Assembly: GCF_025380365.1 (NCBI RefSeq)
Contig: NZ_JAOCQF010000001.1
Span: 1,600,245-1,664,244 of the forward strand
From: Albidovulum sediminis
GTDB lineage: Bacteria > Pseudomonadota > Alphaproteobacteria > Rhodobacterales > Rhodobacteraceae
Length of the DNA stretch: 64,000 nt
Direction: 5' to 3'
The notes beneath the pieces were generated by a model that did no database searches, was not told where the DNA came from, and saw only the letters and a list, made by a program, of their open reading frames with translations. Within the stretch, counting starts at the first letter, position 1. Each line of letters starts with the position of its first letter. The position numbers and the translations under genes are program-made. Positions 1-64,000 of this stretch are shown here, one piece after another.

Positions 1-543
1 GGCCTGAAGCGCGCGGTTCTCGAAGGCGCGCACCTCGGCGATCACGCTCTGGCGCAGCTTGTCGGCGTCCATGTGCTGGGCGCGGTTGCGGATGCGCCCG
101 ATCAGCGAAAACAACGTCGCGGCGCAGGCGTTGAGCGTGTTGAGCCCGGTCATCGACAGGGCCATCGCCGCCTCTCCGTCCGCGTCGGGACGCGGGCCGG
201 GTGCAGCGGCGGGCTGTGCATGCTGGGGCACGCCGTAGGACATCGGATCGGCCATCGCGTCCTGCCCAGGTGCCGCGGCCTGCGGGGGCTGCGGCTGGCC
301 CGGATAGGCGCCCTGCGGGGGATAGCCAGGTTGCGGCGGATAGCCCGGCGCAGGGGGGTAGCCGGCCTGTGGCGGGTAGCCGGGCGGGGGGGGATAGCCC
401 GGCTGCGGCGGATAGCCCGGTTGCGGCGGATAGCCCGGCGGTGTCGGTGCGGCACCGCCCGCCGGCCGGCGGCCGCCGGGGTTCGGCCGGATCACCGTCC
501 GTTCGTTGTCGTTGGGTTCGGCAAAGGGATCCTTGTTCGACAT
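1..543 (-). CDS. tssL: TssL (DotU/IcmH-like) T6SS membrane complex protein, partial
   Basis: T6SS inner-membrane protein that, with TssM, anchors the baseplate. Only the first 181 codons are in the window; the C-terminal part lies beyond base 1. The ATG at 541-543 follows tssK by 18 bases. The N-terminus (MSNKDPFAEPNDNERTVIRP) is typical of the long-form TssL found next to TssK and TagH. A Pro/Tyr-rich segment with seven GYPP-containing hexapeptide units follows at about residues 35-82. From about residue 128 (ALSMTGLNTLNACAATLFSL) the DotU cytoplasmic domain begins. The single transmembrane helix and any peptidoglycan-binding OmpA-type domain cannot be checked here. Identity rests on the N-terminal signature plus its place after tssK. 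Confidence 0.85.
   Translation of the reverse strand, partial: MSNKDPFAEPNDNERTVIRPNPGGRRPAGGAAPTPPGYPPQPGYPPQPGYPPPPGYPPQAGYPPAPGYPPQPGYPPQGAYPGQPQPPQAAAPGQDAMADPMSYGVPQHAQPAAAPGPRPDADGEAAMALSMTGLNTLNACAATLFSLIGRIRNRAQHMDADKLRQSVIAEVRAFENRALQA
297..440 (-). repeat. 18-bp repeats encoding PGYPPQ hexapeptides in TssL
   Basis: About eight in-frame 18-base units encode a run of PGYPPQ-like hexapeptides: seven contain GYPP and the last decays to GAYPGQ. The run sits in the cytoplasmic N-terminal arm of TssL. It is low-complexity, Pro/Tyr-rich and presumably disordered. The unit length is a multiple of three, so copy-number change would keep the frame. Confidence 0.85.
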
Positions 544-561
544 CTCGCGTCCTTCCCGTCC

Positions 562-1899
562 TCAGCCCTGACGGATCGCCCAAAGCTCCATCGAGAGCCC
601 CGGATACTCGCCCGACACATGCACCGCGATCCCGCCCGAGGTGGTCATCTTGCCCCAGTATGCGCTTTCGCCGTCCAGTTCGAAATAGACCACGCCCGCG
701 TGATAGGGGATCTGGCGCGGCGCCACCGGCAGCGGGCGCAGCGTGATCCCCGGCAGGGCGGAGTTCACCAGTTGCCGGATCTCCTCGACCGGGCCGATCT
801 TCGCATGGCCGGAGAAATGCCGCCGGATCGTCTCGGCCGGGACATCCGCCTTGACCGCCAGCACGAAGCCCGCGCGGTTGATCAGCTTGCGGTCGGCGAT
901 GACGCCGACGCTGATGCCGTACTTGCGCGGATCGAGCGGGATCGCCACCGCCGTCTGCTCGATGACCGAGGAGAGGTACTGCCTCAGCGTGCGGATCACC
1001 GGGTTGAAGGTCGAGGTCAGCTCGCCATGCCGGTAGGCCGGAAACTCCGGCGGGTGCTTTTCGCCCGCCATGAACGACGCCAGCTCCCCGGCCAGCGCCA
1101 CGCATTCGCGGTAGGCGCGTTCAGGGTGGATGTTCTCGATCGAGAGCATGTGGCGGAAGACCGGCAGCGCCCGGTTCACCACGGTCAGCAGGAGGAAGTC
1201 GGAGACATCCGCAACCCCCTTCGCCCCGCCTTCCGAGAGCCGCCCCGCAAGCGCCACCATCCGATGCGCCAGAAGCCCCTCGATCTCGCGCAGGAAATCG
1301 TTGAGCGGGGGCGCCGCGCGCACGTCGATGGCCGAGGCGATGAATCCCTTGTCCAGCACGATCTCGCGATCCGACCGCACCTCGATGATGCGCGCGACCG
1401 GGATCACCAGCCGGTCGGCGAGGTCATCGACCGCCAGCGCGAACGAGAGGCGCAGCTTGGCCACGCCGACGGTGGCGGCCTTGCGGTCGCGCCCCATCGA
1501 GTCCATCACCTCGACCTCCGCGGGCTTGTAGCGGCTGGCGGACTGGTCTGCGCCGGACAGGTCCACCTCGATCGCGCCGGCGCGGCGGGACGGGACGGTC
1601 AGGTAGACGACGCAGTCCTTCACCGACTCGGGCACCTCGAGCGCGACGGGATGATCCTCGACCTGCGGCACGCGGAAGATCGCGCCATCGGGCGTGATGC
1701 CCGAACAGGTTCGGATCGCGAACTTGCCGATCTTGAGAAGCTCGTCATCGATCTCAAGCGTCGAGCAGCCCCAGACATAGGGCAGGACGCGCCGCGCAAG
1801 ACCGGACACCAAGGCCTCGGCATACCGGTCGGACTGCTGGAAATGATGCGGCTGAAGGAACAGGCCTTCGGTCCACAGAACCTTGCTTTCCCAGGACAA
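562..1899 (-). CDS. tssK: TssK, T6SS baseplate protein
   Basis: Trimeric baseplate component that links the TssEFG wedge to the TssLM membrane complex; cytoplasmic. The 445-residue product has the family length and opening (VLWTEGLFLQPHHFQQSDRY), and the C-terminal half carries the usual conserved segment near LDPRKYGISVGV. The start is TTG at 1897-1899; no in-frame ATG or GTG lies nearby upstream, and a GGGGAG motif sits a short way before it. An ATG slightly upstream is in another frame. The gene follows tagH after 63 bases and precedes tssL by 18. The TTG start may lower its translation relative to neighbours (inference). Confidence 0.95.
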   Translation of the reverse strand: MSWESKVLWTEGLFLQPHHFQQSDRYAEALVSGLARRVLPYVWGCSTLEIDDELLKIGKFAIRTCSGITPDGAIFRVPQVEDHPVALEVPESVKDCVVYLTVPSRRAGAIEVDLSGADQSASRYKPAEVEVMDSMGRDRKAATVGVAKLRLSFALAVDDLADRLVIPVARIIEVRSDREIVLDKGFIASAIDVRAAPPLNDFLREIEGLLAHRMVALAGRLSEGGAKGVADVSDFLLLTVVNRALPVFRHMLSIENIHPERAYRECVALAGELASFMAGEKHPPEFPAYRHGELTSTFNPVIRTLRQYLSSVIEQTAVAIPLDPRKYGISVGVIADRKLINRAGFVLAVKADVPAETIRRHFSGHAKIGPVEEIRQLVNSALPGITLRPLPVAPRQIPYHAGVVYFELDGESAYWGKMTTSGGIAVHVSGEYPGLSMELWAIRQG

Positions 1900-1962
1900 A
1901 CGCGCTTCTCCCCGCTTTCCATTGCCGGACCGGCCGGCCTTTTTACGTCGATCCGGACCGGG

Positions 1963-3612
1963 CTATTTCAGCCGGTCCAGCTGTTCCTGATAGGCGCGCG
2001 CGAATTCGCGCGCGAAAAGATCGTGGAAGTCGTTTTCCGCCTGATCCGAGATTTCCGAATACATCTTTTCGTAGACTTCCCAGTAGCGCGCCTTCTTGCC
2101 CTTGAGGAAGTCGCCGATGCCGCCGCCGCCCTGGATCTTCTCCTCCAGCGCCTTGGGGTCGAGCCGCTTCAGCACGCCCTTCAGCGCGGCCTCCATCCCG
2201 GTGACCATGGCGACCTCGTGCGCCTTGATGTCCCTGAGCGCCTGTTCGGTCGCGGCGGGCGCGTCGAGATAGCCCCGCGCGGTCGGCTTCACCATCGCCT
2301 CGATCGCCTGCTCGGGCGAGATGGAGAACTTAAGCGGGTTGTTGCCGCCCGCGCCGATCATGGTCTGGTTGATGCGGAATTCGCCCTTGATCGAGGTGCG
2401 CGTCATCAGAATCTCGCGGATCCCCTCGATCATCAGCTTCAGGACCGTGCCCATCCGGGTCATGGTGGCGGGAAGATCCTCGTCCCGGATCGTTAGCTCC
2501 GTCATCCCCATCGCGGCCAGGAACGCCTGCGCGAGCGCGGCATCGCCGGCCGACGCCGCGGGCGGTGGGGCGGGCGACGCGACGGGTGGCGGGGTGACGG
2601 CCGGGGCAGCTGGCGCCGGGGCGGATTCGGCCGGCGCGGTCGCCTTCGCAGACGGGGGTGCGGCGGGTTCTTCCCCCTCCTCCAGGAAAGGGTCCGAAGG
2701 GGCGGGCGCGACGGGCGACGCGGTCGGCGTGGGCGCCACGGGCGGCGGCGACGGCGGGGTGACAGGAGCGGCCGGGGGCGTCTCTGCTTTCGGCGCGGGT
2801 GCGGCGGGGGTCAGGAAATCATCGTCGAAGTCGGGGATCTGCGCGGCCGGCGGGGTGGCTGGCGCGGCGGGCGGCGCAGGTGGGACGGGTGCGGGTGCGG
2901 GCGGGGCCGTGGGCTTCTTCGGCGCGGCGGGGGACAGGAAATCCTCGTCCCAGTCATCCGGAATGACGGCGGCGCGGCCCGACGGGGTAAAGGCATCCTC
3001 GACCGAGGGGTTGTGGTATTTCTGCGCGGGCCCGTCCCATTCCGGCACGGGCGCGGGCGCCAGAAGGTCGTTTTCTCCCAAGGGCGGCAGCAGCGGGTCC
3101 TCCGGCTCGTGCCGCTTCAGCCCGCGCGGGCCGGTCGGCTGGGAGGAGCCCAGAAGGTCGTCCAGAAAGTCGCCCTTGCCGCTGCCGTGCGTGTCTTCCA
3201 GCAGCGCCAGCGGATCGGGCGCGCGACCGGCGTGGCCGTGCGACACCGGGCCATCGGCCAAGGGATCGGGGATATGCGCCATCGCATCCCGCTGCGCCTG
3301 CCCGAAGCTGACCAGAAGCTCATAGCCGCCCATGCTCAGGATGTCGCCGTCGTTCAGCGGCGTCGGCACGTTGCCGAGCGGCACCTTGCCATAGTTCAGG
3401 AACGTCCCGTTGGTCGAAAGATCGACGACCACGACGTTGCCGTTGTGATCCTCGATCACGCAGTGACGCTTGGAGATCATGCGGTCGGGATCGGGCAGGA
3501 CCAGGTCGTTCTCGGGACCGCGCCCGATGGTCAGGCTGTTGCCGCGCATAACCACCGGCTGCGCCTGGCCGGGGATCATGCCTGTGGACTGGAATCTGAG
3601 CGTGACTGCCAT
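1963..3612 (-). CDS. tagH: TagH, FHA-domain T6SS accessory protein
   Basis: FHA proteins of this family read threonine phosphorylation and control T6SS assembly after translation. The 549-residue product has an N-terminal FHA domain (residues about 20-100; GRGPENDLVLPDP, then SKRHC and STNGT). A long Pro/Ala-rich linker follows, with acidic DDWDEDF and DFDDDF patches (about 200-370). The C-terminal domain (about 375-549) is the conserved TagH/ImpI tail (FLAAMG, then KFSISPEQAIEAM). No PpkA-type Ser/Thr kinase or PppA phosphatase is in the window, so its kinase partner must lie elsewhere or be atypical. PAAR is 9 bases upstream; tssK is 63 downstream. Confidence 0.93.
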   Translation of the reverse strand: MAVTLRFQSTGMIPGQAQPVVMRGNSLTIGRGPENDLVLPDPDRMISKRHCVIEDHNGNVVVVDLSTNGTFLNYGKVPLGNVPTPLNDGDILSMGGYELLVSFGQAQRDAMAHIPDPLADGPVSHGHAGRAPDPLALLEDTHGSGKGDFLDDLLGSSQPTGPRGLKRHEPEDPLLPPLGENDLLAPAPVPEWDGPAQKYHNPSVEDAFTPSGRAAVIPDDWDEDFLSPAAPKKPTAPPAPAPVPPAPPAAPATPPAAQIPDFDDDFLTPAAPAPKAETPPAAPVTPPSPPPVAPTPTASPVAPAPSDPFLEEGEEPAAPPSAKATAPAESAPAPAAPAVTPPPVASPAPPPAASAGDAALAQAFLAAMGMTELTIRDEDLPATMTRMGTVLKLMIEGIREILMTRTSIKGEFRINQTMIGAGGNNPLKFSISPEQAIEAMVKPTARGYLDAPAATEQALRDIKAHEVAMVTGMEAALKGVLKRLDPKALEEKIQGGGGIGDFLKGKKARYWEVYEKMYSEISDQAENDFHDLFAREFARAYQEQLDRLK

Positions 3613-3621
3613 TCTTCTTCT

Positions 3622-3921
3622 TTATCCGCCCGTGAGCACCGTGAAACAACCCAGGATGATGGGTCCGCCGCAGCCGCAGGTGTCAGTGATGCGGGCGGCG
3701 GGAAGGTTGCAGATCAGCACCGTCCCCGACCCCTTGGCGATCGGATGGGGGGGGACTGCCAGGGTCATGTCGGTCGCGCGTGCCGCCGGCAGGCCGCCCA
3801 CAAGCACCGTGGGCGCGCAGGGCGGCCCGATCGGGATCGGCACCGGCAGGACCGGCGGCGGCGGAATCGACGGCGCCATGCAGCCGTGCAGGTCGGTGAC
3901 GCGCGCTTGCGGAAATCCCAT
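3622..3921 (-). CDS. PAAR-domain spike-tip protein
   Basis: Forms the sharp cone on top of the VgrG trimer and can carry or recruit effectors. The 99-residue product is almost only the PAAR fold: an N-terminal PQARVTD strand, a Pro-rich insertion (SIPPPPVLPVPIPIGPP), then two repeats with literal PAAR motifs (LPAARATD and LPAARITD). Conserved Cys and His residues near the C-terminus (DTCGCGG) fit the tip Zn site. No toxin domain is fused, so any effector must bind non-covalently. It lies between tagH and the 202-residue gene, in the vgrG segment of the operon. Confidence 0.93.
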   Translation of the reverse strand: MGFPQARVTDLHGCMAPSIPPPPVLPVPIPIGPPCAPTVLVGGLPAARATDMTLAVPPHPIAKGSGTVLICNLPAARITDTCGCGGPIILGCFTVLTGG

Positions 3922-3930
3922 CGTGCCCTC

Positions 3931-4539
3931 CTATGCGCCATCGCCGGCCGGCGCGGCCTGCCCGACCCGACCGTTGCCGCCCCGCGCGATGTCGAGCGCG
4001 CGGTCGATCAGTTCGTGGGCGTACTGCGGAAACCTATCAGACTGCTTCTTCAATGCCACGAGGTTCATGGCGAAGGCGCAGACTTCGGACGCGCCGACCG
4101 GCGCGGGATGCTGCGACAGCGCCCCTTCCCCCAATGTGCCGTCGCAGAACACGACCGCGTTGGCGCAGTGCACCGTGTCGTCGTCGACATCGGCATGGTC
4201 AAGCGTCGCGCGCGCCTTCTCGCGGTTCTCGGGCGAGGGCTTGAAGACCCAGGCCTCCGCCGCCGCGAGCGAGGGCGTGTTGTTCTTCGGTGCCTCGCCG
4301 ACATAGTCGCGCGCCGCAAGGCAGGCCCACCAGACCCGTTCGCGCGCGGGAAGCGCCACGGACAGAAGGCGGATCATGTCGAAGACCGCCCCCTCGGCGT
4401 CCAGCGCCTCCAGCATCGCCTCGACCGGCGCGTTGACGGGCAGCGTGACCTTGGTCTGCAGCTTGGCGTTGGCCATCGCCAACATGCGCGCTGCGGGCTC
4501 TTTCGGGATCTTCTTCAGATCTGCAAATCGCTTGCTCAT
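3931..4539 (-). CDS. Conserved T6SS-associated protein of unknown function (202 aa)
   Basis: Not assigned with confidence. The product is alpha-helical and cytoplasmic, with no signal peptide or membrane segment. It opens MSKRFADLKKIPKEPAARM and contains WWACLAARDYVG followed by an Ala-rich helical stretch, then a short Cys-containing part (VFCDGTLGEG) and a helical C-terminus. It may belong to a DUF found in rhodobacterial T6SS loci (DUF6931 is my tentative recollection). It lies exactly between vgrG (7 bases upstream) and PAAR (9 bases downstream). That is where spike adaptors such as DUF4123 or DUF2169 proteins usually sit, so an adaptor or chaperone role is my inference. It shows no adaptor motif that I recognise. 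Confidence 0.8.
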   Translation of the reverse strand: MSKRFADLKKIPKEPAARMLAMANAKLQTKVTLPVNAPVEAMLEALDAEGAVFDMIRLLSVALPARERVWWACLAARDYVGEAPKNNTPSLAAAEAWVFKPSPENREKARATLDHADVDDDTVHCANAVVFCDGTLGEGALSQHPAPVGASEVCAFAMNLVALKKQSDRFPQYAHELIDRALDIARGGNGRVGQAAPAGDGA

Positions 4540-4546
4540 GGCATCC

Positions 4547-6706
4547 TCAGTTGATCATCGTGATGCCGCCCTTGAGGGTCAGCATGCCGTCACCCTTCAC
4601 CGTGGTCATAGGCGACTTGGCCTCGAGCGTACCCTTGCCCTCGATGGTGACCATCGCGCCGGTGATGGTGATGCCGGTCTGGTCGATCTTGATCGAGTTC
4701 GAACCCACGGTCAGCGTGATCTCGGTCGCCGCCTCGATCGCGATGCTGCCGGTTGACGAAGTCTCGGTGATGTTGCCGGTGACGGTGAAGTCCGACTTGC
4801 CCTCGACCGTGACCGAATTGTCGCTCTTGACCGTCTCGGTGTGATTGCCGGTCACGGTTTCGGTCCGGTCCGCGCCCACCGTCCGCGTCACGTTCTGGCC
4901 GATGTCCTCGGTCTGGTCGGTCTTGATCGAGCGGATCTCGTTCCCGGTCTCGACGGTGAAGGTGCTGTCGCCCATCTTCACCGTCTCGGTCCGGCTGTTG
5001 TAGATGGTCTGGGTGAAGTCGCCGGGGTTCTTCTTCTCCATCCCGATGGTGATGATTGCGTTGTCCTTGATGATCTCGAAATAATCCTTCTCGGACTGAA
5101 GGCGCACGAATTCGGCGTCCTTCGTATCCTCGAAGATCAGTTCGCTGTAGGTGGTGTCGTTCCCGCTCTTGGTGCTGTGGGTCTTGATCCCGGTCTGGGT
5201 CATGCTGGCGGGCAGCGTGTGATCGGTCCGGGCCGACGCATGGGGCGGCGCGGTCTCGGAGGTCTTCGGCGGCATCGTTTCGGCGTGATAGAGCATGCCG
5301 GTGCAGATTGGCCGGTCGGGGTCGCCCTCCTCGAACATGATGGCGACTTCCTGTCCCACGCGCGGAATGGCGATGAAGCCCCAGCCGTTGCCGGTCCAGG
5401 GCATGACGCAGCGCACCCAGCAGGTGCAGGTATCGTCGGTGGCCTCGTTCCGGTCCCAGTGGAACTTGACCTTGATGCGCCCGTAGGTGTCGGTGTGGAT
5501 CTCCTCGCCCGAGGGCCCCATGACCTTCGCGGTGTGCAGGCCGCCGATGACCGGCCAGGGGGTTACCTTGGGCGCGCGGAACTGGGTGGCCTTGGGAATC
5601 GTCTCGAACAGGCAGCGATAGGAATCGATCTGGTCGTCGGTCACCTGCGCGCCGTCGCGTTCAAGCACCCGCTGCCGGGTCTGGTCGTCGTCATAGTCGG
5701 TCTCGACCCGCAACTGGTGGGTGGCCTTCGTCACCAGGAACTCGGTCTGGTCCGAGGTGCGCGGGTGGTTCGTCATGGTGAAGGTCGCGCCGGCCGCGAA
5801 GGTGCGCACGTTGCATGCCCCGCGATAGGTCTGGTGGCCGACGGCCTTCGCCTCGAGCGCGACCTTCGTGCGCCCCTCAGCCTCGTCCACGGTCGTGTGA
5901 TGGCCGGGGTAGTGATAGATCTCGTAGCTGTTGTGGTCGTGGCTGCCCTTGGTCACCGTCGTGACCTTCATCAGGCTCGCGCTTGGCGTCTCGAAGTTGT
6001 AGTCGGTCATCGCCACGCTGCCCGCCACCACCGCCTCGCTTGGCGCCCATTCGAAGATGTGGTCGTTCGCGCGCCGGTAGGCTTTCTCGCGGAAGTGGAA
6101 CTCGATGCTGGCCGCGCCGGGAACCGCCGAATGGGCCCCCACGCCGTCGGCCAGAACGAGCGTGTCGACCGTTCCCGAATAGGTGAAGAAGAAGTAGATG
6201 CCTTCCTCCTCCATCAGGCGGCAGATGAAGTCGTAATCGCTTTCGCCGTACTGAACGCAGTAGACGCGTTCGGTGTAGGTGCCCGACAGCGAATCCGTGA
6301 TGTCGGTGAACCCGGCATCCGACAGGACCTGCTTGACGATGTCGGGCGTCGTCATGTTCTGGAAGATGCGGTTGTTCTTGCCGAGCGTCAGGAACCACAG
6401 CCGCGGGCGCACCTTGGCCTCGAAATGGCCGAACCCCTGATAAAGCCCAAGGAAGCGCACCGAAACGCAGGTGCCGATGAACTTCCGTTCGCTGTCATCC
6501 TGCGCCTTGACGAAGAGCGTGAAGGTGCTGCCCGCCACGGTCGCAAGGTCGAGCGCGCGGTCCTTGGCCAGAAACTCCACCGTAGTGTCCATGATCCTGC
6601 TCAACCCTTCCTCGACCACCGCCGACTTCAGGAAGACGTTGGTGTCCGCGAAAGAACACTCCATCCGGACCATCCGGCCCTCGAACTTGGTATCGGGTTC
6701 AGTCAT
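4547..6706 (-). CDS. vgrG: VgrG (TssI) spike protein
   Basis: Trimeric needle spike fired on the Hcp tube. I place the start at the ATG at 6704-6706 (MTEPDTKFEGRM), preceded by AGGAGG at 6714-6719, giving 719 residues. Domains run in order: gp27-like hub (about 10-370, including the YGESDYDFICRLMEEEGIYFFF motif); gp5 OB-fold (about 400-490, TDTYGRIKVKFHWDR and AIPRVGQEVAIMFEEGDPDRP); then a Thr/Val-rich beta-prism with repeats such as TETVTGNHTETVKS running to the C-terminus. No extra effector domain follows the beta-prism, so this is a structural, not evolved, VgrG. Confidence 0.97.
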   Translation of the reverse strand: MTEPDTKFEGRMVRMECSFADTNVFLKSAVVEEGLSRIMDTTVEFLAKDRALDLATVAGSTFTLFVKAQDDSERKFIGTCVSVRFLGLYQGFGHFEAKVRPRLWFLTLGKNNRIFQNMTTPDIVKQVLSDAGFTDITDSLSGTYTERVYCVQYGESDYDFICRLMEEEGIYFFFTYSGTVDTLVLADGVGAHSAVPGAASIEFHFREKAYRRANDHIFEWAPSEAVVAGSVAMTDYNFETPSASLMKVTTVTKGSHDHNSYEIYHYPGHHTTVDEAEGRTKVALEAKAVGHQTYRGACNVRTFAAGATFTMTNHPRTSDQTEFLVTKATHQLRVETDYDDDQTRQRVLERDGAQVTDDQIDSYRCLFETIPKATQFRAPKVTPWPVIGGLHTAKVMGPSGEEIHTDTYGRIKVKFHWDRNEATDDTCTCWVRCVMPWTGNGWGFIAIPRVGQEVAIMFEEGDPDRPICTGMLYHAETMPPKTSETAPPHASARTDHTLPASMTQTGIKTHSTKSGNDTTYSELIFEDTKDAEFVRLQSEKDYFEIIKDNAIITIGMEKKNPGDFTQTIYNSRTETVKMGDSTFTVETGNEIRSIKTDQTEDIGQNVTRTVGADRTETVTGNHTETVKSDNSVTVEGKSDFTVTGNITETSSTGSIAIEAATEITLTVGSNSIKIDQTGITITGAMVTIEGKGTLEAKSPMTTVKGDGMLTLKGGITMIN

Positions 6707-6734
6707 CCCAGATCCTCCTGCCGTGGCGTCCCGA

Positions 6735-7013
6735 TCACTCGATCGGCGGTTCGCAGTCCAAAAGGTGGCCATCGCGGCGCAGGCGCGCGACGATGTCGGG
6801 GTTGATGCCCCAGAAATCGGTCATCGACTGATCGGCGCCCAGGTAGGCGCGCAGGGCGAAGTGGTTCGCGAACTGGTAGCAGATCACCGGCGTCGGGAAG
6901 AACCCGCCGCCCATCAGCATCGGGTTTAGGTATTCCTCACCCTGCGAAAGCCAGTAGGTCTCGCCGATCTGCAAAAGCACCATGCGCGGTTCCGGTCCGC
7001 TTGCGTCGGTCAT
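6735..7013 (-). CDS. Small unknown T6SS operon protein (92 aa)
   Basis: Not recognised. The ATG at 7011-7013 overlaps the TGA of the sheath chimera (ATGA), implying translational coupling; a GTG one codon upstream is the alternative. The 92-residue product is aromatic-rich, with no signal peptide or membrane helix (ETYWLSQGEEYLNPMLMGGG, then CYQFANHFALRAYLG). It ends 28 bases before vgrG. Size and tight coupling suggest a partner of the chimera or of the spike, but nothing in the sequence proves it. Confidence 0.75.
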   Translation of the reverse strand: MTDASGPEPRMVLLQIGETYWLSQGEEYLNPMLMGGGFFPTPVICYQFANHFALRAYLGADQSMTDFWGINPDIVARLRRDGHLLDCEPPIE

Positions 7014-10000
7014 CACAATCCCTCCAGCAATGCAGCGAGTTCCGGGTCCATCTCGCCCGGTTCCGCGCTCGAAGACCCCAGATCGTCGAACCCGGCAAGA
7101 AGCGCGTCGAGATCGGCATCGCCGGACCCTTCGCCATCCCCGCCGCCGATGTCCAGGCCGGATAGCAGCGCATCGAGGTCCGCATCGCCCGCCGCGCCCC
7201 CACCAGTGTCGAGCCCGGAAAGGAGCGCATCGAGATCGTCGCCCCCCGACCCGGCCGGCGCGGGAATGTCCATCTCGATGTCGGCCGGCCGCGCCGCCAC
7301 GCCCGGCATCGTCGGCGGCGGTTCCTTCGGCGGCATCGGCACGCCGGTCCAGCGGCCCCGGATCTCCGACCCCGCAAGCGACTGGAACGATCCCAGCCGG
7401 ATCTCGTCCCGACCCCGGATCGACAGGACCGGCTGATAGCCGCGCGTGACGACGTGCTGCACCTTAGAGGTGGTCAGGTTGCGCTCCGTATGCGGCAGCG
7501 CGACCTGATCGCCGTGGCGGTCGCGGACGTAGTGGAAGGGGATGTCGTTGATCGACATGACCGACCCCAGGCTCATCTGCTTGCCGTGTTTCGACCAGCC
7601 GATGCCCAGCAGCACCGCGACCAGCAGCACCGGGTTCGCCCAGAGCATGCCCGACAGCCCCTCGCTTTCGGTGAACTCCTCGAAATCGAAGGCATCGACC
7701 GGATCGGTCCGCTCGCCATAGGGGCGGCGCAGCAGGAACCGGGGCGAGGCGACGCCGAGGTAGGCCGCCTCGGGCAGCGCGCGCAGCGTGTCCCAGGCCT
7801 TGGCGACGAGCGGGTGGCGGTCCTCCTTCGCGACGTCGAGGAAGGCCGGCGAAATGGCAGTGAAGAACGGCGCGTCCACATGCGCGGCCACCTGCGCGAT
7901 CCGCGCCAGCAGTTCCGCGTGCGGCGGCGTCTCCTCGAAGGTGTAAAGACCGAACAGCGCGGAATAACCCCCCGGCCCCTCCTCGCCCAGCGGCCGGTCG
8001 GTCAGAAGCCGCAGCAAGCCGCTGTCCGACAGGTCGTCCTGCGCCGCAAGATCGACGGCCAGTTCCTCGGCCGAGACGTCGAAGAGGTCGATCGTCAGCT
8101 TGACGTCCGTCTCGATCCGCCGCGCCAGGAAGTCGAGCGAGCGCCACAGCGCCTCGACCGACTGGAACTCGGGGTGGTGCAGGATCAGCCGCATCGCCGA
8201 GGACAGCGCGTCATCGACCGCCTTCAGCATCGCGCTCGCGTCGGGATTGGGCGCCTCGACCACATGCGGGCCGATGATGCGCGCCACCATGTCGTCGATG
8301 GGCGATGCCTGCGTCAGCCGCCCGCCGGTGTCGCCGATCAGTTGCTGGAAGGCGCCCAGCTTCAGATTCGCGGGCACCGCCGAGCCTGCCGACGTGCGCC
8401 GCGGCGGCGCCAGCCGCTGGCCGTGCGCCTCGCCCCATTTCTGAAGCTGCGCCAGCGCGGCAGGGGCGAGCGAGGCGCTTTTCAGCCGCTGGCGCAGGCC
8501 GGAAATGCCCGAAAAGACCTCTACATTGTCGAAGATCTCGTCCGGATGCAGCGAGTCGAGATCCTTGAGCGCAACCTTGATACCCGCGCCGTCCGCTCCG
8601 ACCGGAAGCACAAGCTCGGTCGCGAAGCCCTCGATCACCTCCTCCACCGTATCGACGTCCAGCGGGATCGCGCGGCGATGGGCCAGCCCCTCGCCCGGCT
8701 CGATCAGGCCGCGCGCCGCACGGCCGGTGAAATCGCCGAAGATCGCCATGCGAAAACCGGTGCGCCGCAGGTCTTCGGGTGCCGGGCGCGGGGCCGAGAC
8801 GAAGCCGAACGGGTGCTCCACCCTGCGTTCGGACGGGCCACCGTGCGCACCGGCCTCACCATCGTCAGAGGTTCCGGACATGTCATCCTCCGTATCCATG
8901 CGGGATGCGTCCGCCTCGCCGGGGTCCGCGCCGCCCGACAAGTCCGTATCCCCATCCCCCGCGAGCAACGCGTCGAGGTCGGAAGCGTCGTCCCCTCCCC
9001 CCAACAACGCGTCGAGATCGGACGCGGCGTCCGCACTGCCGCCCGAGAGCAGAGCGTCGAGGTCGGACCCTGCATCCCCGCCGTCACCGGCGAGAAGCGC
9101 GTCAAGGTCGGAAGCGTCGTCCCCTGTCCCCGACAACGCGTCGAGATCGGACACGACGTCCTCACTGCCGCCCGAGAGCAGAGCGTCAAGATCGGACGCG
9201 GCGTCTGCATCGGTGTCCGAGAAGAGAGCGTCGAGGTCGGAGGTATCCTCCGCTACCGGCTCCGGTGCCGTGTCGAGCAGAGCCACAAGCGCATCGTCTG
9301 CGGATGTATCTTCCACAGCCGCCTCGGGTGCCGCCGTCCGCAAAGCCGCAAGCGCGTCGTCGGCAGAGGTATCTTCCGCAGCGGCCTCCGGCGCCGAGTC
9401 CAGCAAAGCCGCAAGCGCGTCGGCGGCGGAAGTATCTTCCGCAGGCGTCTCTGGTGCCGAATCCAGCAGCGCCGCGAGCGCGTCGTCGGTGGACGTGTCC
9501 TCCTCAGCCGCCTCGGGTGTCGCGCCGAGCAAAGCCGCGAGCGCGTCATTGGCCGGTGTGTCCTCCGCTACCGCCTCCGGCGCCGCCGCACGCAAGGCCG
9601 CAAGGGCGTCATCGGCGGAGGTATCTTCCTCAGCCGCCTCCGGCGCCGCGTCCAGCAAGGCCGCAAGCGCATCGTCGGTGGAGGTATCTTCTGCCACCGC
9701 CTCCGGTGCCGCGTCCAGAAGGGCGGCGAGCGCGTCGTCGGTCGAAGTGTCCTCCACAACTGCCTCCGGCGCCGACGCTCGCAGGGCCGCTAGGGCGTCG
9801 TCGGTCGAGGCGTCATCCACAACCGCCTCCGGCGCCGAATCCAGCAGAGCCGCAAGCGCGTCGTCGGTAGAGGTGTCCTCCTCAGCCGCCTCGGGTGTCG
9901 CGCCGAGCAAAGCCGCAAGCGCGTCGTCGGTTGAGGTATCCTCCAAAGCCTCCTCGGGTGCCGCCGTCAGAAGCGCGGCAAGCGCGTCGTCCGTGAAGGT

Positions 10001-11062
10001 ATCCTCCGCAACCGCCTCCGGCGCTGCCGCACGCAAGGCCGCAAGAGCGTCATCGGCAGAGGTATCTTCCGCAGCGGCCTCTGGCGCAGCCGCTCGCAAG
10101 GCCGCTAGGGCGTCGTCCGTGGAGTTTTCTTCCTCAGCCGCCTCCGGCGCCGAATCCAGCAAGGCTGCAAGCGCGTCGTCGGTTGAGGTGTCGTCCACAA
10201 CCGCCTGCGGCGCCGCTGCCCGCAGCGCGGCGAGCGCATCGTCGGTCGAGGTGTCCTCTACAGCCTCCTCGGGTGCCGCCGTCCGCAGTGCAGCAAGCGC
10301 GTCGTCGGTTGAGGTGTCGTCCACAACCGCCTCCGGCGCCGCTGCCCGTAGCGCGGCGAGCGCATCGTCGGTTGAGGTGTCCTCCAAAGCCTCCTCGGGT
10401 GCCGCCGTCCGCAGCGCAGCAAGCGCATCGTCGGTCGAGGTGTCCTCTATAGCCGCCTCTGGCGCCGACGCTCGCAAGGCGGCCAGCGCGTCGTCGGCCG
10501 AGGTGTCCTCTGCCATCGTCTCCGGCGCCGCTGCCCGCAGCCCGGCGAGCGCATCGTCGGCGGAGACATCCTGCACGGCGGGCGCGGCGACGAGAGCGGC
10601 CAGAAGGTTGCGGTCGCCCAGAACGCGTTCGATCAGCGCCTCGGCGCCGGCCTTGCCGTCCATGTAGGTCAGGAGGTTCGAAAGCTGCGTGCGCGCTTCC
10701 AGCAGCGCGCGCAGCGGCTCCACCCGGGCGGCGATCGCGCCGGGCGAGAAATCCGCCATGCTCTCGAAGGTGAGGTCGACCGCCATGTTGCCCTCGCCGC
10801 TCAGCGTGTTCGGCACGGCAAAGCTGACGCGCGGGGCGATGGCGCGCATGCGGTCGTCGAAATTATCGACGTCGATCTCGACGAACTTGCGGTCCTCGAT
10901 CGACGGCTGCGGCCGGGCGGACTTGCCGGCAAGATCGGACATCACCCCCATGACGAAGGGCAGTTGCACCTTCTTCTCGGCGCCATAAAGCTCCACATCG
11001 TATTCGATCTGGACGCGGGGCGCGCGGTTGCGGGCGATGAATTTCTGCGATCCGCTAGCCAT
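7013..11062 (-). CDS. T6SS sheath chimera: TssB-like, 21x21-aa repeats, TssB-like, truncated TssC-like
   Basis: Unusual 1349-residue protein. Residues 1-163 align without gaps to the canonical TssB of this operon and are about 76% identical by my hand count. Residues 164-603 are 21 tandem acidic/Ala-rich 21-mers (consensus EDTSTDDALAALLDAAPEA). Residues about 604-700 carry seven DLDALL-type motifs. About 750-870 resembles TssB again (FRMAIFGDFTGRAARG, then VALKDLDSLHPDEIFDNVEV). About 930-1236 matches TssC (LILHHPEFQSVEALWRSLDF; SPRFLLRRPYGERTDPVDAF) but stops where TssC continues with its last ~120 residues. The tail (1237-1349) has three more DLDALL motifs. The start overlaps the channel gene by 8 bases and the stop overlaps the 92-aa gene. 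It could be an alternative or regulatory sheath element; its function is unknown. Confidence 0.9.
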   Translation of the reverse strand: MASGSQKFIARNRAPRVQIEYDVELYGAEKKVQLPFVMGVMSDLAGKSARPQPSIEDRKFVEIDVDNFDDRMRAIAPRVSFAVPNTLSGEGNMAVDLTFESMADFSPGAIAARVEPLRALLEARTQLSNLLTYMDGKAGAEALIERVLGDRNLLAALVAAPAVQDVSADDALAGLRAAAPETMAEDTSADDALAALRASAPEAAIEDTSTDDALAALRTAAPEEALEDTSTDDALAALRAAAPEAVVDDTSTDDALAALRTAAPEEAVEDTSTDDALAALRAAAPQAVVDDTSTDDALAALLDSAPEAAEEENSTDDALAALRAAAPEAAAEDTSADDALAALRAAAPEAVAEDTFTDDALAALLTAAPEEALEDTSTDDALAALLGATPEAAEEDTSTDDALAALLDSAPEAVVDDASTDDALAALRASAPEAVVEDTSTDDALAALLDAAPEAVAEDTSTDDALAALLDAAPEAAEEDTSADDALAALRAAAPEAVAEDTPANDALAALLGATPEAAEEDTSTDDALAALLDSAPETPAEDTSAADALAALLDSAPEAAAEDTSADDALAALRTAAPEAAVEDTSADDALVALLDTAPEPVAEDTSDLDALFSDTDADAASDLDALLSGGSEDVVSDLDALSGTGDDASDLDALLAGDGGDAGSDLDALLSGGSADAASDLDALLGGGDDASDLDALLAGDGDTDLSGGADPGEADASRMDTEDDMSGTSDDGEAGAHGGPSERRVEHPFGFVSAPRPAPEDLRRTGFRMAIFGDFTGRAARGLIEPGEGLAHRRAIPLDVDTVEEVIEGFATELVLPVGADGAGIKVALKDLDSLHPDEIFDNVEVFSGISGLRQRLKSASLAPAALAQLQKWGEAHGQRLAPPRRTSAGSAVPANLKLGAFQQLIGDTGGRLTQASPIDDMVARIIGPHVVEAPNPDASAMLKAVDDALSSAMRLILHHPEFQSVEALWRSLDFLARRIETDVKLTIDLFDVSAEELAVDLAAQDDLSDSGLLRLLTDRPLGEEGPGGYSALFGLYTFEETPPHAELLARIAQVAAHVDAPFFTAISPAFLDVAKEDRHPLVAKAWDTLRALPEAAYLGVASPRFLLRRPYGERTDPVDAFDFEEFTESEGLSGMLWANPVLLVAVLLGIGWSKHGKQMSLGSVMSINDIPFHYVRDRHGDQVALPHTERNLTTSKVQHVVTRGYQPVLSIRGRDEIRLGSFQSLAGSEIRGRWTGVPMPPKEPPPTMPGVAARPADIEMDIPAPAGSGGDDLDALLSGLDTGGGAAGDADLDALLSGLDIGGGDGEGSGDADLDALLAGFDDLGSSSAEPGEMDPELAALLEGL
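8935..9253 (-). repeat. DLDALL motif array in the sheath chimera
   Basis: Seven copies of (S/A)DLDAL(L/F), spaced about 12-17 residues apart in a Gly/Asp/Ser-rich context (DLDALLSGG, DLDALLAGD, DLDALLGGG). Three related copies recur at the C-terminus (coding bases about 7060-7240). A short hydrophobic helix in an acidic disordered chain is typical of a docking motif. Confidence 0.85.
9254..10573 (-). repeat. Tandem 63-bp coding repeats (21 copies)
   Basis: Twenty-one in-frame units encode 21-residue repeats (the first is 20) in the sheath chimera. The core DDALAAL is nearly invariant. The variable positions are mainly R/LL after AAL, AA/DS/GAT, and E/D and T/A substitutions. The units differ in silent positions, so the array is not a fresh duplication, yet neighbouring higher-order pairs look more alike, as expected from unequal crossing over. 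Confidence 0.92.
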
Positions 11063-11921
11063 CCGCCCTGCCCCGCAGACCCGCGATCTCGCGGCGCAGT
11101 GCCGCGATCTCGTCCTTCAGTTCCAGCACATGCGCATCGACCTGGTCGGTCTCGCTTCGCACGAGATCGCGCAGCACCTCGAATTCCTTCTGCTCCTCCG
11201 CCTCCACCGCGCCCTGCATGGTGTTGACCAGCAGACCGATGAAGAGGTTGAGGACCGAGAAGGCGGTGATGATGATGAAGGGCACGAAGAACGCCCAGGC
11301 ATAGGGAAACTCCACCATGACCGGCCGGACGATGCCCATCGACCAGCTTTCCAGCGTCATGATCTGGAACAGCGAATAGAGCGATCGGCCGATGGTGCCG
11401 AACCATTCGTCGAAGACCGGGCCGAAGATGATCGTCGCCATCACCCCGAAGACGTAATACACGATGCCCAGCATGATGATGACCGCGCCCATGCCCGGAA
11501 GCGCGTCGAACAGCGCCTGCACGACCGCGCGCATCTGCGGCACGATCGAGAGAAGCCGCAGCGCCCGGATGACGCGCAGCGCACGCAGCGCCGAAAGGCT
11601 TTCGGTCGCGGGCAGAAGCCCGACGCTGACCACCACGAGGTCGAAGATGTTCCAGGCCGAGCGGAAGAACGAGAGCCGGTAGGCGAAGAACTTGAGCGCC
11701 AGTTCGCACACGAAGATGGTCAGGACCAGCCCGTCGATGAGCGAGAGCGCATCGCCGGCATGAGCCTTGGCCCAGCTCGACGTGGAAACCCCGAGCGTGA
11801 CGGCATTGAAGATGATCACCGCCAGGATCGCGTTGCGCACGCTTTCGCGTTCGATGAACACGCGCACCGCCTCCCTCGCCGATCGGTCCTGCCCTGCGAC
11901 TGCGTTGCCTTCCATCTTCAC
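11055..11921 (-). CDS. Bacterial voltage-gated sodium channel (NaChBac/NavAb-type)
   Basis: Six-transmembrane ion channel of the inner membrane. The 288-residue product has the complete BacNav layout: S1-S3 (about 28-105), an S4 voltage sensor with arginines every third residue (LRALRVIRALRLLSIVPQMR, about 113-132), S5, a pore with the selectivity filter TLESWSM (residues 189-195, identical to NavAb), S6 (IIITAFSVLNLFIGLLVNTM) and a C-terminal acidic coiled coil (about 235-288). The start is GTG at 11919-11921, or ATG two codons later. Its stop overlaps the next gene by 8 bases, so it is embedded in the T6SS operon. The family conducts Na+ on depolarisation. A role in secretion is inference: voltage sensing, ion supply, or an unusual effector. 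Confidence 0.92.
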   Translation of the reverse strand: MKMEGNAVAGQDRSAREAVRVFIERESVRNAILAVIIFNAVTLGVSTSSWAKAHAGDALSLIDGLVLTIFVCELALKFFAYRLSFFRSAWNIFDLVVVSVGLLPATESLSALRALRVIRALRLLSIVPQMRAVVQALFDALPGMGAVIIMLGIVYYVFGVMATIIFGPVFDEWFGTIGRSLYSLFQIMTLESWSMGIVRPVMVEFPYAWAFFVPFIIITAFSVLNLFIGLLVNTMQGAVEAEEQKEFEVLRDLVRSETDQVDAHVLELKDEIAALRREIAGLRGRADG

Positions 11922-11963
11922 CCCCCGGGAAGCCGGGCCGGACCTGCCGGCGCCGGCATCTGT

Positions 11964-12971
11964 TCAGACTTTCAGTTTCTTCTCGATGCGCTTGAAATGC
12001 GCCGCAAGGTCGACGAATTCCTTCCGGGCCTTTTCGCCGGCGCTGTCGTGCTGCCCGGCGTCCTTCTCGAACTTTTCGCGCTTGCGGCCGATGTTGTCGC
12101 TGTCGTCCTTGCGGCTGGCGACATCGTTGTGGGCTTCCCCGAGTTCCACGTCGAATTCGTAAAGCTCGCTTTGCAGCTTGTTCAGCGACGAGATCTTCTT
12201 GTTCACGTCGTCGGCGAAATCCTGCAGTTCCTTCGCCTCGGCATCTTTCAGACTGTCGCGCAGGCCGACGACGGCATCGATGGCCGACTCGATCTGCTTT
12301 CTCGTGGCGCCATACTTCTTCTTGACCTGGTCGATCGAGCGTGCGGAGCGCGCGAAGGCGCTATCGCGCCGCTTGTCCGCCGCCTTGATGAGCGCCTTCT
12401 TCTTCTTGTCGTCGCCTTCGTCCTTGGCGAGCGCCTCGTCACGCTCAGCCTTCACAAGCTCCTTGTGGAGCGTGTCGAAGGCGGCGATGACCTCTTTTGC
12501 GGGATCGCTGAAGACGTCCTTCAACGAAACCGAGTTCACCTCGCGCACGACGTCGAGCCCTTCCTTCAGAACCTTCTTGTCCGCCCCCGCGCCGGAGGAG
12601 GAGGCCAGTTCCTCCAGCGCCGCCTTGCACTTCTTGCGGATCAGTTTCGCGGTGTCGGCCAGGGCCGCCGGCAGGTCCTTGTCGACCGTCTTCTTCATCT
12701 TCTCGGGCGACTTTTCCACCGACTTCATCGCCAGCGCGACCGCCGTGGCGATGTACTTGAGCTCGTAAAGCACAAGGCCCTCAAGGGCCTTGGCCAGCTT
12801 CTTCTCGCTCCACTTGCCATCATCAAGCTCGAGCGACTGGGAGTATTCAAAGTCCTTGGCAAACAGTTTCACAAGGTCCGAGTCGGACTTGACCCAGTCC
12901 TTCGACTTCTTGTCGAATTCCTTGCGCGGACTGACCTTCAGTTCCGCCAGCATCGTCTTCTTGCCTGCCAT
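11964..12971 (-). CDS. Lysine-rich helical T6SS-associated protein (335 aa)
   Basis: Not recognised. The product is almost entirely charged and alpha-helical, with many Lys/Glu/Asp and long coiled-coil-like stretches (about 155-330; for example DKKKKALIKAADKRRDSAF). It has no Cys-rich site, signal peptide or membrane segment. The start ATG has a strong GGGAGG before it. It lies 21 bases after tssH and 42 bases before the channel gene, so it is co-transcribed with both. Its helical, Lys-rich style resembles the N-terminal part of the 1480-residue protein encoded at 27327, though I see no clear alignment. A scaffold, a secreted helical effector, or an immunity/chaperone partner are all possible. 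Confidence 0.85.
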   Translation of the reverse strand: MAGKKTMLAELKVSPRKEFDKKSKDWVKSDSDLVKLFAKDFEYSQSLELDDGKWSEKKLAKALEGLVLYELKYIATAVALAMKSVEKSPEKMKKTVDKDLPAALADTAKLIRKKCKAALEELASSSGAGADKKVLKEGLDVVREVNSVSLKDVFSDPAKEVIAAFDTLHKELVKAERDEALAKDEGDDKKKKALIKAADKRRDSAFARSARSIDQVKKKYGATRKQIESAIDAVVGLRDSLKDAEAKELQDFADDVNKKISSLNKLQSELYEFDVELGEAHNDVASRKDDSDNIGRKREKFEKDAGQHDSAGEKARKEFVDLAAHFKRIEKKLKV

Positions 12972-12992
12972 CGTCCTCTCCCTCCCGTCGTC

Positions 12993-15704
12993 TCAGTCGA
13001 AGGCGTAGGTGAATTCACCGTCCGCCACGCCGATGTCCACCTTGCGCACGTCCTCGCCCGCCATCATCCGCTTCAGGAACTCGCCCGAGATGTCGGGCAG
13101 CATCGTGTTGGTGACGATCGCGTCGATCATGCGGCCGCCGCTTTCCAGTTCCTGGCAACGTGAGACAATCGTATCCACCACCGCGTCCGAGTAGGTGAAG
13201 GGGACATTGTGGGTGGATTTCACCCGCTTCTTGATCCGGTCGAGCTGCAGCCGCGTGATCGCCGCGATCATCGAGGGCGACAGCGGATAGTAGGGGATCG
13301 TGACCAGACGCCCGAGCAGCGCCGCCGGGAAGATCTTCAGCAGCGGGTCGCGCAGCGCCTTCGCGATCTCCTCGGGGTCGGGCATCAGCTCGGGGTCCGC
13401 GCACATGTCCATGATCATGTCGGACCCGGCGTTCGAGGTCAGCAGGATCAGGGTGTTCTTGAAGTCGATCACCCGCCCCTCGCCGTCCTCCATCACGCCC
13501 TTGTCGAAGACCTGGAAGAAGATCTCGTGCACATCCGGGTGCGCCTTTTCGACCTCGTCCAGAAGGACGACCGAATAGGGCTTGCGCCGGACCGCCTCGG
13601 TCAGGACGCCGCCCTCTCCGTAGCCCACATAGCCCGGAGGCGCGCCCTTCAGCGACGATACCGTGTGCGCCTCCTGGTACTCGGACATGTTGATGGTGAT
13701 GACGTTGTGCTCACCGCCGTAAAGCATTTCCGCCAGCGCCAGCGCGGTTTCGGTCTTGCCGACGCCCGAGGTGCCGGCCAGCATGAAGACGCCGATGGGC
13801 TTTGACGGGTTGTCGAGCCCGGCGCGGCTGGTGCGGATGCGCTTGGCGATCATCTTCATCGCGTGGTCCTGGCCGATCACCCGCTTGGCGAGGTGCTCCT
13901 CCAGATGCAGGACGGTGTCGATCTCGTCCTTCATCATGCGCCCGACGGGAATGCCCGTCCAGTCGCCGACGACGGTCGCCACCGCCTGCGCGTCGACGAT
14001 GGGCAGGATCAGCGGGCTTTCACCCTGGATGGCGGTCAGCTCGGCGTTCTTCGCGCGCAGCTCCTCGACCAGCTTTGCGCGTTCCTCCGCGCTCAAGGGG
14101 CTGGCCTTCGCCGCTTCCTCGCCCGCCGCGTTGGGGGCGTCGACCGGCGCGCCGCCCTCGCGCAGCTTGGCGCGGATGGCGAGGATCTCCTCGACCACCG
14201 CCTTTTCCCGTTCCCAGCGTTCGGTCAGGGCGGCCAGCCGCGCCTCTTCCTCGGCCTTGGCATGGCTGACCGCGGCGCGCCGCTCGGTCACGTCGTAACC
14301 CGCGGTCTCGTCCCGGTCGATGATCTCGAGCTCGGTCTGGAGCCCCTCGATCCGCTTGCGGCTGTCGTCGACCTCGGCCGGCACCGCGTGCTGGCTGATC
14401 GAGACGCGGGCGCAGGCGGTGTCAAGGACGCTCACGCACTTGTCGGGCAGTTGGCGGGCGGGAATGTAGCGCGCCGACAGCGACACCGCGGCCTCGATCC
14501 CCTCGTCCAGAACCTGCACGCGGTGGTGCTTTTCCAGCATCGAGGCGATGCCGCGCATCATCCGGATCGCCTTCGGCACGTCCGGCTCCTCGACCTGCAC
14601 GACCTGGAAGCGGCGGGTCAGCGCGGGGTCCTTTTCGATATGCTTCTTGTATTCGGCCCAGGTGGTGGCGCCGATCGTCCTGAGCGTGCCGCGCGCCAGC
14701 GCGGGCTTGAGCAGGTTGGCCGCGTCGCCCGTCCCGGCCGCGCCGCCCGCGCCGACAAGCGTGTGGGTCTCGTCCACGAACATGATGATCGGCACCGGGC
14801 TGGCCTGCACCTCCTCGATCACCTGGCGCAGGCGGTTCTCGAACTCGCCCTTCATCGAGGCGCCGGCCTGGAGAAGACCCACGTCGAGCGACAGGAGCCG
14901 CGCGTCCTTGAGCGAGGGCGGCACATCGCCCCGCGCGATGCGCAGGGCAAAGCCCTCGACCACCGCGGTCTTGCCCACGCCCGCCTCGCCGGTCAGGATC
15001 GGGTTGTTCTGGCGCCGCCGCATCAGCACGTCGACGACCTGGCGGATCTCCTCGTCGCGGCCCACGATCGGGTCGATCTTGCCGTCGAGCGCCTGCTGCG
15101 TCAGGTCGGTGCAGAACTGGTTCAGCGCCTCCTGCTTGCCCATCTGGGCAGGCGAACGCGCGCCCGACGCCTCGCCCGGCTCGACGCCGCCGCCCATGAC
15201 GGACCCGTCCTGGGCGCGCAGCCCGTCCTCGGGCGAGCCTTCGACGGCGCGGGCGAAGTTCTCGGCAAGGTCGTCGGCCTTGATCTTGCCGAACTCGGGC
15301 GAGATCCCGGTCAGGATCGCGCGCAGGTGCTTCGTCCTCAGCATCCCGAGGATGAGAAAGCCGGTGCGGATCTGGCCCGAGTTGAACTGGAGCGAGCCGT
15401 AGACCCAGGCCCGTTCGGTGGCGTCGTCGAGGTGTTCGGACAGGTCCGAGATGGCGCTGGCACCGCGCGGCAGCGCATCGAGCGCGCGCGTCATGTCGGC
15501 GGCGATCCGGCCCGGATCGAGGTCGAAGTGGCGGATGATACGGTGGATGTCGCTGTCCTGCCCCTGCAGGATCTGGTGCAGCCAGTGGACAAGCTCCACG
15601 TAAGGATTGCCGCGCATCTTGCAGAAGACGGTGGCGCTTTCGATCGCCTGGTAGGCCAGGCGGTTCAACTTGCCGAACAGGGCGACCCTGCTGATCTCGC
15701 TCAT
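12993..15704 (-). CDS. tssH: TssH (ClpV) sheath-recycling AAA+ ATPase
   Basis: Hexameric unfoldase that pulls apart the contracted sheath. I place the start at the ATG at 15702-15704 (MSEISRVALFGKLNRLAYQA), with GGAGGGAG upstream, giving 903 residues. The N-terminal Clp_N-like domain binds sheath subunits (about 1-160). AAA1 has Walker A GEAGVGKT (about 239-246). A middle coiled-coil domain spans about 420-540. AAA2 has Walker A GTSGVGKT (about 644) with VVLLDEVEKAHPDV as Walker B. A ClpB-type C-terminal domain ends the protein. tssG lies 41 bases upstream. With two sheath systems encoded here, ClpV could act on both (inference). Confidence 0.97.
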   Translation of the reverse strand: MSEISRVALFGKLNRLAYQAIESATVFCKMRGNPYVELVHWLHQILQGQDSDIHRIIRHFDLDPGRIAADMTRALDALPRGASAISDLSEHLDDATERAWVYGSLQFNSGQIRTGFLILGMLRTKHLRAILTGISPEFGKIKADDLAENFARAVEGSPEDGLRAQDGSVMGGGVEPGEASGARSPAQMGKQEALNQFCTDLTQQALDGKIDPIVGRDEEIRQVVDVLMRRRQNNPILTGEAGVGKTAVVEGFALRIARGDVPPSLKDARLLSLDVGLLQAGASMKGEFENRLRQVIEEVQASPVPIIMFVDETHTLVGAGGAAGTGDAANLLKPALARGTLRTIGATTWAEYKKHIEKDPALTRRFQVVQVEEPDVPKAIRMMRGIASMLEKHHRVQVLDEGIEAAVSLSARYIPARQLPDKCVSVLDTACARVSISQHAVPAEVDDSRKRIEGLQTELEIIDRDETAGYDVTERRAAVSHAKAEEEARLAALTERWEREKAVVEEILAIRAKLREGGAPVDAPNAAGEEAAKASPLSAEERAKLVEELRAKNAELTAIQGESPLILPIVDAQAVATVVGDWTGIPVGRMMKDEIDTVLHLEEHLAKRVIGQDHAMKMIAKRIRTSRAGLDNPSKPIGVFMLAGTSGVGKTETALALAEMLYGGEHNVITINMSEYQEAHTVSSLKGAPPGYVGYGEGGVLTEAVRRKPYSVVLLDEVEKAHPDVHEIFFQVFDKGVMEDGEGRVIDFKNTLILLTSNAGSDMIMDMCADPELMPDPEEIAKALRDPLLKIFPAALLGRLVTIPYYPLSPSMIAAITRLQLDRIKKRVKSTHNVPFTYSDAVVDTIVSRCQELESGGRMIDAIVTNTMLPDISGEFLKRMMAGEDVRKVDIGVADGEFTYAFD

Positions 15705-15745
15705 CTCTCTCACTCCCTCCGCCTGGGCCGGATGCGCCGGTCCCG

Positions 15746-16768
15746 TTATCCCAATCGCGACCGCGGAACGACGCAAAGGTCATCCGCGTTGCCGGTCCTT
15801 GTCCGCTTGCCGATCCACGAGGTCTGGCCCAGCTGCGTGTCCGCACCAAGCCGCGCCACCGGAACCTCTTCCGCCTTCAGGATGAGGTTCACATCCCAGT
15901 CGAGCGTATCGCCGATGTAGTTCCGCACCACCGCCTCCACCCGCGCCAGCGAGGCGCTGCCGGGCAGGAGCCGCCGGTAGTCCGCAAGCGTCAGGGGGCC
16001 GATCAGGACGCGGAACTTGGCGCTGCGCGACCAGACCTTCTGGCCGACGCTCGTCGCCTGGCCCAGTCCCGCGCGCGCGCCAAGCTGCCAGCGGTCGTCG
16101 GGCTCGAGGTCGAGCCAGGCGCCGACGAACTGGCGCACATTGACGGGCACGCGGAAGAAGGCCGACAGGACCGAAACCAGCCCTTCGGCGTTCTTCGCGC
16201 CGACCGCCAGGTGGCCGGCGAAATAGCGCTTCGCCAGGTCGGGCATCGCGTCGCGTTCGGCCATGCCCTTGCCGACATGGCCCGAGATCGCCGCGACCTT
16301 GCGCTGGACGGGATCGTTCTCCGGCCGGTCGAACGAGGGCGCCGGCTGGCCCGCAGACCAGGCGCGGTAAAGCAGGCTCATCAGCCGGTGCGTCAGCATG
16401 TTCGCGAAGGCGACGAAGGTCGGATCGCGATGATTGCGCAGGCGGTCGCGGGCGTATTCCGTCATATGCAGCGGCAGCGGCCCGTGCGGGCCGAACAGCC
16501 CGAAGAAGCGGTTGGTGAGCCGGCCGGGGCTTTCGCCTGCCGGCGGATCGAATCCGGCGATGGTCGAGGGCGGGAACGCCAGTTCCGCCTCCTGCCCGAG
16601 CCTGACGCGGTCCTGCGCCGGGCGCCGGCTTTCGCCCAGCCGGGGCGCCTCGGGGAAGGCCGCCTCGATTACACGCAGCGCGTGGAAGATGTGGAAGGAC
16701 TGGGGGTTGTCGGCCAGCTGCGCGAGATGCGTCAGATGATCCGGCCCAGTCCCTTTGCCGGACGCCAT
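15746..16768 (-). CDS. tssG: TssG, T6SS baseplate wedge protein
   Basis: Baseplate wedge subunit that binds TssF and TssK. The start ATG at 16766-16768 (MASGKGTGPDHLTHLAQLAD) has AGAGGAGA upstream and gives 340 residues, the normal size. Family landmarks: FHIFHALRVIEAAFPEAPRL near the N-terminus, FFGLFGPHGPLPLHMTEYAR at about 100-120, and the LGADTQLGQTSWIG segment close to the C-terminus. The gene overlaps the end of tssF by 37 bases, which supports coupled translation. Confidence 0.96.
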   Translation of the reverse strand: MASGKGTGPDHLTHLAQLADNPQSFHIFHALRVIEAAFPEAPRLGESRRPAQDRVRLGQEAELAFPPSTIAGFDPPAGESPGRLTNRFFGLFGPHGPLPLHMTEYARDRLRNHRDPTFVAFANMLTHRLMSLLYRAWSAGQPAPSFDRPENDPVQRKVAAISGHVGKGMAERDAMPDLAKRYFAGHLAVGAKNAEGLVSVLSAFFRVPVNVRQFVGAWLDLEPDDRWQLGARAGLGQATSVGQKVWSRSAKFRVLIGPLTLADYRRLLPGSASLARVEAVVRNYIGDTLDWDVNLILKAEEVPVARLGADTQLGQTSWIGKRTRTGNADDLCVVPRSRLG

Positions 16769-18609
16769 CGCGCGATCTCTCCTCTCTGGTGGGTGGTCAG
16801 CACGGTTTCGGTGAAACTGTTCATGGCCACGTATTTCTCGAAGAACTTCTGCAGGACCGCGCCCAGAAGATAGACGCTCGTGCCCTCGAAGAAGGATTCG
16901 TCGAAGTCGATCCTGATCTCGATCCCGCGGACCGCGGTCGACAGCACCTCGTCCTGGATGCGGCGCACGATCGGGCGGCTGGTGACCGACAGGATGCCCT
17001 CGAGCTGCTTTTCCATCACCCGGTCGCCCTGGGGCGCGTAGATGCCGATCAGTTCCTTCAGCGCGGCGATGCCACCACCCTGCGCGGTGTCGGCGACCGA
17101 GAGGTAATTGAGGCTGAGGTGGCTGATCAGTCGCCAGGCGGTGTCGCCCTGCGCAAGCGTCGGGCGGGGCCGCGTCGGCGGCACCGGCGTGCGCACCGCC
17201 TTGACCGGCCCGCCGTCGGGCAGGTGAAAGACGTTGTCCGTCCCTGTCGCCAGCAGAAGCGGCAGGTCGCGGTTGGTGCATTGTGCCGTCACCGCCAGCT
17301 GGGTCAGGTTTGCCGCGAAGGGCGCCTGCCGGCTGTCAACGAGGGAAACGTATAGCTCTGAACCGAGATAGGAGGTGCGCACCCCCCGCAGCCGCTCCTT
17401 CTCCGACCGCTGCCGCATCCGCCGGTGCTGGGTGTAATAGGCCGGCCAGGTGTCCCCCGCCGCGGTGAAGTCGTCGGAGGAATAGAACGGGCGGAACCGG
17501 ACGTCGTCCTCGCCCTCGCCGCTGATCCCGGTCACGCTGTCGACGCGGTAGATCTCGTAGTCGAGCGGCGCGGTCCGGTCCGCGACGATGTGCTGTTCGA
17601 CATCGGTCGCCTTGAGATGGATGCGGTCGCAGCGACGGGTGAAGAGGTTGACGGCGGGCGTCGCGAAAAGCGTGAACGCCGCGGGCGAGATCGCGGGCGC
17701 GAGGTTCGCGCGCCCCTCGCGCAACAGGATGTAGAGGTCAAGCTGGTCGTTCGAGGACTTGCGCACCGCCGGCGAAAGCCCGACGAGGTCCACGAAGTGG
17801 AACCGTTCGGGCATTGCGAAGTACTCCTGCAACAGCCGGTAGCCGTCGAAGGACCGGCGCGGCGTCGGCAAGAGCGCCTCAGCCCGGTCGAAGCCGCGCG
17901 GCTCGGCCCCGCCCTGGGGGAGTTGCAGCGTCCAGTCCGCCCGGCGGTCGGTGGACCGGCCGATCAGCCCGGTGACCTCGGTGCACAGCATCTCGTGCAG
18001 TTGCCAGTTCACGCCGGACTGGTTGTTGAGAAACAGCGTCAGCCGGTCGAGCGAGAGATTGGAAATGGGCTGCTGGCCAAGCGTGCGCAGCCTGAGCCGG
18101 ATACCGGCCTTGGCCTCGACGTCCCTGGCGACGCCCGCCGCCACCAGCTCGCCCCGGCCGTCGATGTATTCCGCCTCGGCAATCTCGATCGGCCAGAGCT
18201 TGACATCGTGCGCGGTGCGGAACAGGCAGGCGGTCTGCGCCCCCTCGGCGATCTTGCTGCGCAGGTTGCTGCCGCGCGGAAGGGTGTAGCCGTCCACCAT
18301 CGGCGCCTTGCCCGGATCGGGCTGGAACGCGGCGACAAGCATCGACGGGGTCGGCGCAAGATAGTGCGGGTAGACGATTTCCAGCAGATGCGAGGTCAGC
18401 GCCGGGAACTGAAGTTCCAGCTCCAGCTGGACGCGTGCCGACAGGAACGCCACCCCTTCGAGCAACCGCTCGACATAGGGATCGACGACCTCGATCCCCT
18501 CCATCCCCAGCCGGGCGGCGATCTTGGGGAAGGCCCTTGCGAACTCTCCGCCCATCTCGCGCAGGAAGGCAAGCTCCCCCTCGTAGTGACGCAGAAGCCG
18601 GGTATCCAT
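16732..18609 (-). CDS. tssF: TssF, T6SS baseplate wedge protein
   Basis: Large baseplate wedge subunit (two copies per wedge with one TssG). The 625-residue product begins MDTRLLRHYEGELAFLREMG, the classic TssF start, followed by FARAFPKIAARLGM. The conserved segments PHYLAPTPSM (about 80-90) and the C-terminal GIEIRIDFDESFFEGTSVYL are present. It starts 1 base after the tssE stop and overlaps tssG at its end. Confidence 0.97.
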   Translation of the reverse strand: MDTRLLRHYEGELAFLREMGGEFARAFPKIAARLGMEGIEVVDPYVERLLEGVAFLSARVQLELELQFPALTSHLLEIVYPHYLAPTPSMLVAAFQPDPGKAPMVDGYTLPRGSNLRSKIAEGAQTACLFRTAHDVKLWPIEIAEAEYIDGRGELVAAGVARDVEAKAGIRLRLRTLGQQPISNLSLDRLTLFLNNQSGVNWQLHEMLCTEVTGLIGRSTDRRADWTLQLPQGGAEPRGFDRAEALLPTPRRSFDGYRLLQEYFAMPERFHFVDLVGLSPAVRKSSNDQLDLYILLREGRANLAPAISPAAFTLFATPAVNLFTRRCDRIHLKATDVEQHIVADRTAPLDYEIYRVDSVTGISGEGEDDVRFRPFYSSDDFTAAGDTWPAYYTQHRRMRQRSEKERLRGVRTSYLGSELYVSLVDSRQAPFAANLTQLAVTAQCTNRDLPLLLATGTDNVFHLPDGGPVKAVRTPVPPTRPRPTLAQGDTAWRLISHLSLNYLSVADTAQGGGIAALKELIGIYAPQGDRVMEKQLEGILSVTSRPIVRRIQDEVLSTAVRGIEIRIDFDESFFEGTSVYLLGAVLQKFFEKYVAMNSFTETVLTTHQRGEIARWRPAKGLGRII

Positions 18610-18610
18610 C

Positions 18611-19108
18611 TCAGCCCCTCCGTTCCAGTTTCAGCTCGCCCGTGGTCACGTCCACCTCGGACCTGAGGTAAAGTTCCATCGGAACGGGTTGCGCCCACAT
18701 GTCGGCGCGGATCTCGAAGGTGACGATCGACTGGCTGGCGTTTTCCTGGGGCAGAAGCTCCACGTCCAGCGATCCGGGCGCGATGCGCGGCTCGAACATC
18801 GAGATCGACCGGTTGATCGACGCGCGGATCATCTGGGCCCTTTCGACCGAGGAATATTCGCCCGTCACTTCCTTCAACCCGTAGTTCAGCACGGAGGACG
18901 CGGCATTGGGATAGCGCGTGGCGTCGATCAGCGTGTCGGCGTTCTGCGAATTCAGCAGCCAGGACAGGTCGCGCTGGATGATATCGCGCAGGCGACGGAC
19001 ATCGATCACCCGGCTGTCGCGGGTCTCGTTCGGGTTCGAGGGATCGGTGTCTGTCAGCCTGTCGAGCAGAGACGGCTGAAGCCGCTCGGTGATCGTCAGG
19101 TCAGCCAT
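18611..19108 (-). CDS. tssE: TssE, gp25-like baseplate protein
   Basis: Homologue of T4 gp25; nucleates sheath assembly on the baseplate. I use the ATG at 19106-19108 (MADLTITERLQPSLLDRL), giving 165 residues. The gp25 lysozyme-like fold region spans about 40-150, with IQRDLSWLLNSQNADTLIDA and the baseplate-type EPRI motif (SMFEPRIAPGSLDVEL). The first 8 bases overlap the end of tagJ. Confidence 0.95.
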   Translation of the reverse strand: MADLTITERLQPSLLDRLTDTDPSNPNETRDSRVIDVRRLRDIIQRDLSWLLNSQNADTLIDATRYPNAASSVLNYGLKEVTGEYSSVERAQMIRASINRSISMFEPRIAPGSLDVELLPQENASQSIVTFEIRADMWAQPVPMELYLRSEVDVTTGELKLERRG

Positions 19109-19928
19109 CGGCCCCCGCTTCCGCGCCCGCCCCACCGCCTTCGTGGCGGATGGACAGCGTCCTCAGCTCCATGATGGGCGTGTCGCCCGCATCCGTTGCC
19201 AGCAGCCGCTGCCCGACGCCGAGGAAGGTATCCGCCCCCGCGTCGCGCCAGTCGGTGGAGCGCGAAAGCCGTGCGGCGTCATCGCCCGCCGCGACCGTGC
19301 CCGCGTAGCGCGTGGGGATCAGCGCCACGACATCGCCGCCGTTGCGCAGCGTGAGCGTCGCCGGCATCCAGACGCAGTCGCGCAGATCCTTCGGCGGCTC
19401 CACGATCATCGAGCCGATGGCGGTGAAGGGCATCCAGAAGTAGCGCCCGTTGACGATGATCTCGAGCACGGGGCCAAGCCGCATGTCGGCGTCCGCGATC
19501 CAGTCGAAGGGCAGGCCGTTCAACTCGCCCGCTGCCGCAGGCGCGGCCTCGAAGGCGCGTTCGCGCAGCGATGCGGCCTCGGCCGGGCGCCCCTGCGCCA
19601 GAAGTTTCGTGGCCTCGACCAGAAGCGCCGCCCATTCCTGCGGCTCGCCGAAGATCAGCGGGGCCTTTTCGCCCGCAAAGACCTTTTCGCGGAAAACCTC
19701 GCAGATGATCGCCTCGCGGTAGGTCTGGGCCATCGGGACGGCGGACGGGTCAAGCTCGGCGGAAAGTTTCAGCTGCGCGACCGCGCGCGTCCAGTCGCCG
19801 CGCACGCACAGAAGCTGGAACAGGAAGATGCGCAGCTTCGGGTCCGAGGCGCGCTTGCGGATGTCGGCCTGAAGCTCCTGCAGGGCGCCGTCGAGGTCCC
19901 CCGATTTCAACAACTCTTCGGCGCGCAT
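19101..19928 (-). CDS. tagJ: TagJ (ImpE/SciE) T6SS accessory protein
   Basis: Cytoplasmic accessory factor; in studied systems it binds the small sheath subunit and modulates ClpV access. I choose the ATG at 19926-19928 (MRAEELLKSGDLDGALQELQ), with GGAAGGA 7 bases upstream; a GTG 24 bases earlier is possible. The product is 275 residues. The N-terminal half is TPR-like helices (about 1-110). The C-terminal half is the ImpE beta domain (NGRYFWMPFTAIGSMIVEPP at about 160-180, then IPTRYAGT). It sits between hcp and tssE. Confidence 0.93.
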   Translation of the reverse strand: MRAEELLKSGDLDGALQELQADIRKRASDPKLRIFLFQLLCVRGDWTRAVAQLKLSAELDPSAVPMAQTYREAIICEVFREKVFAGEKAPLIFGEPQEWAALLVEATKLLAQGRPAEAASLRERAFEAAPAAAGELNGLPFDWIADADMRLGPVLEIIVNGRYFWMPFTAIGSMIVEPPKDLRDCVWMPATLTLRNGGDVVALIPTRYAGTVAAGDDAARLSRSTDWRDAGADTFLGVGQRLLATDAGDTPIMELRTLSIRHEGGGAGAEAGADG

Positions 19929-20006
19929 CCGGCGTCCTTCCCGCAAATTCACATGTCAATCGGCACCGGGCCATCGCAGGTCGCGACAGCCCGGCGCAGG
20001 TTTTCG

Positions 20007-20534
20007 TCAGTCCACAACCGAAGTGTTGTTGTTCTTGACGCGGTTCCACATGGCTTCCTTGGCGGTGCCCATCTTGCCCTTCGCGTCCTGCGGCTGGTAC
20101 TGGATCTTGATCGCGCCGTACTGAAGGATCACCGTTTCCTCGCAGATGTCATCGCCGTCCGAACCGGACCAGGAAATGTCCTGCACCATCACCAGGCTCA
20201 TCTCGAACTTCATGAAGACGCCGCCCGACTTGGTGTCCTCGGCGCCCGAGCGGCGCAGTTCGATCGTCAGGTTGGTGAAGTGCTTGCCGGTGCAGAGCGC
20301 ATGGAACAGGCCGGTCGACGCCGTGTCGGTCTTCTTGGTGATGGTGAATTCCTTGAACGTCGCCTTTCCGGCGCCGCCGCCGCCCGAGATCGAGCCGATG
20401 TTGATGGTGTTCTCCGCGCCAAGCTCGAAGGACAGGACTTCGAAGGCACTCTTCGCCTTGTAGATTTCGTCCTGGGTCTCGCCCGGGATCTTGTCGCTGT
20501 CGGTGGTGGAGTAGCAGAAGGCGTCAAATGACAT
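20007..20534 (-). CDS. hcp: Hcp (TssD) tube protein
   Basis: Forms hexameric rings that stack into the inner tube and are secreted. The 175-residue product has the Hcp1 pattern: an N-terminal MSFDAFCYSTTDSDKIPGET in place of the usual short first strand, a Gly-rich SISGGGGAGKATFKEFTITK turn, then KFEMSLVMVQDISWSGSDGD and the C-terminal LQYGAIKIQYQPQD. Start ATG 20532-20534 with an AGGAG site. It is separated from tssC by 74 bases containing a small stem-loop. It is the only hcp in the window. Confidence 0.97.
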   Translation of the reverse strand: MSFDAFCYSTTDSDKIPGETQDEIYKAKSAFEVLSFELGAENTINIGSISGGGGAGKATFKEFTITKKTDTASTGLFHALCTGKHFTNLTIELRRSGAEDTKSGGVFMKFEMSLVMVQDISWSGSDGDDICEETVILQYGAIKIQYQPQDAKGKMGTAKEAMWNRVKNNNTSVVD

Positions 20535-20582
20535 TGGGGATTCTCCTGAGGTTCATGGGGTAAGTATTTTCTTGTTGCAGGG

Positions 20583-20600
20583 CGACCCGGTGAAGGGTCG
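20583..20600 (-). promoter_or_regulatory. Stem-loop between tssC and hcp
   Basis: A CGACCC / GGGTCG stem with a 6-base loop lies 8 bases beyond the tssC stop. No U-tract follows. It may stabilise or process the mRNA so that hcp is made in excess over sheath genes, a common need in T6SS operons (inference). Confidence 0.4.
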
Positions 20601-20608
20601 TCCCGGGT

Positions 20609-22102
20609 TCAGCCTTTCTCGGACGGCAGCTTCGAGACGAGACGAAGCGACACCGAGAGACCCTCGAGCTGATAGTGCGGTTTGAGGAAGAACTTCGACG
20701 TGTAGTAGCCGGGATTGCCCTCGACCTCCTCGACGACGACCTCCGCCGCAGCGAGCGGGCGACGCGCCTTTTCGGTTTCGTGCGAGGTTTCGGCCGAGAA
20801 GTCGACATACTGGTTGATCCAGTCCTGGAGCCAGCTCTGCATGTCGTTGCGGCTCTTGTAGGAGCCGATCTTGTCGCGGACGATGCACTTCAGGTAGTGC
20901 GCGAAGCGGCAGGTCGCGAAAAGGTAGGGCAGCCGCGCGGCCAGGTTGGCGTTCGCCGTCGCGTCCGCGTCGTCGTATTCGGCCGGCTTGTGCAGCGACT
21001 GCGCCCCGATGAAGGCCGCAACATCGGAGTTCTTGCGGTGGATGAGCGGCATCATGCCGTTCTTGGCCAGCTCCGCCTCGCGCCGGTCGGAGATCGCGAT
21101 CTCGGTCGGGCACTTCTGGTCCACGCCGCCATCGTCGGTCGGGAAGGTGTGCGAGGGCAGGTTTTCGACCGCGCCGCCGGATTCGATGCCGCGGATGCGC
21201 GAGCACCAGCCGTACTGCTTGAACGAGCGGTTGATGTTCACCGCCATCCCGTAGGCCGCGTTTACCCAGCCGTACTTGTTGGAATCCGCGCCCTCGGTGT
21301 CTTCCTCGAAGGCGAATTCCTCGACCGGGTCGGTCTTGGAGCCGTAGGGCAGACGCCCCAGGAAGCGCGGCATCGCCAGTCCCACGTATTTCGAATCCTC
21401 GCTTTCGCGCAAGGACCGCCACGAGGCGTATTCAGGGGTCTGGAAGATCTTGGTCAGGTCGCGCGGGTTGGCGAGTTCCGACCAGCTGTCCATCTGGAAG
21501 AGCGTGGGCTTGGCGCCGGTGATCAGCGGCGCATGCGCGGCCGCGGCGATCTTGGCCATCTCGCCCAGAAGCTCGACATCGGGGGGCGAATGGTCGAAGT
21601 GGTAGTCGGCGACAAGGCAGCCGTAGGGTTCGCCGCCGAACTGGCCGAACTCCTCCTCGTAGACCTTCTTGAAGATCGGCGACTGGTCCCAGGCGGTTCC
21701 CTTGAACTTCCTGAGCGTCTTGTGCATGTCCTTCTTGGAGATGTTGAAGACGCGGATCTTCAGCATCTCATCGGTCTCGGTGTTGTTGACAAGGTAGTGG
21801 AGACCGCGCCAGGCGCTTTCGAGCTGCTGGAAATCCTCATGGTGCAGGATCTCGTTGACCTGTTCGGTCAGCTTCCTGTCGATCACCGCGATGATGCTTT
21901 CAATCGAGCGCAGCGCGTCATCGGAGATGAGCGCGGTATTCTCGAGCGCCTGCTGGGCAAGCGTCTTGACCGCCTGTTCGACGGCCGACTTGGCCTGGTC
22001 GGACTTGGGGCGGAACTCCTTCTGGAGGAGGTTCGCGAAGTCGGACGATCCGAAGGCGGTTTCCGCCGCGGCGCCGGACTGCTGGTGTTCTGCTTCGGCC
22101 AT
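20609..22102 (-). CDS. tssC: TssC (VipB) large sheath subunit
   Basis: With TssB forms the contractile sheath. The 497-residue product is full length: the TssB-interacting central part (ILHHEDFQQLESAWRGLHYL), the conserved GLAMPRFLGRLPYGSKTDPV segment, and the complete C-terminal domain (RFAHYLKCIVRDKIGSYKSR, then FFLKPHYQLEGLSVSLRLV). It starts 3 bases after tssB. The last ~120 residues are the portion missing from the TssC-like module of the chimera at 7013-11062. Confidence 0.98.
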   Translation of the reverse strand: MAEAEHQQSGAAAETAFGSSDFANLLQKEFRPKSDQAKSAVEQAVKTLAQQALENTALISDDALRSIESIIAVIDRKLTEQVNEILHHEDFQQLESAWRGLHYLVNNTETDEMLKIRVFNISKKDMHKTLRKFKGTAWDQSPIFKKVYEEEFGQFGGEPYGCLVADYHFDHSPPDVELLGEMAKIAAAAHAPLITGAKPTLFQMDSWSELANPRDLTKIFQTPEYASWRSLRESEDSKYVGLAMPRFLGRLPYGSKTDPVEEFAFEEDTEGADSNKYGWVNAAYGMAVNINRSFKQYGWCSRIRGIESGGAVENLPSHTFPTDDGGVDQKCPTEIAISDRREAELAKNGMMPLIHRKNSDVAAFIGAQSLHKPAEYDDADATANANLAARLPYLFATCRFAHYLKCIVRDKIGSYKSRNDMQSWLQDWINQYVDFSAETSHETEKARRPLAAAEVVVEEVEGNPGYYTSKFFLKPHYQLEGLSVSLRLVSKLPSEKG

Positions 22103-22105
22103 GTC

Positions 22106-22624
22106 TTACTCCGTCCCTTCCGCTTCATCCGCCTTGGGCGCCGGCGCGGCGGCCAGCGCCTTGAGAAGCGCCGGGTCCTGGATGATCTTGCCGATCAGGT
22201 TCTCGGCGCCGGTCTTGCCGTCCATGTAGGTCATCAGGTTCGACAGCTGCGTGCGTGCGTCCAGAAGCTTGCGCAGCGGCTCGACCTTGCGCGCGATCGC
22301 GGCGGGCGAGAAATCGTCCATGCTCTCGAAGGTGATGTCGACGGCAAGGTTGCCCTCGCCCGTCAGCGTGTTCGGTACGGTGAAGGCTGCCCGCGGCTTC
22401 ATCGACTTCATGCGGTCGTCGAAGTTGTCGACGTCGATCTCGAGGAACTTGCGGTCCGCCACGCCGGGCTGCGGCGCCTCGGATTTGCCGGAAAGGTCGG
22501 ACATCACGCCCATCACGAAGGGCAGCTGCACCTTCTTTTCCGCGCCGTAAAGCTCGACGTCATATTCGATCTGCACCCTCGGCGCGCGATTGCGCGCGAT
22601 AAACTTCTGTGAACTTCCCGCCAT
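22106..22624 (-). CDS. tssB: TssB (VipA) small sheath subunit
   Basis: Small sheath subunit, 172 residues. Signature segments: SSQKFIARNRAPRVQIEYDV (N-terminus), VQLPFVMGVMSDLSGKS and EIDVDNFDDRM, then the helix LRKLLDARTQLSNLMTYMDG. The start ATG (22622-22624) has GGGAG upstream. About three-quarters of residues 1-163 are identical to the first module of the sheath chimera, so one arose from the other by duplication. Confidence 0.98.
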   Translation of the reverse strand: MAGSSQKFIARNRAPRVQIEYDVELYGAEKKVQLPFVMGVMSDLSGKSEAPQPGVADRKFLEIDVDNFDDRMKSMKPRAAFTVPNTLTGEGNLAVDITFESMDDFSPAAIARKVEPLRKLLDARTQLSNLMTYMDGKTGAENLIGKIIQDPALLKALAAAPAPKADEAEGTE

Positions 22625-22683
22625 CTAGAGCTCCCTCTCACCTTAAGCCGCGTCGGACCTTCCGGCCGGCGGTCAAAATTGCA

Positions 22684-23718
22684 TCAATCGTCGTCCAGGC
22701 CACCGATCAGGTTGACGTTCTCGACGCCCCGCGGTGCCATATCCTTCATGATTGTCAGAAAATCGGCGCTGACGAGGCGCTTTGCACGCAACAGCAGCAG
22801 CGGCACCGGGCTCGAAGGCTCGCTGCGCTTGTAATAGGCAATGATCCGGTCAAGCGCGTTGGTGACGTCGTTGGGCGAGTTGATCGCCCCGCCCCCCGCA
22901 GCGGCCGGTGCGGCCGATCCGCCGCGCGCGGCCGCAACCGGCGCATCCTCCGCCCCGCCGGCGACCTCCTCGGCCGCAGCCTCGCCGCCGCCGCTCGCGC
23001 TTCTCAGCCGGGACACGATCTGGCCGACCAGCCGGATCAGCACGTCGAGGTCCGGCCCCTGGCCCGGCGTCTTGTCGTCGAACCGGTCCGAGATCGCCTT
23101 GATGTTGGCCGCCGCCGCCTCGGCCGCGGCGCGCAGCGCGCCAAGCTTCTCGGGGCCGGTGTCCTGGAAAGCCGCGCCGACAAGTGCCGTGTCGGGAACG
23201 CTCGCCTCGTCCGGTCCGGCGACGATCTCTCCCTCGGCGATCTGGATGTCGCGCAGCGTGATGCGCCCGAAGGCGCGGCTCTCGGTCAGCGGCGCGCGGC
23301 GCAGCCCCCGCAGGACGGTGTTCGCATCCGCAAGCGCCAGCACGGCGTTGACGCGCATGGTCGGGTCGTTGTCGTCGTCGGCATCGAGCTGCGGGTGGCA
23401 GGTATCCCAGTACTGTTCGAGGCAGCCGCGGATGTAGCCGGTGACATCGGCAAAGCCGGGCAGGCCGCGCAGCGCAAGCTCTGCCGTTGCCAGGTAGACC
23501 GCCGCCCGGATGTCGTGGCTCTGCTCCAGCACGGCCGTCGCCTTCTCGGCGACCTCGCGCCAGTCGGGCTCCTCTGCGGCAAGGACGCTGTCGCCCATCT
23601 GGCGTTCCTCGCCGGGAGCGGCGGCAAGCTCCATCTCGGTGAAAACCGGATCATACTCCAGGTTTTCGCCGCTGGGCGCCGCATCGCCGAAGCTTCGCAA
23701 AAGCGAAGTCACGTCCAT
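22684..23718 (-). CDS. tssA: TssA, T6SS cap/assembly protein
   Basis: Organises tube-sheath polymerisation. I use the ATG at 23716-23718 (MDVTSLLRSFGDAAPSGENL) with GGAGGGA directly before it, giving 344 residues. The N-terminal ImpA_N domain (about 10-150) includes SGENLEYDPVFTEMELAAAP and WDTCHPQLDADDDNDPTMRV. A variable Ala-rich middle (about 240-290) is followed by a short C-terminal helical domain (NALDRIIAYYKRSEPSSPVP, about 290-344). It is the first gene of the tss operon and faces the divergent promoter region. Confidence 0.94.
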   Translation of the reverse strand: MDVTSLLRSFGDAAPSGENLEYDPVFTEMELAAAPGEERQMGDSVLAAEEPDWREVAEKATAVLEQSHDIRAAVYLATAELALRGLPGFADVTGYIRGCLEQYWDTCHPQLDADDDNDPTMRVNAVLALADANTVLRGLRRAPLTESRAFGRITLRDIQIAEGEIVAGPDEASVPDTALVGAAFQDTGPEKLGALRAAAEAAAANIKAISDRFDDKTPGQGPDLDVLIRLVGQIVSRLRSASGGGEAAAEEVAGGAEDAPVAAARGGSAAPAAAGGGAINSPNDVTNALDRIIAYYKRSEPSSPVPLLLLRAKRLVSADFLTIMKDMAPRGVENVNLIGGLDDD

Positions 23719-23974
23719 GGTCCCTCCACTGGTCAATACATTCTGACGCGGCTGGCTTCCGCGCCACCGTTTCTTCTTACGTAACGTTAATGCCTACTAT
23801 TGGCGAATTCATGACACGTTGGAAAGCCTTAAATGTGTTAAATTTAAGGCCGAGTCCTGCCTCGACAGCGTCCGTGCGATGGTCCTTGACCGAAGGCATG
23901 ATCTCGCCGTTTCCTGTTTCGACAAGGGGTCCATCCCCATGAAACGACGCTACGTCACGACCAAGGAGCGAAAC
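23719..23974. promoter_or_regulatory. Divergent promoter region tssA / exported protein-exbBD
   Basis: This 256-base gap separates the leftward tss operon from the rightward envelope-motor operon. It is clearly more AT-rich than its surroundings at 23770-23850. It contains overlapping 8-bp palindromes TTACGTAA (23777-23784) and TAACGTTA (23782-23789), and an inverted repeat with 9-base arms, GCCTTAAAT (23826-23834) and ATTTAAGGC (23842-23850), 7 bases apart. These look like operator sites for shared control. I could not assign definite -35/-10 boxes and see no -24/-12 sigma54 element. Confidence 0.55.
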
Positions 23975-24400
23975 ATGGGAAAAATCCGGGAAATTCTCAC
24001 CGGTGCGACGTTGGCGCTGCTTGTGGCAGGTGCCGCTGCCGCCGAGGACGGGCGGCTGACGGTCGAGCTGAACAAGTTCGAACCGGCCGAGGGCGGCGGA
24101 TGCCGGGCCTTCTTCCTGTTTCGCAACGACACCGACATGGCGCTAGAGGCGTTCGAGATGTCGCTGGCCGTGCTGGATGCGCAGGGCGTCATTGACCGCC
24201 TGCTGACGATCGACGCGGCGCCGCTGCCCGCCCGCCGCACCACGCTGAAGCTGTTCGAGATACCGGGCCTGGGCTGCGACCAGATCACCGAGATCCTGAT
24301 GCACGACATTCCCGCCTGCAAGCCGCAGAACGCCGATCCGGTCGACTGCTATTCCTTCCTCTCGCTCGCCTCGAAGGCCAGCGCGCGCCTGGTGGAATGA
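23975..24400 (+). CDS. Small exported protein of unknown function
   Basis: Start ATG 23975 (MGKIREILTGATLALLVAGA) with AAGGAG 7 bases upstream; longer in-frame starts have no such site. The N-terminus is a signal peptide ending near AAA-EDG, leaving about 115 mature residues. The mature domain is beta-rich (LTVELNKFEPAEGGGCRAFF) and has four Cys, two of them in PGLGCDQ and HDIPACKP, suggesting disulfides in the periplasm. Its stop overlaps the exbB-like start (ATGA), so it belongs to that operon. Family function unknown to me. Confidence 0.82.
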   Translation: MGKIREILTGATLALLVAGAAAAEDGRLTVELNKFEPAEGGGCRAFFLFRNDTDMALEAFEMSLAVLDAQGVIDRLLTIDAAPLPARRTTLKLFEIPGLGCDQITEILMHDIPACKPQNADPVDCYSFLSLASKASARLVE

Positions 24401-33649: not shown

Positions 33650-34771
33650 ATGAAGCGGATCAAGTTCATCGACCGGATGTCCCAGGGCAAGGTCAGCCGG
33701 CGCGACATGATGAAGGCGGCGGGCGCTTTCGGGGTGGGCACCATGGTTCTGCCGCGCGTCGCGAATGCGGCCGAGGTGCTGACCTGCCTCGAATGGGGCG
33801 GCTACGACGCGCCGGAGTACTTTCAGGCCTATGTGGACAAGTACGGCGCGCAGCCCAACTTCTCGATCTTCGCGGGCGAGGAGGATGCGCTGGCCAAGGT
33901 GCTGGCGGGCTTTGCCGCCGATGTCATGCACCCCTGCAACTATTCGGTGGCGCGCTTCGTCAACGCCGGCGTGGCGAGCGAGATCGACACCGCGCGCCTC
34001 AGCCACTGGAACGACATCTTTCCCGCGCTCCAGTCCGCCGAGGGCGTGATCTGGGAAGGCAAGACGGTGATGGCGCCGGCCGACTTCGGCAACTCCGGGC
34101 TGGCCTATCGCCCCGATCTGATCGGCGAGGAATTCCTGGCGAACCCGAGCTGGGGCATCTTCTACGACGAGAAGTATACGGGCCGCGTCGCGATGACCGA
34201 CAACGAAATGGCGATCATCATCGGCGCCATGGTCGGCGGCATGCCCTATGAGGAGGCCTACAAGCTGGAAGGCGACGCGCTGGTTGCGGCGGCCAAGGAA
34301 TGGGGCACCAAGGCCGTCAACGTCAGCCGGTTCCTGTGGACGGATTCGTCGGAAGTTCAGCAAGCCATGGCTTCGGGCGAGATCATCGCCTGCTACGCCT
34401 GGAACGACCTGATCGCCAACCTCCGGGCCGAGGGCATCCCGGTCGAGTTCGCCAAGACCAAGGAAGGGTCGTTCACCTGGTTCTGCGGGCTCACGCTCCT
34501 GAACACCGGCAAGGCGGACGAACAGGCGGCCTACGACTTCATCGACGCCTGGCTCAGCCCTGAAACCGGCAAGACGCTGATCGAGGGATCGGGCTACGGC
34601 CATGCCAACGTGAAATCCTTCGAGATCGCCGATCCCGAGGCGATCGCGAACATGGGCATCACCGACCCGGTCGCGATGATGAAGGATACGCTTGTCTTCC
34701 GCACGCCGACCGACGCGGTTCAGGAAGGCTTCAACAAGGTCTGGTCGGACACGAAGGCACTCAAGGGCTGA
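33650..34771 (+). CDS. Polyamine-type ABC transporter substrate-binding protein
   Basis: Periplasmic binding protein of the PotD/PotF class. Start ATG 33650 with GGGGAG upstream; 373 residues. The N-terminus has a Tat signal (VSRRDMMKAAGAFGVG) with cleavage near ANA-AEV. The mature part begins EVLTCLEWGGYDAPEYFQAY and has the family's C-terminal helix (FRTPTDAVQEGFNKVW). First gene of a potDBCA-like operon; the permease starts 8 bases after its stop. Substrate could be spermidine/putrescine or another cationic amine such as agmatine, in view of the decarboxylase downstream. Confidence 0.92.
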   Translation: MKRIKFIDRMSQGKVSRRDMMKAAGAFGVGTMVLPRVANAAEVLTCLEWGGYDAPEYFQAYVDKYGAQPNFSIFAGEEDALAKVLAGFAADVMHPCNYSVARFVNAGVASEIDTARLSHWNDIFPALQSAEGVIWEGKTVMAPADFGNSGLAYRPDLIGEEFLANPSWGIFYDEKYTGRVAMTDNEMAIIIGAMVGGMPYEEAYKLEGDALVAAAKEWGTKAVNVSRFLWTDSSEVQQAMASGEIIACYAWNDLIANLRAEGIPVEFAKTKEGSFTWFCGLTLLNTGKADEQAAYDFIDAWLSPETGKTLIEGSGYGHANVKSFEIADPEAIANMGITDPVAMMKDTLVFRTPTDAVQEGFNKVWSDTKALKG

Positions 34772-34779
34772 CCCGCACC

Positions 34780-35739
34780 GTGGCCTTCGCTTCCGTACCC
34801 GCACGGGCGGGGTCGCAGCGCGACCCCGCCATCCTGCGCAGGCGCATGGCGGGCTTCGGCCTGCTGTCGCCCGCGCTTCTCCTCATGGTGCTGATGCTGG
34901 CGCTGCCGGTGATGGCGCTGATCCTGATGAGCTTCTGGACCCAGGACGGGTTCGAGCTTGACCGCACCTTCACGCTTGAAAACTACCGCCAGCTTGTCGC
35001 CACGACGGACGAACCCACCATCTGGTTCGGCATCCCCTTTCCCTTCGCCTATCCGGTGCCCGCGATCCTGATGCTGAAGTCGCTGGCGATGTCGCTGGTC
35101 GCCACCGTCGCGGTGATCGCCGTCGCCTATCCGATGGCCTATTTCATGGCCTTCCGCATCACCCGCCACAAGGCGCTGTGGATCATCCTCATCACCATCC
35201 CGTTCTGGACCAGCTACCTGCTCCGGGTGTTTTCCTGGAAGATCGTCCTTGGCTTCAACGGCGCGATCAACTCGGGCCTGAAATCGCTGGGCCTGATCGA
35301 GGAGCCGCTGGAGTTCCTGCTCTACAACCCCACCGCCGTCGTCATTACCCTCGCGCATGCCTGGGTCGCCTTCGCGATCCTGCCGATCTACGTCTCGCTC
35401 GAGAAGATCGACCGGACGCTGCTCGAGGCCGCGTCGGACCTTGGAGATTCCCGACTGAAGCGGTTCTTCCGCATCACCCTGCCGCTGTCGGCCCCCGGCA
35501 CCATCGCCGCCTCGCTCCTGGTCTTCATCCCGACCGTGGGCGACTATGTCACCCCGGCGCTTGTCGGCGGGCCCGGCGGCACGATGATCGGCAGCCTGGT
35601 GCAGGACCTGTTCCTGAAGCAGAACAACGCCCCCCTCGGCGCGGCGGTGTCGATCGTGATGATGCTGATCATCGCGACGCTGGTCAGCCTGTTCCTGTGG
35701 GCGATCGGCTATCGCAAGCTCAGGTCGCGGAGGGCGTGA
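34780..35739 (+). CDS. ABC transporter permease, PotB-like
   Basis: Inner-membrane permease, 319 residues, GTG start at 34780, 8 bases after the binding protein. Six predicted helices; the ATPase-coupling EAA loop reads LLEAASDLGDSRLKRFFRIT then LPLSAPGTIAASLLVFIPTV, as in PotB/PotH. Two bases separate it from the next permease. Confidence 0.93.
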   Translation: MAFASVPARAGSQRDPAILRRRMAGFGLLSPALLLMVLMLALPVMALILMSFWTQDGFELDRTFTLENYRQLVATTDEPTIWFGIPFPFAYPVPAILMLKSLAMSLVATVAVIAVAYPMAYFMAFRITRHKALWIILITIPFWTSYLLRVFSWKIVLGFNGAINSGLKSLGLIEEPLEFLLYNPTAVVITLAHAWVAFAILPIYVSLEKIDRTLLEAASDLGDSRLKRFFRITLPLSAPGTIAASLLVFIPTVGDYVTPALVGGPGGTMIGSLVQDLFLKQNNAPLGAAVSIVMMLIIATLVSLFLWAIGYRKLRSRRA

Positions 35740-35741
35740 GG

Positions 35742-36545
35742 ATGTTGAGGCGCCCCGATTTCCTCTGGGTCTATGCGGTGGTCTTCATCGCGTTCCTCTA
35801 CGGCCCGGTGCTTCTGATGCCGCTGTTCAGCGTGAACGACGGCAACTTCGCGACCTTCCCGCTGAAGGGTTTCACGCTGCGCCATTACAGCTCCATGGCC
35901 ACGAATACCTCGATGCTGCTCGCGCTTCAGAACAGCCTGAAGATCGCGGTGATCGTCTCGCTCCTGTCGACCGCGCTGGCGATCCCGGCGGCGCTTGCCA
36001 TCACCCGTTTCCGCCTGCCCGGCGCCGCACCCATCGTCAGCTTCATGATGCTGCCGCTCGTCATCCCCTCGATCGTGATGGGCGTGGCGCTTCTGGTCAT
36101 CATCCTGAAGTTCCTCGGCATCCAGCTGTCGCTCTGGACGGTGGCGGCGGGGCACATCCTGATCTGCCTGCCCTATTGCATGTCGGTCCTGATGTCGCGG
36201 CTCGAAGGCTTCGACCCCTCGCTCGAGGAGGCTTCGCGCGATCTCGGCTGCAATGCCTGGCAGACCTTCGTCCGCGTGACGCTGCCGCTGGCCATGCCGG
36301 GCGTCATCTCCAGCCTGCTGATGGGCTTCATCATCTCGTTCGACGAATTCGTCATCGCCTTCTTCCTCACCGGCACCGAAAACACCCTGCCGGTCTACCT
36401 CTACAGCCAGTTGCGCTTTCCGAACCGGCTGCCGGGCACGCTGGCGCTCGGCTCGCTGATCCTGATCGTCTCGGCCGTCCTTGTCGTTCTGGCCGAAATC
36501 ATCCGCAAGCGCGGCGTGCCCTCGGGCAATCCCGGAGACCTCTGA
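35742..36545 (+). CDS. ABC transporter permease, PotC-like
   Basis: Second permease, 267 residues from ATG 35742 (MLRRPDFLWVYAVVFIAFLY). EAA loop SLEEASRDLGCNAWQTFVRV then TLPLAMPGVISSLLMGFIIS. The ATPase gene starts at the next base after its stop, so the operon order is binding protein, PotB, PotC, PotA. Confidence 0.93.
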   Translation: MLRRPDFLWVYAVVFIAFLYGPVLLMPLFSVNDGNFATFPLKGFTLRHYSSMATNTSMLLALQNSLKIAVIVSLLSTALAIPAALAITRFRLPGAAPIVSFMMLPLVIPSIVMGVALLVIILKFLGIQLSLWTVAAGHILICLPYCMSVLMSRLEGFDPSLEEASRDLGCNAWQTFVRVTLPLAMPGVISSLLMGFIISFDEFVIAFFLTGTENTLPVYLYSQLRFPNRLPGTLALGSLILIVSAVLVVLAEIIRKRGVPSGNPGDL

Positions 36546-37634
36546 ATGACCGATGCCCCGATCATCGCCATGTCCGGCCTCGTCAAGCGCTTCGGAACGC
36601 TGACGGTTCTGCACGACATCACCTTCGACATCGAACGGGGGGAGTTCTTTTCGCTCCTCGGCCCCTCGGGCTGCGGCAAGACCACGCTCTTGCGCATCCT
36701 GGCCGGGATCGAGCAGCCGAGCGAGGGCACGCTCCTGATCGACGGGCAGCCAATGGCGGGCGTGCCCGCGAACCGGCGCCCGACCAACATGGTGTTCCAG
36801 AGCTACGCGATCTTCCCCCACCTCAACGTCGAGGAAAACATCGGCTACGGGCTGCGCAACATGGCGCTGTCGAAGTCCGAGGCCGCCGCCCGCGTGGCCG
36901 AGGCGCTGACGCTCGTCAAGCTCGAGGGGCTGGGCAAGCGCAACGCCCACCAGTTGTCGGGCGGCCAGCGGCAGCGCGTGGCGCTGGCGCGCGCGCTTGT
37001 CTGCCGGCCAAAGGTGCTGCTTCTGGACGAACCGCTTTCCGCGCTCGACAAGAAGCTGCGCGAGGAGATGCAGCTTGAACTGCGCGCGCTCCAGCGCACG
37101 GTGGGCATCACCTTCGTCTTCGTCACCCACGACCAGGAAGAGGCGCTGACGCTGTCGGACCGGATCGCGGTGATGGACAAGGGCCATGTCCTCCAGATCG
37201 ACAGCCCGCGCGGGCTGTATGAGCGCCCCGAAAGCCGCACGGTGGCGGAATTCATCGGCTCGATGAACCTGTTTTCCGGCCGCGTTACCCAGGTCGACCC
37301 CGGCGGGATGGCGGAGATTGACGGGCCGGCGGGGCGCTTCCGGGGCATCGCCCGCCCCGGCCTGGCGCCGGGCGACGCGGCGGTGGCGGCGATCCGGCCC
37401 GAACGCATCCGCATCCTGCGCGCCGCCCCCGCCGACGGGATCAACGCGGTTGCGGCCGCGCTTCAGGCCAGTTCCTATCTCGGCGACCGCAGCCTGCATG
37501 TGCTGGTGGGGACCGCGACCGGGCAGCAGATCACGGTGCAAAGCGGGCCGGCCGCCGACGACACGCCAGAGGGCGGCGCGGCGGGGCTCTGGCTGGGCTG
37601 GGGGGCCGAGGCGGGGCTGATCCTGCCGGGCTGA
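36546..37634 (+). CDS. ABC transporter ATPase, PotA-like
   Basis: Energises the importer. 362 residues: Walker A GPSGCGKTT (about 39-47), signature LSGGQRQRVALARAL, Walker B LLLDEPLSALD, H-loop FVTHDQEEAL, and a C-terminal TOBE domain (about 275-360) that often binds substrate or regulator. A weak hairpin (37639-37661) follows the stop. Confidence 0.95.
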   Translation: MTDAPIIAMSGLVKRFGTLTVLHDITFDIERGEFFSLLGPSGCGKTTLLRILAGIEQPSEGTLLIDGQPMAGVPANRRPTNMVFQSYAIFPHLNVEENIGYGLRNMALSKSEAAARVAEALTLVKLEGLGKRNAHQLSGGQRQRVALARALVCRPKVLLLDEPLSALDKKLREEMQLELRALQRTVGITFVFVTHDQEEALTLSDRIAVMDKGHVLQIDSPRGLYERPESRTVAEFIGSMNLFSGRVTQVDPGGMAEIDGPAGRFRGIARPGLAPGDAAVAAIRPERIRILRAAPADGINAVAAALQASSYLGDRSLHVLVGTATGQQITVQSGPAADDTPEGGAAGLWLGWGAEAGLILPG

Positions 37635-37638
37635 GGTC

Positions 37639-37661
37639 GCGAAACCGTGCAGCTTTCGCGT
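37639..37661 (+). terminator. Weak hairpin after the ABC ATPase gene
   Basis: CGCGAAA and TTTCGCG arms with a 9-base loop just past the stop. No T-run follows, so it may only attenuate transcription into the nitrilase gene. Confidence 0.3.
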
Positions 37662-37735
37662 TCAGCGCCTCTGGCACCCCGTGCCGATGTGTGCAATCAC
37701 TTGGGAAACAGCGCGCAACCGGAGCAATCCCAAGC

Positions 37736-38704
37736 ATGACGCCCTTCGCCATAGCTGGCATCCAGATGCATGTCGCGGCGGTCCATTCGAACGTCGAGGC
37801 CATGCGCCACAGGATCGAGATCGCGATGGCGCGGTTTCCCTGGACGCAGATGATCCTGTTTTCGGAGCTTGCCCCCTTCGGCCCGCTCGACCAGTTCGCC
37901 CAGCCCTTCCCGAACCAGGTGATCGACCAGTTCTGCGTCGACGCGCGGCGCTTCGGCATCTGGCTCATCCCCGGCTCGATGTTCGAGAAGGCCCCCGACG
38001 GGCGCATCTTCAATACCTCGGTCGTTATCAACCCCGAAGGACAGATCGTCGCCAAGTACTCCAAGATGTTCCCCTTCCGGCCCTATGAGGCGGGAATTTC
38101 AGCGGGGACGGAGTTCTGCGTCTTCGACGTGCCCGAGGTGGGCCGCTTCGGCCTGTCGATCTGCTATGACATCTGGTTCCCCGAAACCACGCGGCAGCTG
38201 ACCAGCCAGGGGGTGGAGGTGCTGCTGCACCCGGTCCTGACCGGCACCACCGACCGCGACGCCGAACTGGCCATCGCGCGGGCGACGGCGGCGCAGTTCC
38301 AGTGCTATGTCGTCGACGTGAACGGCCTTGGCGCGGGCGGAGTGGGGCGGTCGCTGGTCGTCGACCCTACCGCCACGGTGCTCCACCAGTCCGCGGGCCA
38401 GGAGGACATCTTCCCCATCGAGATCGACCTCGACTACGTCCGGCGCCAGCGCGAGACGGGGATCAAAGGGCTGGGACAGGTGCTGAAAAGCTTCCGCGAC
38501 CGCGAGGCGGAGTTCTCCGTCTACGACCGCACAAGCGGCACCGACGCCTACCTGCACACGCTCGGCCCGCTGGCGATGCCGCAGAAGGGGTCGCGCCTGG
38601 GTGTCCACGCCGGCAATCCGCGCAGCGCGCTTTCGGCGCTGACCGAGCGACAGACCAGCAGCGCGCAGGTGACCTACCTGAAAGAGAGGTCGGCCACCGA
38701 CTGA
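37736..38704 (+). CDS. Nitrilase-superfamily carbon-nitrogen hydrolase
   Basis: Start ATG 37736 (MTPFAIAGIQMHVAAVHSNV) with GGAG about 11 bases upstream; 322 residues. The Glu-Lys-Cys triad is visible: E44 in LFSELAPFG, K110 in KYSKMFPFRPYE, C143 in SICYDIWFPE. This class splits amides, including N-carbamoylputrescine and other amine amides. The location between a polyamine-type importer and an Orn/Lys/Arg decarboxylase makes an N-acylated or carbamoylated amine a reasonable substrate (inference). The next gene starts 34 bases downstream. Confidence 0.9.
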   Translation: MTPFAIAGIQMHVAAVHSNVEAMRHRIEIAMARFPWTQMILFSELAPFGPLDQFAQPFPNQVIDQFCVDARRFGIWLIPGSMFEKAPDGRIFNTSVVINPEGQIVAKYSKMFPFRPYEAGISAGTEFCVFDVPEVGRFGLSICYDIWFPETTRQLTSQGVEVLLHPVLTGTTDRDAELAIARATAAQFQCYVVDVNGLGAGGVGRSLVVDPTATVLHQSAGQEDIFPIEIDLDYVRRQRETGIKGLGQVLKSFRDREAEFSVYDRTSGTDAYLHTLGPLAMPQKGSRLGVHAGNPRSALSALTERQTSSAQVTYLKERSATD

Positions 38705-38738
38705 CCACATCGCCAGCGACGCCACGAAGGGAGGACGG

Positions 38739-41486
38739 ATGAACGCTCAAACCCACGGCCGCAAGATCCCGAGCATCGGCGACTACTACAGCGCCACGCA
38801 GCTTCGGGCGGACAGATGGAGCGCGTTGCGCGAAGCGGTCGAGGCGTTGAGCCGACACGGAACCGAGGGGCGGCAGGGCAAGAAGATCCTCGCCACGGTC
38901 GAGGAACTGTTCGAGGCGCTGGCCCCGATCGAGCGTTACTGGGCCTTCCCCGGCGCCCATGCCTTCGACCACCTGCGGCGGGTGTTCGAAAACCGCAACT
39001 TCGACGACCTGACCACCCTGATACGCCGCGTGGCGCGCGCGCTGACCTCGGGCGCCTACCGCCGGCGGACCGTGCCGCTGATCGCCGAAGAGGTCGACGC
39101 GGAGGATTACGAGGACGAAAGCGCCATCGCGCCCGAGGCGCGCGCGCTTGGCCGGCCGTATTTCGAGGTGATGATCGTCGATCACGTCAACGAGCATCAG
39201 GAACGCTTCCTGAAGTCGAGCCTTCTGAGGATGCGCCGGCCCGAGGACGCCTTCATCTACGAACCCGTCATCGTCCCCTCGCTCGAGGATGCGCTGATCG
39301 GGATTCTCTTCAACCACAACGTCCAGGCCGTCGTGGTGCGCCCCGGCCTCACGCTCAAGTCCCAGAACACGCTGGAGATCCTGAACAAGTATCTGCGCCG
39401 GGTGGGCGAGGATGAGGATGTGGACGCGCTCGAACCCGCCGAATACGGGCCGGAGGCCTGCCGGCTGATCGCCAAGGTGCGCCCCGAGCTTGACGCCTAT
39501 CTCGTCACCGACCGGTCGGTGGAGGAGATCGCGGGGCTGGACCTCGGCCGCTGCCGGCGCGTCTTCTACAACCAGGAAGACTTCCTCGAACTGCACCTGA
39601 ACATCCTGCGCGGCGTCAACCGGCGCTTCAAGACCCCGTTCTTCAACGCGCTCAAGGAATATTCCAAGCAGCCCACCGGCGTCTTCCACGCCCTGCCGAT
39701 CAGCCGCGGCAAGTCGATCAGTCGCAGCCACTGGATCCAGGACATGGGCGCCTTCTACGGCCCCAACATCTTTCTGGCGGAAACCTCGGCGACCTCTGGC
39801 GGGCTCGACAGCCTGCTGGAGCCGCGCGGGCCGATCAAGGAGGCGCAGGAACTGGCCGCCCGCGCCTTCGGCGCCAAGCAGACCTTCTTTGCCACCAACG
39901 GCACCTCGACCTGCAACAAGATCGTCGTACAGGCCCTGGTGCATCCGGGCGACATCGTGCTCATCGACCGCGACTGCCACAAGTCGCACCATTACGGCAT
40001 GGTGCTGGCGGGGGCGAATGTCGTCTACATGGAAAGCTACCCGCTGCATCCCTATTCGATGTACGGCGCGGTGCCGCTGAGCGAGATCAAGGGCAAGCTG
40101 CTGGCCCTGCGCGCGGCGGGCAAGCTCGATCAGGTGCGCATGGTGCTGCTGACCAACTGCACCTTCGACGGCATCGTCTATGACGTCGAGCGGGTGATGT
40201 CGGAATGCCTGGCAATCAAGAAGGATCTGATCTTCCTCTGGGACGAGGCCTGGTTCGCCTTCGCCCGCTTCGGCCCCACCTACCGGCAACGCACGGCGAT
40301 GAACGCCGCCAACAACCTGCGCGAAAGCCTGCGCAAGCCGGAAACCGCGGCGGCGCACGAGGAACAGGCAAAGGCCTTGAAAGGCGCCCCGGACGATGTC
40401 TGGATCAAGACCCGGCTGGTGCCGCCGCCCGATGCCCGCGTGCGCGTCTATGCGACCCATTCGACGCACAAGACGCTGACCGCGCTGCGGCAGGGGTCGA
40501 TGATCCACGTCAACGACCAGGACTTCAAGGGCGAGGTGGAACAGAGCTTCCACGAAGCCTACATGACGCATACATCGACCAGCCCGAACTACCAGATCAT
40601 CGCCTCGCTCGACGTGGGGCGGCGGCAGGTGGAGCTTGAGGGGTTCGAGTTCGTCCAGCGCCAGATCGAAAGCGCCATGGCGATCCGCCGCGCGGTGGCG
40701 ACCCATGCGCTGCTGAAGAAATACTTCCGCGTGCTGACCGCGGGCGACATGATCCCGGCCGAATACCGCGAAAGCGGGATGAGCAGCTACTACGACCCCG
40801 AACAGGGCTGGCAGGACATCTGGCACAGCTGGGCGCAGGACGAATTCGTGCTCGACCCGACGCGGATCACGCTGGCCGTCGGCGGCACCGGCTGGGACGG
40901 CGACACGTTCAAAACCCGCATCCTGATGGACAAGTACGGGATCCAGATCAACAAGACCTCGCGCAACACGGTCCTGTTCATGACCAACATCGGCACCACG
41001 CGTTCCTCGGTCGCCTATCTGATCGAGGTGCTGGTGGAGATTGCGCGGGAACTGGACGAATTGCTTGACGACGCCTCGCGGATGGAGCGGCTGGCCTTCG
41101 ACCGGCGGGTGACGAGCCTGGTCGAGCATGTCCCGCCGCTGCCCGACTTCTCGCGCTTCCACGACGCGTTCCGCAGCGCCGAGGGCACGCCGGCGGGCGA
41201 TATCCGGGCGGCCTTCTTCCTCGCCTACGATGAAGAGAATTGCGACTATGAGGAACTGAGCGAGGCCCTGGTCGAGCGTGCCGAAGGCGGGGAGGAACTG
41301 GTCTCGGCCTCGTTCGTCATCCCCTATCCGCCGGGCTTTCCGATCCTGGTGCCGGGGCAGGTCATCAGCGCCGAGATCCTGGCCTTCATGCGCGCGCTAG
41401 ACGTGCGCGAGATCCATGGCTACCGGCACGATCTGGGCTTGAGGGTGTTCAACAAGACGGCGCTTGAGCGCGCCGCGAAACGATAA
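38739..41486 (+). CDS. Orn/Lys/Arg decarboxylase family protein (915 aa)
   Basis: PLP-dependent fold-type I decarboxylase of the AdiA/CadA/SpeF group; makes agmatine, cadaverine or putrescine from the amino acid. Start ATG 38739 with GGGAGG upstream. PLP site: THSTHKTLTALRQGSM with Schiff-base K578; the ring-stacking region TNGTSTCNKIVVQAL and FLWDEAWFAF are present. The product is longer than the usual 710-760 residues. The extra length is a helical N-terminal part (about 1-150, before FEVMIVDHVNEHQERF), ahead of the receiver-like wing domain. The substrate cannot be told from motifs alone. It is followed 20 bases on by an ATP-grasp gene. Confidence 0.92.
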   Translation: MNAQTHGRKIPSIGDYYSATQLRADRWSALREAVEALSRHGTEGRQGKKILATVEELFEALAPIERYWAFPGAHAFDHLRRVFENRNFDDLTTLIRRVARALTSGAYRRRTVPLIAEEVDAEDYEDESAIAPEARALGRPYFEVMIVDHVNEHQERFLKSSLLRMRRPEDAFIYEPVIVPSLEDALIGILFNHNVQAVVVRPGLTLKSQNTLEILNKYLRRVGEDEDVDALEPAEYGPEACRLIAKVRPELDAYLVTDRSVEEIAGLDLGRCRRVFYNQEDFLELHLNILRGVNRRFKTPFFNALKEYSKQPTGVFHALPISRGKSISRSHWIQDMGAFYGPNIFLAETSATSGGLDSLLEPRGPIKEAQELAARAFGAKQTFFATNGTSTCNKIVVQALVHPGDIVLIDRDCHKSHHYGMVLAGANVVYMESYPLHPYSMYGAVPLSEIKGKLLALRAAGKLDQVRMVLLTNCTFDGIVYDVERVMSECLAIKKDLIFLWDEAWFAFARFGPTYRQRTAMNAANNLRESLRKPETAAAHEEQAKALKGAPDDVWIKTRLVPPPDARVRVYATHSTHKTLTALRQGSMIHVNDQDFKGEVEQSFHEAYMTHTSTSPNYQIIASLDVGRRQVELEGFEFVQRQIESAMAIRRAVATHALLKKYFRVLTAGDMIPAEYRESGMSSYYDPEQGWQDIWHSWAQDEFVLDPTRITLAVGGTGWDGDTFKTRILMDKYGIQINKTSRNTVLFMTNIGTTRSSVAYLIEVLVEIARELDELLDDASRMERLAFDRRVTSLVEHVPPLPDFSRFHDAFRSAEGTPAGDIRAAFFLAYDEENCDYEELSEALVERAEGGEELVSASFVIPYPPGFPILVPGQVISAEILAFMRALDVREIHGYRHDLGLRVFNKTALERAAKR

Positions 41487-41506
41487 AGCGAGACAGGGAG
41501 AACAAG

Positions 41507-42958
41507 ATGTCCAAGAAGGAACTCCGCAACATTTCGGAAATCCGCCGCTTCTTCCACACCAACAAGGACCCGATCTATTTCGTCTCCGCCACCAATTTCA
41601 ACCTGCTGGGCCTGGACGAATGGGTAAAGAATTTCAAGTACATAACCTACATCGACTGTTTCGACGGGCGCCATCCCAACGTCTTTGTCCCCTCCGAGGC
41701 GCCGCATGAGGAATTCCAGTCGATCGAGGACATCAACAACTACCTCCTGTCGCACAAGGAGGTCATCGACCTGATCCGGCGCCGCGGCGGCAAGCCGAAA
41801 TTCGTCTTCCTGATGTTCAACCAGAAGACCGAGGAACTGGTGAAGCAGCTTGGCGGCGAACTCTGGTTCCCCAAGGCGAAGCTGCGCGAGTTCTGCGACA
41901 ACAAGATCAACACCGTCCGCATCGGCAACAAGGCGGATGTTCCCTCGGTCCCGAACACGCTCTCCGAGGTCAAGAGCTATGACCACCTCGCCAAGGTGTG
42001 CGAGAAGGCGGGGCTCGGCTCCGACCTCGTCCTGCAATCGGCTTTCGGCGACAGCGGCCACACCACCTTCTTCATCAAGACCGCCGCCGACTTCCGCCGG
42101 CACGAGCACGAGATCGTCGGACAGGGCGAGATCAAGATCATGAAGCGGATCGACTGCCGGGGATCGGCGATCGAGGCATGCGTGACGAAGGAAGGCACGA
42201 TCGTCGGCCCGCTGATGACCGAACTGGTGGGGTTCCAGGAACTGACCCCCTATCGCGGCGGCTGGTGCGGGAACGAGATCTTTTCGACCGCGTTCCCGTC
42301 GAAGACCCGGCAGAAGGCGCGGGAACTGACCTTCCGCTTCGGCGAACAGCTGAGGAAAGAGGGTTATCGCGGCTATTTCGAGCTCGATTTCCTCGTCGAC
42401 AAGAAGACCGGCGACATCTGGCTCGGTGAGCTGAACCCGCGCATCACCGGCGCCTCGTCGATGACCAACCACGCGGCCTTTGCGCACGCCGATGCGCCGC
42501 TCTTCCTGTTCCACCTGCTGGAGTTCACCGGCAAGAAGTTCACCCTCGACGTCGAGGAACTGAACGGCCGCTGGGCTGACCCCGACATGATCGATTCGTG
42601 GTCGCAGATGGTGATCAAGCACACCGAGGATACGGTCGACATCGTCACCCACGCGCCGCAGTCGGGCATCTACCGGATGCTGGAAGACGGGCGCGTGGTC
42701 TACGACCGCTTCGACTATCACCGCCGCGCGGTGGAAAGCGAGAACGAGGCGTTCTTCCTCCGGATCGCGCGGCCGGGCGATTTCCGCTACGAAGGCGCGG
42801 ACCTTGGCATCCTGGTGACGCGCGGTCGCTCGATGACCTCGGGCTTCAAGCTGACCGACCGGGCGCAGCGCTGGATTCACGGCATCAAGCAGGCGTTCTC
42901 GGCCCGGCCGCTGCCCGCCGTCAACGCCTTCCAGGACCACGCCTTCAAGATCATGTGA
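41507..42958 (+). CDS. ATP-grasp family ligase
   Basis: 483 residues, ATG 41507. The ATP-grasp fold is indicated by SDLVLQSAFGDSGHTTFFIK (nucleotide-binding strands, about 168-190), KIMKRIDCRGSAIEACVTKE, and the metal-binding ELDFLVDKKTGDIWLGELNP followed by RITGASSMTN (about 285-320). Such enzymes join a carboxylate to an amine by an acyl-phosphate. Automated annotation often calls these biotin carboxylase, but no biotin-carrier partner is here. Sited between the decarboxylase and the C45 gene, it probably makes an amide from the amine product (inference). Confidence 0.85.
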   Translation: MSKKELRNISEIRRFFHTNKDPIYFVSATNFNLLGLDEWVKNFKYITYIDCFDGRHPNVFVPSEAPHEEFQSIEDINNYLLSHKEVIDLIRRRGGKPKFVFLMFNQKTEELVKQLGGELWFPKAKLREFCDNKINTVRIGNKADVPSVPNTLSEVKSYDHLAKVCEKAGLGSDLVLQSAFGDSGHTTFFIKTAADFRRHEHEIVGQGEIKIMKRIDCRGSAIEACVTKEGTIVGPLMTELVGFQELTPYRGGWCGNEIFSTAFPSKTRQKARELTFRFGEQLRKEGYRGYFELDFLVDKKTGDIWLGELNPRITGASSMTNHAAFAHADAPLFLFHLLEFTGKKFTLDVEELNGRWADPDMIDSWSQMVIKHTEDTVDIVTHAPQSGIYRMLEDGRVVYDRFDYHRRAVESENEAFFLRIARPGDFRYEGADLGILVTRGRSMTSGFKLTDRAQRWIHGIKQAFSARPLPAVNAFQDHAFKIM

Positions 42959-42960
42959 CG

Positions 42961-43938
42961 ATGCATCTGGCGTTCCGGGCGATATCGGAACCCCGGCCCG
43001 GCCCGCGATGGGCCGGGCTTTTCGCCGAATACTGGCCCGCCTATCGCCGCTGGTGGGCCAAGGACGGGCTGTCAGTGCGTCCCTCCTTCGCCGAGTGCCA
43101 GCGCGCGCTCCGGCGCCACATGCCCGAGATCCTGCCGCTGTGGGAGGAGTTGACCGAGCTTGCCGGGGGCGGCGACGACGCCGCCCGGTTTCTCAGCTTC
43201 TACGGGCCGCCCGCCTACCTTTCCGCCTGTTCGCAGGCGATCTGGCCGGGGGAGGAGCCGCTGCTGGTCAGAAACTACGACTACAGCCCGCGTGCCTTCG
43301 ACGCGCTGATCCTGCGCAGCGAATGGCAGGGGCGCGCGGTGCTGGGAATGACCGACGGCCTCTTTGGCCTTGTCGACGGGATGAGCGACGCGGGGCTTGC
43401 GGTGTCGCTGACCTTCGGCGGCCGGCGCGAGGTCGGCGAGGGCTTCGGCGTGCCCCTGATCCTGCGCTATATCCTCCAGACCTGCGCGACCACGGCCGAG
43501 GCGGGGGCGGTGCTGGCACGCGTCCCCTCGCACATGAGCTACAATGTCACCGTGCTCGACCGCGACCGGCGCTACCTGACCGCCTATCTGGCACCCGACC
43601 GCCCGACGATCCTGACCCGCGCGGCGGTCGCCACCAACCATCAGGAGCGGGTCGAATGGGTGGGCTACGCCAACTTCACCGCCACCGTGGAGCGGGAGCG
43701 GTTCCTGCTGCAGCGCCTCACGCTCCACGTCGACCCGGAGGACAAGTTCATCGGCGCGTTCCTGCGCCCGCCGCTCTACTCAACCGCGTTCAGCCGCGGC
43801 TTCGGCACCCTCTATACCGCTGCCTACCGCCCGGCACGGGGGCTGCTCGACGTGCACTGGCCGGGGTCGGTGTGGCCGCTGAGCCTGGATGCGTTCGCGC
43901 AGGGCGGTCGGTCGATCGTGGTTCCCTCGATCGGATGA
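42961..43938 (+). CDS. C45-family Ntn hydrolase/acyltransferase
   Basis: Start ATG 42961, two bases after the ATP-grasp stop; 325 residues. It resembles acyl-CoA:6-aminopenicillanate acyltransferase/C45 peptidases, which self-cleave to expose an N-terminal Cys. The likely nucleophile is C90 in YLSACSQAIWPGEE, followed by the family motif LLVRNYDYSP. The later conserved segments SHMSYNVTVLDRD and VATNHQERVEW also match. It probably acylates, deacylates or hydrolyses an amide such as the ATP-grasp product. It is cytoplasmic: there is no signal peptide. Confidence 0.88.
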   Translation: MHLAFRAISEPRPGPRWAGLFAEYWPAYRRWWAKDGLSVRPSFAECQRALRRHMPEILPLWEELTELAGGGDDAARFLSFYGPPAYLSACSQAIWPGEEPLLVRNYDYSPRAFDALILRSEWQGRAVLGMTDGLFGLVDGMSDAGLAVSLTFGGRREVGEGFGVPLILRYILQTCATTAEAGAVLARVPSHMSYNVTVLDRDRRYLTAYLAPDRPTILTRAAVATNHQERVEWVGYANFTATVERERFLLQRLTLHVDPEDKFIGAFLRPPLYSTAFSRGFGTLYTAAYRPARGLLDVHWPGSVWPLSLDAFAQGGRSIVVPSIG

Positions 43939-44000
43939 CGGGGGCGCTTGTGGCGCGCGCCGCCGCACGCCAGAGTGGCGCGGACAGCCCGAGGACCGCG

Positions 44001-44666
44001 ATGACCGCTCCAGAATCCCCCGCCCCGCAGACCGGGCAACCCGCGCCCCTTCCCGGCGTGATCCTGGCCGGCGGGCGCGGAACGCGCATGGGCGGAGCCG
44101 ACAAGGGGCTGCTGCCGCTGGCGGGCGGGCGGCTTCTGGACCATGTGATCGCGGGCCTGGCCCCGCAGTGCGCGCCGCTGGCGATCAACGCGAACGGCGA
44201 TCTCGCCCGGTTCGCGGACTTCGCCCTGCCGGTCCTGCCCGATCCGCTTCCTGACCATCCCGGCCCGCTGGCCGGGGTTCTGGCCGCGCTGGACTGGGCG
44301 GCGGGGCTTGGCGCGGGCGCCGTTGTCACCGTCGCGGCCGATACCCCCTTCCTTCCGCCCGACCTCGCCGCCCGTCTTGGCGCGGCCGCGGGGCCCGAAG
44401 GTCTGGCCGTCGCCGCCTCGCCCGACGCCGACGGGGTGGTGCGCGCGCATCCGACCTTCGGGCTCTGGCCGACGGCGCTGCGCCATGACCTGCGGGCCGC
44501 GCTTGAGGGCGGGCTGCGCAAGGTCATGGCTTGGGTCGACGGCCACCGTGCTGGTCAGGCCATCTGGCCCTCGCGTCCCTTCGACCCCTTCTTCAACATC
44601 AACACGCCCGAGGATCTGGCCGAGGCAGGGCGCATCGCCGCCCTTCAGCCGCGCCGGATCAGGTAG
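44001..44666 (+). CDS. mobA: Molybdenum cofactor guanylyltransferase MobA
   Basis: Transfers GMP to molybdopterin to form MGD. I choose ATG 44001 (GAGGA upstream), 221 residues; an alternative ATG at 43935 overlaps the previous stop. Nucleotide loop LAGGRGTRMGGADKG (about 22-36), then the Mg-site region VAADTPFLP and the C-terminal FFNINTPEDLAEA, all as in MobA. It ends with a 22-base overlap of the convergent TusA-like gene. Confidence 0.95.
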   Translation: MTAPESPAPQTGQPAPLPGVILAGGRGTRMGGADKGLLPLAGGRLLDHVIAGLAPQCAPLAINANGDLARFADFALPVLPDPLPDHPGPLAGVLAALDWAAGLGAGAVVTVAADTPFLPPDLAARLGAAAGPEGLAVAASPDADGVVRAHPTFGLWPTALRHDLRAALEGGLRKVMAWVDGHRAGQAIWPSRPFDPFFNINTPEDLAEAGRIAALQPRRIR

Positions 44667-44872
44667 ACCTGCGCGCCCGCCTCCTCGCCGGTCGAGATCA
44701 GCCGGTGCCCGGCCTCGGCGCAGAAATGGGGCACGTCCACCACCGCGACCGGATCGGTGGCGATGAGCCTGAGCACCGCGCCGGCCGGCATCGCGGCCAG
44801 CACCTTGCGCGCCTTGAGCACCGGCAGCGGGCAGAGAAGCCCGGCCGCGTCGATTTCCCTGTCCCAGGTCAT
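44645..44872 (-). CDS. TusA-like sulfur-carrier protein
   Basis: 75 residues from ATG 44870-44872 (MTWDREIDAAGLLCPLPVLK). The Cys-Pro motif C14-P-L-P is the active site of TusA/SirA/YedF proteins, which carry persulfide sulfur. The fold pattern continues with AVVDVPHFCAEAGHRLIS. Its 3' end overlaps mobA in the opposite direction. Sulfur transfer towards molybdopterin or tRNA thiolation is possible; the pairing with mobA is suggestive only. Confidence 0.9.
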   Translation of the reverse strand: MTWDREIDAAGLLCPLPVLKARKVLAAMPAGAVLRLIATDPVAVVDVPHFCAEAGHRLISTGEEAGAQVYLIRRG

Positions 44873-45147
44873 GGGCCGGGCATACGCAATGCCGCGCCGG
44901 CTGTCCATCCTCGGGATCGGCGGAGAACGGAGGCCCGAGTGCCAGCAACCGCGCACGCCAGAGTGCGGGGTGTCCGCCGCGTTTCGCAGGCGGTCATCAG
45001 TCAGAATGCCGGGCAGAACTGGCAGATCAACGAATTGACCTAGGGTGAAGACGTCAGAATGGCCTTGTCTCAAGCGGTGCGGGGACTAGGCTCGGCCCAT
45101 GTAGCGCGCCGGACACGAAGCCCGGCCAATCCAACAGGAGGGACGAC
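44873..45147. promoter_or_regulatory. Divergent gap tusA-like / oppA
   Basis: A 275-base region without a credible gene. It must hold promoters for both sides. A TTGACC (45035-45040) is a possible -35 for oppA, but no convincing -10 follows. AGGAGG just before 45148 is the oppA ribosome binding site. Confidence 0.35.
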
Positions 45148-46761
45148 ATGAAAACCAACCTGCTGCTTTCCACGATCCTGAGCATGAGCCTCGCCTTTCC
45201 GGCACTGGCTGCACAGGTGCAGCCCGGCGAAACGCTGGCCGAGAACCAGGAATACACCTACTGGCTGCTGGACGCGATCAAGTCGATGGACCCCCAGATC
45301 AACACCGACGTCGAAGGCTCGGGCATCATGCGCTCGCTCTTCGAGGGGCTCTACAACGAGGATCAGAACGGCGGCCTCGTGCCCGGCGTCGCCACCGACT
45401 ACGAACTCTCCGAGGACAAGACCGTCTACACCTTCCACCTGCGCGACACCGCCAAATGGTCGAACGGCGACCCGGTGACGGCGGGCGACTTCGTCTATGC
45501 CTGGAAGCGTCTGGCCGATCCCGCGACCGCGTCCGAATACGCCTGGTACATGGAACTGATGCAGGTGAAGAACGCCGCCAAGATCATCGCCGGCGAAGCG
45601 CCGGTGGACGATCTGGGCGTCAGGGCCATCGACGACCACACCTTCGAGGTGACGATCGACGCGCCCCTGCCCTACTTCCCCAAGATGCTCACCCACTCCT
45701 CGGTCTTCCCGGTCCATCAGAAGACCATCGAGACGCTCGGTGACAAATGGACCGAAGCCGGCAGCCTTGTCGGCAACGGCGCCTACGTGCTCAATGAGCA
45801 CATCCTCGGCGAGAAGGTGGTGATGGAGCGCAACCCGCTTTACTGGGACGATGCGAACACGGTCATCACCAAGGCGACCGCGCTGACCATCAACGACGAG
45901 AACGCCGCCCTGACACGCTACCTGTCCGGCGAGCTTGACCGCACCCAGGTTCCCGCCGGCCAGTATCCGCGCCTGAAGTCCGAGTATCCCGACGAAGCGA
46001 TCTCGGTCCCGCAGTCGTGCTCCTACATCTACATGTTCAACGTCGACACGGCGAAGGGCCCTGCGGCGCTTCAGGACATCCGCGTGCGCAAGGCGCTGTC
46101 CTACGCGATCGACCGCGACATCATCGTCAACAACATCCTGCAAGGCGGGCAGGCGCCGTCCTACAACTGGACCCACGCGGCGACCGAGGGCTTCCAGATG
46201 CCCCAGATCGACTATGCCAGCTGGACGCAGGAGGAGCGGACGGCGAAGGCGAAGGAGCTTCTGGCCGAGGCCGGATACGGCCCGGACAATCCGCTGAAGC
46301 TCACGCTCAACTACAACACGTCGGAAGCGCACAAGAAGATCGCCATCGCGGTCCAGCAGTTCTGGAAGGGCGTCGGCGTCGACCTCACGCTCAACAACAT
46401 GGAGTGGAAGGTCCACACCGACAAGATGCAGAACCAGGACTTCGAGGTCGCTCGCTACGCCTGGTGCGGCGACTACAACGAGGCCTCGACCTATCTCGAC
46501 CTGTTCACGAGCTACTCGGGCCACAACAACGGCAAGTTCTTCTCGGAACGCTATGACGAGCTGATGAAGCAGTCCAAGACGGCGGCCGATCCGAACCCGA
46601 TGTATACCGAGGCCGAGCAGATCCTGGCGGACGAGATGCCGATGGCGCCGATCTACCAGTACACCAAGGTCGAGATGATCAAGCCCGACATGCGCGGGCT
46701 CGGCCTGAACAACCTGATGCAGAACTGGTACCTGAAGGACATGTACCGCGTCGCCAACTGA
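45148..46761 (+). CDS. oppA: Oligopeptide ABC transporter substrate-binding protein OppA-like
   Basis: Periplasmic family-5 binding protein. ATG 45148 with AGGAGG upstream; 537 residues. Signal peptide MKTNLLLSTILSMSLAFPAL ending near residue 22. Family motifs: LFEGLYNEDQNGGLVPGVAT and TYTFHLR-type YTFHLRDTAKWSNGDPVTAG, VGNGAYVLNEHILGEKVVME, and YAIDRDIIVNNIL. First gene of an oppABCDF set; permease B begins 60 bases on. Confidence 0.94.
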   Translation: MKTNLLLSTILSMSLAFPALAAQVQPGETLAENQEYTYWLLDAIKSMDPQINTDVEGSGIMRSLFEGLYNEDQNGGLVPGVATDYELSEDKTVYTFHLRDTAKWSNGDPVTAGDFVYAWKRLADPATASEYAWYMELMQVKNAAKIIAGEAPVDDLGVRAIDDHTFEVTIDAPLPYFPKMLTHSSVFPVHQKTIETLGDKWTEAGSLVGNGAYVLNEHILGEKVVMERNPLYWDDANTVITKATALTINDENAALTRYLSGELDRTQVPAGQYPRLKSEYPDEAISVPQSCSYIYMFNVDTAKGPAALQDIRVRKALSYAIDRDIIVNNILQGGQAPSYNWTHAATEGFQMPQIDYASWTQEERTAKAKELLAEAGYGPDNPLKLTLNYNTSEAHKKIAIAVQQFWKGVGVDLTLNNMEWKVHTDKMQNQDFEVARYAWCGDYNEASTYLDLFTSYSGHNNGKFFSERYDELMKQSKTAADPNPMYTEAEQILADEMPMAPIYQYTKVEMIKPDMRGLGLNNLMQNWYLKDMYRVAN

Positions 46762-46821
46762 CGCCGTCCGGGGGCGTGGTCCTGATGGGCCGCGCCTCCA
46801 TCCTTGCACGGGTACCCGCAG

Positions 46822-47745
46822 ATGTTTTCCTATATCGCCAAGCGCCTCGCCGTCGCCGTTCCGACACTGCTGCTGCTGATCGTGCTGTCGTTCCTGCTGA
46901 TGCACGCGGCCCCCGGCGGGCCCTTCACGCAGGAACGCGCACTGCCGCCGCAAATCCTTGCCAACCTCGAGGCGAAGTACGGCCTTGACCAGCCTCTGTG
47001 GCGCCAGCTTGCCAGCTATGTCTGGGGGATCGTCGCGCATTTCGACTTCGGCCCGTCGTTCATCTACAAGGACCGGACGGTGAACGAGATCATCGCCCAG
47101 GGCTTCCCCGTCACTCTGCACTACGGCACGCTGTCCTTCCTCGTCGCCGTCCTTGCCGGTGTGTCGCTCGGCATCTGCGCGGCGATCTATCACAACAGCT
47201 GGCTTGACTATCTGGCCGTCGGCGTGTCGATCGGCGCGCAGGTGCTGCCGAACTTCGTGATGGCGCCGATCCTGCTTTTGACCTTCACCTACTGGCTGCG
47301 CTGGCTGCCCGGCGGCGGGTGGGAGGACGGGCAATGGCCCTATCTGGTGATGCCGGTCATCGCGCTTTCCACCTCGTTCATGGCCTCGATCGCACGGATC
47401 ACGCGCGCCTCTATGCTGGAGGTGCTGACCTCCAACCATATCCGCACCGCCCGCGCCAAGGGCCTGCCGGAACGCCAGGTGATCCTGCGCCACGCGCTCA
47501 AGCCCGCGCTTTTGCCGGTGCTGTCCTACCTCGGCCCCGCCTTCGTGACGATGATCACCGGATCGGTGGTGGTGGATTTCTACTTCTCGACCGGCGGCAT
47601 CGGCAAAAGCTTTGTCGATTCGGCCCTGAACCGGGACTACGCGGTGATGCTGGGCATCACCATCCTCGTCGGCGCGCTGACGATCCTTTTCAACCTCGTG
47701 GTCGATATCCTCTACGCCTGGATCGACCCGAAGATCCGGTACTGA
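46822..47745 (+). CDS. oppB: Oligopeptide ABC permease OppB-like
   Basis: 307 residues from ATG 46822 (MFSYIAKRLAVAVPTLLLLI); the ribosome binding site is poor and an in-frame TTG at 46804 is an alternative. N-terminal helix, periplasmic ERALPPQILANLEAKYGLDQ segment and DppB-type EAA loop (IRTARAKGLPERQVILRHAL) match OppB. Confidence 0.93.
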   Translation: MFSYIAKRLAVAVPTLLLLIVLSFLLMHAAPGGPFTQERALPPQILANLEAKYGLDQPLWRQLASYVWGIVAHFDFGPSFIYKDRTVNEIIAQGFPVTLHYGTLSFLVAVLAGVSLGICAAIYHNSWLDYLAVGVSIGAQVLPNFVMAPILLLTFTYWLRWLPGGGWEDGQWPYLVMPVIALSTSFMASIARITRASMLEVLTSNHIRTARAKGLPERQVILRHALKPALLPVLSYLGPAFVTMITGSVVVDFYFSTGGIGKSFVDSALNRDYAVMLGITILVGALTILFNLVVDILYAWIDPKIRY

Positions 47746-47747
47746 GC

Positions 47748-48674
47748 ATGATCACCGACAAGGCACGCCTGCAACGCTTCGGCGATCCAATGGCGGGGGA
47801 GGAGGTCCGGGGCCGCTCGCTCTGGGCCGATGCCCGCCGCCGCTTCATGCGCAACCGCGCCTCTCTGGGGGGCGCCATCATCCTGGTGCTGATCACCTTC
47901 CTCGCGCTCTTCGGCGACGTGCTCGCCGTCTGGTCGAACGAGGAGCTGGACTTCGCCGTCATGGGCCAGGTCGCCGACCTCGGCGGGCCCTCGATCGCCA
48001 ACGGCCACTATTTCGGCACCGACGACCTCGCACGCGACCTTTACGCCCGCACACTGCAGGGCACCCGCATCTCGCTCATGGTAGGGATCGTGGGGGCCGC
48101 CATCGCGGTCGTCGTCGGCACCCTGTACGGCGCGGTTTCGGGCTATGTCGGCGGCCGGACCGACCAGGTGATGATGCGCATCGTCGACATCCTGCTGGCG
48201 ATCCCGTTCATGTTCGTGATCATCCTGCTACTGGTCATGTTCGGCCGCTCGATCCTGATGCTCTTCCTCGGCATCGGGCTGCTCAGCTGGCTCAACATGG
48301 CCCGCATCGTGCGGGGCCAGACGCTCAGCCTCAAGCACCGCGAATTCGTCGAGGCCGCGCGGGCCACCGGCGTGCCGTCCTTCACCATCATCCTGCGCCA
48401 CATCGTGCCGAACCTGCTGGGCATCGTCGCGGTCTATGCCACGCTTCTGGTGCCCGAGATGATCCTGATCGAAAGCTTCATCTCCTTCCTCGGGCTTGGC
48501 GTGCAGGAACCGCTCACCTCGCTCGGCGCGCTGATCTCGGAAGGGGCGAAGACGATCTACTACGGCACGCTCTGGCAGCTTGGCTTCCCGCTCGTCTTCT
48601 TCGTCCTCACGCTTTTCGCCTTCTTCTTCGTCGGCGACGGCCTGCGCGACGCGCTTGACCCGAAGGATCGCTGA
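47748..48674 (+). CDS. oppC: Oligopeptide ABC permease OppC-like
   Basis: 308 residues from ATG 47748, two bases after oppB. Typical OppC: long N-terminal cytoplasmic arm before the first helix, GHYFGTDDLARDLYARTLQG, EAA loop REFVEAARATGVPSFTIILR, and a C-terminal LFAFFFVGDGLRDALDPKDR. Confidence 0.94.
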   Translation: MITDKARLQRFGDPMAGEEVRGRSLWADARRRFMRNRASLGGAIILVLITFLALFGDVLAVWSNEELDFAVMGQVADLGGPSIANGHYFGTDDLARDLYARTLQGTRISLMVGIVGAAIAVVVGTLYGAVSGYVGGRTDQVMMRIVDILLAIPFMFVIILLLVMFGRSILMLFLGIGLLSWLNMARIVRGQTLSLKHREFVEAARATGVPSFTIILRHIVPNLLGIVAVYATLLVPEMILIESFISFLGLGVQEPLTSLGALISEGAKTIYYGTLWQLGFPLVFFVLTLFAFFFVGDGLRDALDPKDR

Positions 48675-48677
48675 GAC

Positions 48678-49642
<965 letters not shown>

Positions 49643-49646
<4 letters not shown>

Positions 49647-50650
49647 CAGACGCACTTCTGAGGGTCGAGGATCTGCGCGTCACCTTCGCACTTCGCGGCG
49701 AGGGCGACATGCCCTGGACCAGCCCGCGCCTTCTGCACGCGGTCAGCGGCGTCAGCTTCGACCTCGCCCCCGGTGAAACCCTGGGCATCGTCGGGGAATC
49801 CGGCTGCGGCAAATCCACGCTCGCGCGTGCGCTGATCCAGATGGTTCCGGCCACGGGCCGGGCGATCTGGCAGGGTAGGACCGACCTCCTGTCGCTGTCC
49901 CCGCGCGAGATGCTGCGCCATCGCGCCGACATCCAGATGGTCTTCCAGGACCCGCTGGCCAGCCTCAACCCCCGCATGACGGTGGGCCAGATCATCGCCG
50001 AGCCGCTCCGGACCCACCAGCACGGCCTGGGCCGCGACGCGGTCAAGGCGCGCGTGCAGGAGATGATGGATCGCGTCGGCCTCTTGCCCAACCAGATCAA
50101 CCGCTACCCGCACGAGTTTTCCGGCGGACAGTGCCAGCGAATCGGCATCGCCCGCGCGCTGATCGTGCGGCCGAAGCTCCTGATCTGCGACGAGCCTGTC
50201 TCGGCGCTCGACGTGTCGATTCAGGCGCAGGTCATCAACCTTCTGGCGGAACTTCAGCGCGACCTTGGCCTGGCGATGATCTTCATCGCGCACGACCTTT
50301 CGGTGGTGAAGCATATCTCGGACCGGGTGATGGTCCTTTACCTCGGCCGGACGATGGAGATCGCGCCGAGGCACGACCTTTACGCCAACCCGCAGCACCC
50401 CTACACGCAAGCGCTGCTCTCGGCGGTGCCGATCCCCGACCCTGCTGCAGAGCGCGCCAAGCACATCATCCCGCTGGAAGGCGACCTGCCGTCACCGCTG
50501 CGCCCGCCCTCGGGCTGCGTTTTCCGCACCCGCTGCGTCCGCGCGCGATCACGCTGCGCCGACGAAGTGCCGGTGCTTCAGGGCGTGGACCATCGCACGG
50601 CCTGCCACTTCCCCGGCCCGGCGCCGGCGCTCAGGGCCGAACCCGCCTGA
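49643..50650 (+). CDS. oppF: Oligopeptide ABC ATPase OppF-like
   Basis: 335 residues. Walker A GESGCGKS (about 51-58), signature FSGGQCQRIGIARAL, Walker B LICDEPVSALD, H-loop FIAHDLSVVK, C-terminal Cys-containing PSGCVFRTRC. Its stop abuts the stop of the convergent exported-protein gene with no gap. Confidence 0.95.
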
Positions 50651-51019
50651 TCAGCGGCGCAGCTTGCGAAACTCGCAAAGCGATTGCGCATGCCCGGCGG
50701 TGATCCCGCCGCCCTTCGCGCCAAGGACGAAAAGCCCTGACTTTTCAGCCGATTGGGCGGGATCGAGGGTGAAGCGCACAGCCTCGCCCGCGCCCCGCTT
50801 GGGCGGCGAGGCGCGATAGATGACTTCGGCCGGGTTCAGGTGAAGCACGCGGATCGCATAGTCGCCCGCCGCGCACCAGAAATCGGACGCCCCGGACCGG
50901 CCGCGCCAGGGCACGGTAAAGCCGGAGCCGTCAGGCTGGACCAGCAGGCCGTTCTGGGCGGTGAAGGCCTGGGCCGGCAGGGCGAGTGTCAGGGCAAGCA
51001 GAAGGGCAACGGGGCGCAT
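50651..51019 (-). CDS. Small exported protein of unknown function (122 aa)
   Basis: Signal peptide MRPVALLLALTLALPAQA with cleavage before FTAQ, leaving about 104 residues. The mature chain has two Cys (DFWCAAGDYA, SLCEFRKL) that could form a disulfide, and a WRGRSGASDF segment. It lies 79 bases downstream of rpoD on the same strand and convergent with oppF. I do not recognise the family. Confidence 0.8.
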   Translation of the reverse strand: MRPVALLLALTLALPAQAFTAQNGLLVQPDGSGFTVPWRGRSGASDFWCAAGDYAIRVLHLNPAEVIYRASPPKRGAGEAVRFTLDPAQSAEKSGLFVLGAKGGGITAGHAQSLCEFRKLRR

Positions 51020-51098
51020 GGGGCGGCCTTTCGGTTGTTCGCCCTGAAGATAGGCGCCGGGGCGGGCATTGCCAAGCGCCAGCGCCCCGTTGCGCCGC

Positions 51099-53084
<1,986 letters not shown>

Positions 53085-53109
53085 GGGCGCTCCTTCGGTC
53101 TTCAACGGG

Positions 53110-53164
53110 CGAATCGCGGCAGGCGAATCGTTCCCGGGTTTCTATCGAATCGCGGTGGCGAATC
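53110..53164. promoter_or_regulatory. Cluster of four CcrM-type GANTC sites upstream of rpoD
   Basis: Four CGAATC hexamers (53110-53115, 53124-53129, 53146-53151, 53159-53164) lie within 55 bases of the dnaG-rpoD gap. Each contains GAATC/GATTC, the GANTC site methylated by the alphaproteobacterial cell-cycle methyltransferase CcrM. Read towards rpoD the repeated element is GATTCG, often GATTCGCC. Methylation-sensitive expression is inference. Confidence 0.6.
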
Positions 53165-53176
53165 ACAGGGCGGGCG

Positions 53177-55117
53177 TCAGTGTCGCTTCTTCTCCCACAC
53201 GGCGCGGTCGATCAGGCTTTGCAACTGGGCCGACAGCGCGGCGCGGTCCTCTCCCATGTCGCTGTCGTCGTCAATCCTCGACCGCTCCGCGCGATGGCGG
53301 GCGGCCGCCGCCTGGCTGAGCCGCCAGGTCAGGCCTTCGTCGGCAAGGCCGATCAGATCCTCCATCGCTTCCTCAACCTCTGCCGCAGCGCCCCGGCGGG
53401 CCTCGAGCTTGGCCAGTTCCTCGGCCAGGCACATCGTCGCAAGTTCGGTATCCTCGAAATTGCGGACCGGAGGGGCGATGCGGACGTGGGCAAGCGCCAT
53501 CAGCTTTTCAAGGTCGGCGCCGGCCAAAGCTGCGATTTTGTTACGGAATGCGTCCGGGTCGGCGGCCACGGCGGGCTCATGCGCCGCCCGAAGCAGCGCC
53601 TGGCGCAGCCGGTCGTGCCCGGCCTCCCGCATGGCGACGGTCTCAAGCTGGCTTTCGAAGCGGGCGACGCAGGCGGGATGGGTGACGCAGATCGCCAGGA
53701 TCATCGCCTCGCGCAGGTGTTCCTCGACCTCGGCACCGCCGGCGGCGCCAAGAAGCGAGGTGCGCGTGACCGGCAAGGGGGCCTGCGGTTCGGCCGCGCG
53801 ACGCGGCATACCGCGCCGCGACGCCGGGCGTGCGGCGCCGAACAGTTCCCACCTCAGCCGCTTGATCTCCTCGCCGTAGTGGGCGCGGATCGAGGGGTCG
53901 GCGATGCGGGTCAGCGTCGCGCGCAAGGCCTTGTCGAGCGTCGCGCGGCGTTCAGGGCTGTCGAAGACCTTGCCTTCGGTTTCCCGCTGCCAGAGCAGGT
54001 TGACCATCGGCTGCGCGGTTCCCAGCAGGTCGCGCATCGACTGCGCACCGCGCGCGCGGATCAGGTCGTCGGGGTCCATGCCCTCAGGCAGGATCACGAA
54101 GCGCAGACCATAGCCCGCCTCGAGCAGCGGCAGCGCCAGGTCGATCAGGCGCATGGCCGCGCGGATGCCCGCCGCATCGCCGTCCAGCATGATCAGCGGT
54201 TCGGGGTGGATGCGCCAGATCAGCCGCAACTGGTCTTCCGTGATCGCCGTGCCCAGGGGGGCGACGGCGGCATGGAACCCCGCCGTCACCAGCGCGATCA
54301 CGTCCATGTAGCCCTCGGCGACGATCAACGGCGCCCCCTTGCCCGCCGCCTCGCGCGCGGGGCCGTGGTTGTAAAGGCTGCGCCCCTTGTCGAAAAGCTC
54401 CGTCTCGGGCGAGTTCAGATACTTGGCCCCATCGTTCGGGTCCATCGCGCGCCCGCCGAAGGCGATGCAGCGCCCGCGCGCGTCGCGGATCGGGAACATG
54501 ATCCGGTTGCGGAAGACGTCGTAGGGCGCCTTGCCCTTGGTCGAGGGCTTGGCAAGGCCGGCGGCCAGGATCAGGTCGTCGGCGATGCCCTTGGCCTTGA
54601 GGTGATCCCAGAGCCCCTGCCAGCCGTCGGGGGCAAAGCCGATCTCGAAGCGGTCGCGGTCGGCCTCGGTCAGCTTGCGCCGGGTCAGGTAGTCGCGCGC
54701 CGCCGCCCCTGCGGTGGTGCGCAACTGCATCCGGTAATGCTGGACCGCGGCCTCCATCACCTCGGCCAGCTGGCTGCGCCGATCGGCCTTCTGCGCGGCC
54801 TGCGGGTCGCGTTCGGGCATCGGCATCCCGGCATCGCGCGCCAGAACCTCGATCGCCTCCATGAAGCCCATGTTCTCGGCCTCGCGCAGGAAGCTGACGG
54901 CATCGCCCTTGGCGTGGCAGCCGAAGCAGTAGTAATAGCCCTTGCGGTCGTCGACGTGGAAGCTGGCCGTCTTTTCCTGGTGAAACGGGCACGGCGCCCA
55001 GAAGTCGCCCTTGGCCTGGTTGGACTTGCGGTTGTCCCACGTCACCTTGCGCCCCACGACGCGCGAGAGCGTGGTGCGGTTCCTGAGTTCGTCGAGGAAT
55101 CCGGGGGGCAGACTCAT
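53177..55117 (-). CDS. dnaG: DNA primase DnaG
   Basis: Makes RNA primers for replication. 646 residues. The CHC2 zinc finger is C43, H46, C64, C67 (PCPFHQEKTASF, YYYCFGCHAKG). The RNA-polymerase core has GFAPDGWQGL. The Toprim domain has VAEGYMDVIALVTAG (about 265) and the metal motif MLDGDAAG (about 311). A C-terminal helicase-binding helical domain runs from about 480 to 646. It follows soxG by 38 bases and precedes rpoD, a common dnaG-rpoD arrangement. Confidence 0.98.
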   Translation of the reverse strand: MSLPPGFLDELRNRTTLSRVVGRKVTWDNRKSNQAKGDFWAPCPFHQEKTASFHVDDRKGYYYCFGCHAKGDAVSFLREAENMGFMEAIEVLARDAGMPMPERDPQAAQKADRRSQLAEVMEAAVQHYRMQLRTTAGAAARDYLTRRKLTEADRDRFEIGFAPDGWQGLWDHLKAKGIADDLILAAGLAKPSTKGKAPYDVFRNRIMFPIRDARGRCIAFGGRAMDPNDGAKYLNSPETELFDKGRSLYNHGPAREAAGKGAPLIVAEGYMDVIALVTAGFHAAVAPLGTAITEDQLRLIWRIHPEPLIMLDGDAAGIRAAMRLIDLALPLLEAGYGLRFVILPEGMDPDDLIRARGAQSMRDLLGTAQPMVNLLWQRETEGKVFDSPERRATLDKALRATLTRIADPSIRAHYGEEIKRLRWELFGAARPASRRGMPRRAAEPQAPLPVTRTSLLGAAGGAEVEEHLREAMILAICVTHPACVARFESQLETVAMREAGHDRLRQALLRAAHEPAVAADPDAFRNKIAALAGADLEKLMALAHVRIAPPVRNFEDTELATMCLAEELAKLEARRGAAAEVEEAMEDLIGLADEGLTWRLSQAAAARHRAERSRIDDDSDMGEDRAALSAQLQSLIDRAVWEKKRH

Positions 55118-55155
55118 CTGGCGAATATCGGGCCTCGCGGGCCGAACGGCAAGCC

Positions 55156-55695
55156 TCAGAGGGCGGCGCGCGCGCTGACCGCCTTCATCGCGTGGTGGAT
55201 CTCGTGCACGGCCGTCTCCGCCATCGAGCGGAACACCATGATGTCGAAGCTGCCCTTCTCCGGCGCGGTGAGGATCGCCATCATGTGGCCAAGCTGCGAT
55301 CGTGCGGCCTGTCCCGGCGCGAAGCCGCGCAGGTCAAGCGGCACGAGGCGGGCCAGCACATCGGCCGCCCCCGGCCCCTCAAGCCGCATCCGCGCCCAGC
55401 CGTCGGACTGGTCGGTCAGCGCGGCCAACCCGTCGAGCCCCTCCGGGTCGGCCCCGATCAGGAACGCCTGGTCGCGCCCGGTCCAGAGAATGGCGGCCGT
55501 CGCCGACGCGATCGCGGTGTTGGGCGCGGGCCAACCCAGGCCCAGTTTCTTGAGCGCTGTCGCCAGCTTCGCCCCCTGCCCCTTCAGCGGCGCGACCGAG
55601 GTCACGCGGTCGCCCACGATCTCGCGCAGCGTCAGCGCGCCGCAGGTCACCGGCAACAGCGCCTCGCACGGGGTCTTTTCGATCAGCCTAATCAC
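55156..55695 (-). CDS. soxG: Sarcosine oxidase gamma subunit
   Basis: Small subunit of heterotetrameric sarcosine oxidase. 179 residues from a GTG at 55693-55695 that overlaps the end of soxA by 8 bases. Characteristic stretches: LTLREIVGDRVTSVAPLKGQ and RMRLEGPGAADVLARLVPLD, then the C-terminal FDIMVFRSMAETAVHEIHHA. Confidence 0.93.
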   Translation of the reverse strand: MIRLIEKTPCEALLPVTCGALTLREIVGDRVTSVAPLKGQGAKLATALKKLGLGWPAPNTAIASATAAILWTGRDQAFLIGADPEGLDGLAALTDQSDGWARMRLEGPGAADVLARLVPLDLRGFAPGQAARSQLGHMMAILTAPEKGSFDIMVFRSMAETAVHEIHHAMKAVSARAAL

Positions 55696-58624
55696 GGGCG
55701 CGCCCTCCCTCGGGGTCGAAGAACACCGGGTTCACCACCTCGCACGGGATGTCGGTGCCGCGCAGATGATCGACCAGCCGCACGACCTCGCCATGGCGCG
55801 CGCGGCCGTTCTTCAGGAACGCAAGCCCCAGATGCGTCTTCAGCGTCGGCGACCAGCAGACCGAGGTGACATAGCCCTGATCGTTGGCCGAAACCGGCTT
55901 TGCGTCCTTTTCGAACAGGTGCGCCCCGGCGCCGAAGCCCTTGGCCGGCTGCACCGGGCGCAGGCCGACAAGCTGTTCGCGCTCCGGCCCCGACAGGCCC
56001 GGCCGTTCGCCGGCGGCCTTGCCGATACAGTCCTTCTTCTTCGATACCATACCCTGAAGCCCGATGTCGAAGGCGGTGGTGCGGCCGTGGATCTCGGCGT
56101 GGGTGATGAATCCCTTCTCGATCCGGAGGACGTTCAGCGCCTCCATCCCGTAGGCGGCACCGCCCATGCTTTCGGCCCGCGCGACCAGGTCGCGGAACAA
56201 CCCCTCGCCAAAGCGCGCGGGCACGGCGATCTCGTACCCCGCCTCGCCCGAGAAGGAGATGCGGAAGAGCCGCGCCGAGACGCCGCGAATCTCGATCCCG
56301 CCGCAGCCCATGAAGGGAAACGCGCCCTCATCGAGCGGCGCAAGCAGCATGGAGTTCAGAAGGTCGCGCGCGCGCGGGCCGGCGATGGCGAACTGCGCCC
56401 ATTGTTCGGTGACCGAGATCATCCGCACGTCCCAGTCCGGGCAATGCGCCTGGTGGACGAACTCCAGATGGCGCATGACGAGGCCGGCGGCGGCGGTCGT
56501 CGTCGTCATCAGGAAGTGGGTTTCGCCCAACCGCGCCGTGGTGCCGTCGTCCAGCACCATGCCGTCCTCACGCAGCATCAGCCCGTAGCGGACGCGGCCC
56601 ACCGGAAGGCTGGAGAAGGTGTTGGTATAGACGAAATCGAGGAAGCGGGCGGCATCACGCCCCTGGATGTCGATCTTGCCGAGGGTGGAGACATCGCAGA
56701 CCCCGACCGCCTGCCGCACCGCCATCACCTCGCGGTCGCAGGCCTCGCGCCAGGTCTTCTCGCCCGGTCGCGGGAAGTAGGAGGGGCGATACCACAGCCC
56801 CGCCTCGATCATCGGCGCGCCGCGCTCCACACTCGCCCTGTGCGAGGTGATGAAGCGTTGCGGCGCGAAACCGGCGCCCTGCCCACCGGCCCCCATCGCG
56901 GCGATGGAGACGGGGACATAGGGCGGGCGGAAGGTCGTCGTTCCGGTTTCAGGGATCGCGCGGCCCGTCGCGTCGGCCAGAACGGCAAGCGCCGCGATGT
57001 TGGAGTTCTTGCCCTGGTCCGGGGCCATGCCCTGCGTCGTATAGCGCTTCATGTGCTCGACCGAGCGGAAGTTTTCCTGCGCCGCCAGCCGCACGTCCTT
57101 CGTCGTCACGTCGTTGGCGAAGTCGAGCCAGGCGCGCCCCTTGCCGCCGGTCACTTCCCAGAAGGCGCGGATGCGCGCGCCGCCGTTTTCTGCCTGCGGC
57201 AGGTCGACGGCCGCCGCCTCCCGCCCGAGGTCGGACAGCGCGGCCTCGGCGGCGCGGCGGCCGTCCGCCAGCGCCCCGGCGGTCGTCATCACGCCCGCCG
57301 CCGCGCCGCAGGCGGTCAGGCCCGGCACCATGCCCGGCTTCGGCACGAAGGCGGCGATGCCCTCGTCCCAGGCCGGGCGGCCGTTCATGTGGCAGGCGAG
57401 ATGCAGCGCCGGGTTCCACCCGCCCGAGACGGCCAGGCAGTCGACCTCGATCTTCTCCTCGCCCGAGGGGGTGGTGACGGTGATCTCGCGCAGGCCCAGC
57501 CGGCCGCGGGTTCCGGTCACCTGCCCGCCCGCGATCAGGCGATAGCCCGCGGGCTGGGGCGCGTCGTCGCGCACGTCGATCAGCGCCGCCACCTCGACCC
57601 CCGCGGCAACCAGATCGCGCGCAGTGCGGTGGGCGTCGTCGTTGTTGCCGAATACCGCGACACGGCGGCCCGCGGCCACGCCCCAGCGGTTGAGGTAGGC
57701 GCGCACCGCGCCCGCGGTCATGATCCCCGGCCGGTCGTTCAACGGGAAGGCGATCTGGCGCTCGTGCGCGCCCGAGGCGAGGATGGCGCGCCGGGCGACG
57801 ATGCGCCAGAAACATTCGCGCGGCAGGTCGGCGGGCGCGTTCGCCAGGTGCAGGCCCACCCGTTCCAGCGCGCCGAAGGTGCCGCCGTCATAGGCGCCCG
57901 TGACCGTGGTGCGGACCATCAGGCGCACGTTCGGCAGCGCGCCAAGCTCGTCCAGCACCTCCGCCACCCAGGCGTGGCCGGGCTTGCCGCCCACCTCCTC
58001 GGTCTCGGCCAGAAGCCGGCCACCCATGCGCGCGTCCTCATCCGCGAGGATCACCTCGGCCCCTGCCCGCGCAGCCGTCAGCGCGGCCATCAGGCCCGCC
58101 GGCCCCGCGCCGATCACCAGAAGGTCGCAGAAGGCGAAGGCCTTTTCGTAGGGCTCGTCGTTGTGCCTGCCCGACAGCGCCCCCAGCCCCGCCGCCCGGC
58201 GGATCAGCGGCTCATAGAGCTTTTCCCAGAAGGCGCGCGGCCACATGAAGGTCTTGTAGTAGAAGCCCGCGCTGAAGAACGGCGCCAGAAGGTCGTTCAC
58301 CTCCATCGCGTCGAAGCCGAGCGAGGGCCAGCGGTTCTGGCTCTGCGCCATCAGGCCCTGGAAGATCTCCTGCGTCGTCGCGCGCACGTTCGGGACGGCG
58401 CGCGCGCCCTGGCCCACGGTGACCAGCGCGTTCGGCTCTTCCGATCCCGCCGTCATCACGCCGCGCGGGCGGTGATACTTGAACGAACGCCCGAACAGCC
58501 GGTTCCCCCCCGCCAGCAGCGCAGAGGCAAGCGTGTCGCCCTGAAACCCGGTGTATTCGCGCCCGTCGAAGCGGAACCCGACGGTCGTGCCCCGGTCAAC
58601 AAGACCCCTGCCCGCGATCCTCAT
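55688..58624 (-). CDS. soxA: Sarcosine oxidase alpha subunit
   Basis: 978-residue large subunit. The N-terminal 2Fe-2S-ferredoxin-like fold lacks an obvious cluster, as in the family (FRFDGREYTGFQGDTLASAL). An NAD-binding Rossmann fold has VIGAGPAGLMAALTAARAGA (about 170). The C-terminal half (about 590-978) is a GCV-T/aminomethyltransferase-like tetrahydrofolate-binding domain that captures the methylene group as 5,10-CH2-THF. The start shares ATGA with the soxD stop. Confidence 0.96.
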   Translation of the reverse strand: MRIAGRGLVDRGTTVGFRFDGREYTGFQGDTLASALLAGGNRLFGRSFKYHRPRGVMTAGSEEPNALVTVGQGARAVPNVRATTQEIFQGLMAQSQNRWPSLGFDAMEVNDLLAPFFSAGFYYKTFMWPRAFWEKLYEPLIRRAAGLGALSGRHNDEPYEKAFAFCDLLVIGAGPAGLMAALTAARAGAEVILADEDARMGGRLLAETEEVGGKPGHAWVAEVLDELGALPNVRLMVRTTVTGAYDGGTFGALERVGLHLANAPADLPRECFWRIVARRAILASGAHERQIAFPLNDRPGIMTAGAVRAYLNRWGVAAGRRVAVFGNNDDAHRTARDLVAAGVEVAALIDVRDDAPQPAGYRLIAGGQVTGTRGRLGLREITVTTPSGEEKIEVDCLAVSGGWNPALHLACHMNGRPAWDEGIAAFVPKPGMVPGLTACGAAAGVMTTAGALADGRRAAEAALSDLGREAAAVDLPQAENGGARIRAFWEVTGGKGRAWLDFANDVTTKDVRLAAQENFRSVEHMKRYTTQGMAPDQGKNSNIAALAVLADATGRAIPETGTTTFRPPYVPVSIAAMGAGGQGAGFAPQRFITSHRASVERGAPMIEAGLWYRPSYFPRPGEKTWREACDREVMAVRQAVGVCDVSTLGKIDIQGRDAARFLDFVYTNTFSSLPVGRVRYGLMLREDGMVLDDGTTARLGETHFLMTTTTAAAGLVMRHLEFVHQAHCPDWDVRMISVTEQWAQFAIAGPRARDLLNSMLLAPLDEGAFPFMGCGGIEIRGVSARLFRISFSGEAGYEIAVPARFGEGLFRDLVARAESMGGAAYGMEALNVLRIEKGFITHAEIHGRTTAFDIGLQGMVSKKKDCIGKAAGERPGLSGPEREQLVGLRPVQPAKGFGAGAHLFEKDAKPVSANDQGYVTSVCWSPTLKTHLGLAFLKNGRARHGEVVRLVDHLRGTDIPCEVVNPVFFDPEGGRARD

Positions 58625-58947
58625 TCCGGCTTTCCTTTCCTGCGCGGTTTCGGCTCGCCTTCGCCCGAAGGCCCGCCCTCGCCCGTTTGTCCGCGCTCGG
58701 CGAGAAGCCGCGTCGCGAGCACCGCGTGGGTGACGGTGTTGCGCGTCACCTCGATCCAGGCCGAACAGCCCATCTCGTGATACCAGAGGTCGCGGGTCTC
58801 GCCCGCGGGGTTGTCGCGCAGGTGCAGGTAGGCGTCCCAGGCCTCAGGCGCCGCACCCTCGGCCGGGCGGTCGGCATAGACGGCGTCGCCGTAGTAATAG
58901 AACTCGCGCCGGTCACGGTCGCCGCAGAGGGGGCAGGTGATACGCAT
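58621..58947 (-). CDS. soxD: Sarcosine oxidase delta subunit
   Basis: Zinc-binding small subunit, 108 residues from ATG 58945-58947 (MRITCPLCGDRDRREFYYYG); an upstream TTG gives five more. Zn ligands: the CPLC pair near the N-terminus with the later His and Cys of LWYHEMGCSAWI. The Lys/Arg-rich tail is long. It lies 11 bases after soxB. Confidence 0.95.
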   Translation of the reverse strand: MRITCPLCGDRDRREFYYYGDAVYADRPAEGAAPEAWDAYLHLRDNPAGETRDLWYHEMGCSAWIEVTRNTVTHAVLATRLLAERGQTGEGGPSGEGEPKPRRKGKPE

Positions 58948-58958
58948 ATCCTTGGCCT

Positions 58959-60209
58959 TCAATGCAGATTGTGCTGCGACCCGGTGCCTTCCTCGTCAAG
59001 AAGATGGCCCGTGGCAAAGCGGTCGAGGCGGAAGCGGCGGGCGACCGCGTGCGGTTCGCCCGTCGCCATCAGGTGGGCCATGCACCAGCCCGAGGCGGGC
59101 ACGGCCTTGAAGCCGCCGTAGTTCCAGCCGCAGTCGATGTAGAGCCCGTCGACGTGGGTCCGGTCGATGATGGGCGATCCGTCGGGCGTCATGTCCATGA
59201 TGCCGCCCCAGGACCGCAGGACCTTCGCCTTGCCGATCATCGGCATCAGCGTCATGCCCGCCTCCATGACGTGTTCCACCATCGGCAGGTTCCCCCGCGC
59301 GGCGTAGGAGGCGTAGAAATCGAGGTCGCCGCCGAAGACAAGGCCGCCCTTGTCGCTTTGAGAGATGTAGAAATGCCCCATGCCGAAAGAGACGACATGG
59401 TCGATGACGGGCTTCAGCCCCTCGGTCACGAAGGCCTGCAGGATGTGGCTTTCGACCGGCAGGCGCATCCCCGCCATCGCCGCGACCTGGCCGGAGCGGC
59501 CCGCCACGACGATGCCCACCTTCTTCGCCCGGATCGCGCCGCGCGTCGTCTGCACGCCGGTGACGCGTCCGCCCTCGATGTCGATCCCCGTCACCTCGCA
59601 GTTCTGGATCAGATCGACGCCGCGCCGGTCGGCGCCGCGGGCATAGCCCCAGGCGACCGCATCGTGGCGCGCGGTGCCGCCCCTGCGGTGCAAAAGCCCG
59701 CCATAGATCGGAAAGCGCGTCTGCTCGAAGTCGAGGTAGGGCAGATGCCGCCGCACCCCTTCGCGGTCCAGCAGTTCGGCATCGTCGCCCTGGTTGATCA
59801 TCGCGTTGCCGCGCCGGGCGAAGGCGTCGCGCTGACCGTCGGAGTGGAAGAGGTTTATGAGCCCGCGCTGCGAATGCATGACGTTGTAGTTGAGGTCGGC
59901 CTCAAGCCCCTCCCACAGCTTCAGCGAGTGGGAATAGAATTCCTGGTTGCCGGGCAGGAAGTAGTTGGCGCGCACGATGGTGGTGTTGCGTCCGACGTTG
60001 CCGCCGCCGAGGTAACCCTTTTCCAGCACCGCGATATTGGTCAGCCCGTGGTTCTTCGCAAGGTAATAGGCGGTCGACAGCCCGTGCCCGCCGCCGCCGA
60101 TGATGACGATATCATATTCCGCCTTCGGCTCGGGGTCGCGCCAGGCGGGGCGCCAGCCCTTGTTGCCGCCCAGGCCCTCGGCCAGGACCCTGAACCCCGA
60201 ATATCGCAT
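58959..60209 (-). CDS. soxB: Sarcosine oxidase beta subunit
   Basis: FAD/FMN catalytic subunit of 416 residues, ATG 60207-60209 (MRYSGFRVLAEGLGGNKGWR) with GGAGG upstream. FAD-binding DIVIIGGGGHGLSTAYYLAK (about 33-52). The HVVSFGMGHFYISQSDKGGL region and C-terminal GLYIDCGWNYGGFKAVPASG match SoxB. First gene of soxBDAG: sarcosine to glycine, formaldehyde equivalent captured on THF, H2O2 released. Confidence 0.97.
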   Translation of the reverse strand: MRYSGFRVLAEGLGGNKGWRPAWRDPEPKAEYDIVIIGGGGHGLSTAYYLAKNHGLTNIAVLEKGYLGGGNVGRNTTIVRANYFLPGNQEFYSHSLKLWEGLEADLNYNVMHSQRGLINLFHSDGQRDAFARRGNAMINQGDDAELLDREGVRRHLPYLDFEQTRFPIYGGLLHRRGGTARHDAVAWGYARGADRRGVDLIQNCEVTGIDIEGGRVTGVQTTRGAIRAKKVGIVVAGRSGQVAAMAGMRLPVESHILQAFVTEGLKPVIDHVVSFGMGHFYISQSDKGGLVFGGDLDFYASYAARGNLPMVEHVMEAGMTLMPMIGKAKVLRSWGGIMDMTPDGSPIIDRTHVDGLYIDCGWNYGGFKAVPASGWCMAHLMATGEPHAVARRFRLDRFATGHLLDEEGTGSQHNLH

Positions 60210-60319
60210 CGCTGCCTCCGCTTCGGCCACTTCAAGAGCCTAGGGCGCAGTGTTCCGTTCTGACAGATGCTTTCAAAAAACTTTGCGACAAATCGTGTCG
60301 CTTCCGGCACTCGGCCGGG

Positions 60320-60349
60320 AAAAACGCCGCGCCAGGGGCCGGCGCGGCG
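60320..60349 (-). terminator. Intrinsic terminator after the first TadG-like gene
   Basis: A perfect stem CGCCGCGCC/GGCGCGGCG (60341-60349 and 60325-60333) with a 7-base loop, followed in the minus-strand direction by five T (complement of 60320-60324). It lies 7 bases past the stop at 60357, giving a textbook Rho-independent terminator that separates this operon from soxB. Confidence 0.85.
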
Positions 60350-60356
60350 GTTCCTG

Positions 60357-61727
60357 TCAGTTCACCATCCGGAAATAGGACGCGTCATAGTTGTTGCCCA
60401 TCCCCGCGCCCGCGCAATAGCCGTAGGCCCCGTTCGAGGTCACGTCGATCTCTCCGCCCGCGACAAGTGAGATGCCTTCGACGCCGTTGGTGTTCGCCGT
60501 CAGTGCGATGTCCTGCGCGGAAATCAGCTGGCTGCCGTAGAATTCCACCCCGCTCGTCATCTTGATCGACCCCAGGCTCAGGATCTGCACGTCGCCGCCC
60601 GGGGCGCAGCCGTCGTCCTTGCCGATGATGATGTTCTGGGACGAACTGACGGCGTTGTTCTTGTCGGTGTTGGTGGACAGGATCACGGCATCCTCCAGCG
60701 TGGTGCCGTTCGCGAACTTGATCTGGCAGTTGGTGACCAGCGCCATCTGCCTGAACCAGTCGCCGTCGATGGTCAGCGTGCCGTTGCCGCCGTTGCAGGT
60801 CACCTGGTGCACGCGCCCGGTCTTGAAGCTGGTGGAGATCGACTTGTTGCCCTTGGGTGCTGCGACCGTCAGCAGGCTGGCATTGGTGATGTAGGACCGG
60901 TAGTAGGGCGAACCCGGCGTCATGATCCCGTATTTCGGATGGTCGGGGTCCAGAAGCCCCTCCTCTATATGGTTGACGCGGTCGAGGACTCGCAGCGCGT
61001 AGGAGGCGTCGCGCAGGGCCCGTTCCAGACCGATGTTCGAATTGAACCCCGACGCGGGCATGACAAGGTTGGCCTTGTCCGGCATCGACACGACCGAGCC
61101 GGTCTCGAACACGCTGTTTGAGTTCACCTCGACATGGGTCTGCGAATGGACGCAGAAGCCCGGCAGGTAGGTGTTGTTGCTTTGGGTGTCCACGCGGCCC
61201 TCGGCCATGAAGCCCTCGCGCGCGCAGCCCGGCAGATAGGTCTCGAACACAGAGCCGGCGGCGATGTCGAATTCGTCCTGACCGGCAAGGCGCAGGAACC
61301 AGGTGCCCAGGCTGTTGTTGCGCGAGGCATAGCGGCGGGTCGAGACGAAGACGGCCCCCTTCGAAGTGGCGCTGGGCGTGAAGGTATCGGTCGCCGCGTT
61401 CCAGGAGCCGAAGACGATATCCTCGGGCGTCAGCACGTTGCCGTAGCGCGAGGGCGGCATCATGTTCTCGGCCACCTCGATCGCCTTGGCCTTGGCGGTG
61501 TCGGCCGAATTCCATTCCCGTGACCAGAGGGCCGCATGGGCGGCGGAATCCGCCGTCGCCTGCAACTGCGTCCAGGTCTGGAAAGCGTTGCCCACGTCCA
61601 CGGCGAAGCCGCCGACGATCAGGCTGCACAGAAGCATCTGGAGGCTCAGCACCGAAATGCCGCCCCTGTCCCGCCGTGCCAACCGGCGGGCGTGGCGTCC
61701 GGTCCTTGCGGTTACTCCCAGTTGCAT
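60357..61727 (-). CDS. TadG-like Flp-pilus assembly protein, copy 1
   Basis: 456 residues, ATG 61725-61727 with GGGAGG upstream. The N-terminus has basic residues, then the membrane helix and TadG motif ISVLSLQMLLCSLIVGGFAV, DVGNAFQTWTQLQATADSAA. The exported part is long, rich in Asn/Ser/Gly and Cys pairs, with a beta-helix-like end (GDVQILSLGSIKMTSGVEFY). It closely resembles the next gene over its whole length. The family sits in or near the Tad pilus locus and is thought to be pseudopilin-like or envelope-associated. Confidence 0.85.
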   Translation of the reverse strand: MQLGVTARTGRHARRLARRDRGGISVLSLQMLLCSLIVGGFAVDVGNAFQTWTQLQATADSAAHAALWSREWNSADTAKAKAIEVAENMMPPSRYGNVLTPEDIVFGSWNAATDTFTPSATSKGAVFVSTRRYASRNNSLGTWFLRLAGQDEFDIAAGSVFETYLPGCAREGFMAEGRVDTQSNNTYLPGFCVHSQTHVEVNSNSVFETGSVVSMPDKANLVMPASGFNSNIGLERALRDASYALRVLDRVNHIEEGLLDPDHPKYGIMTPGSPYYRSYITNASLLTVAAPKGNKSISTSFKTGRVHQVTCNGGNGTLTIDGDWFRQMALVTNCQIKFANGTTLEDAVILSTNTDKNNAVSSSQNIIIGKDDGCAPGGDVQILSLGSIKMTSGVEFYGSQLISAQDIALTANTNGVEGISLVAGGEIDVTSNGAYGYCAGAGMGNNYDASYFRMVN

Positions 61728-61791
61728 AATGTAACCTCCCGCTGCATTACTGTTTCCAACTCGACCCTAGGTAGAGTGATATTCCAGACTG

Positions 61792-61833
61792 AAGCCCGCC
61801 GATCCCATGCACCTTGCAGGGACCGGCGGGCTT
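61792..61833 (-). terminator. Hairpin between the two TadG-like genes
   Basis: Arms AAGCCCGCCG (61792-61801) and CGGCGGGCTT (61824-61833) with a 22-base loop that has inner pairing. It lies 27 bases after the stop of copy 2. The minus-side tail has only two T before mixed sequence, so it may be a partial terminator that lowers copy 1 expression. Confidence 0.5.
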
Positions 61834-61859
61834 AACCTTCTTTTGTTTCGACCCGCCTG

Positions 61860-63239
61860 TTACCGCACCATGCGGAAGTACGGCGCCTCGTAGTTGTTCG
61901 CCATGCCGGCCCCGCCGCAGAAGCCGAAGGAGCCGTTGGACGTGATGCTGGCCTCGCCGCCGGCAACGAAGGACGCGCCCTCGATGCCGTCGTTGTTGGC
62001 CGTGGCGTAGATGTCGCCCGCGGCGATGAACTGGCTGCCGTAGACGTAGATGCCCGATGCCAGGTCGATACCGCCCTTGGTCAGGATCTGGACATCGCCG
62101 CCGTCAGTGCAGTCGTCGTTCTTGCCGAAGCGCACTCCGGAGCGTCCGTAAAACGACTTGTCGTCCAGGTTCGTGTTCAGGAACACCGCATCCTCGAGCG
62201 AGGCGCCCTCGCCCAAGTCCGTCCCGAACTGGATGCGGCAGTTGGTGACGATCACCATCTTGCGCAGCCAGTCGCCCTTGACCTGCTTGTGCTGGTTGTC
62301 GTTCCTGCAGTCCAGAACGTGGACGCGCCCCTCTTTGAAGTCGCCGGGGTCAAGCATAGTCTTGCCCTGGCCGTTGACCTTCACGGTGACCTTGCTGGTG
62401 ATGTAGCTGCGATAGTAGGGCGAATCCGGGTTCATGATCCCGTATTTCGCGTCGCTGGGGTTGAGGATCCCCTGCTCGATCTTGCTCAGGCGGTCGAGGA
62501 TGCGGATCGCATAGGACCCGTCGCGCAGGGCCTCGAACAGGCCCTGGTTCTGCTCGTATCCGGAATCCGGGATCACCACGTCCGACTTGTCGGGCATGGA
62601 TACGATGACGCCGGTGTTGAAGACGTTGTTGGAGTTGATCTCGACATGGGTCTGCGAGTGGATGCAGTAGCCGGGCTCATAGGTGTTGTTGCTTTGCGTA
62701 TCGACACGCTCCTGCGCCACGATGCCTTCGCGGAAGCAGGACGCGTAATAGGTCTCCCAGATCGAGCCGGAGCCGACGTCGAAGGACTCCTGCCCCGCAA
62801 GGCGCAGGAACCACGTCCCCAGTTCGTTGTTCTGGGATTCATACCGCCGGGTCGAAACGAAGACCGCATTCTTGGACAGCGAATTGGGCGTGAACTTGCC
62901 TGTCGATGCATCCCAGTCGCCGAAGACGATATCCTCGGGCTTCAGCACCGTGCCGTATTTCGAGGCCGGCATCATGTTGGTGGCGACCGTGATCGCCTTG
63001 GTCTTCGCCACGCTTGCCGTATTCCACTCGCGCGACCAGAGCGCGGCATGAGCGGCGGAGTCCGCGGTCGCCTGCAACTGGGTGTAGGCCTGGAAGCCGT
63101 TGCCCACGTCGACGGCGAAACCGCCGATCACGAGGCTCGCGATCAGCATCTGGAGGCTCAGAACGGTGATGCCGCCGCGCTCGGCGGCGGCGCGGCCGGT
63201 CACGGCCCGGGCAAGCGCGGCAAGGCGGGATTTCCTCAT
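61860..63239 (-). CDS. TadG-like Flp-pilus assembly protein, copy 2
   Basis: 459 residues; start overlaps the TadE-like stop (ATGA). Same architecture as copy 1: GGITVLSLQMLIASLVIGGF, GNGFQAYTQLQATADSAAHA, WFLRLAGQESFDVGSGSIWE, TQSNNTYEPGYCIHSQTHVE, and GDVQILTKGGIDLASGIYVY at the end. The two are tandem paralogues, separated by a hairpin and a fresh ribosome binding site. Confidence 0.88.
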   Translation of the reverse strand: MRKSRLAALARAVTGRAAAERGGITVLSLQMLIASLVIGGFAVDVGNGFQAYTQLQATADSAAHAALWSREWNTASVAKTKAITVATNMMPASKYGTVLKPEDIVFGDWDASTGKFTPNSLSKNAVFVSTRRYESQNNELGTWFLRLAGQESFDVGSGSIWETYYASCFREGIVAQERVDTQSNNTYEPGYCIHSQTHVEINSNNVFNTGVIVSMPDKSDVVIPDSGYEQNQGLFEALRDGSYAIRILDRLSKIEQGILNPSDAKYGIMNPDSPYYRSYITSKVTVKVNGQGKTMLDPGDFKEGRVHVLDCRNDNQHKQVKGDWLRKMVIVTNCRIQFGTDLGEGASLEDAVFLNTNLDDKSFYGRSGVRFGKNDDCTDGGDVQILTKGGIDLASGIYVYGSQFIAAGDIYATANNDGIEGASFVAGGEASITSNGSFGFCGGAGMANNYEAPYFRMVR

Positions 63240-63649
63240 TCGCTGAATCCTTCATCCAGTTGATCCGCCGTGACCCGCCAGTCGTTGTTGAAGGCATAGG
63301 CGATGCCCAACAGGTCCAGATCGGCCAGCGGCACGGTTACGGTGGTCGTGATCAGCCCGGCAACGTTCGTGGTGACCGCACTCGCGTTGGTGCTGATCGG
63401 CGCGATGCGGTTTTCGACATAGGTTTCGGTTTCGGCGTTGGTGGTCAGGCGGCGGATCGAATAGTTGCGGTTGCCGTCCTGGATGATCCGCATGATCCGC
63501 GACTGGTTGTTGAAGATCATCGAGATGTCGACCATCAGCGAAAACAGCCCGAGGAAGAACGGCAGCCACAGGATGACCTCGATCGTCGCGGCCCCGTTCT
63601 CGCGGTGCCAGAACCTGGCGACCCGACGATCAAGACGAAATGGCAACAT
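63236..63649 (-). CDS. TadE-like pilus assembly protein
   Basis: 137 residues from ATG 63647-63649 (MLPFRLDRRVARFWHRENGA) with AGGAGA upstream. The pseudopilin-type motif GAATIEVILWLPFFLGLFSL forms the membrane helix, and the exported C-terminus is beta-rich (VAGLITTTVTVPLADLDLLG). The translation overlap with the TadG-like copy 2 indicates joint assembly. Confidence 0.9.
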   Translation of the reverse strand: MLPFRLDRRVARFWHRENGAATIEVILWLPFFLGLFSLMVDISMIFNNQSRIMRIIQDGNRNYSIRRLTTNAETETYVENRIAPISTNASAVTTNVAGLITTTVTVPLADLDLLGIAYAFNNDWRVTADQLDEGFSE

Positions 63650-63955
63650 CGACGTCTCCTCAAAGCTGCCGTCCTGGCAGCCCCCCACACCCCGTCGATT
63701 TGGCGAAGAAAATCTGGCTAAAATTTGTCTAATCCCGGCCGGAGTGACGGCAAGCACCAGAAGAATCCACATATGCGCGGAGAAATCGGAGGATTTGGGT
63801 GGGATTGGGGCGAAGTAGGCAACAGTGGATGTAAAGGATTTACAACCTGCAGTTGATACTCAACAACTCAGAGTTGCGCACGGCAGTCCGCGGCCGGGGG
63901 CGCGAATCTGGCCCGCCCCCGGCGCCTCTCTCCCCACGATTGAAAAGCGCCCCGA
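63650..63955. promoter_or_regulatory. Promoter region upstream of tadE-like gene with three palindromes
   Basis: The gap is 306 bases. It holds three 13-base palindromes: GTAAAGGATTTAC (63831-63843), GTTGATACTCAAC (63852-63864) and CAACTCAGAGTTG (63864-63876, sharing a base with the second). These are operator-like. The rest shows no credible gene. Definite -35/-10 boxes were not identified. Confidence 0.45.
63893..63923. terminator. GC-rich hairpin at the end of the window
   Basis: Perfect 10-base arms GCCGGGGGCG and CGCCCCCGGC with an 11-base loop, 33 bases past the possible stop at 63956. No T-run on either side. It probably ends the upstream minus-strand gene. Confidence 0.5.
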
Positions 63956-64000
63956 TTACAATCCCTTGGAGCGGTATGTTGCGGCGACCCGGCTGATCGC
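63956..64000 (-). CDS. Possible C-terminus of a minus-strand gene, partial
   Basis: The last 42 bases before a TAA at 63956-63958 read AISRVAATYRSKGL on the minus strand. A strong hairpin follows 33 bases later, as expected after a gene end. Too short for identification; the rest lies beyond the window. Confidence 0.35.
   Translation of the reverse strand, partial: AISRVAATYRSKGL

Follow-up and report, generated by a model that had tools for sequence, protein, structure and literature searches.

The sheath proteins of the R2 pyocin, PVC, AFP and the myophages are single chains that carry linking arms and form sheaths alone. The sheath of the T6SS, a spring-loaded bacterial harpoon, is instead made of two chains, TssB/VipA/HsiB and TssC/VipB/HsiC, and what stops its growth and how used sheaths become marked have, to our knowledge, been only partly worked out. 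Among the accessory factors, TssA and TagA act at the sheath ends, where TagA prevents excessive extension (PMC6745524), and the T6SS of Agrobacterium has an extra, non-redundant TssC homologue, TssC40 or Atu4340 (PMC3702570). In P. aeruginosa, the N-terminal segment of TssB has been seen bound to HsiE1/TagJ (PMC4239648), and TssB-mCherry has been used for sheath imaging (PMC4594159). In the literature, subscription journals and preprints aside, we recognised no description of a TssB-TssC fusion without the C-terminal domain.

Such a gene occurs in Albidovulum sediminis, within the 64,000 nucleotides of contig NZ_JAOCQF010000001.1 analysed here (the window). On the minus strand, a reading frame stays open for 1349 codons from an ATG at 11062 down to 7013 (7013..11062), and the frame itself, Pfam and the relatives resolve the encoded protein of 1349 amino acids, P0001, into a TssB, a repeat linker, a second TssB-like module (TssB'), a TssC-like module (TssC') and an acidic tail. 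The gene is not frameshifted: it runs intact from ATG to stop, and the three-module frame is also intact in relatives, so that a frameshift or assembly artefact can be rejected. Its distribution, given below, shows that it is no local oddity either. Pfam finds two passing T6SS_VipA stretches, the best at residues 10-159, and VipB at 945-1229; modules 2 and 3 thus match TssB and TssC profiles, through the second T6SS_VipA stretch and VipB, as a preliminary description of this DNA had supposed. VipB_2 was not found in P0001 by Pfam, nor was any further sheath domain after residue 1238. Also as described, separate canonical tssB (22106..22624, minus strand) and tssC (20609..22102, minus strand, with both VipB and VipB_2) lie in the same operon, and the last ~120 residues of TssC said to be lacking from TssC' correspond to the 112-position VipB_2 domain. 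To call the protein a TssB-like and TssC-like chimera was right as to its modules but understated the case, since these form an old single-chain fusion that extends beyond the family and the phylum. We conclude that the gene encodes a conserved, apparently undescribed extra part of the T6SS.

The gene is placed between an ion-channel gene (11055..11921, minus strand; Pfam Ion_trans) and vgrG in the T6SS operon, and its ATG overlaps the stop of the upstream ion-channel gene by 8 nt (ATGGCTAG), which suggests translational coupling between the two. The window also holds clpV/tssH (12993..15776, minus strand; 80% identical to the annotated tssH at 15063 of the plasmid record L004), tagJ with ImpE and TPR (19101..19952, minus strand; Pfam ImpE) and a TssA with ImpA_N (22684-23736; Pfam). 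Ruegeria conchae shares this gene order, and so does Qingshengfaniella, except that a single small gene is added ahead of vgrG. The ion-channel gene lies upstream in many relatives, not all; as an obligate partner it was rejected, because several module loci (among them L060, L061, L062, L066, L117 and L126) gave no match to it at the tblastn threshold. Elsewhere in the window, a fast-evolving gene between clpV and the ion channel (11964-12971) has a weak DUF1759 match under the cut-off, a DUF6931 gene (3931-4539) lies directly downstream of vgrG, where relatives have a hypothetical gene, and very long overlapping frames at 27327-31769 (plus strand) and 27723-31736 (minus strand) have no Pfam match at E<=0.001.

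Module 1 is a complete TssB (residues 1-160; 10583..11062, minus strand). It matches PF05591 over residues 10-159, HsiB1 with 239.7 bits and TIGR03358 with 203.4 bits against a cut-off of 97.25 (residues 6-160, profile positions 1-156 of 160). Its identity to the operon TssB, put at ~76% beforehand, measures 78% over 150 residues. The N-terminal arm is kept, residues 8-30 being conserved at 0.97 across 49 chimera TssBs; in P. aeruginosa it is this arm to which TagJ binds and which provides the handshake. The history of this module is older than had been thought. The extra TssB had been called recent; in a TssB tree of 57 rows, that of the window falls apart from the TssB of its own operon, in a clade with 15 other chimera TssBs (support 95/99 for the 16 members, from a bootstrap that had not settled), and a recent duplication of the operon TssB was rejected for the window. 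Some chimera TssBs fall outside this clade, and that of L066 groups with its own operon TssB, so that more than one TssB capture, or gene conversion, is likely. Chimera TssBs also tend toward longer branches than canonical ones. In Sulfitobacter sp. M05 (L091), the TssB module is eroded and shortened (39% identity), and the linker, TssB'-TssC' and tail look intact. Public gene tables name the protein simply ‘sheath large subunit’, and their late starts hide the TssB module: in all three intact plasmid records inspected (L004, L005 and L006), the deposited start falls within the linker or just where the TssB module finishes, and the tables of Ruegeria conchae, Q. alkalisoli and Leisingera S132 begin the protein too late, omitting most or all of the N-terminal TssB.

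The second TssB-like module, TssB' (about residues 750-868; 8459..8815, minus strand), delimited by the second VipA stretch and AlphaFold, is without the N-terminal arm and the C-terminal helix of TssB, and the TssB' of six relatives match TIGR03358 only from positions 23-31 to 125-137 of 160. The assignment comes from profile matches and single-chain sheath alignments; among the 50 structure matches listed (one chain per entry) there was no TssB chain. A further segment, with the family consensus LSDFQxLIGDT (8327..8365, minus strand), was found in alignments and is predicted as a short helix (153-157 and 153-161 in two AlphaFold predictions, of lower confidence, with block pLDDT 51-74). Module 3, TssC' (residues 943-1238; 7349..8236, minus strand), is a VipB domain without the gp25-like C-terminal domain. 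Comparison of its predicted model reveals a TssC-like core, which is the contractile sheath fold, and the structure alignment stops at residue 397 of TssC1. P0001 scores below the TIGR03355 cut-off for TssC (139.3 vs 271.5), as do six of six two-module relatives (95.2-219), all six of which miss the TIGR03358 cut-off as well as that of TIGR03355 and are matched by no other NCBIfam model at E<=0.01. By computed homology and predicted fold, TssB'-TssC' is sheath-derived and has lost both linking elements; it lacks the features that define a TssC and, as it seems, is not a sheath that assembles by itself.

This combination sets the protein apart from its closest counterparts. With the canonical sheath subunits it shares a full TssB as module 1, homology of TssB' and TssC', and the fold of TssC'; unlike them, it joins TssB' and TssC' in a single polypeptide that has neither the N-terminal arm of TssB nor the handshake domain at the C-terminus of TssC, and adds a repeat linker and a motif tail. 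Unlike the sheath proteins of R2 pyocin, PVC, AFP and myophages, it is armless and occurs in a T6SS that already has a two-chain sheath; of the R2 pyocin chain 3j9q_A, only residues 24-289 of 385 are matched by the predicted TssB'-TssC' structure. With Agrobacterium TssC40 it shares being an additional TssC homologue in a T6SS. From gene order, we infer that TssC40 corresponds to the second TssC homologue adjoining tssC in G821 and G412; this homologue also matches the C-terminal part of TssC, and both genomes have a TssB'-TssC' fusion too. With TssA and TagA, the likeness would be one of accessory action at sheath ends, which is how the chimera may work; unlike them, no ImpA_N or VasL domain was found in P0001 by Pfam.

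Modules 2 and 3 served as query in 295 genomes drawn evenly from a larger group of the family, 68 of which gave a match at E<=1e-20. The architecture does occur elsewhere in the family, TssB'-TssC' being present in 32/295 genomes (window included) at E<=1.7e-155, and the remaining 36 of the 68 had no match stronger than 3e-36, with most of theirs falling in the TssC part. A second TssC-type match exists in 32/32, on another contig in four (G089, G231, G044 and G264). The N-terminal TssB is in the same frame in 22 of the 32, cut by contig ends in three and absent from seven (six frames of 588-663 aa and L063, of 746 aa with a short linker), so that some lineages can do without the anchor. In the related T6SS locus L071 (SC52), the gene was not found in the stretch examined between tssH and vgrG, and in L007 (P. 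marina pW43D, about 2149-5898) it lies in several pieces in different frames, from a broken gene or sequencing errors. A wider pattern search of genome contigs gave at least 590 stretches, at least 539 of which encode relatives; among the best 80 of these 539 plus the window, TssB is in frame in 52, absent in 20 and cut in 9. Those without TssB among the best 80 of at least 539 include Acetobacteraceae, Rhodospirillales and a Piscinibacter MAG (Betaproteobacteria), and also Planctomycetota and Verrucomicrobiota MAGs, on binned contigs of 5-26 kb for which misbinning is possible. In Eleftheria terrae (Betaproteobacteria), one fusion is on a plasmid record; its T6SS locus (L072) has the two-module fusion, four tandem hcp genes and, further along, RebB R-body genes.

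Beyond these, full-length fusions by query coverage were found in 15/369 genomes of the class to which G620 belongs, a different one within this phylum (not counting G382, with matches that run across a stop, and G1233, truncated by a contig end). A whole-phylum sample gave 3/398 at E<=1e-60 and a class sample had the whole module covered in 2/385, each with its own genome included. When fusion genomes were searched with TssC, 30 of 31 had a separate TssC (14/14 at E<=1e-30, a further 3/3, and 13/14 at E<=1e-60), the exception being G1239. Some loci (L214/L217, L215/L218 and L251-L258) have, in addition to the fusion, a second TssC homologue directly beside tssC, TssC40-like in its position, and thus three TssC homologues per genome. 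In the module tree, with a midpoint root for drawing only, distant phyla show the two-module form only, which suggests that TssB'-TssC' alone is probably the ancestral form.

The linker holds two kinds of repeat. Part A (9239..10565, minus strand; TRF) has about 21 copies of a 21-aa (63-bp) unit with the core DDALAAL...APE...EDTST, and part B (8927..9238, minus strand; repeat finder and motif scan) has DLDALLSG repeats, copies of tail motif M1. The ~440 residues given earlier for the linker hold for the 21-aa repeats and not for the whole, which has 594 residues with the DLDALL repeats included. The acidic tail (residues 1239-1349; 7016..7348, minus strand) is predicted by AlphaFold to be mostly disordered, with pLDDT 43-57 for most of it and 69 for its last ten residues. 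Motif alignment places in it M1, DLDALLAGF (7088..7114, minus strand), and the C-terminal M2, MDPELAALLEGL (7016..7051, minus strand; short helix 591-599). A prediction including the tail gave short helices at M1 and M2, low confidence for the rest of the tail and no confident docking of the tail onto the module. Core columns of both motifs are invariant or at least 90% conserved across 80 sequences, and the motifs are conserved between phyla; the tail is absent from some distant fusions (L155, L156 and L185). Across 52 linkers of 169-1209 residues (median 595), D+E makes up 33.5% and K+R 1.4%, aromatics are almost missing, and D[VAIL]L..[LIM] and DL[DE][DAES][LI]L are enriched 15-fold and 92-fold over shuffles. 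Matrices built from two-module tails only (17 sequences for M1, 15 for M2), scanned over the three-module linkers, gave 353 matches for M1 (3.3 expected, in 49/52 linkers) and 63 for M2 (3.3 expected, in 23/52). None of 200 column-permuted matrices reached either count, and since their maxima were 224 (M1) and 31 (M2), generic repeat structure accounts for some of the enrichment. By these motif statistics, the linker repeats are amplified copies of the short motifs with which the conserved tail ends.

Taken together, the earlier proposal of a protein that becomes part of the sheath or modifies it is still the strongest. The reading we prefer, to which we give about an even chance of being right, is that of an accessory sheath subunit in which the TssB anchor would equip the sheath with a sheath unit that does not polymerise and with a multivalent array of motifs. 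Judging by its conservation, the N-terminal TssB would pair with canonical TssC, and the chimera would enter the sheath at low copy, or at the growing end. The linker would then project outward, like the reporter in TssB-fluorescent-protein fusions, because in the P. aeruginosa sheath the C-terminal part of TssB is located at the outer edge, where the chain is untraced, and the imaging use of TssB-mCherry makes a C-terminal extension on TssB plausible. The armless TssB'-TssC' could dock on the sheath and should not extend it; a pseudo-protomer with a role in terminating, marking or guarding the sheath would be its most fitting description. With its many copies of the tail motifs of this same protein (consensus LDxLLAGF for M1 and MDPELAALLxDL for M2), the linker would form a multivalent array and concentrate a putative T6SS partner there. 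Sheath entry through TssB, docking of the armless unit without polymerising and partner recruitment by the motifs are each inferred steps; the docking would fall to the probably ancestral two-module protein, to which some Alphaproteobacteria would have added the TssB anchor and the amplified motifs. Counting against this reading are the L071 locus, the seven family loci whose TssB'-TssC' has no anchor, the eroded TssB of L091 and the generic share of the motif enrichment.

The main rival, unlikely though plausible, would be the role of a recycling adaptor which brings ClpV to the sheath, directly or via TagJ, with the armless protomer easy to extract. The nearly invariant residues 8-30 of TssB are the TagJ-bound segment of P. 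aeruginosa (PMC4239648); TagJ is also present in six of seven two-module family loci, however, and does not predict the anchor. TssC' retains a hydrophobic segment at the position of the TssC N-helix, the place of the ClpV-binding helix, and visual comparison of 16 pairs, with the window family taken as one, shows its pattern to match the helix class of the canonical TssC in the genome concerned, [FLI]L[DQ] in 7/7 of the LL type and [FL]xxL[LMI] in 9/9 of the DFxxLL type, but these patterns are post hoc, overlap (L229 fits both and L232 is ambiguous) and are not corrected for relatedness. In HsiC1 of P. aeruginosa, of the same class, the helix is moreover dispensable for ClpV1 binding, according to the same source (PMC4239648). 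A TssC N-helix matrix finds nothing special in the linkers, with 6 matches against 3.3 expected and 60 of 200 permuted matrices as high, and its 10-residue version finds 3 against 3.3; the by-eye likeness of DLDALL to DFANLL failed this control, and the linker as an array of TssC-type ClpV helices was rejected.

The repeats could also be thought of as a phospho-switch, in which the EDTST threonines are sites for a cluster kinase and bind the FHA protein TagH. The threonine of EDTST is present in 18/20 window repeats, a TagH with an FHA domain is encoded in the operon, clusters of relatives encode a kinase and a phosphatase, and 15 two-module tails (15 of 20 cut out) have 12 T..D against 7.9 expected, in 9/15 tails. 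In the 52 linkers, however, T..D reaches only 1.21-fold over shuffles, as against 15-fold for D[VAIL]L..[LIM], and among 689 instances of the D[VAIL]L core, no more than 19% have T as the leading residue at a position in front of it. An FHA/phospho-threonine array is thus not supported, and we regard the switch as improbable.

We find it very improbable that the protein is a decoy or a decaying duplicate, which only competes with the sheath or does nothing. The longer branches of the chimera TssBs, the eroded TssB of L091 and the L007 relative in pieces could be taken in this sense, but frames are intact in 22/32 family loci and in 51/80 further loci (the best 80 of at least 539), and the tail motifs are shared between phyla. 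The repeats themselves argue in the same direction: 20 window copies compared have pS 0.526 and pN 0.139 (pN/pS 0.26), and show little or no variation in the DALAAL core and P-E. Lastly, a ruler whose linker sets sheath length, as had been entertained on the preliminary view, could in principle span a distance between its TssB anchor and the sheath-like unit at the opposite end, but is extremely improbable given linkers of 169-1209 residues, which differ (594 vs 723) even where modules are 93% identical, and the absence of the anchored linker from 7/32 family loci.

The accessory-subunit reading leads to a broader proposal, tentative but quite possible: the T6SSs of several classes, and perhaps phyla, would have a third sheath component, a single-chain, armless, non-polymerising protomer acting as a terminator or docking unit, which in roseobacters and their kin would be wired to the sheath by a duplicated TssB and serve as a multivalent scaffold through its amplified C-terminal binding motif. 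The two-chain T6SS sheath has a one-chain counterpart within the same system, and a conserved sheath paralogue from which both linking elements are gone lends itself to the question of how sheaths are terminated and marked, with natural variants, with and without the anchor and with linkers of 169 to 1209 residues, ready for comparison. In these bacteria, an armless unit on a tether may serve in capping, marking or recycling the harpoon.
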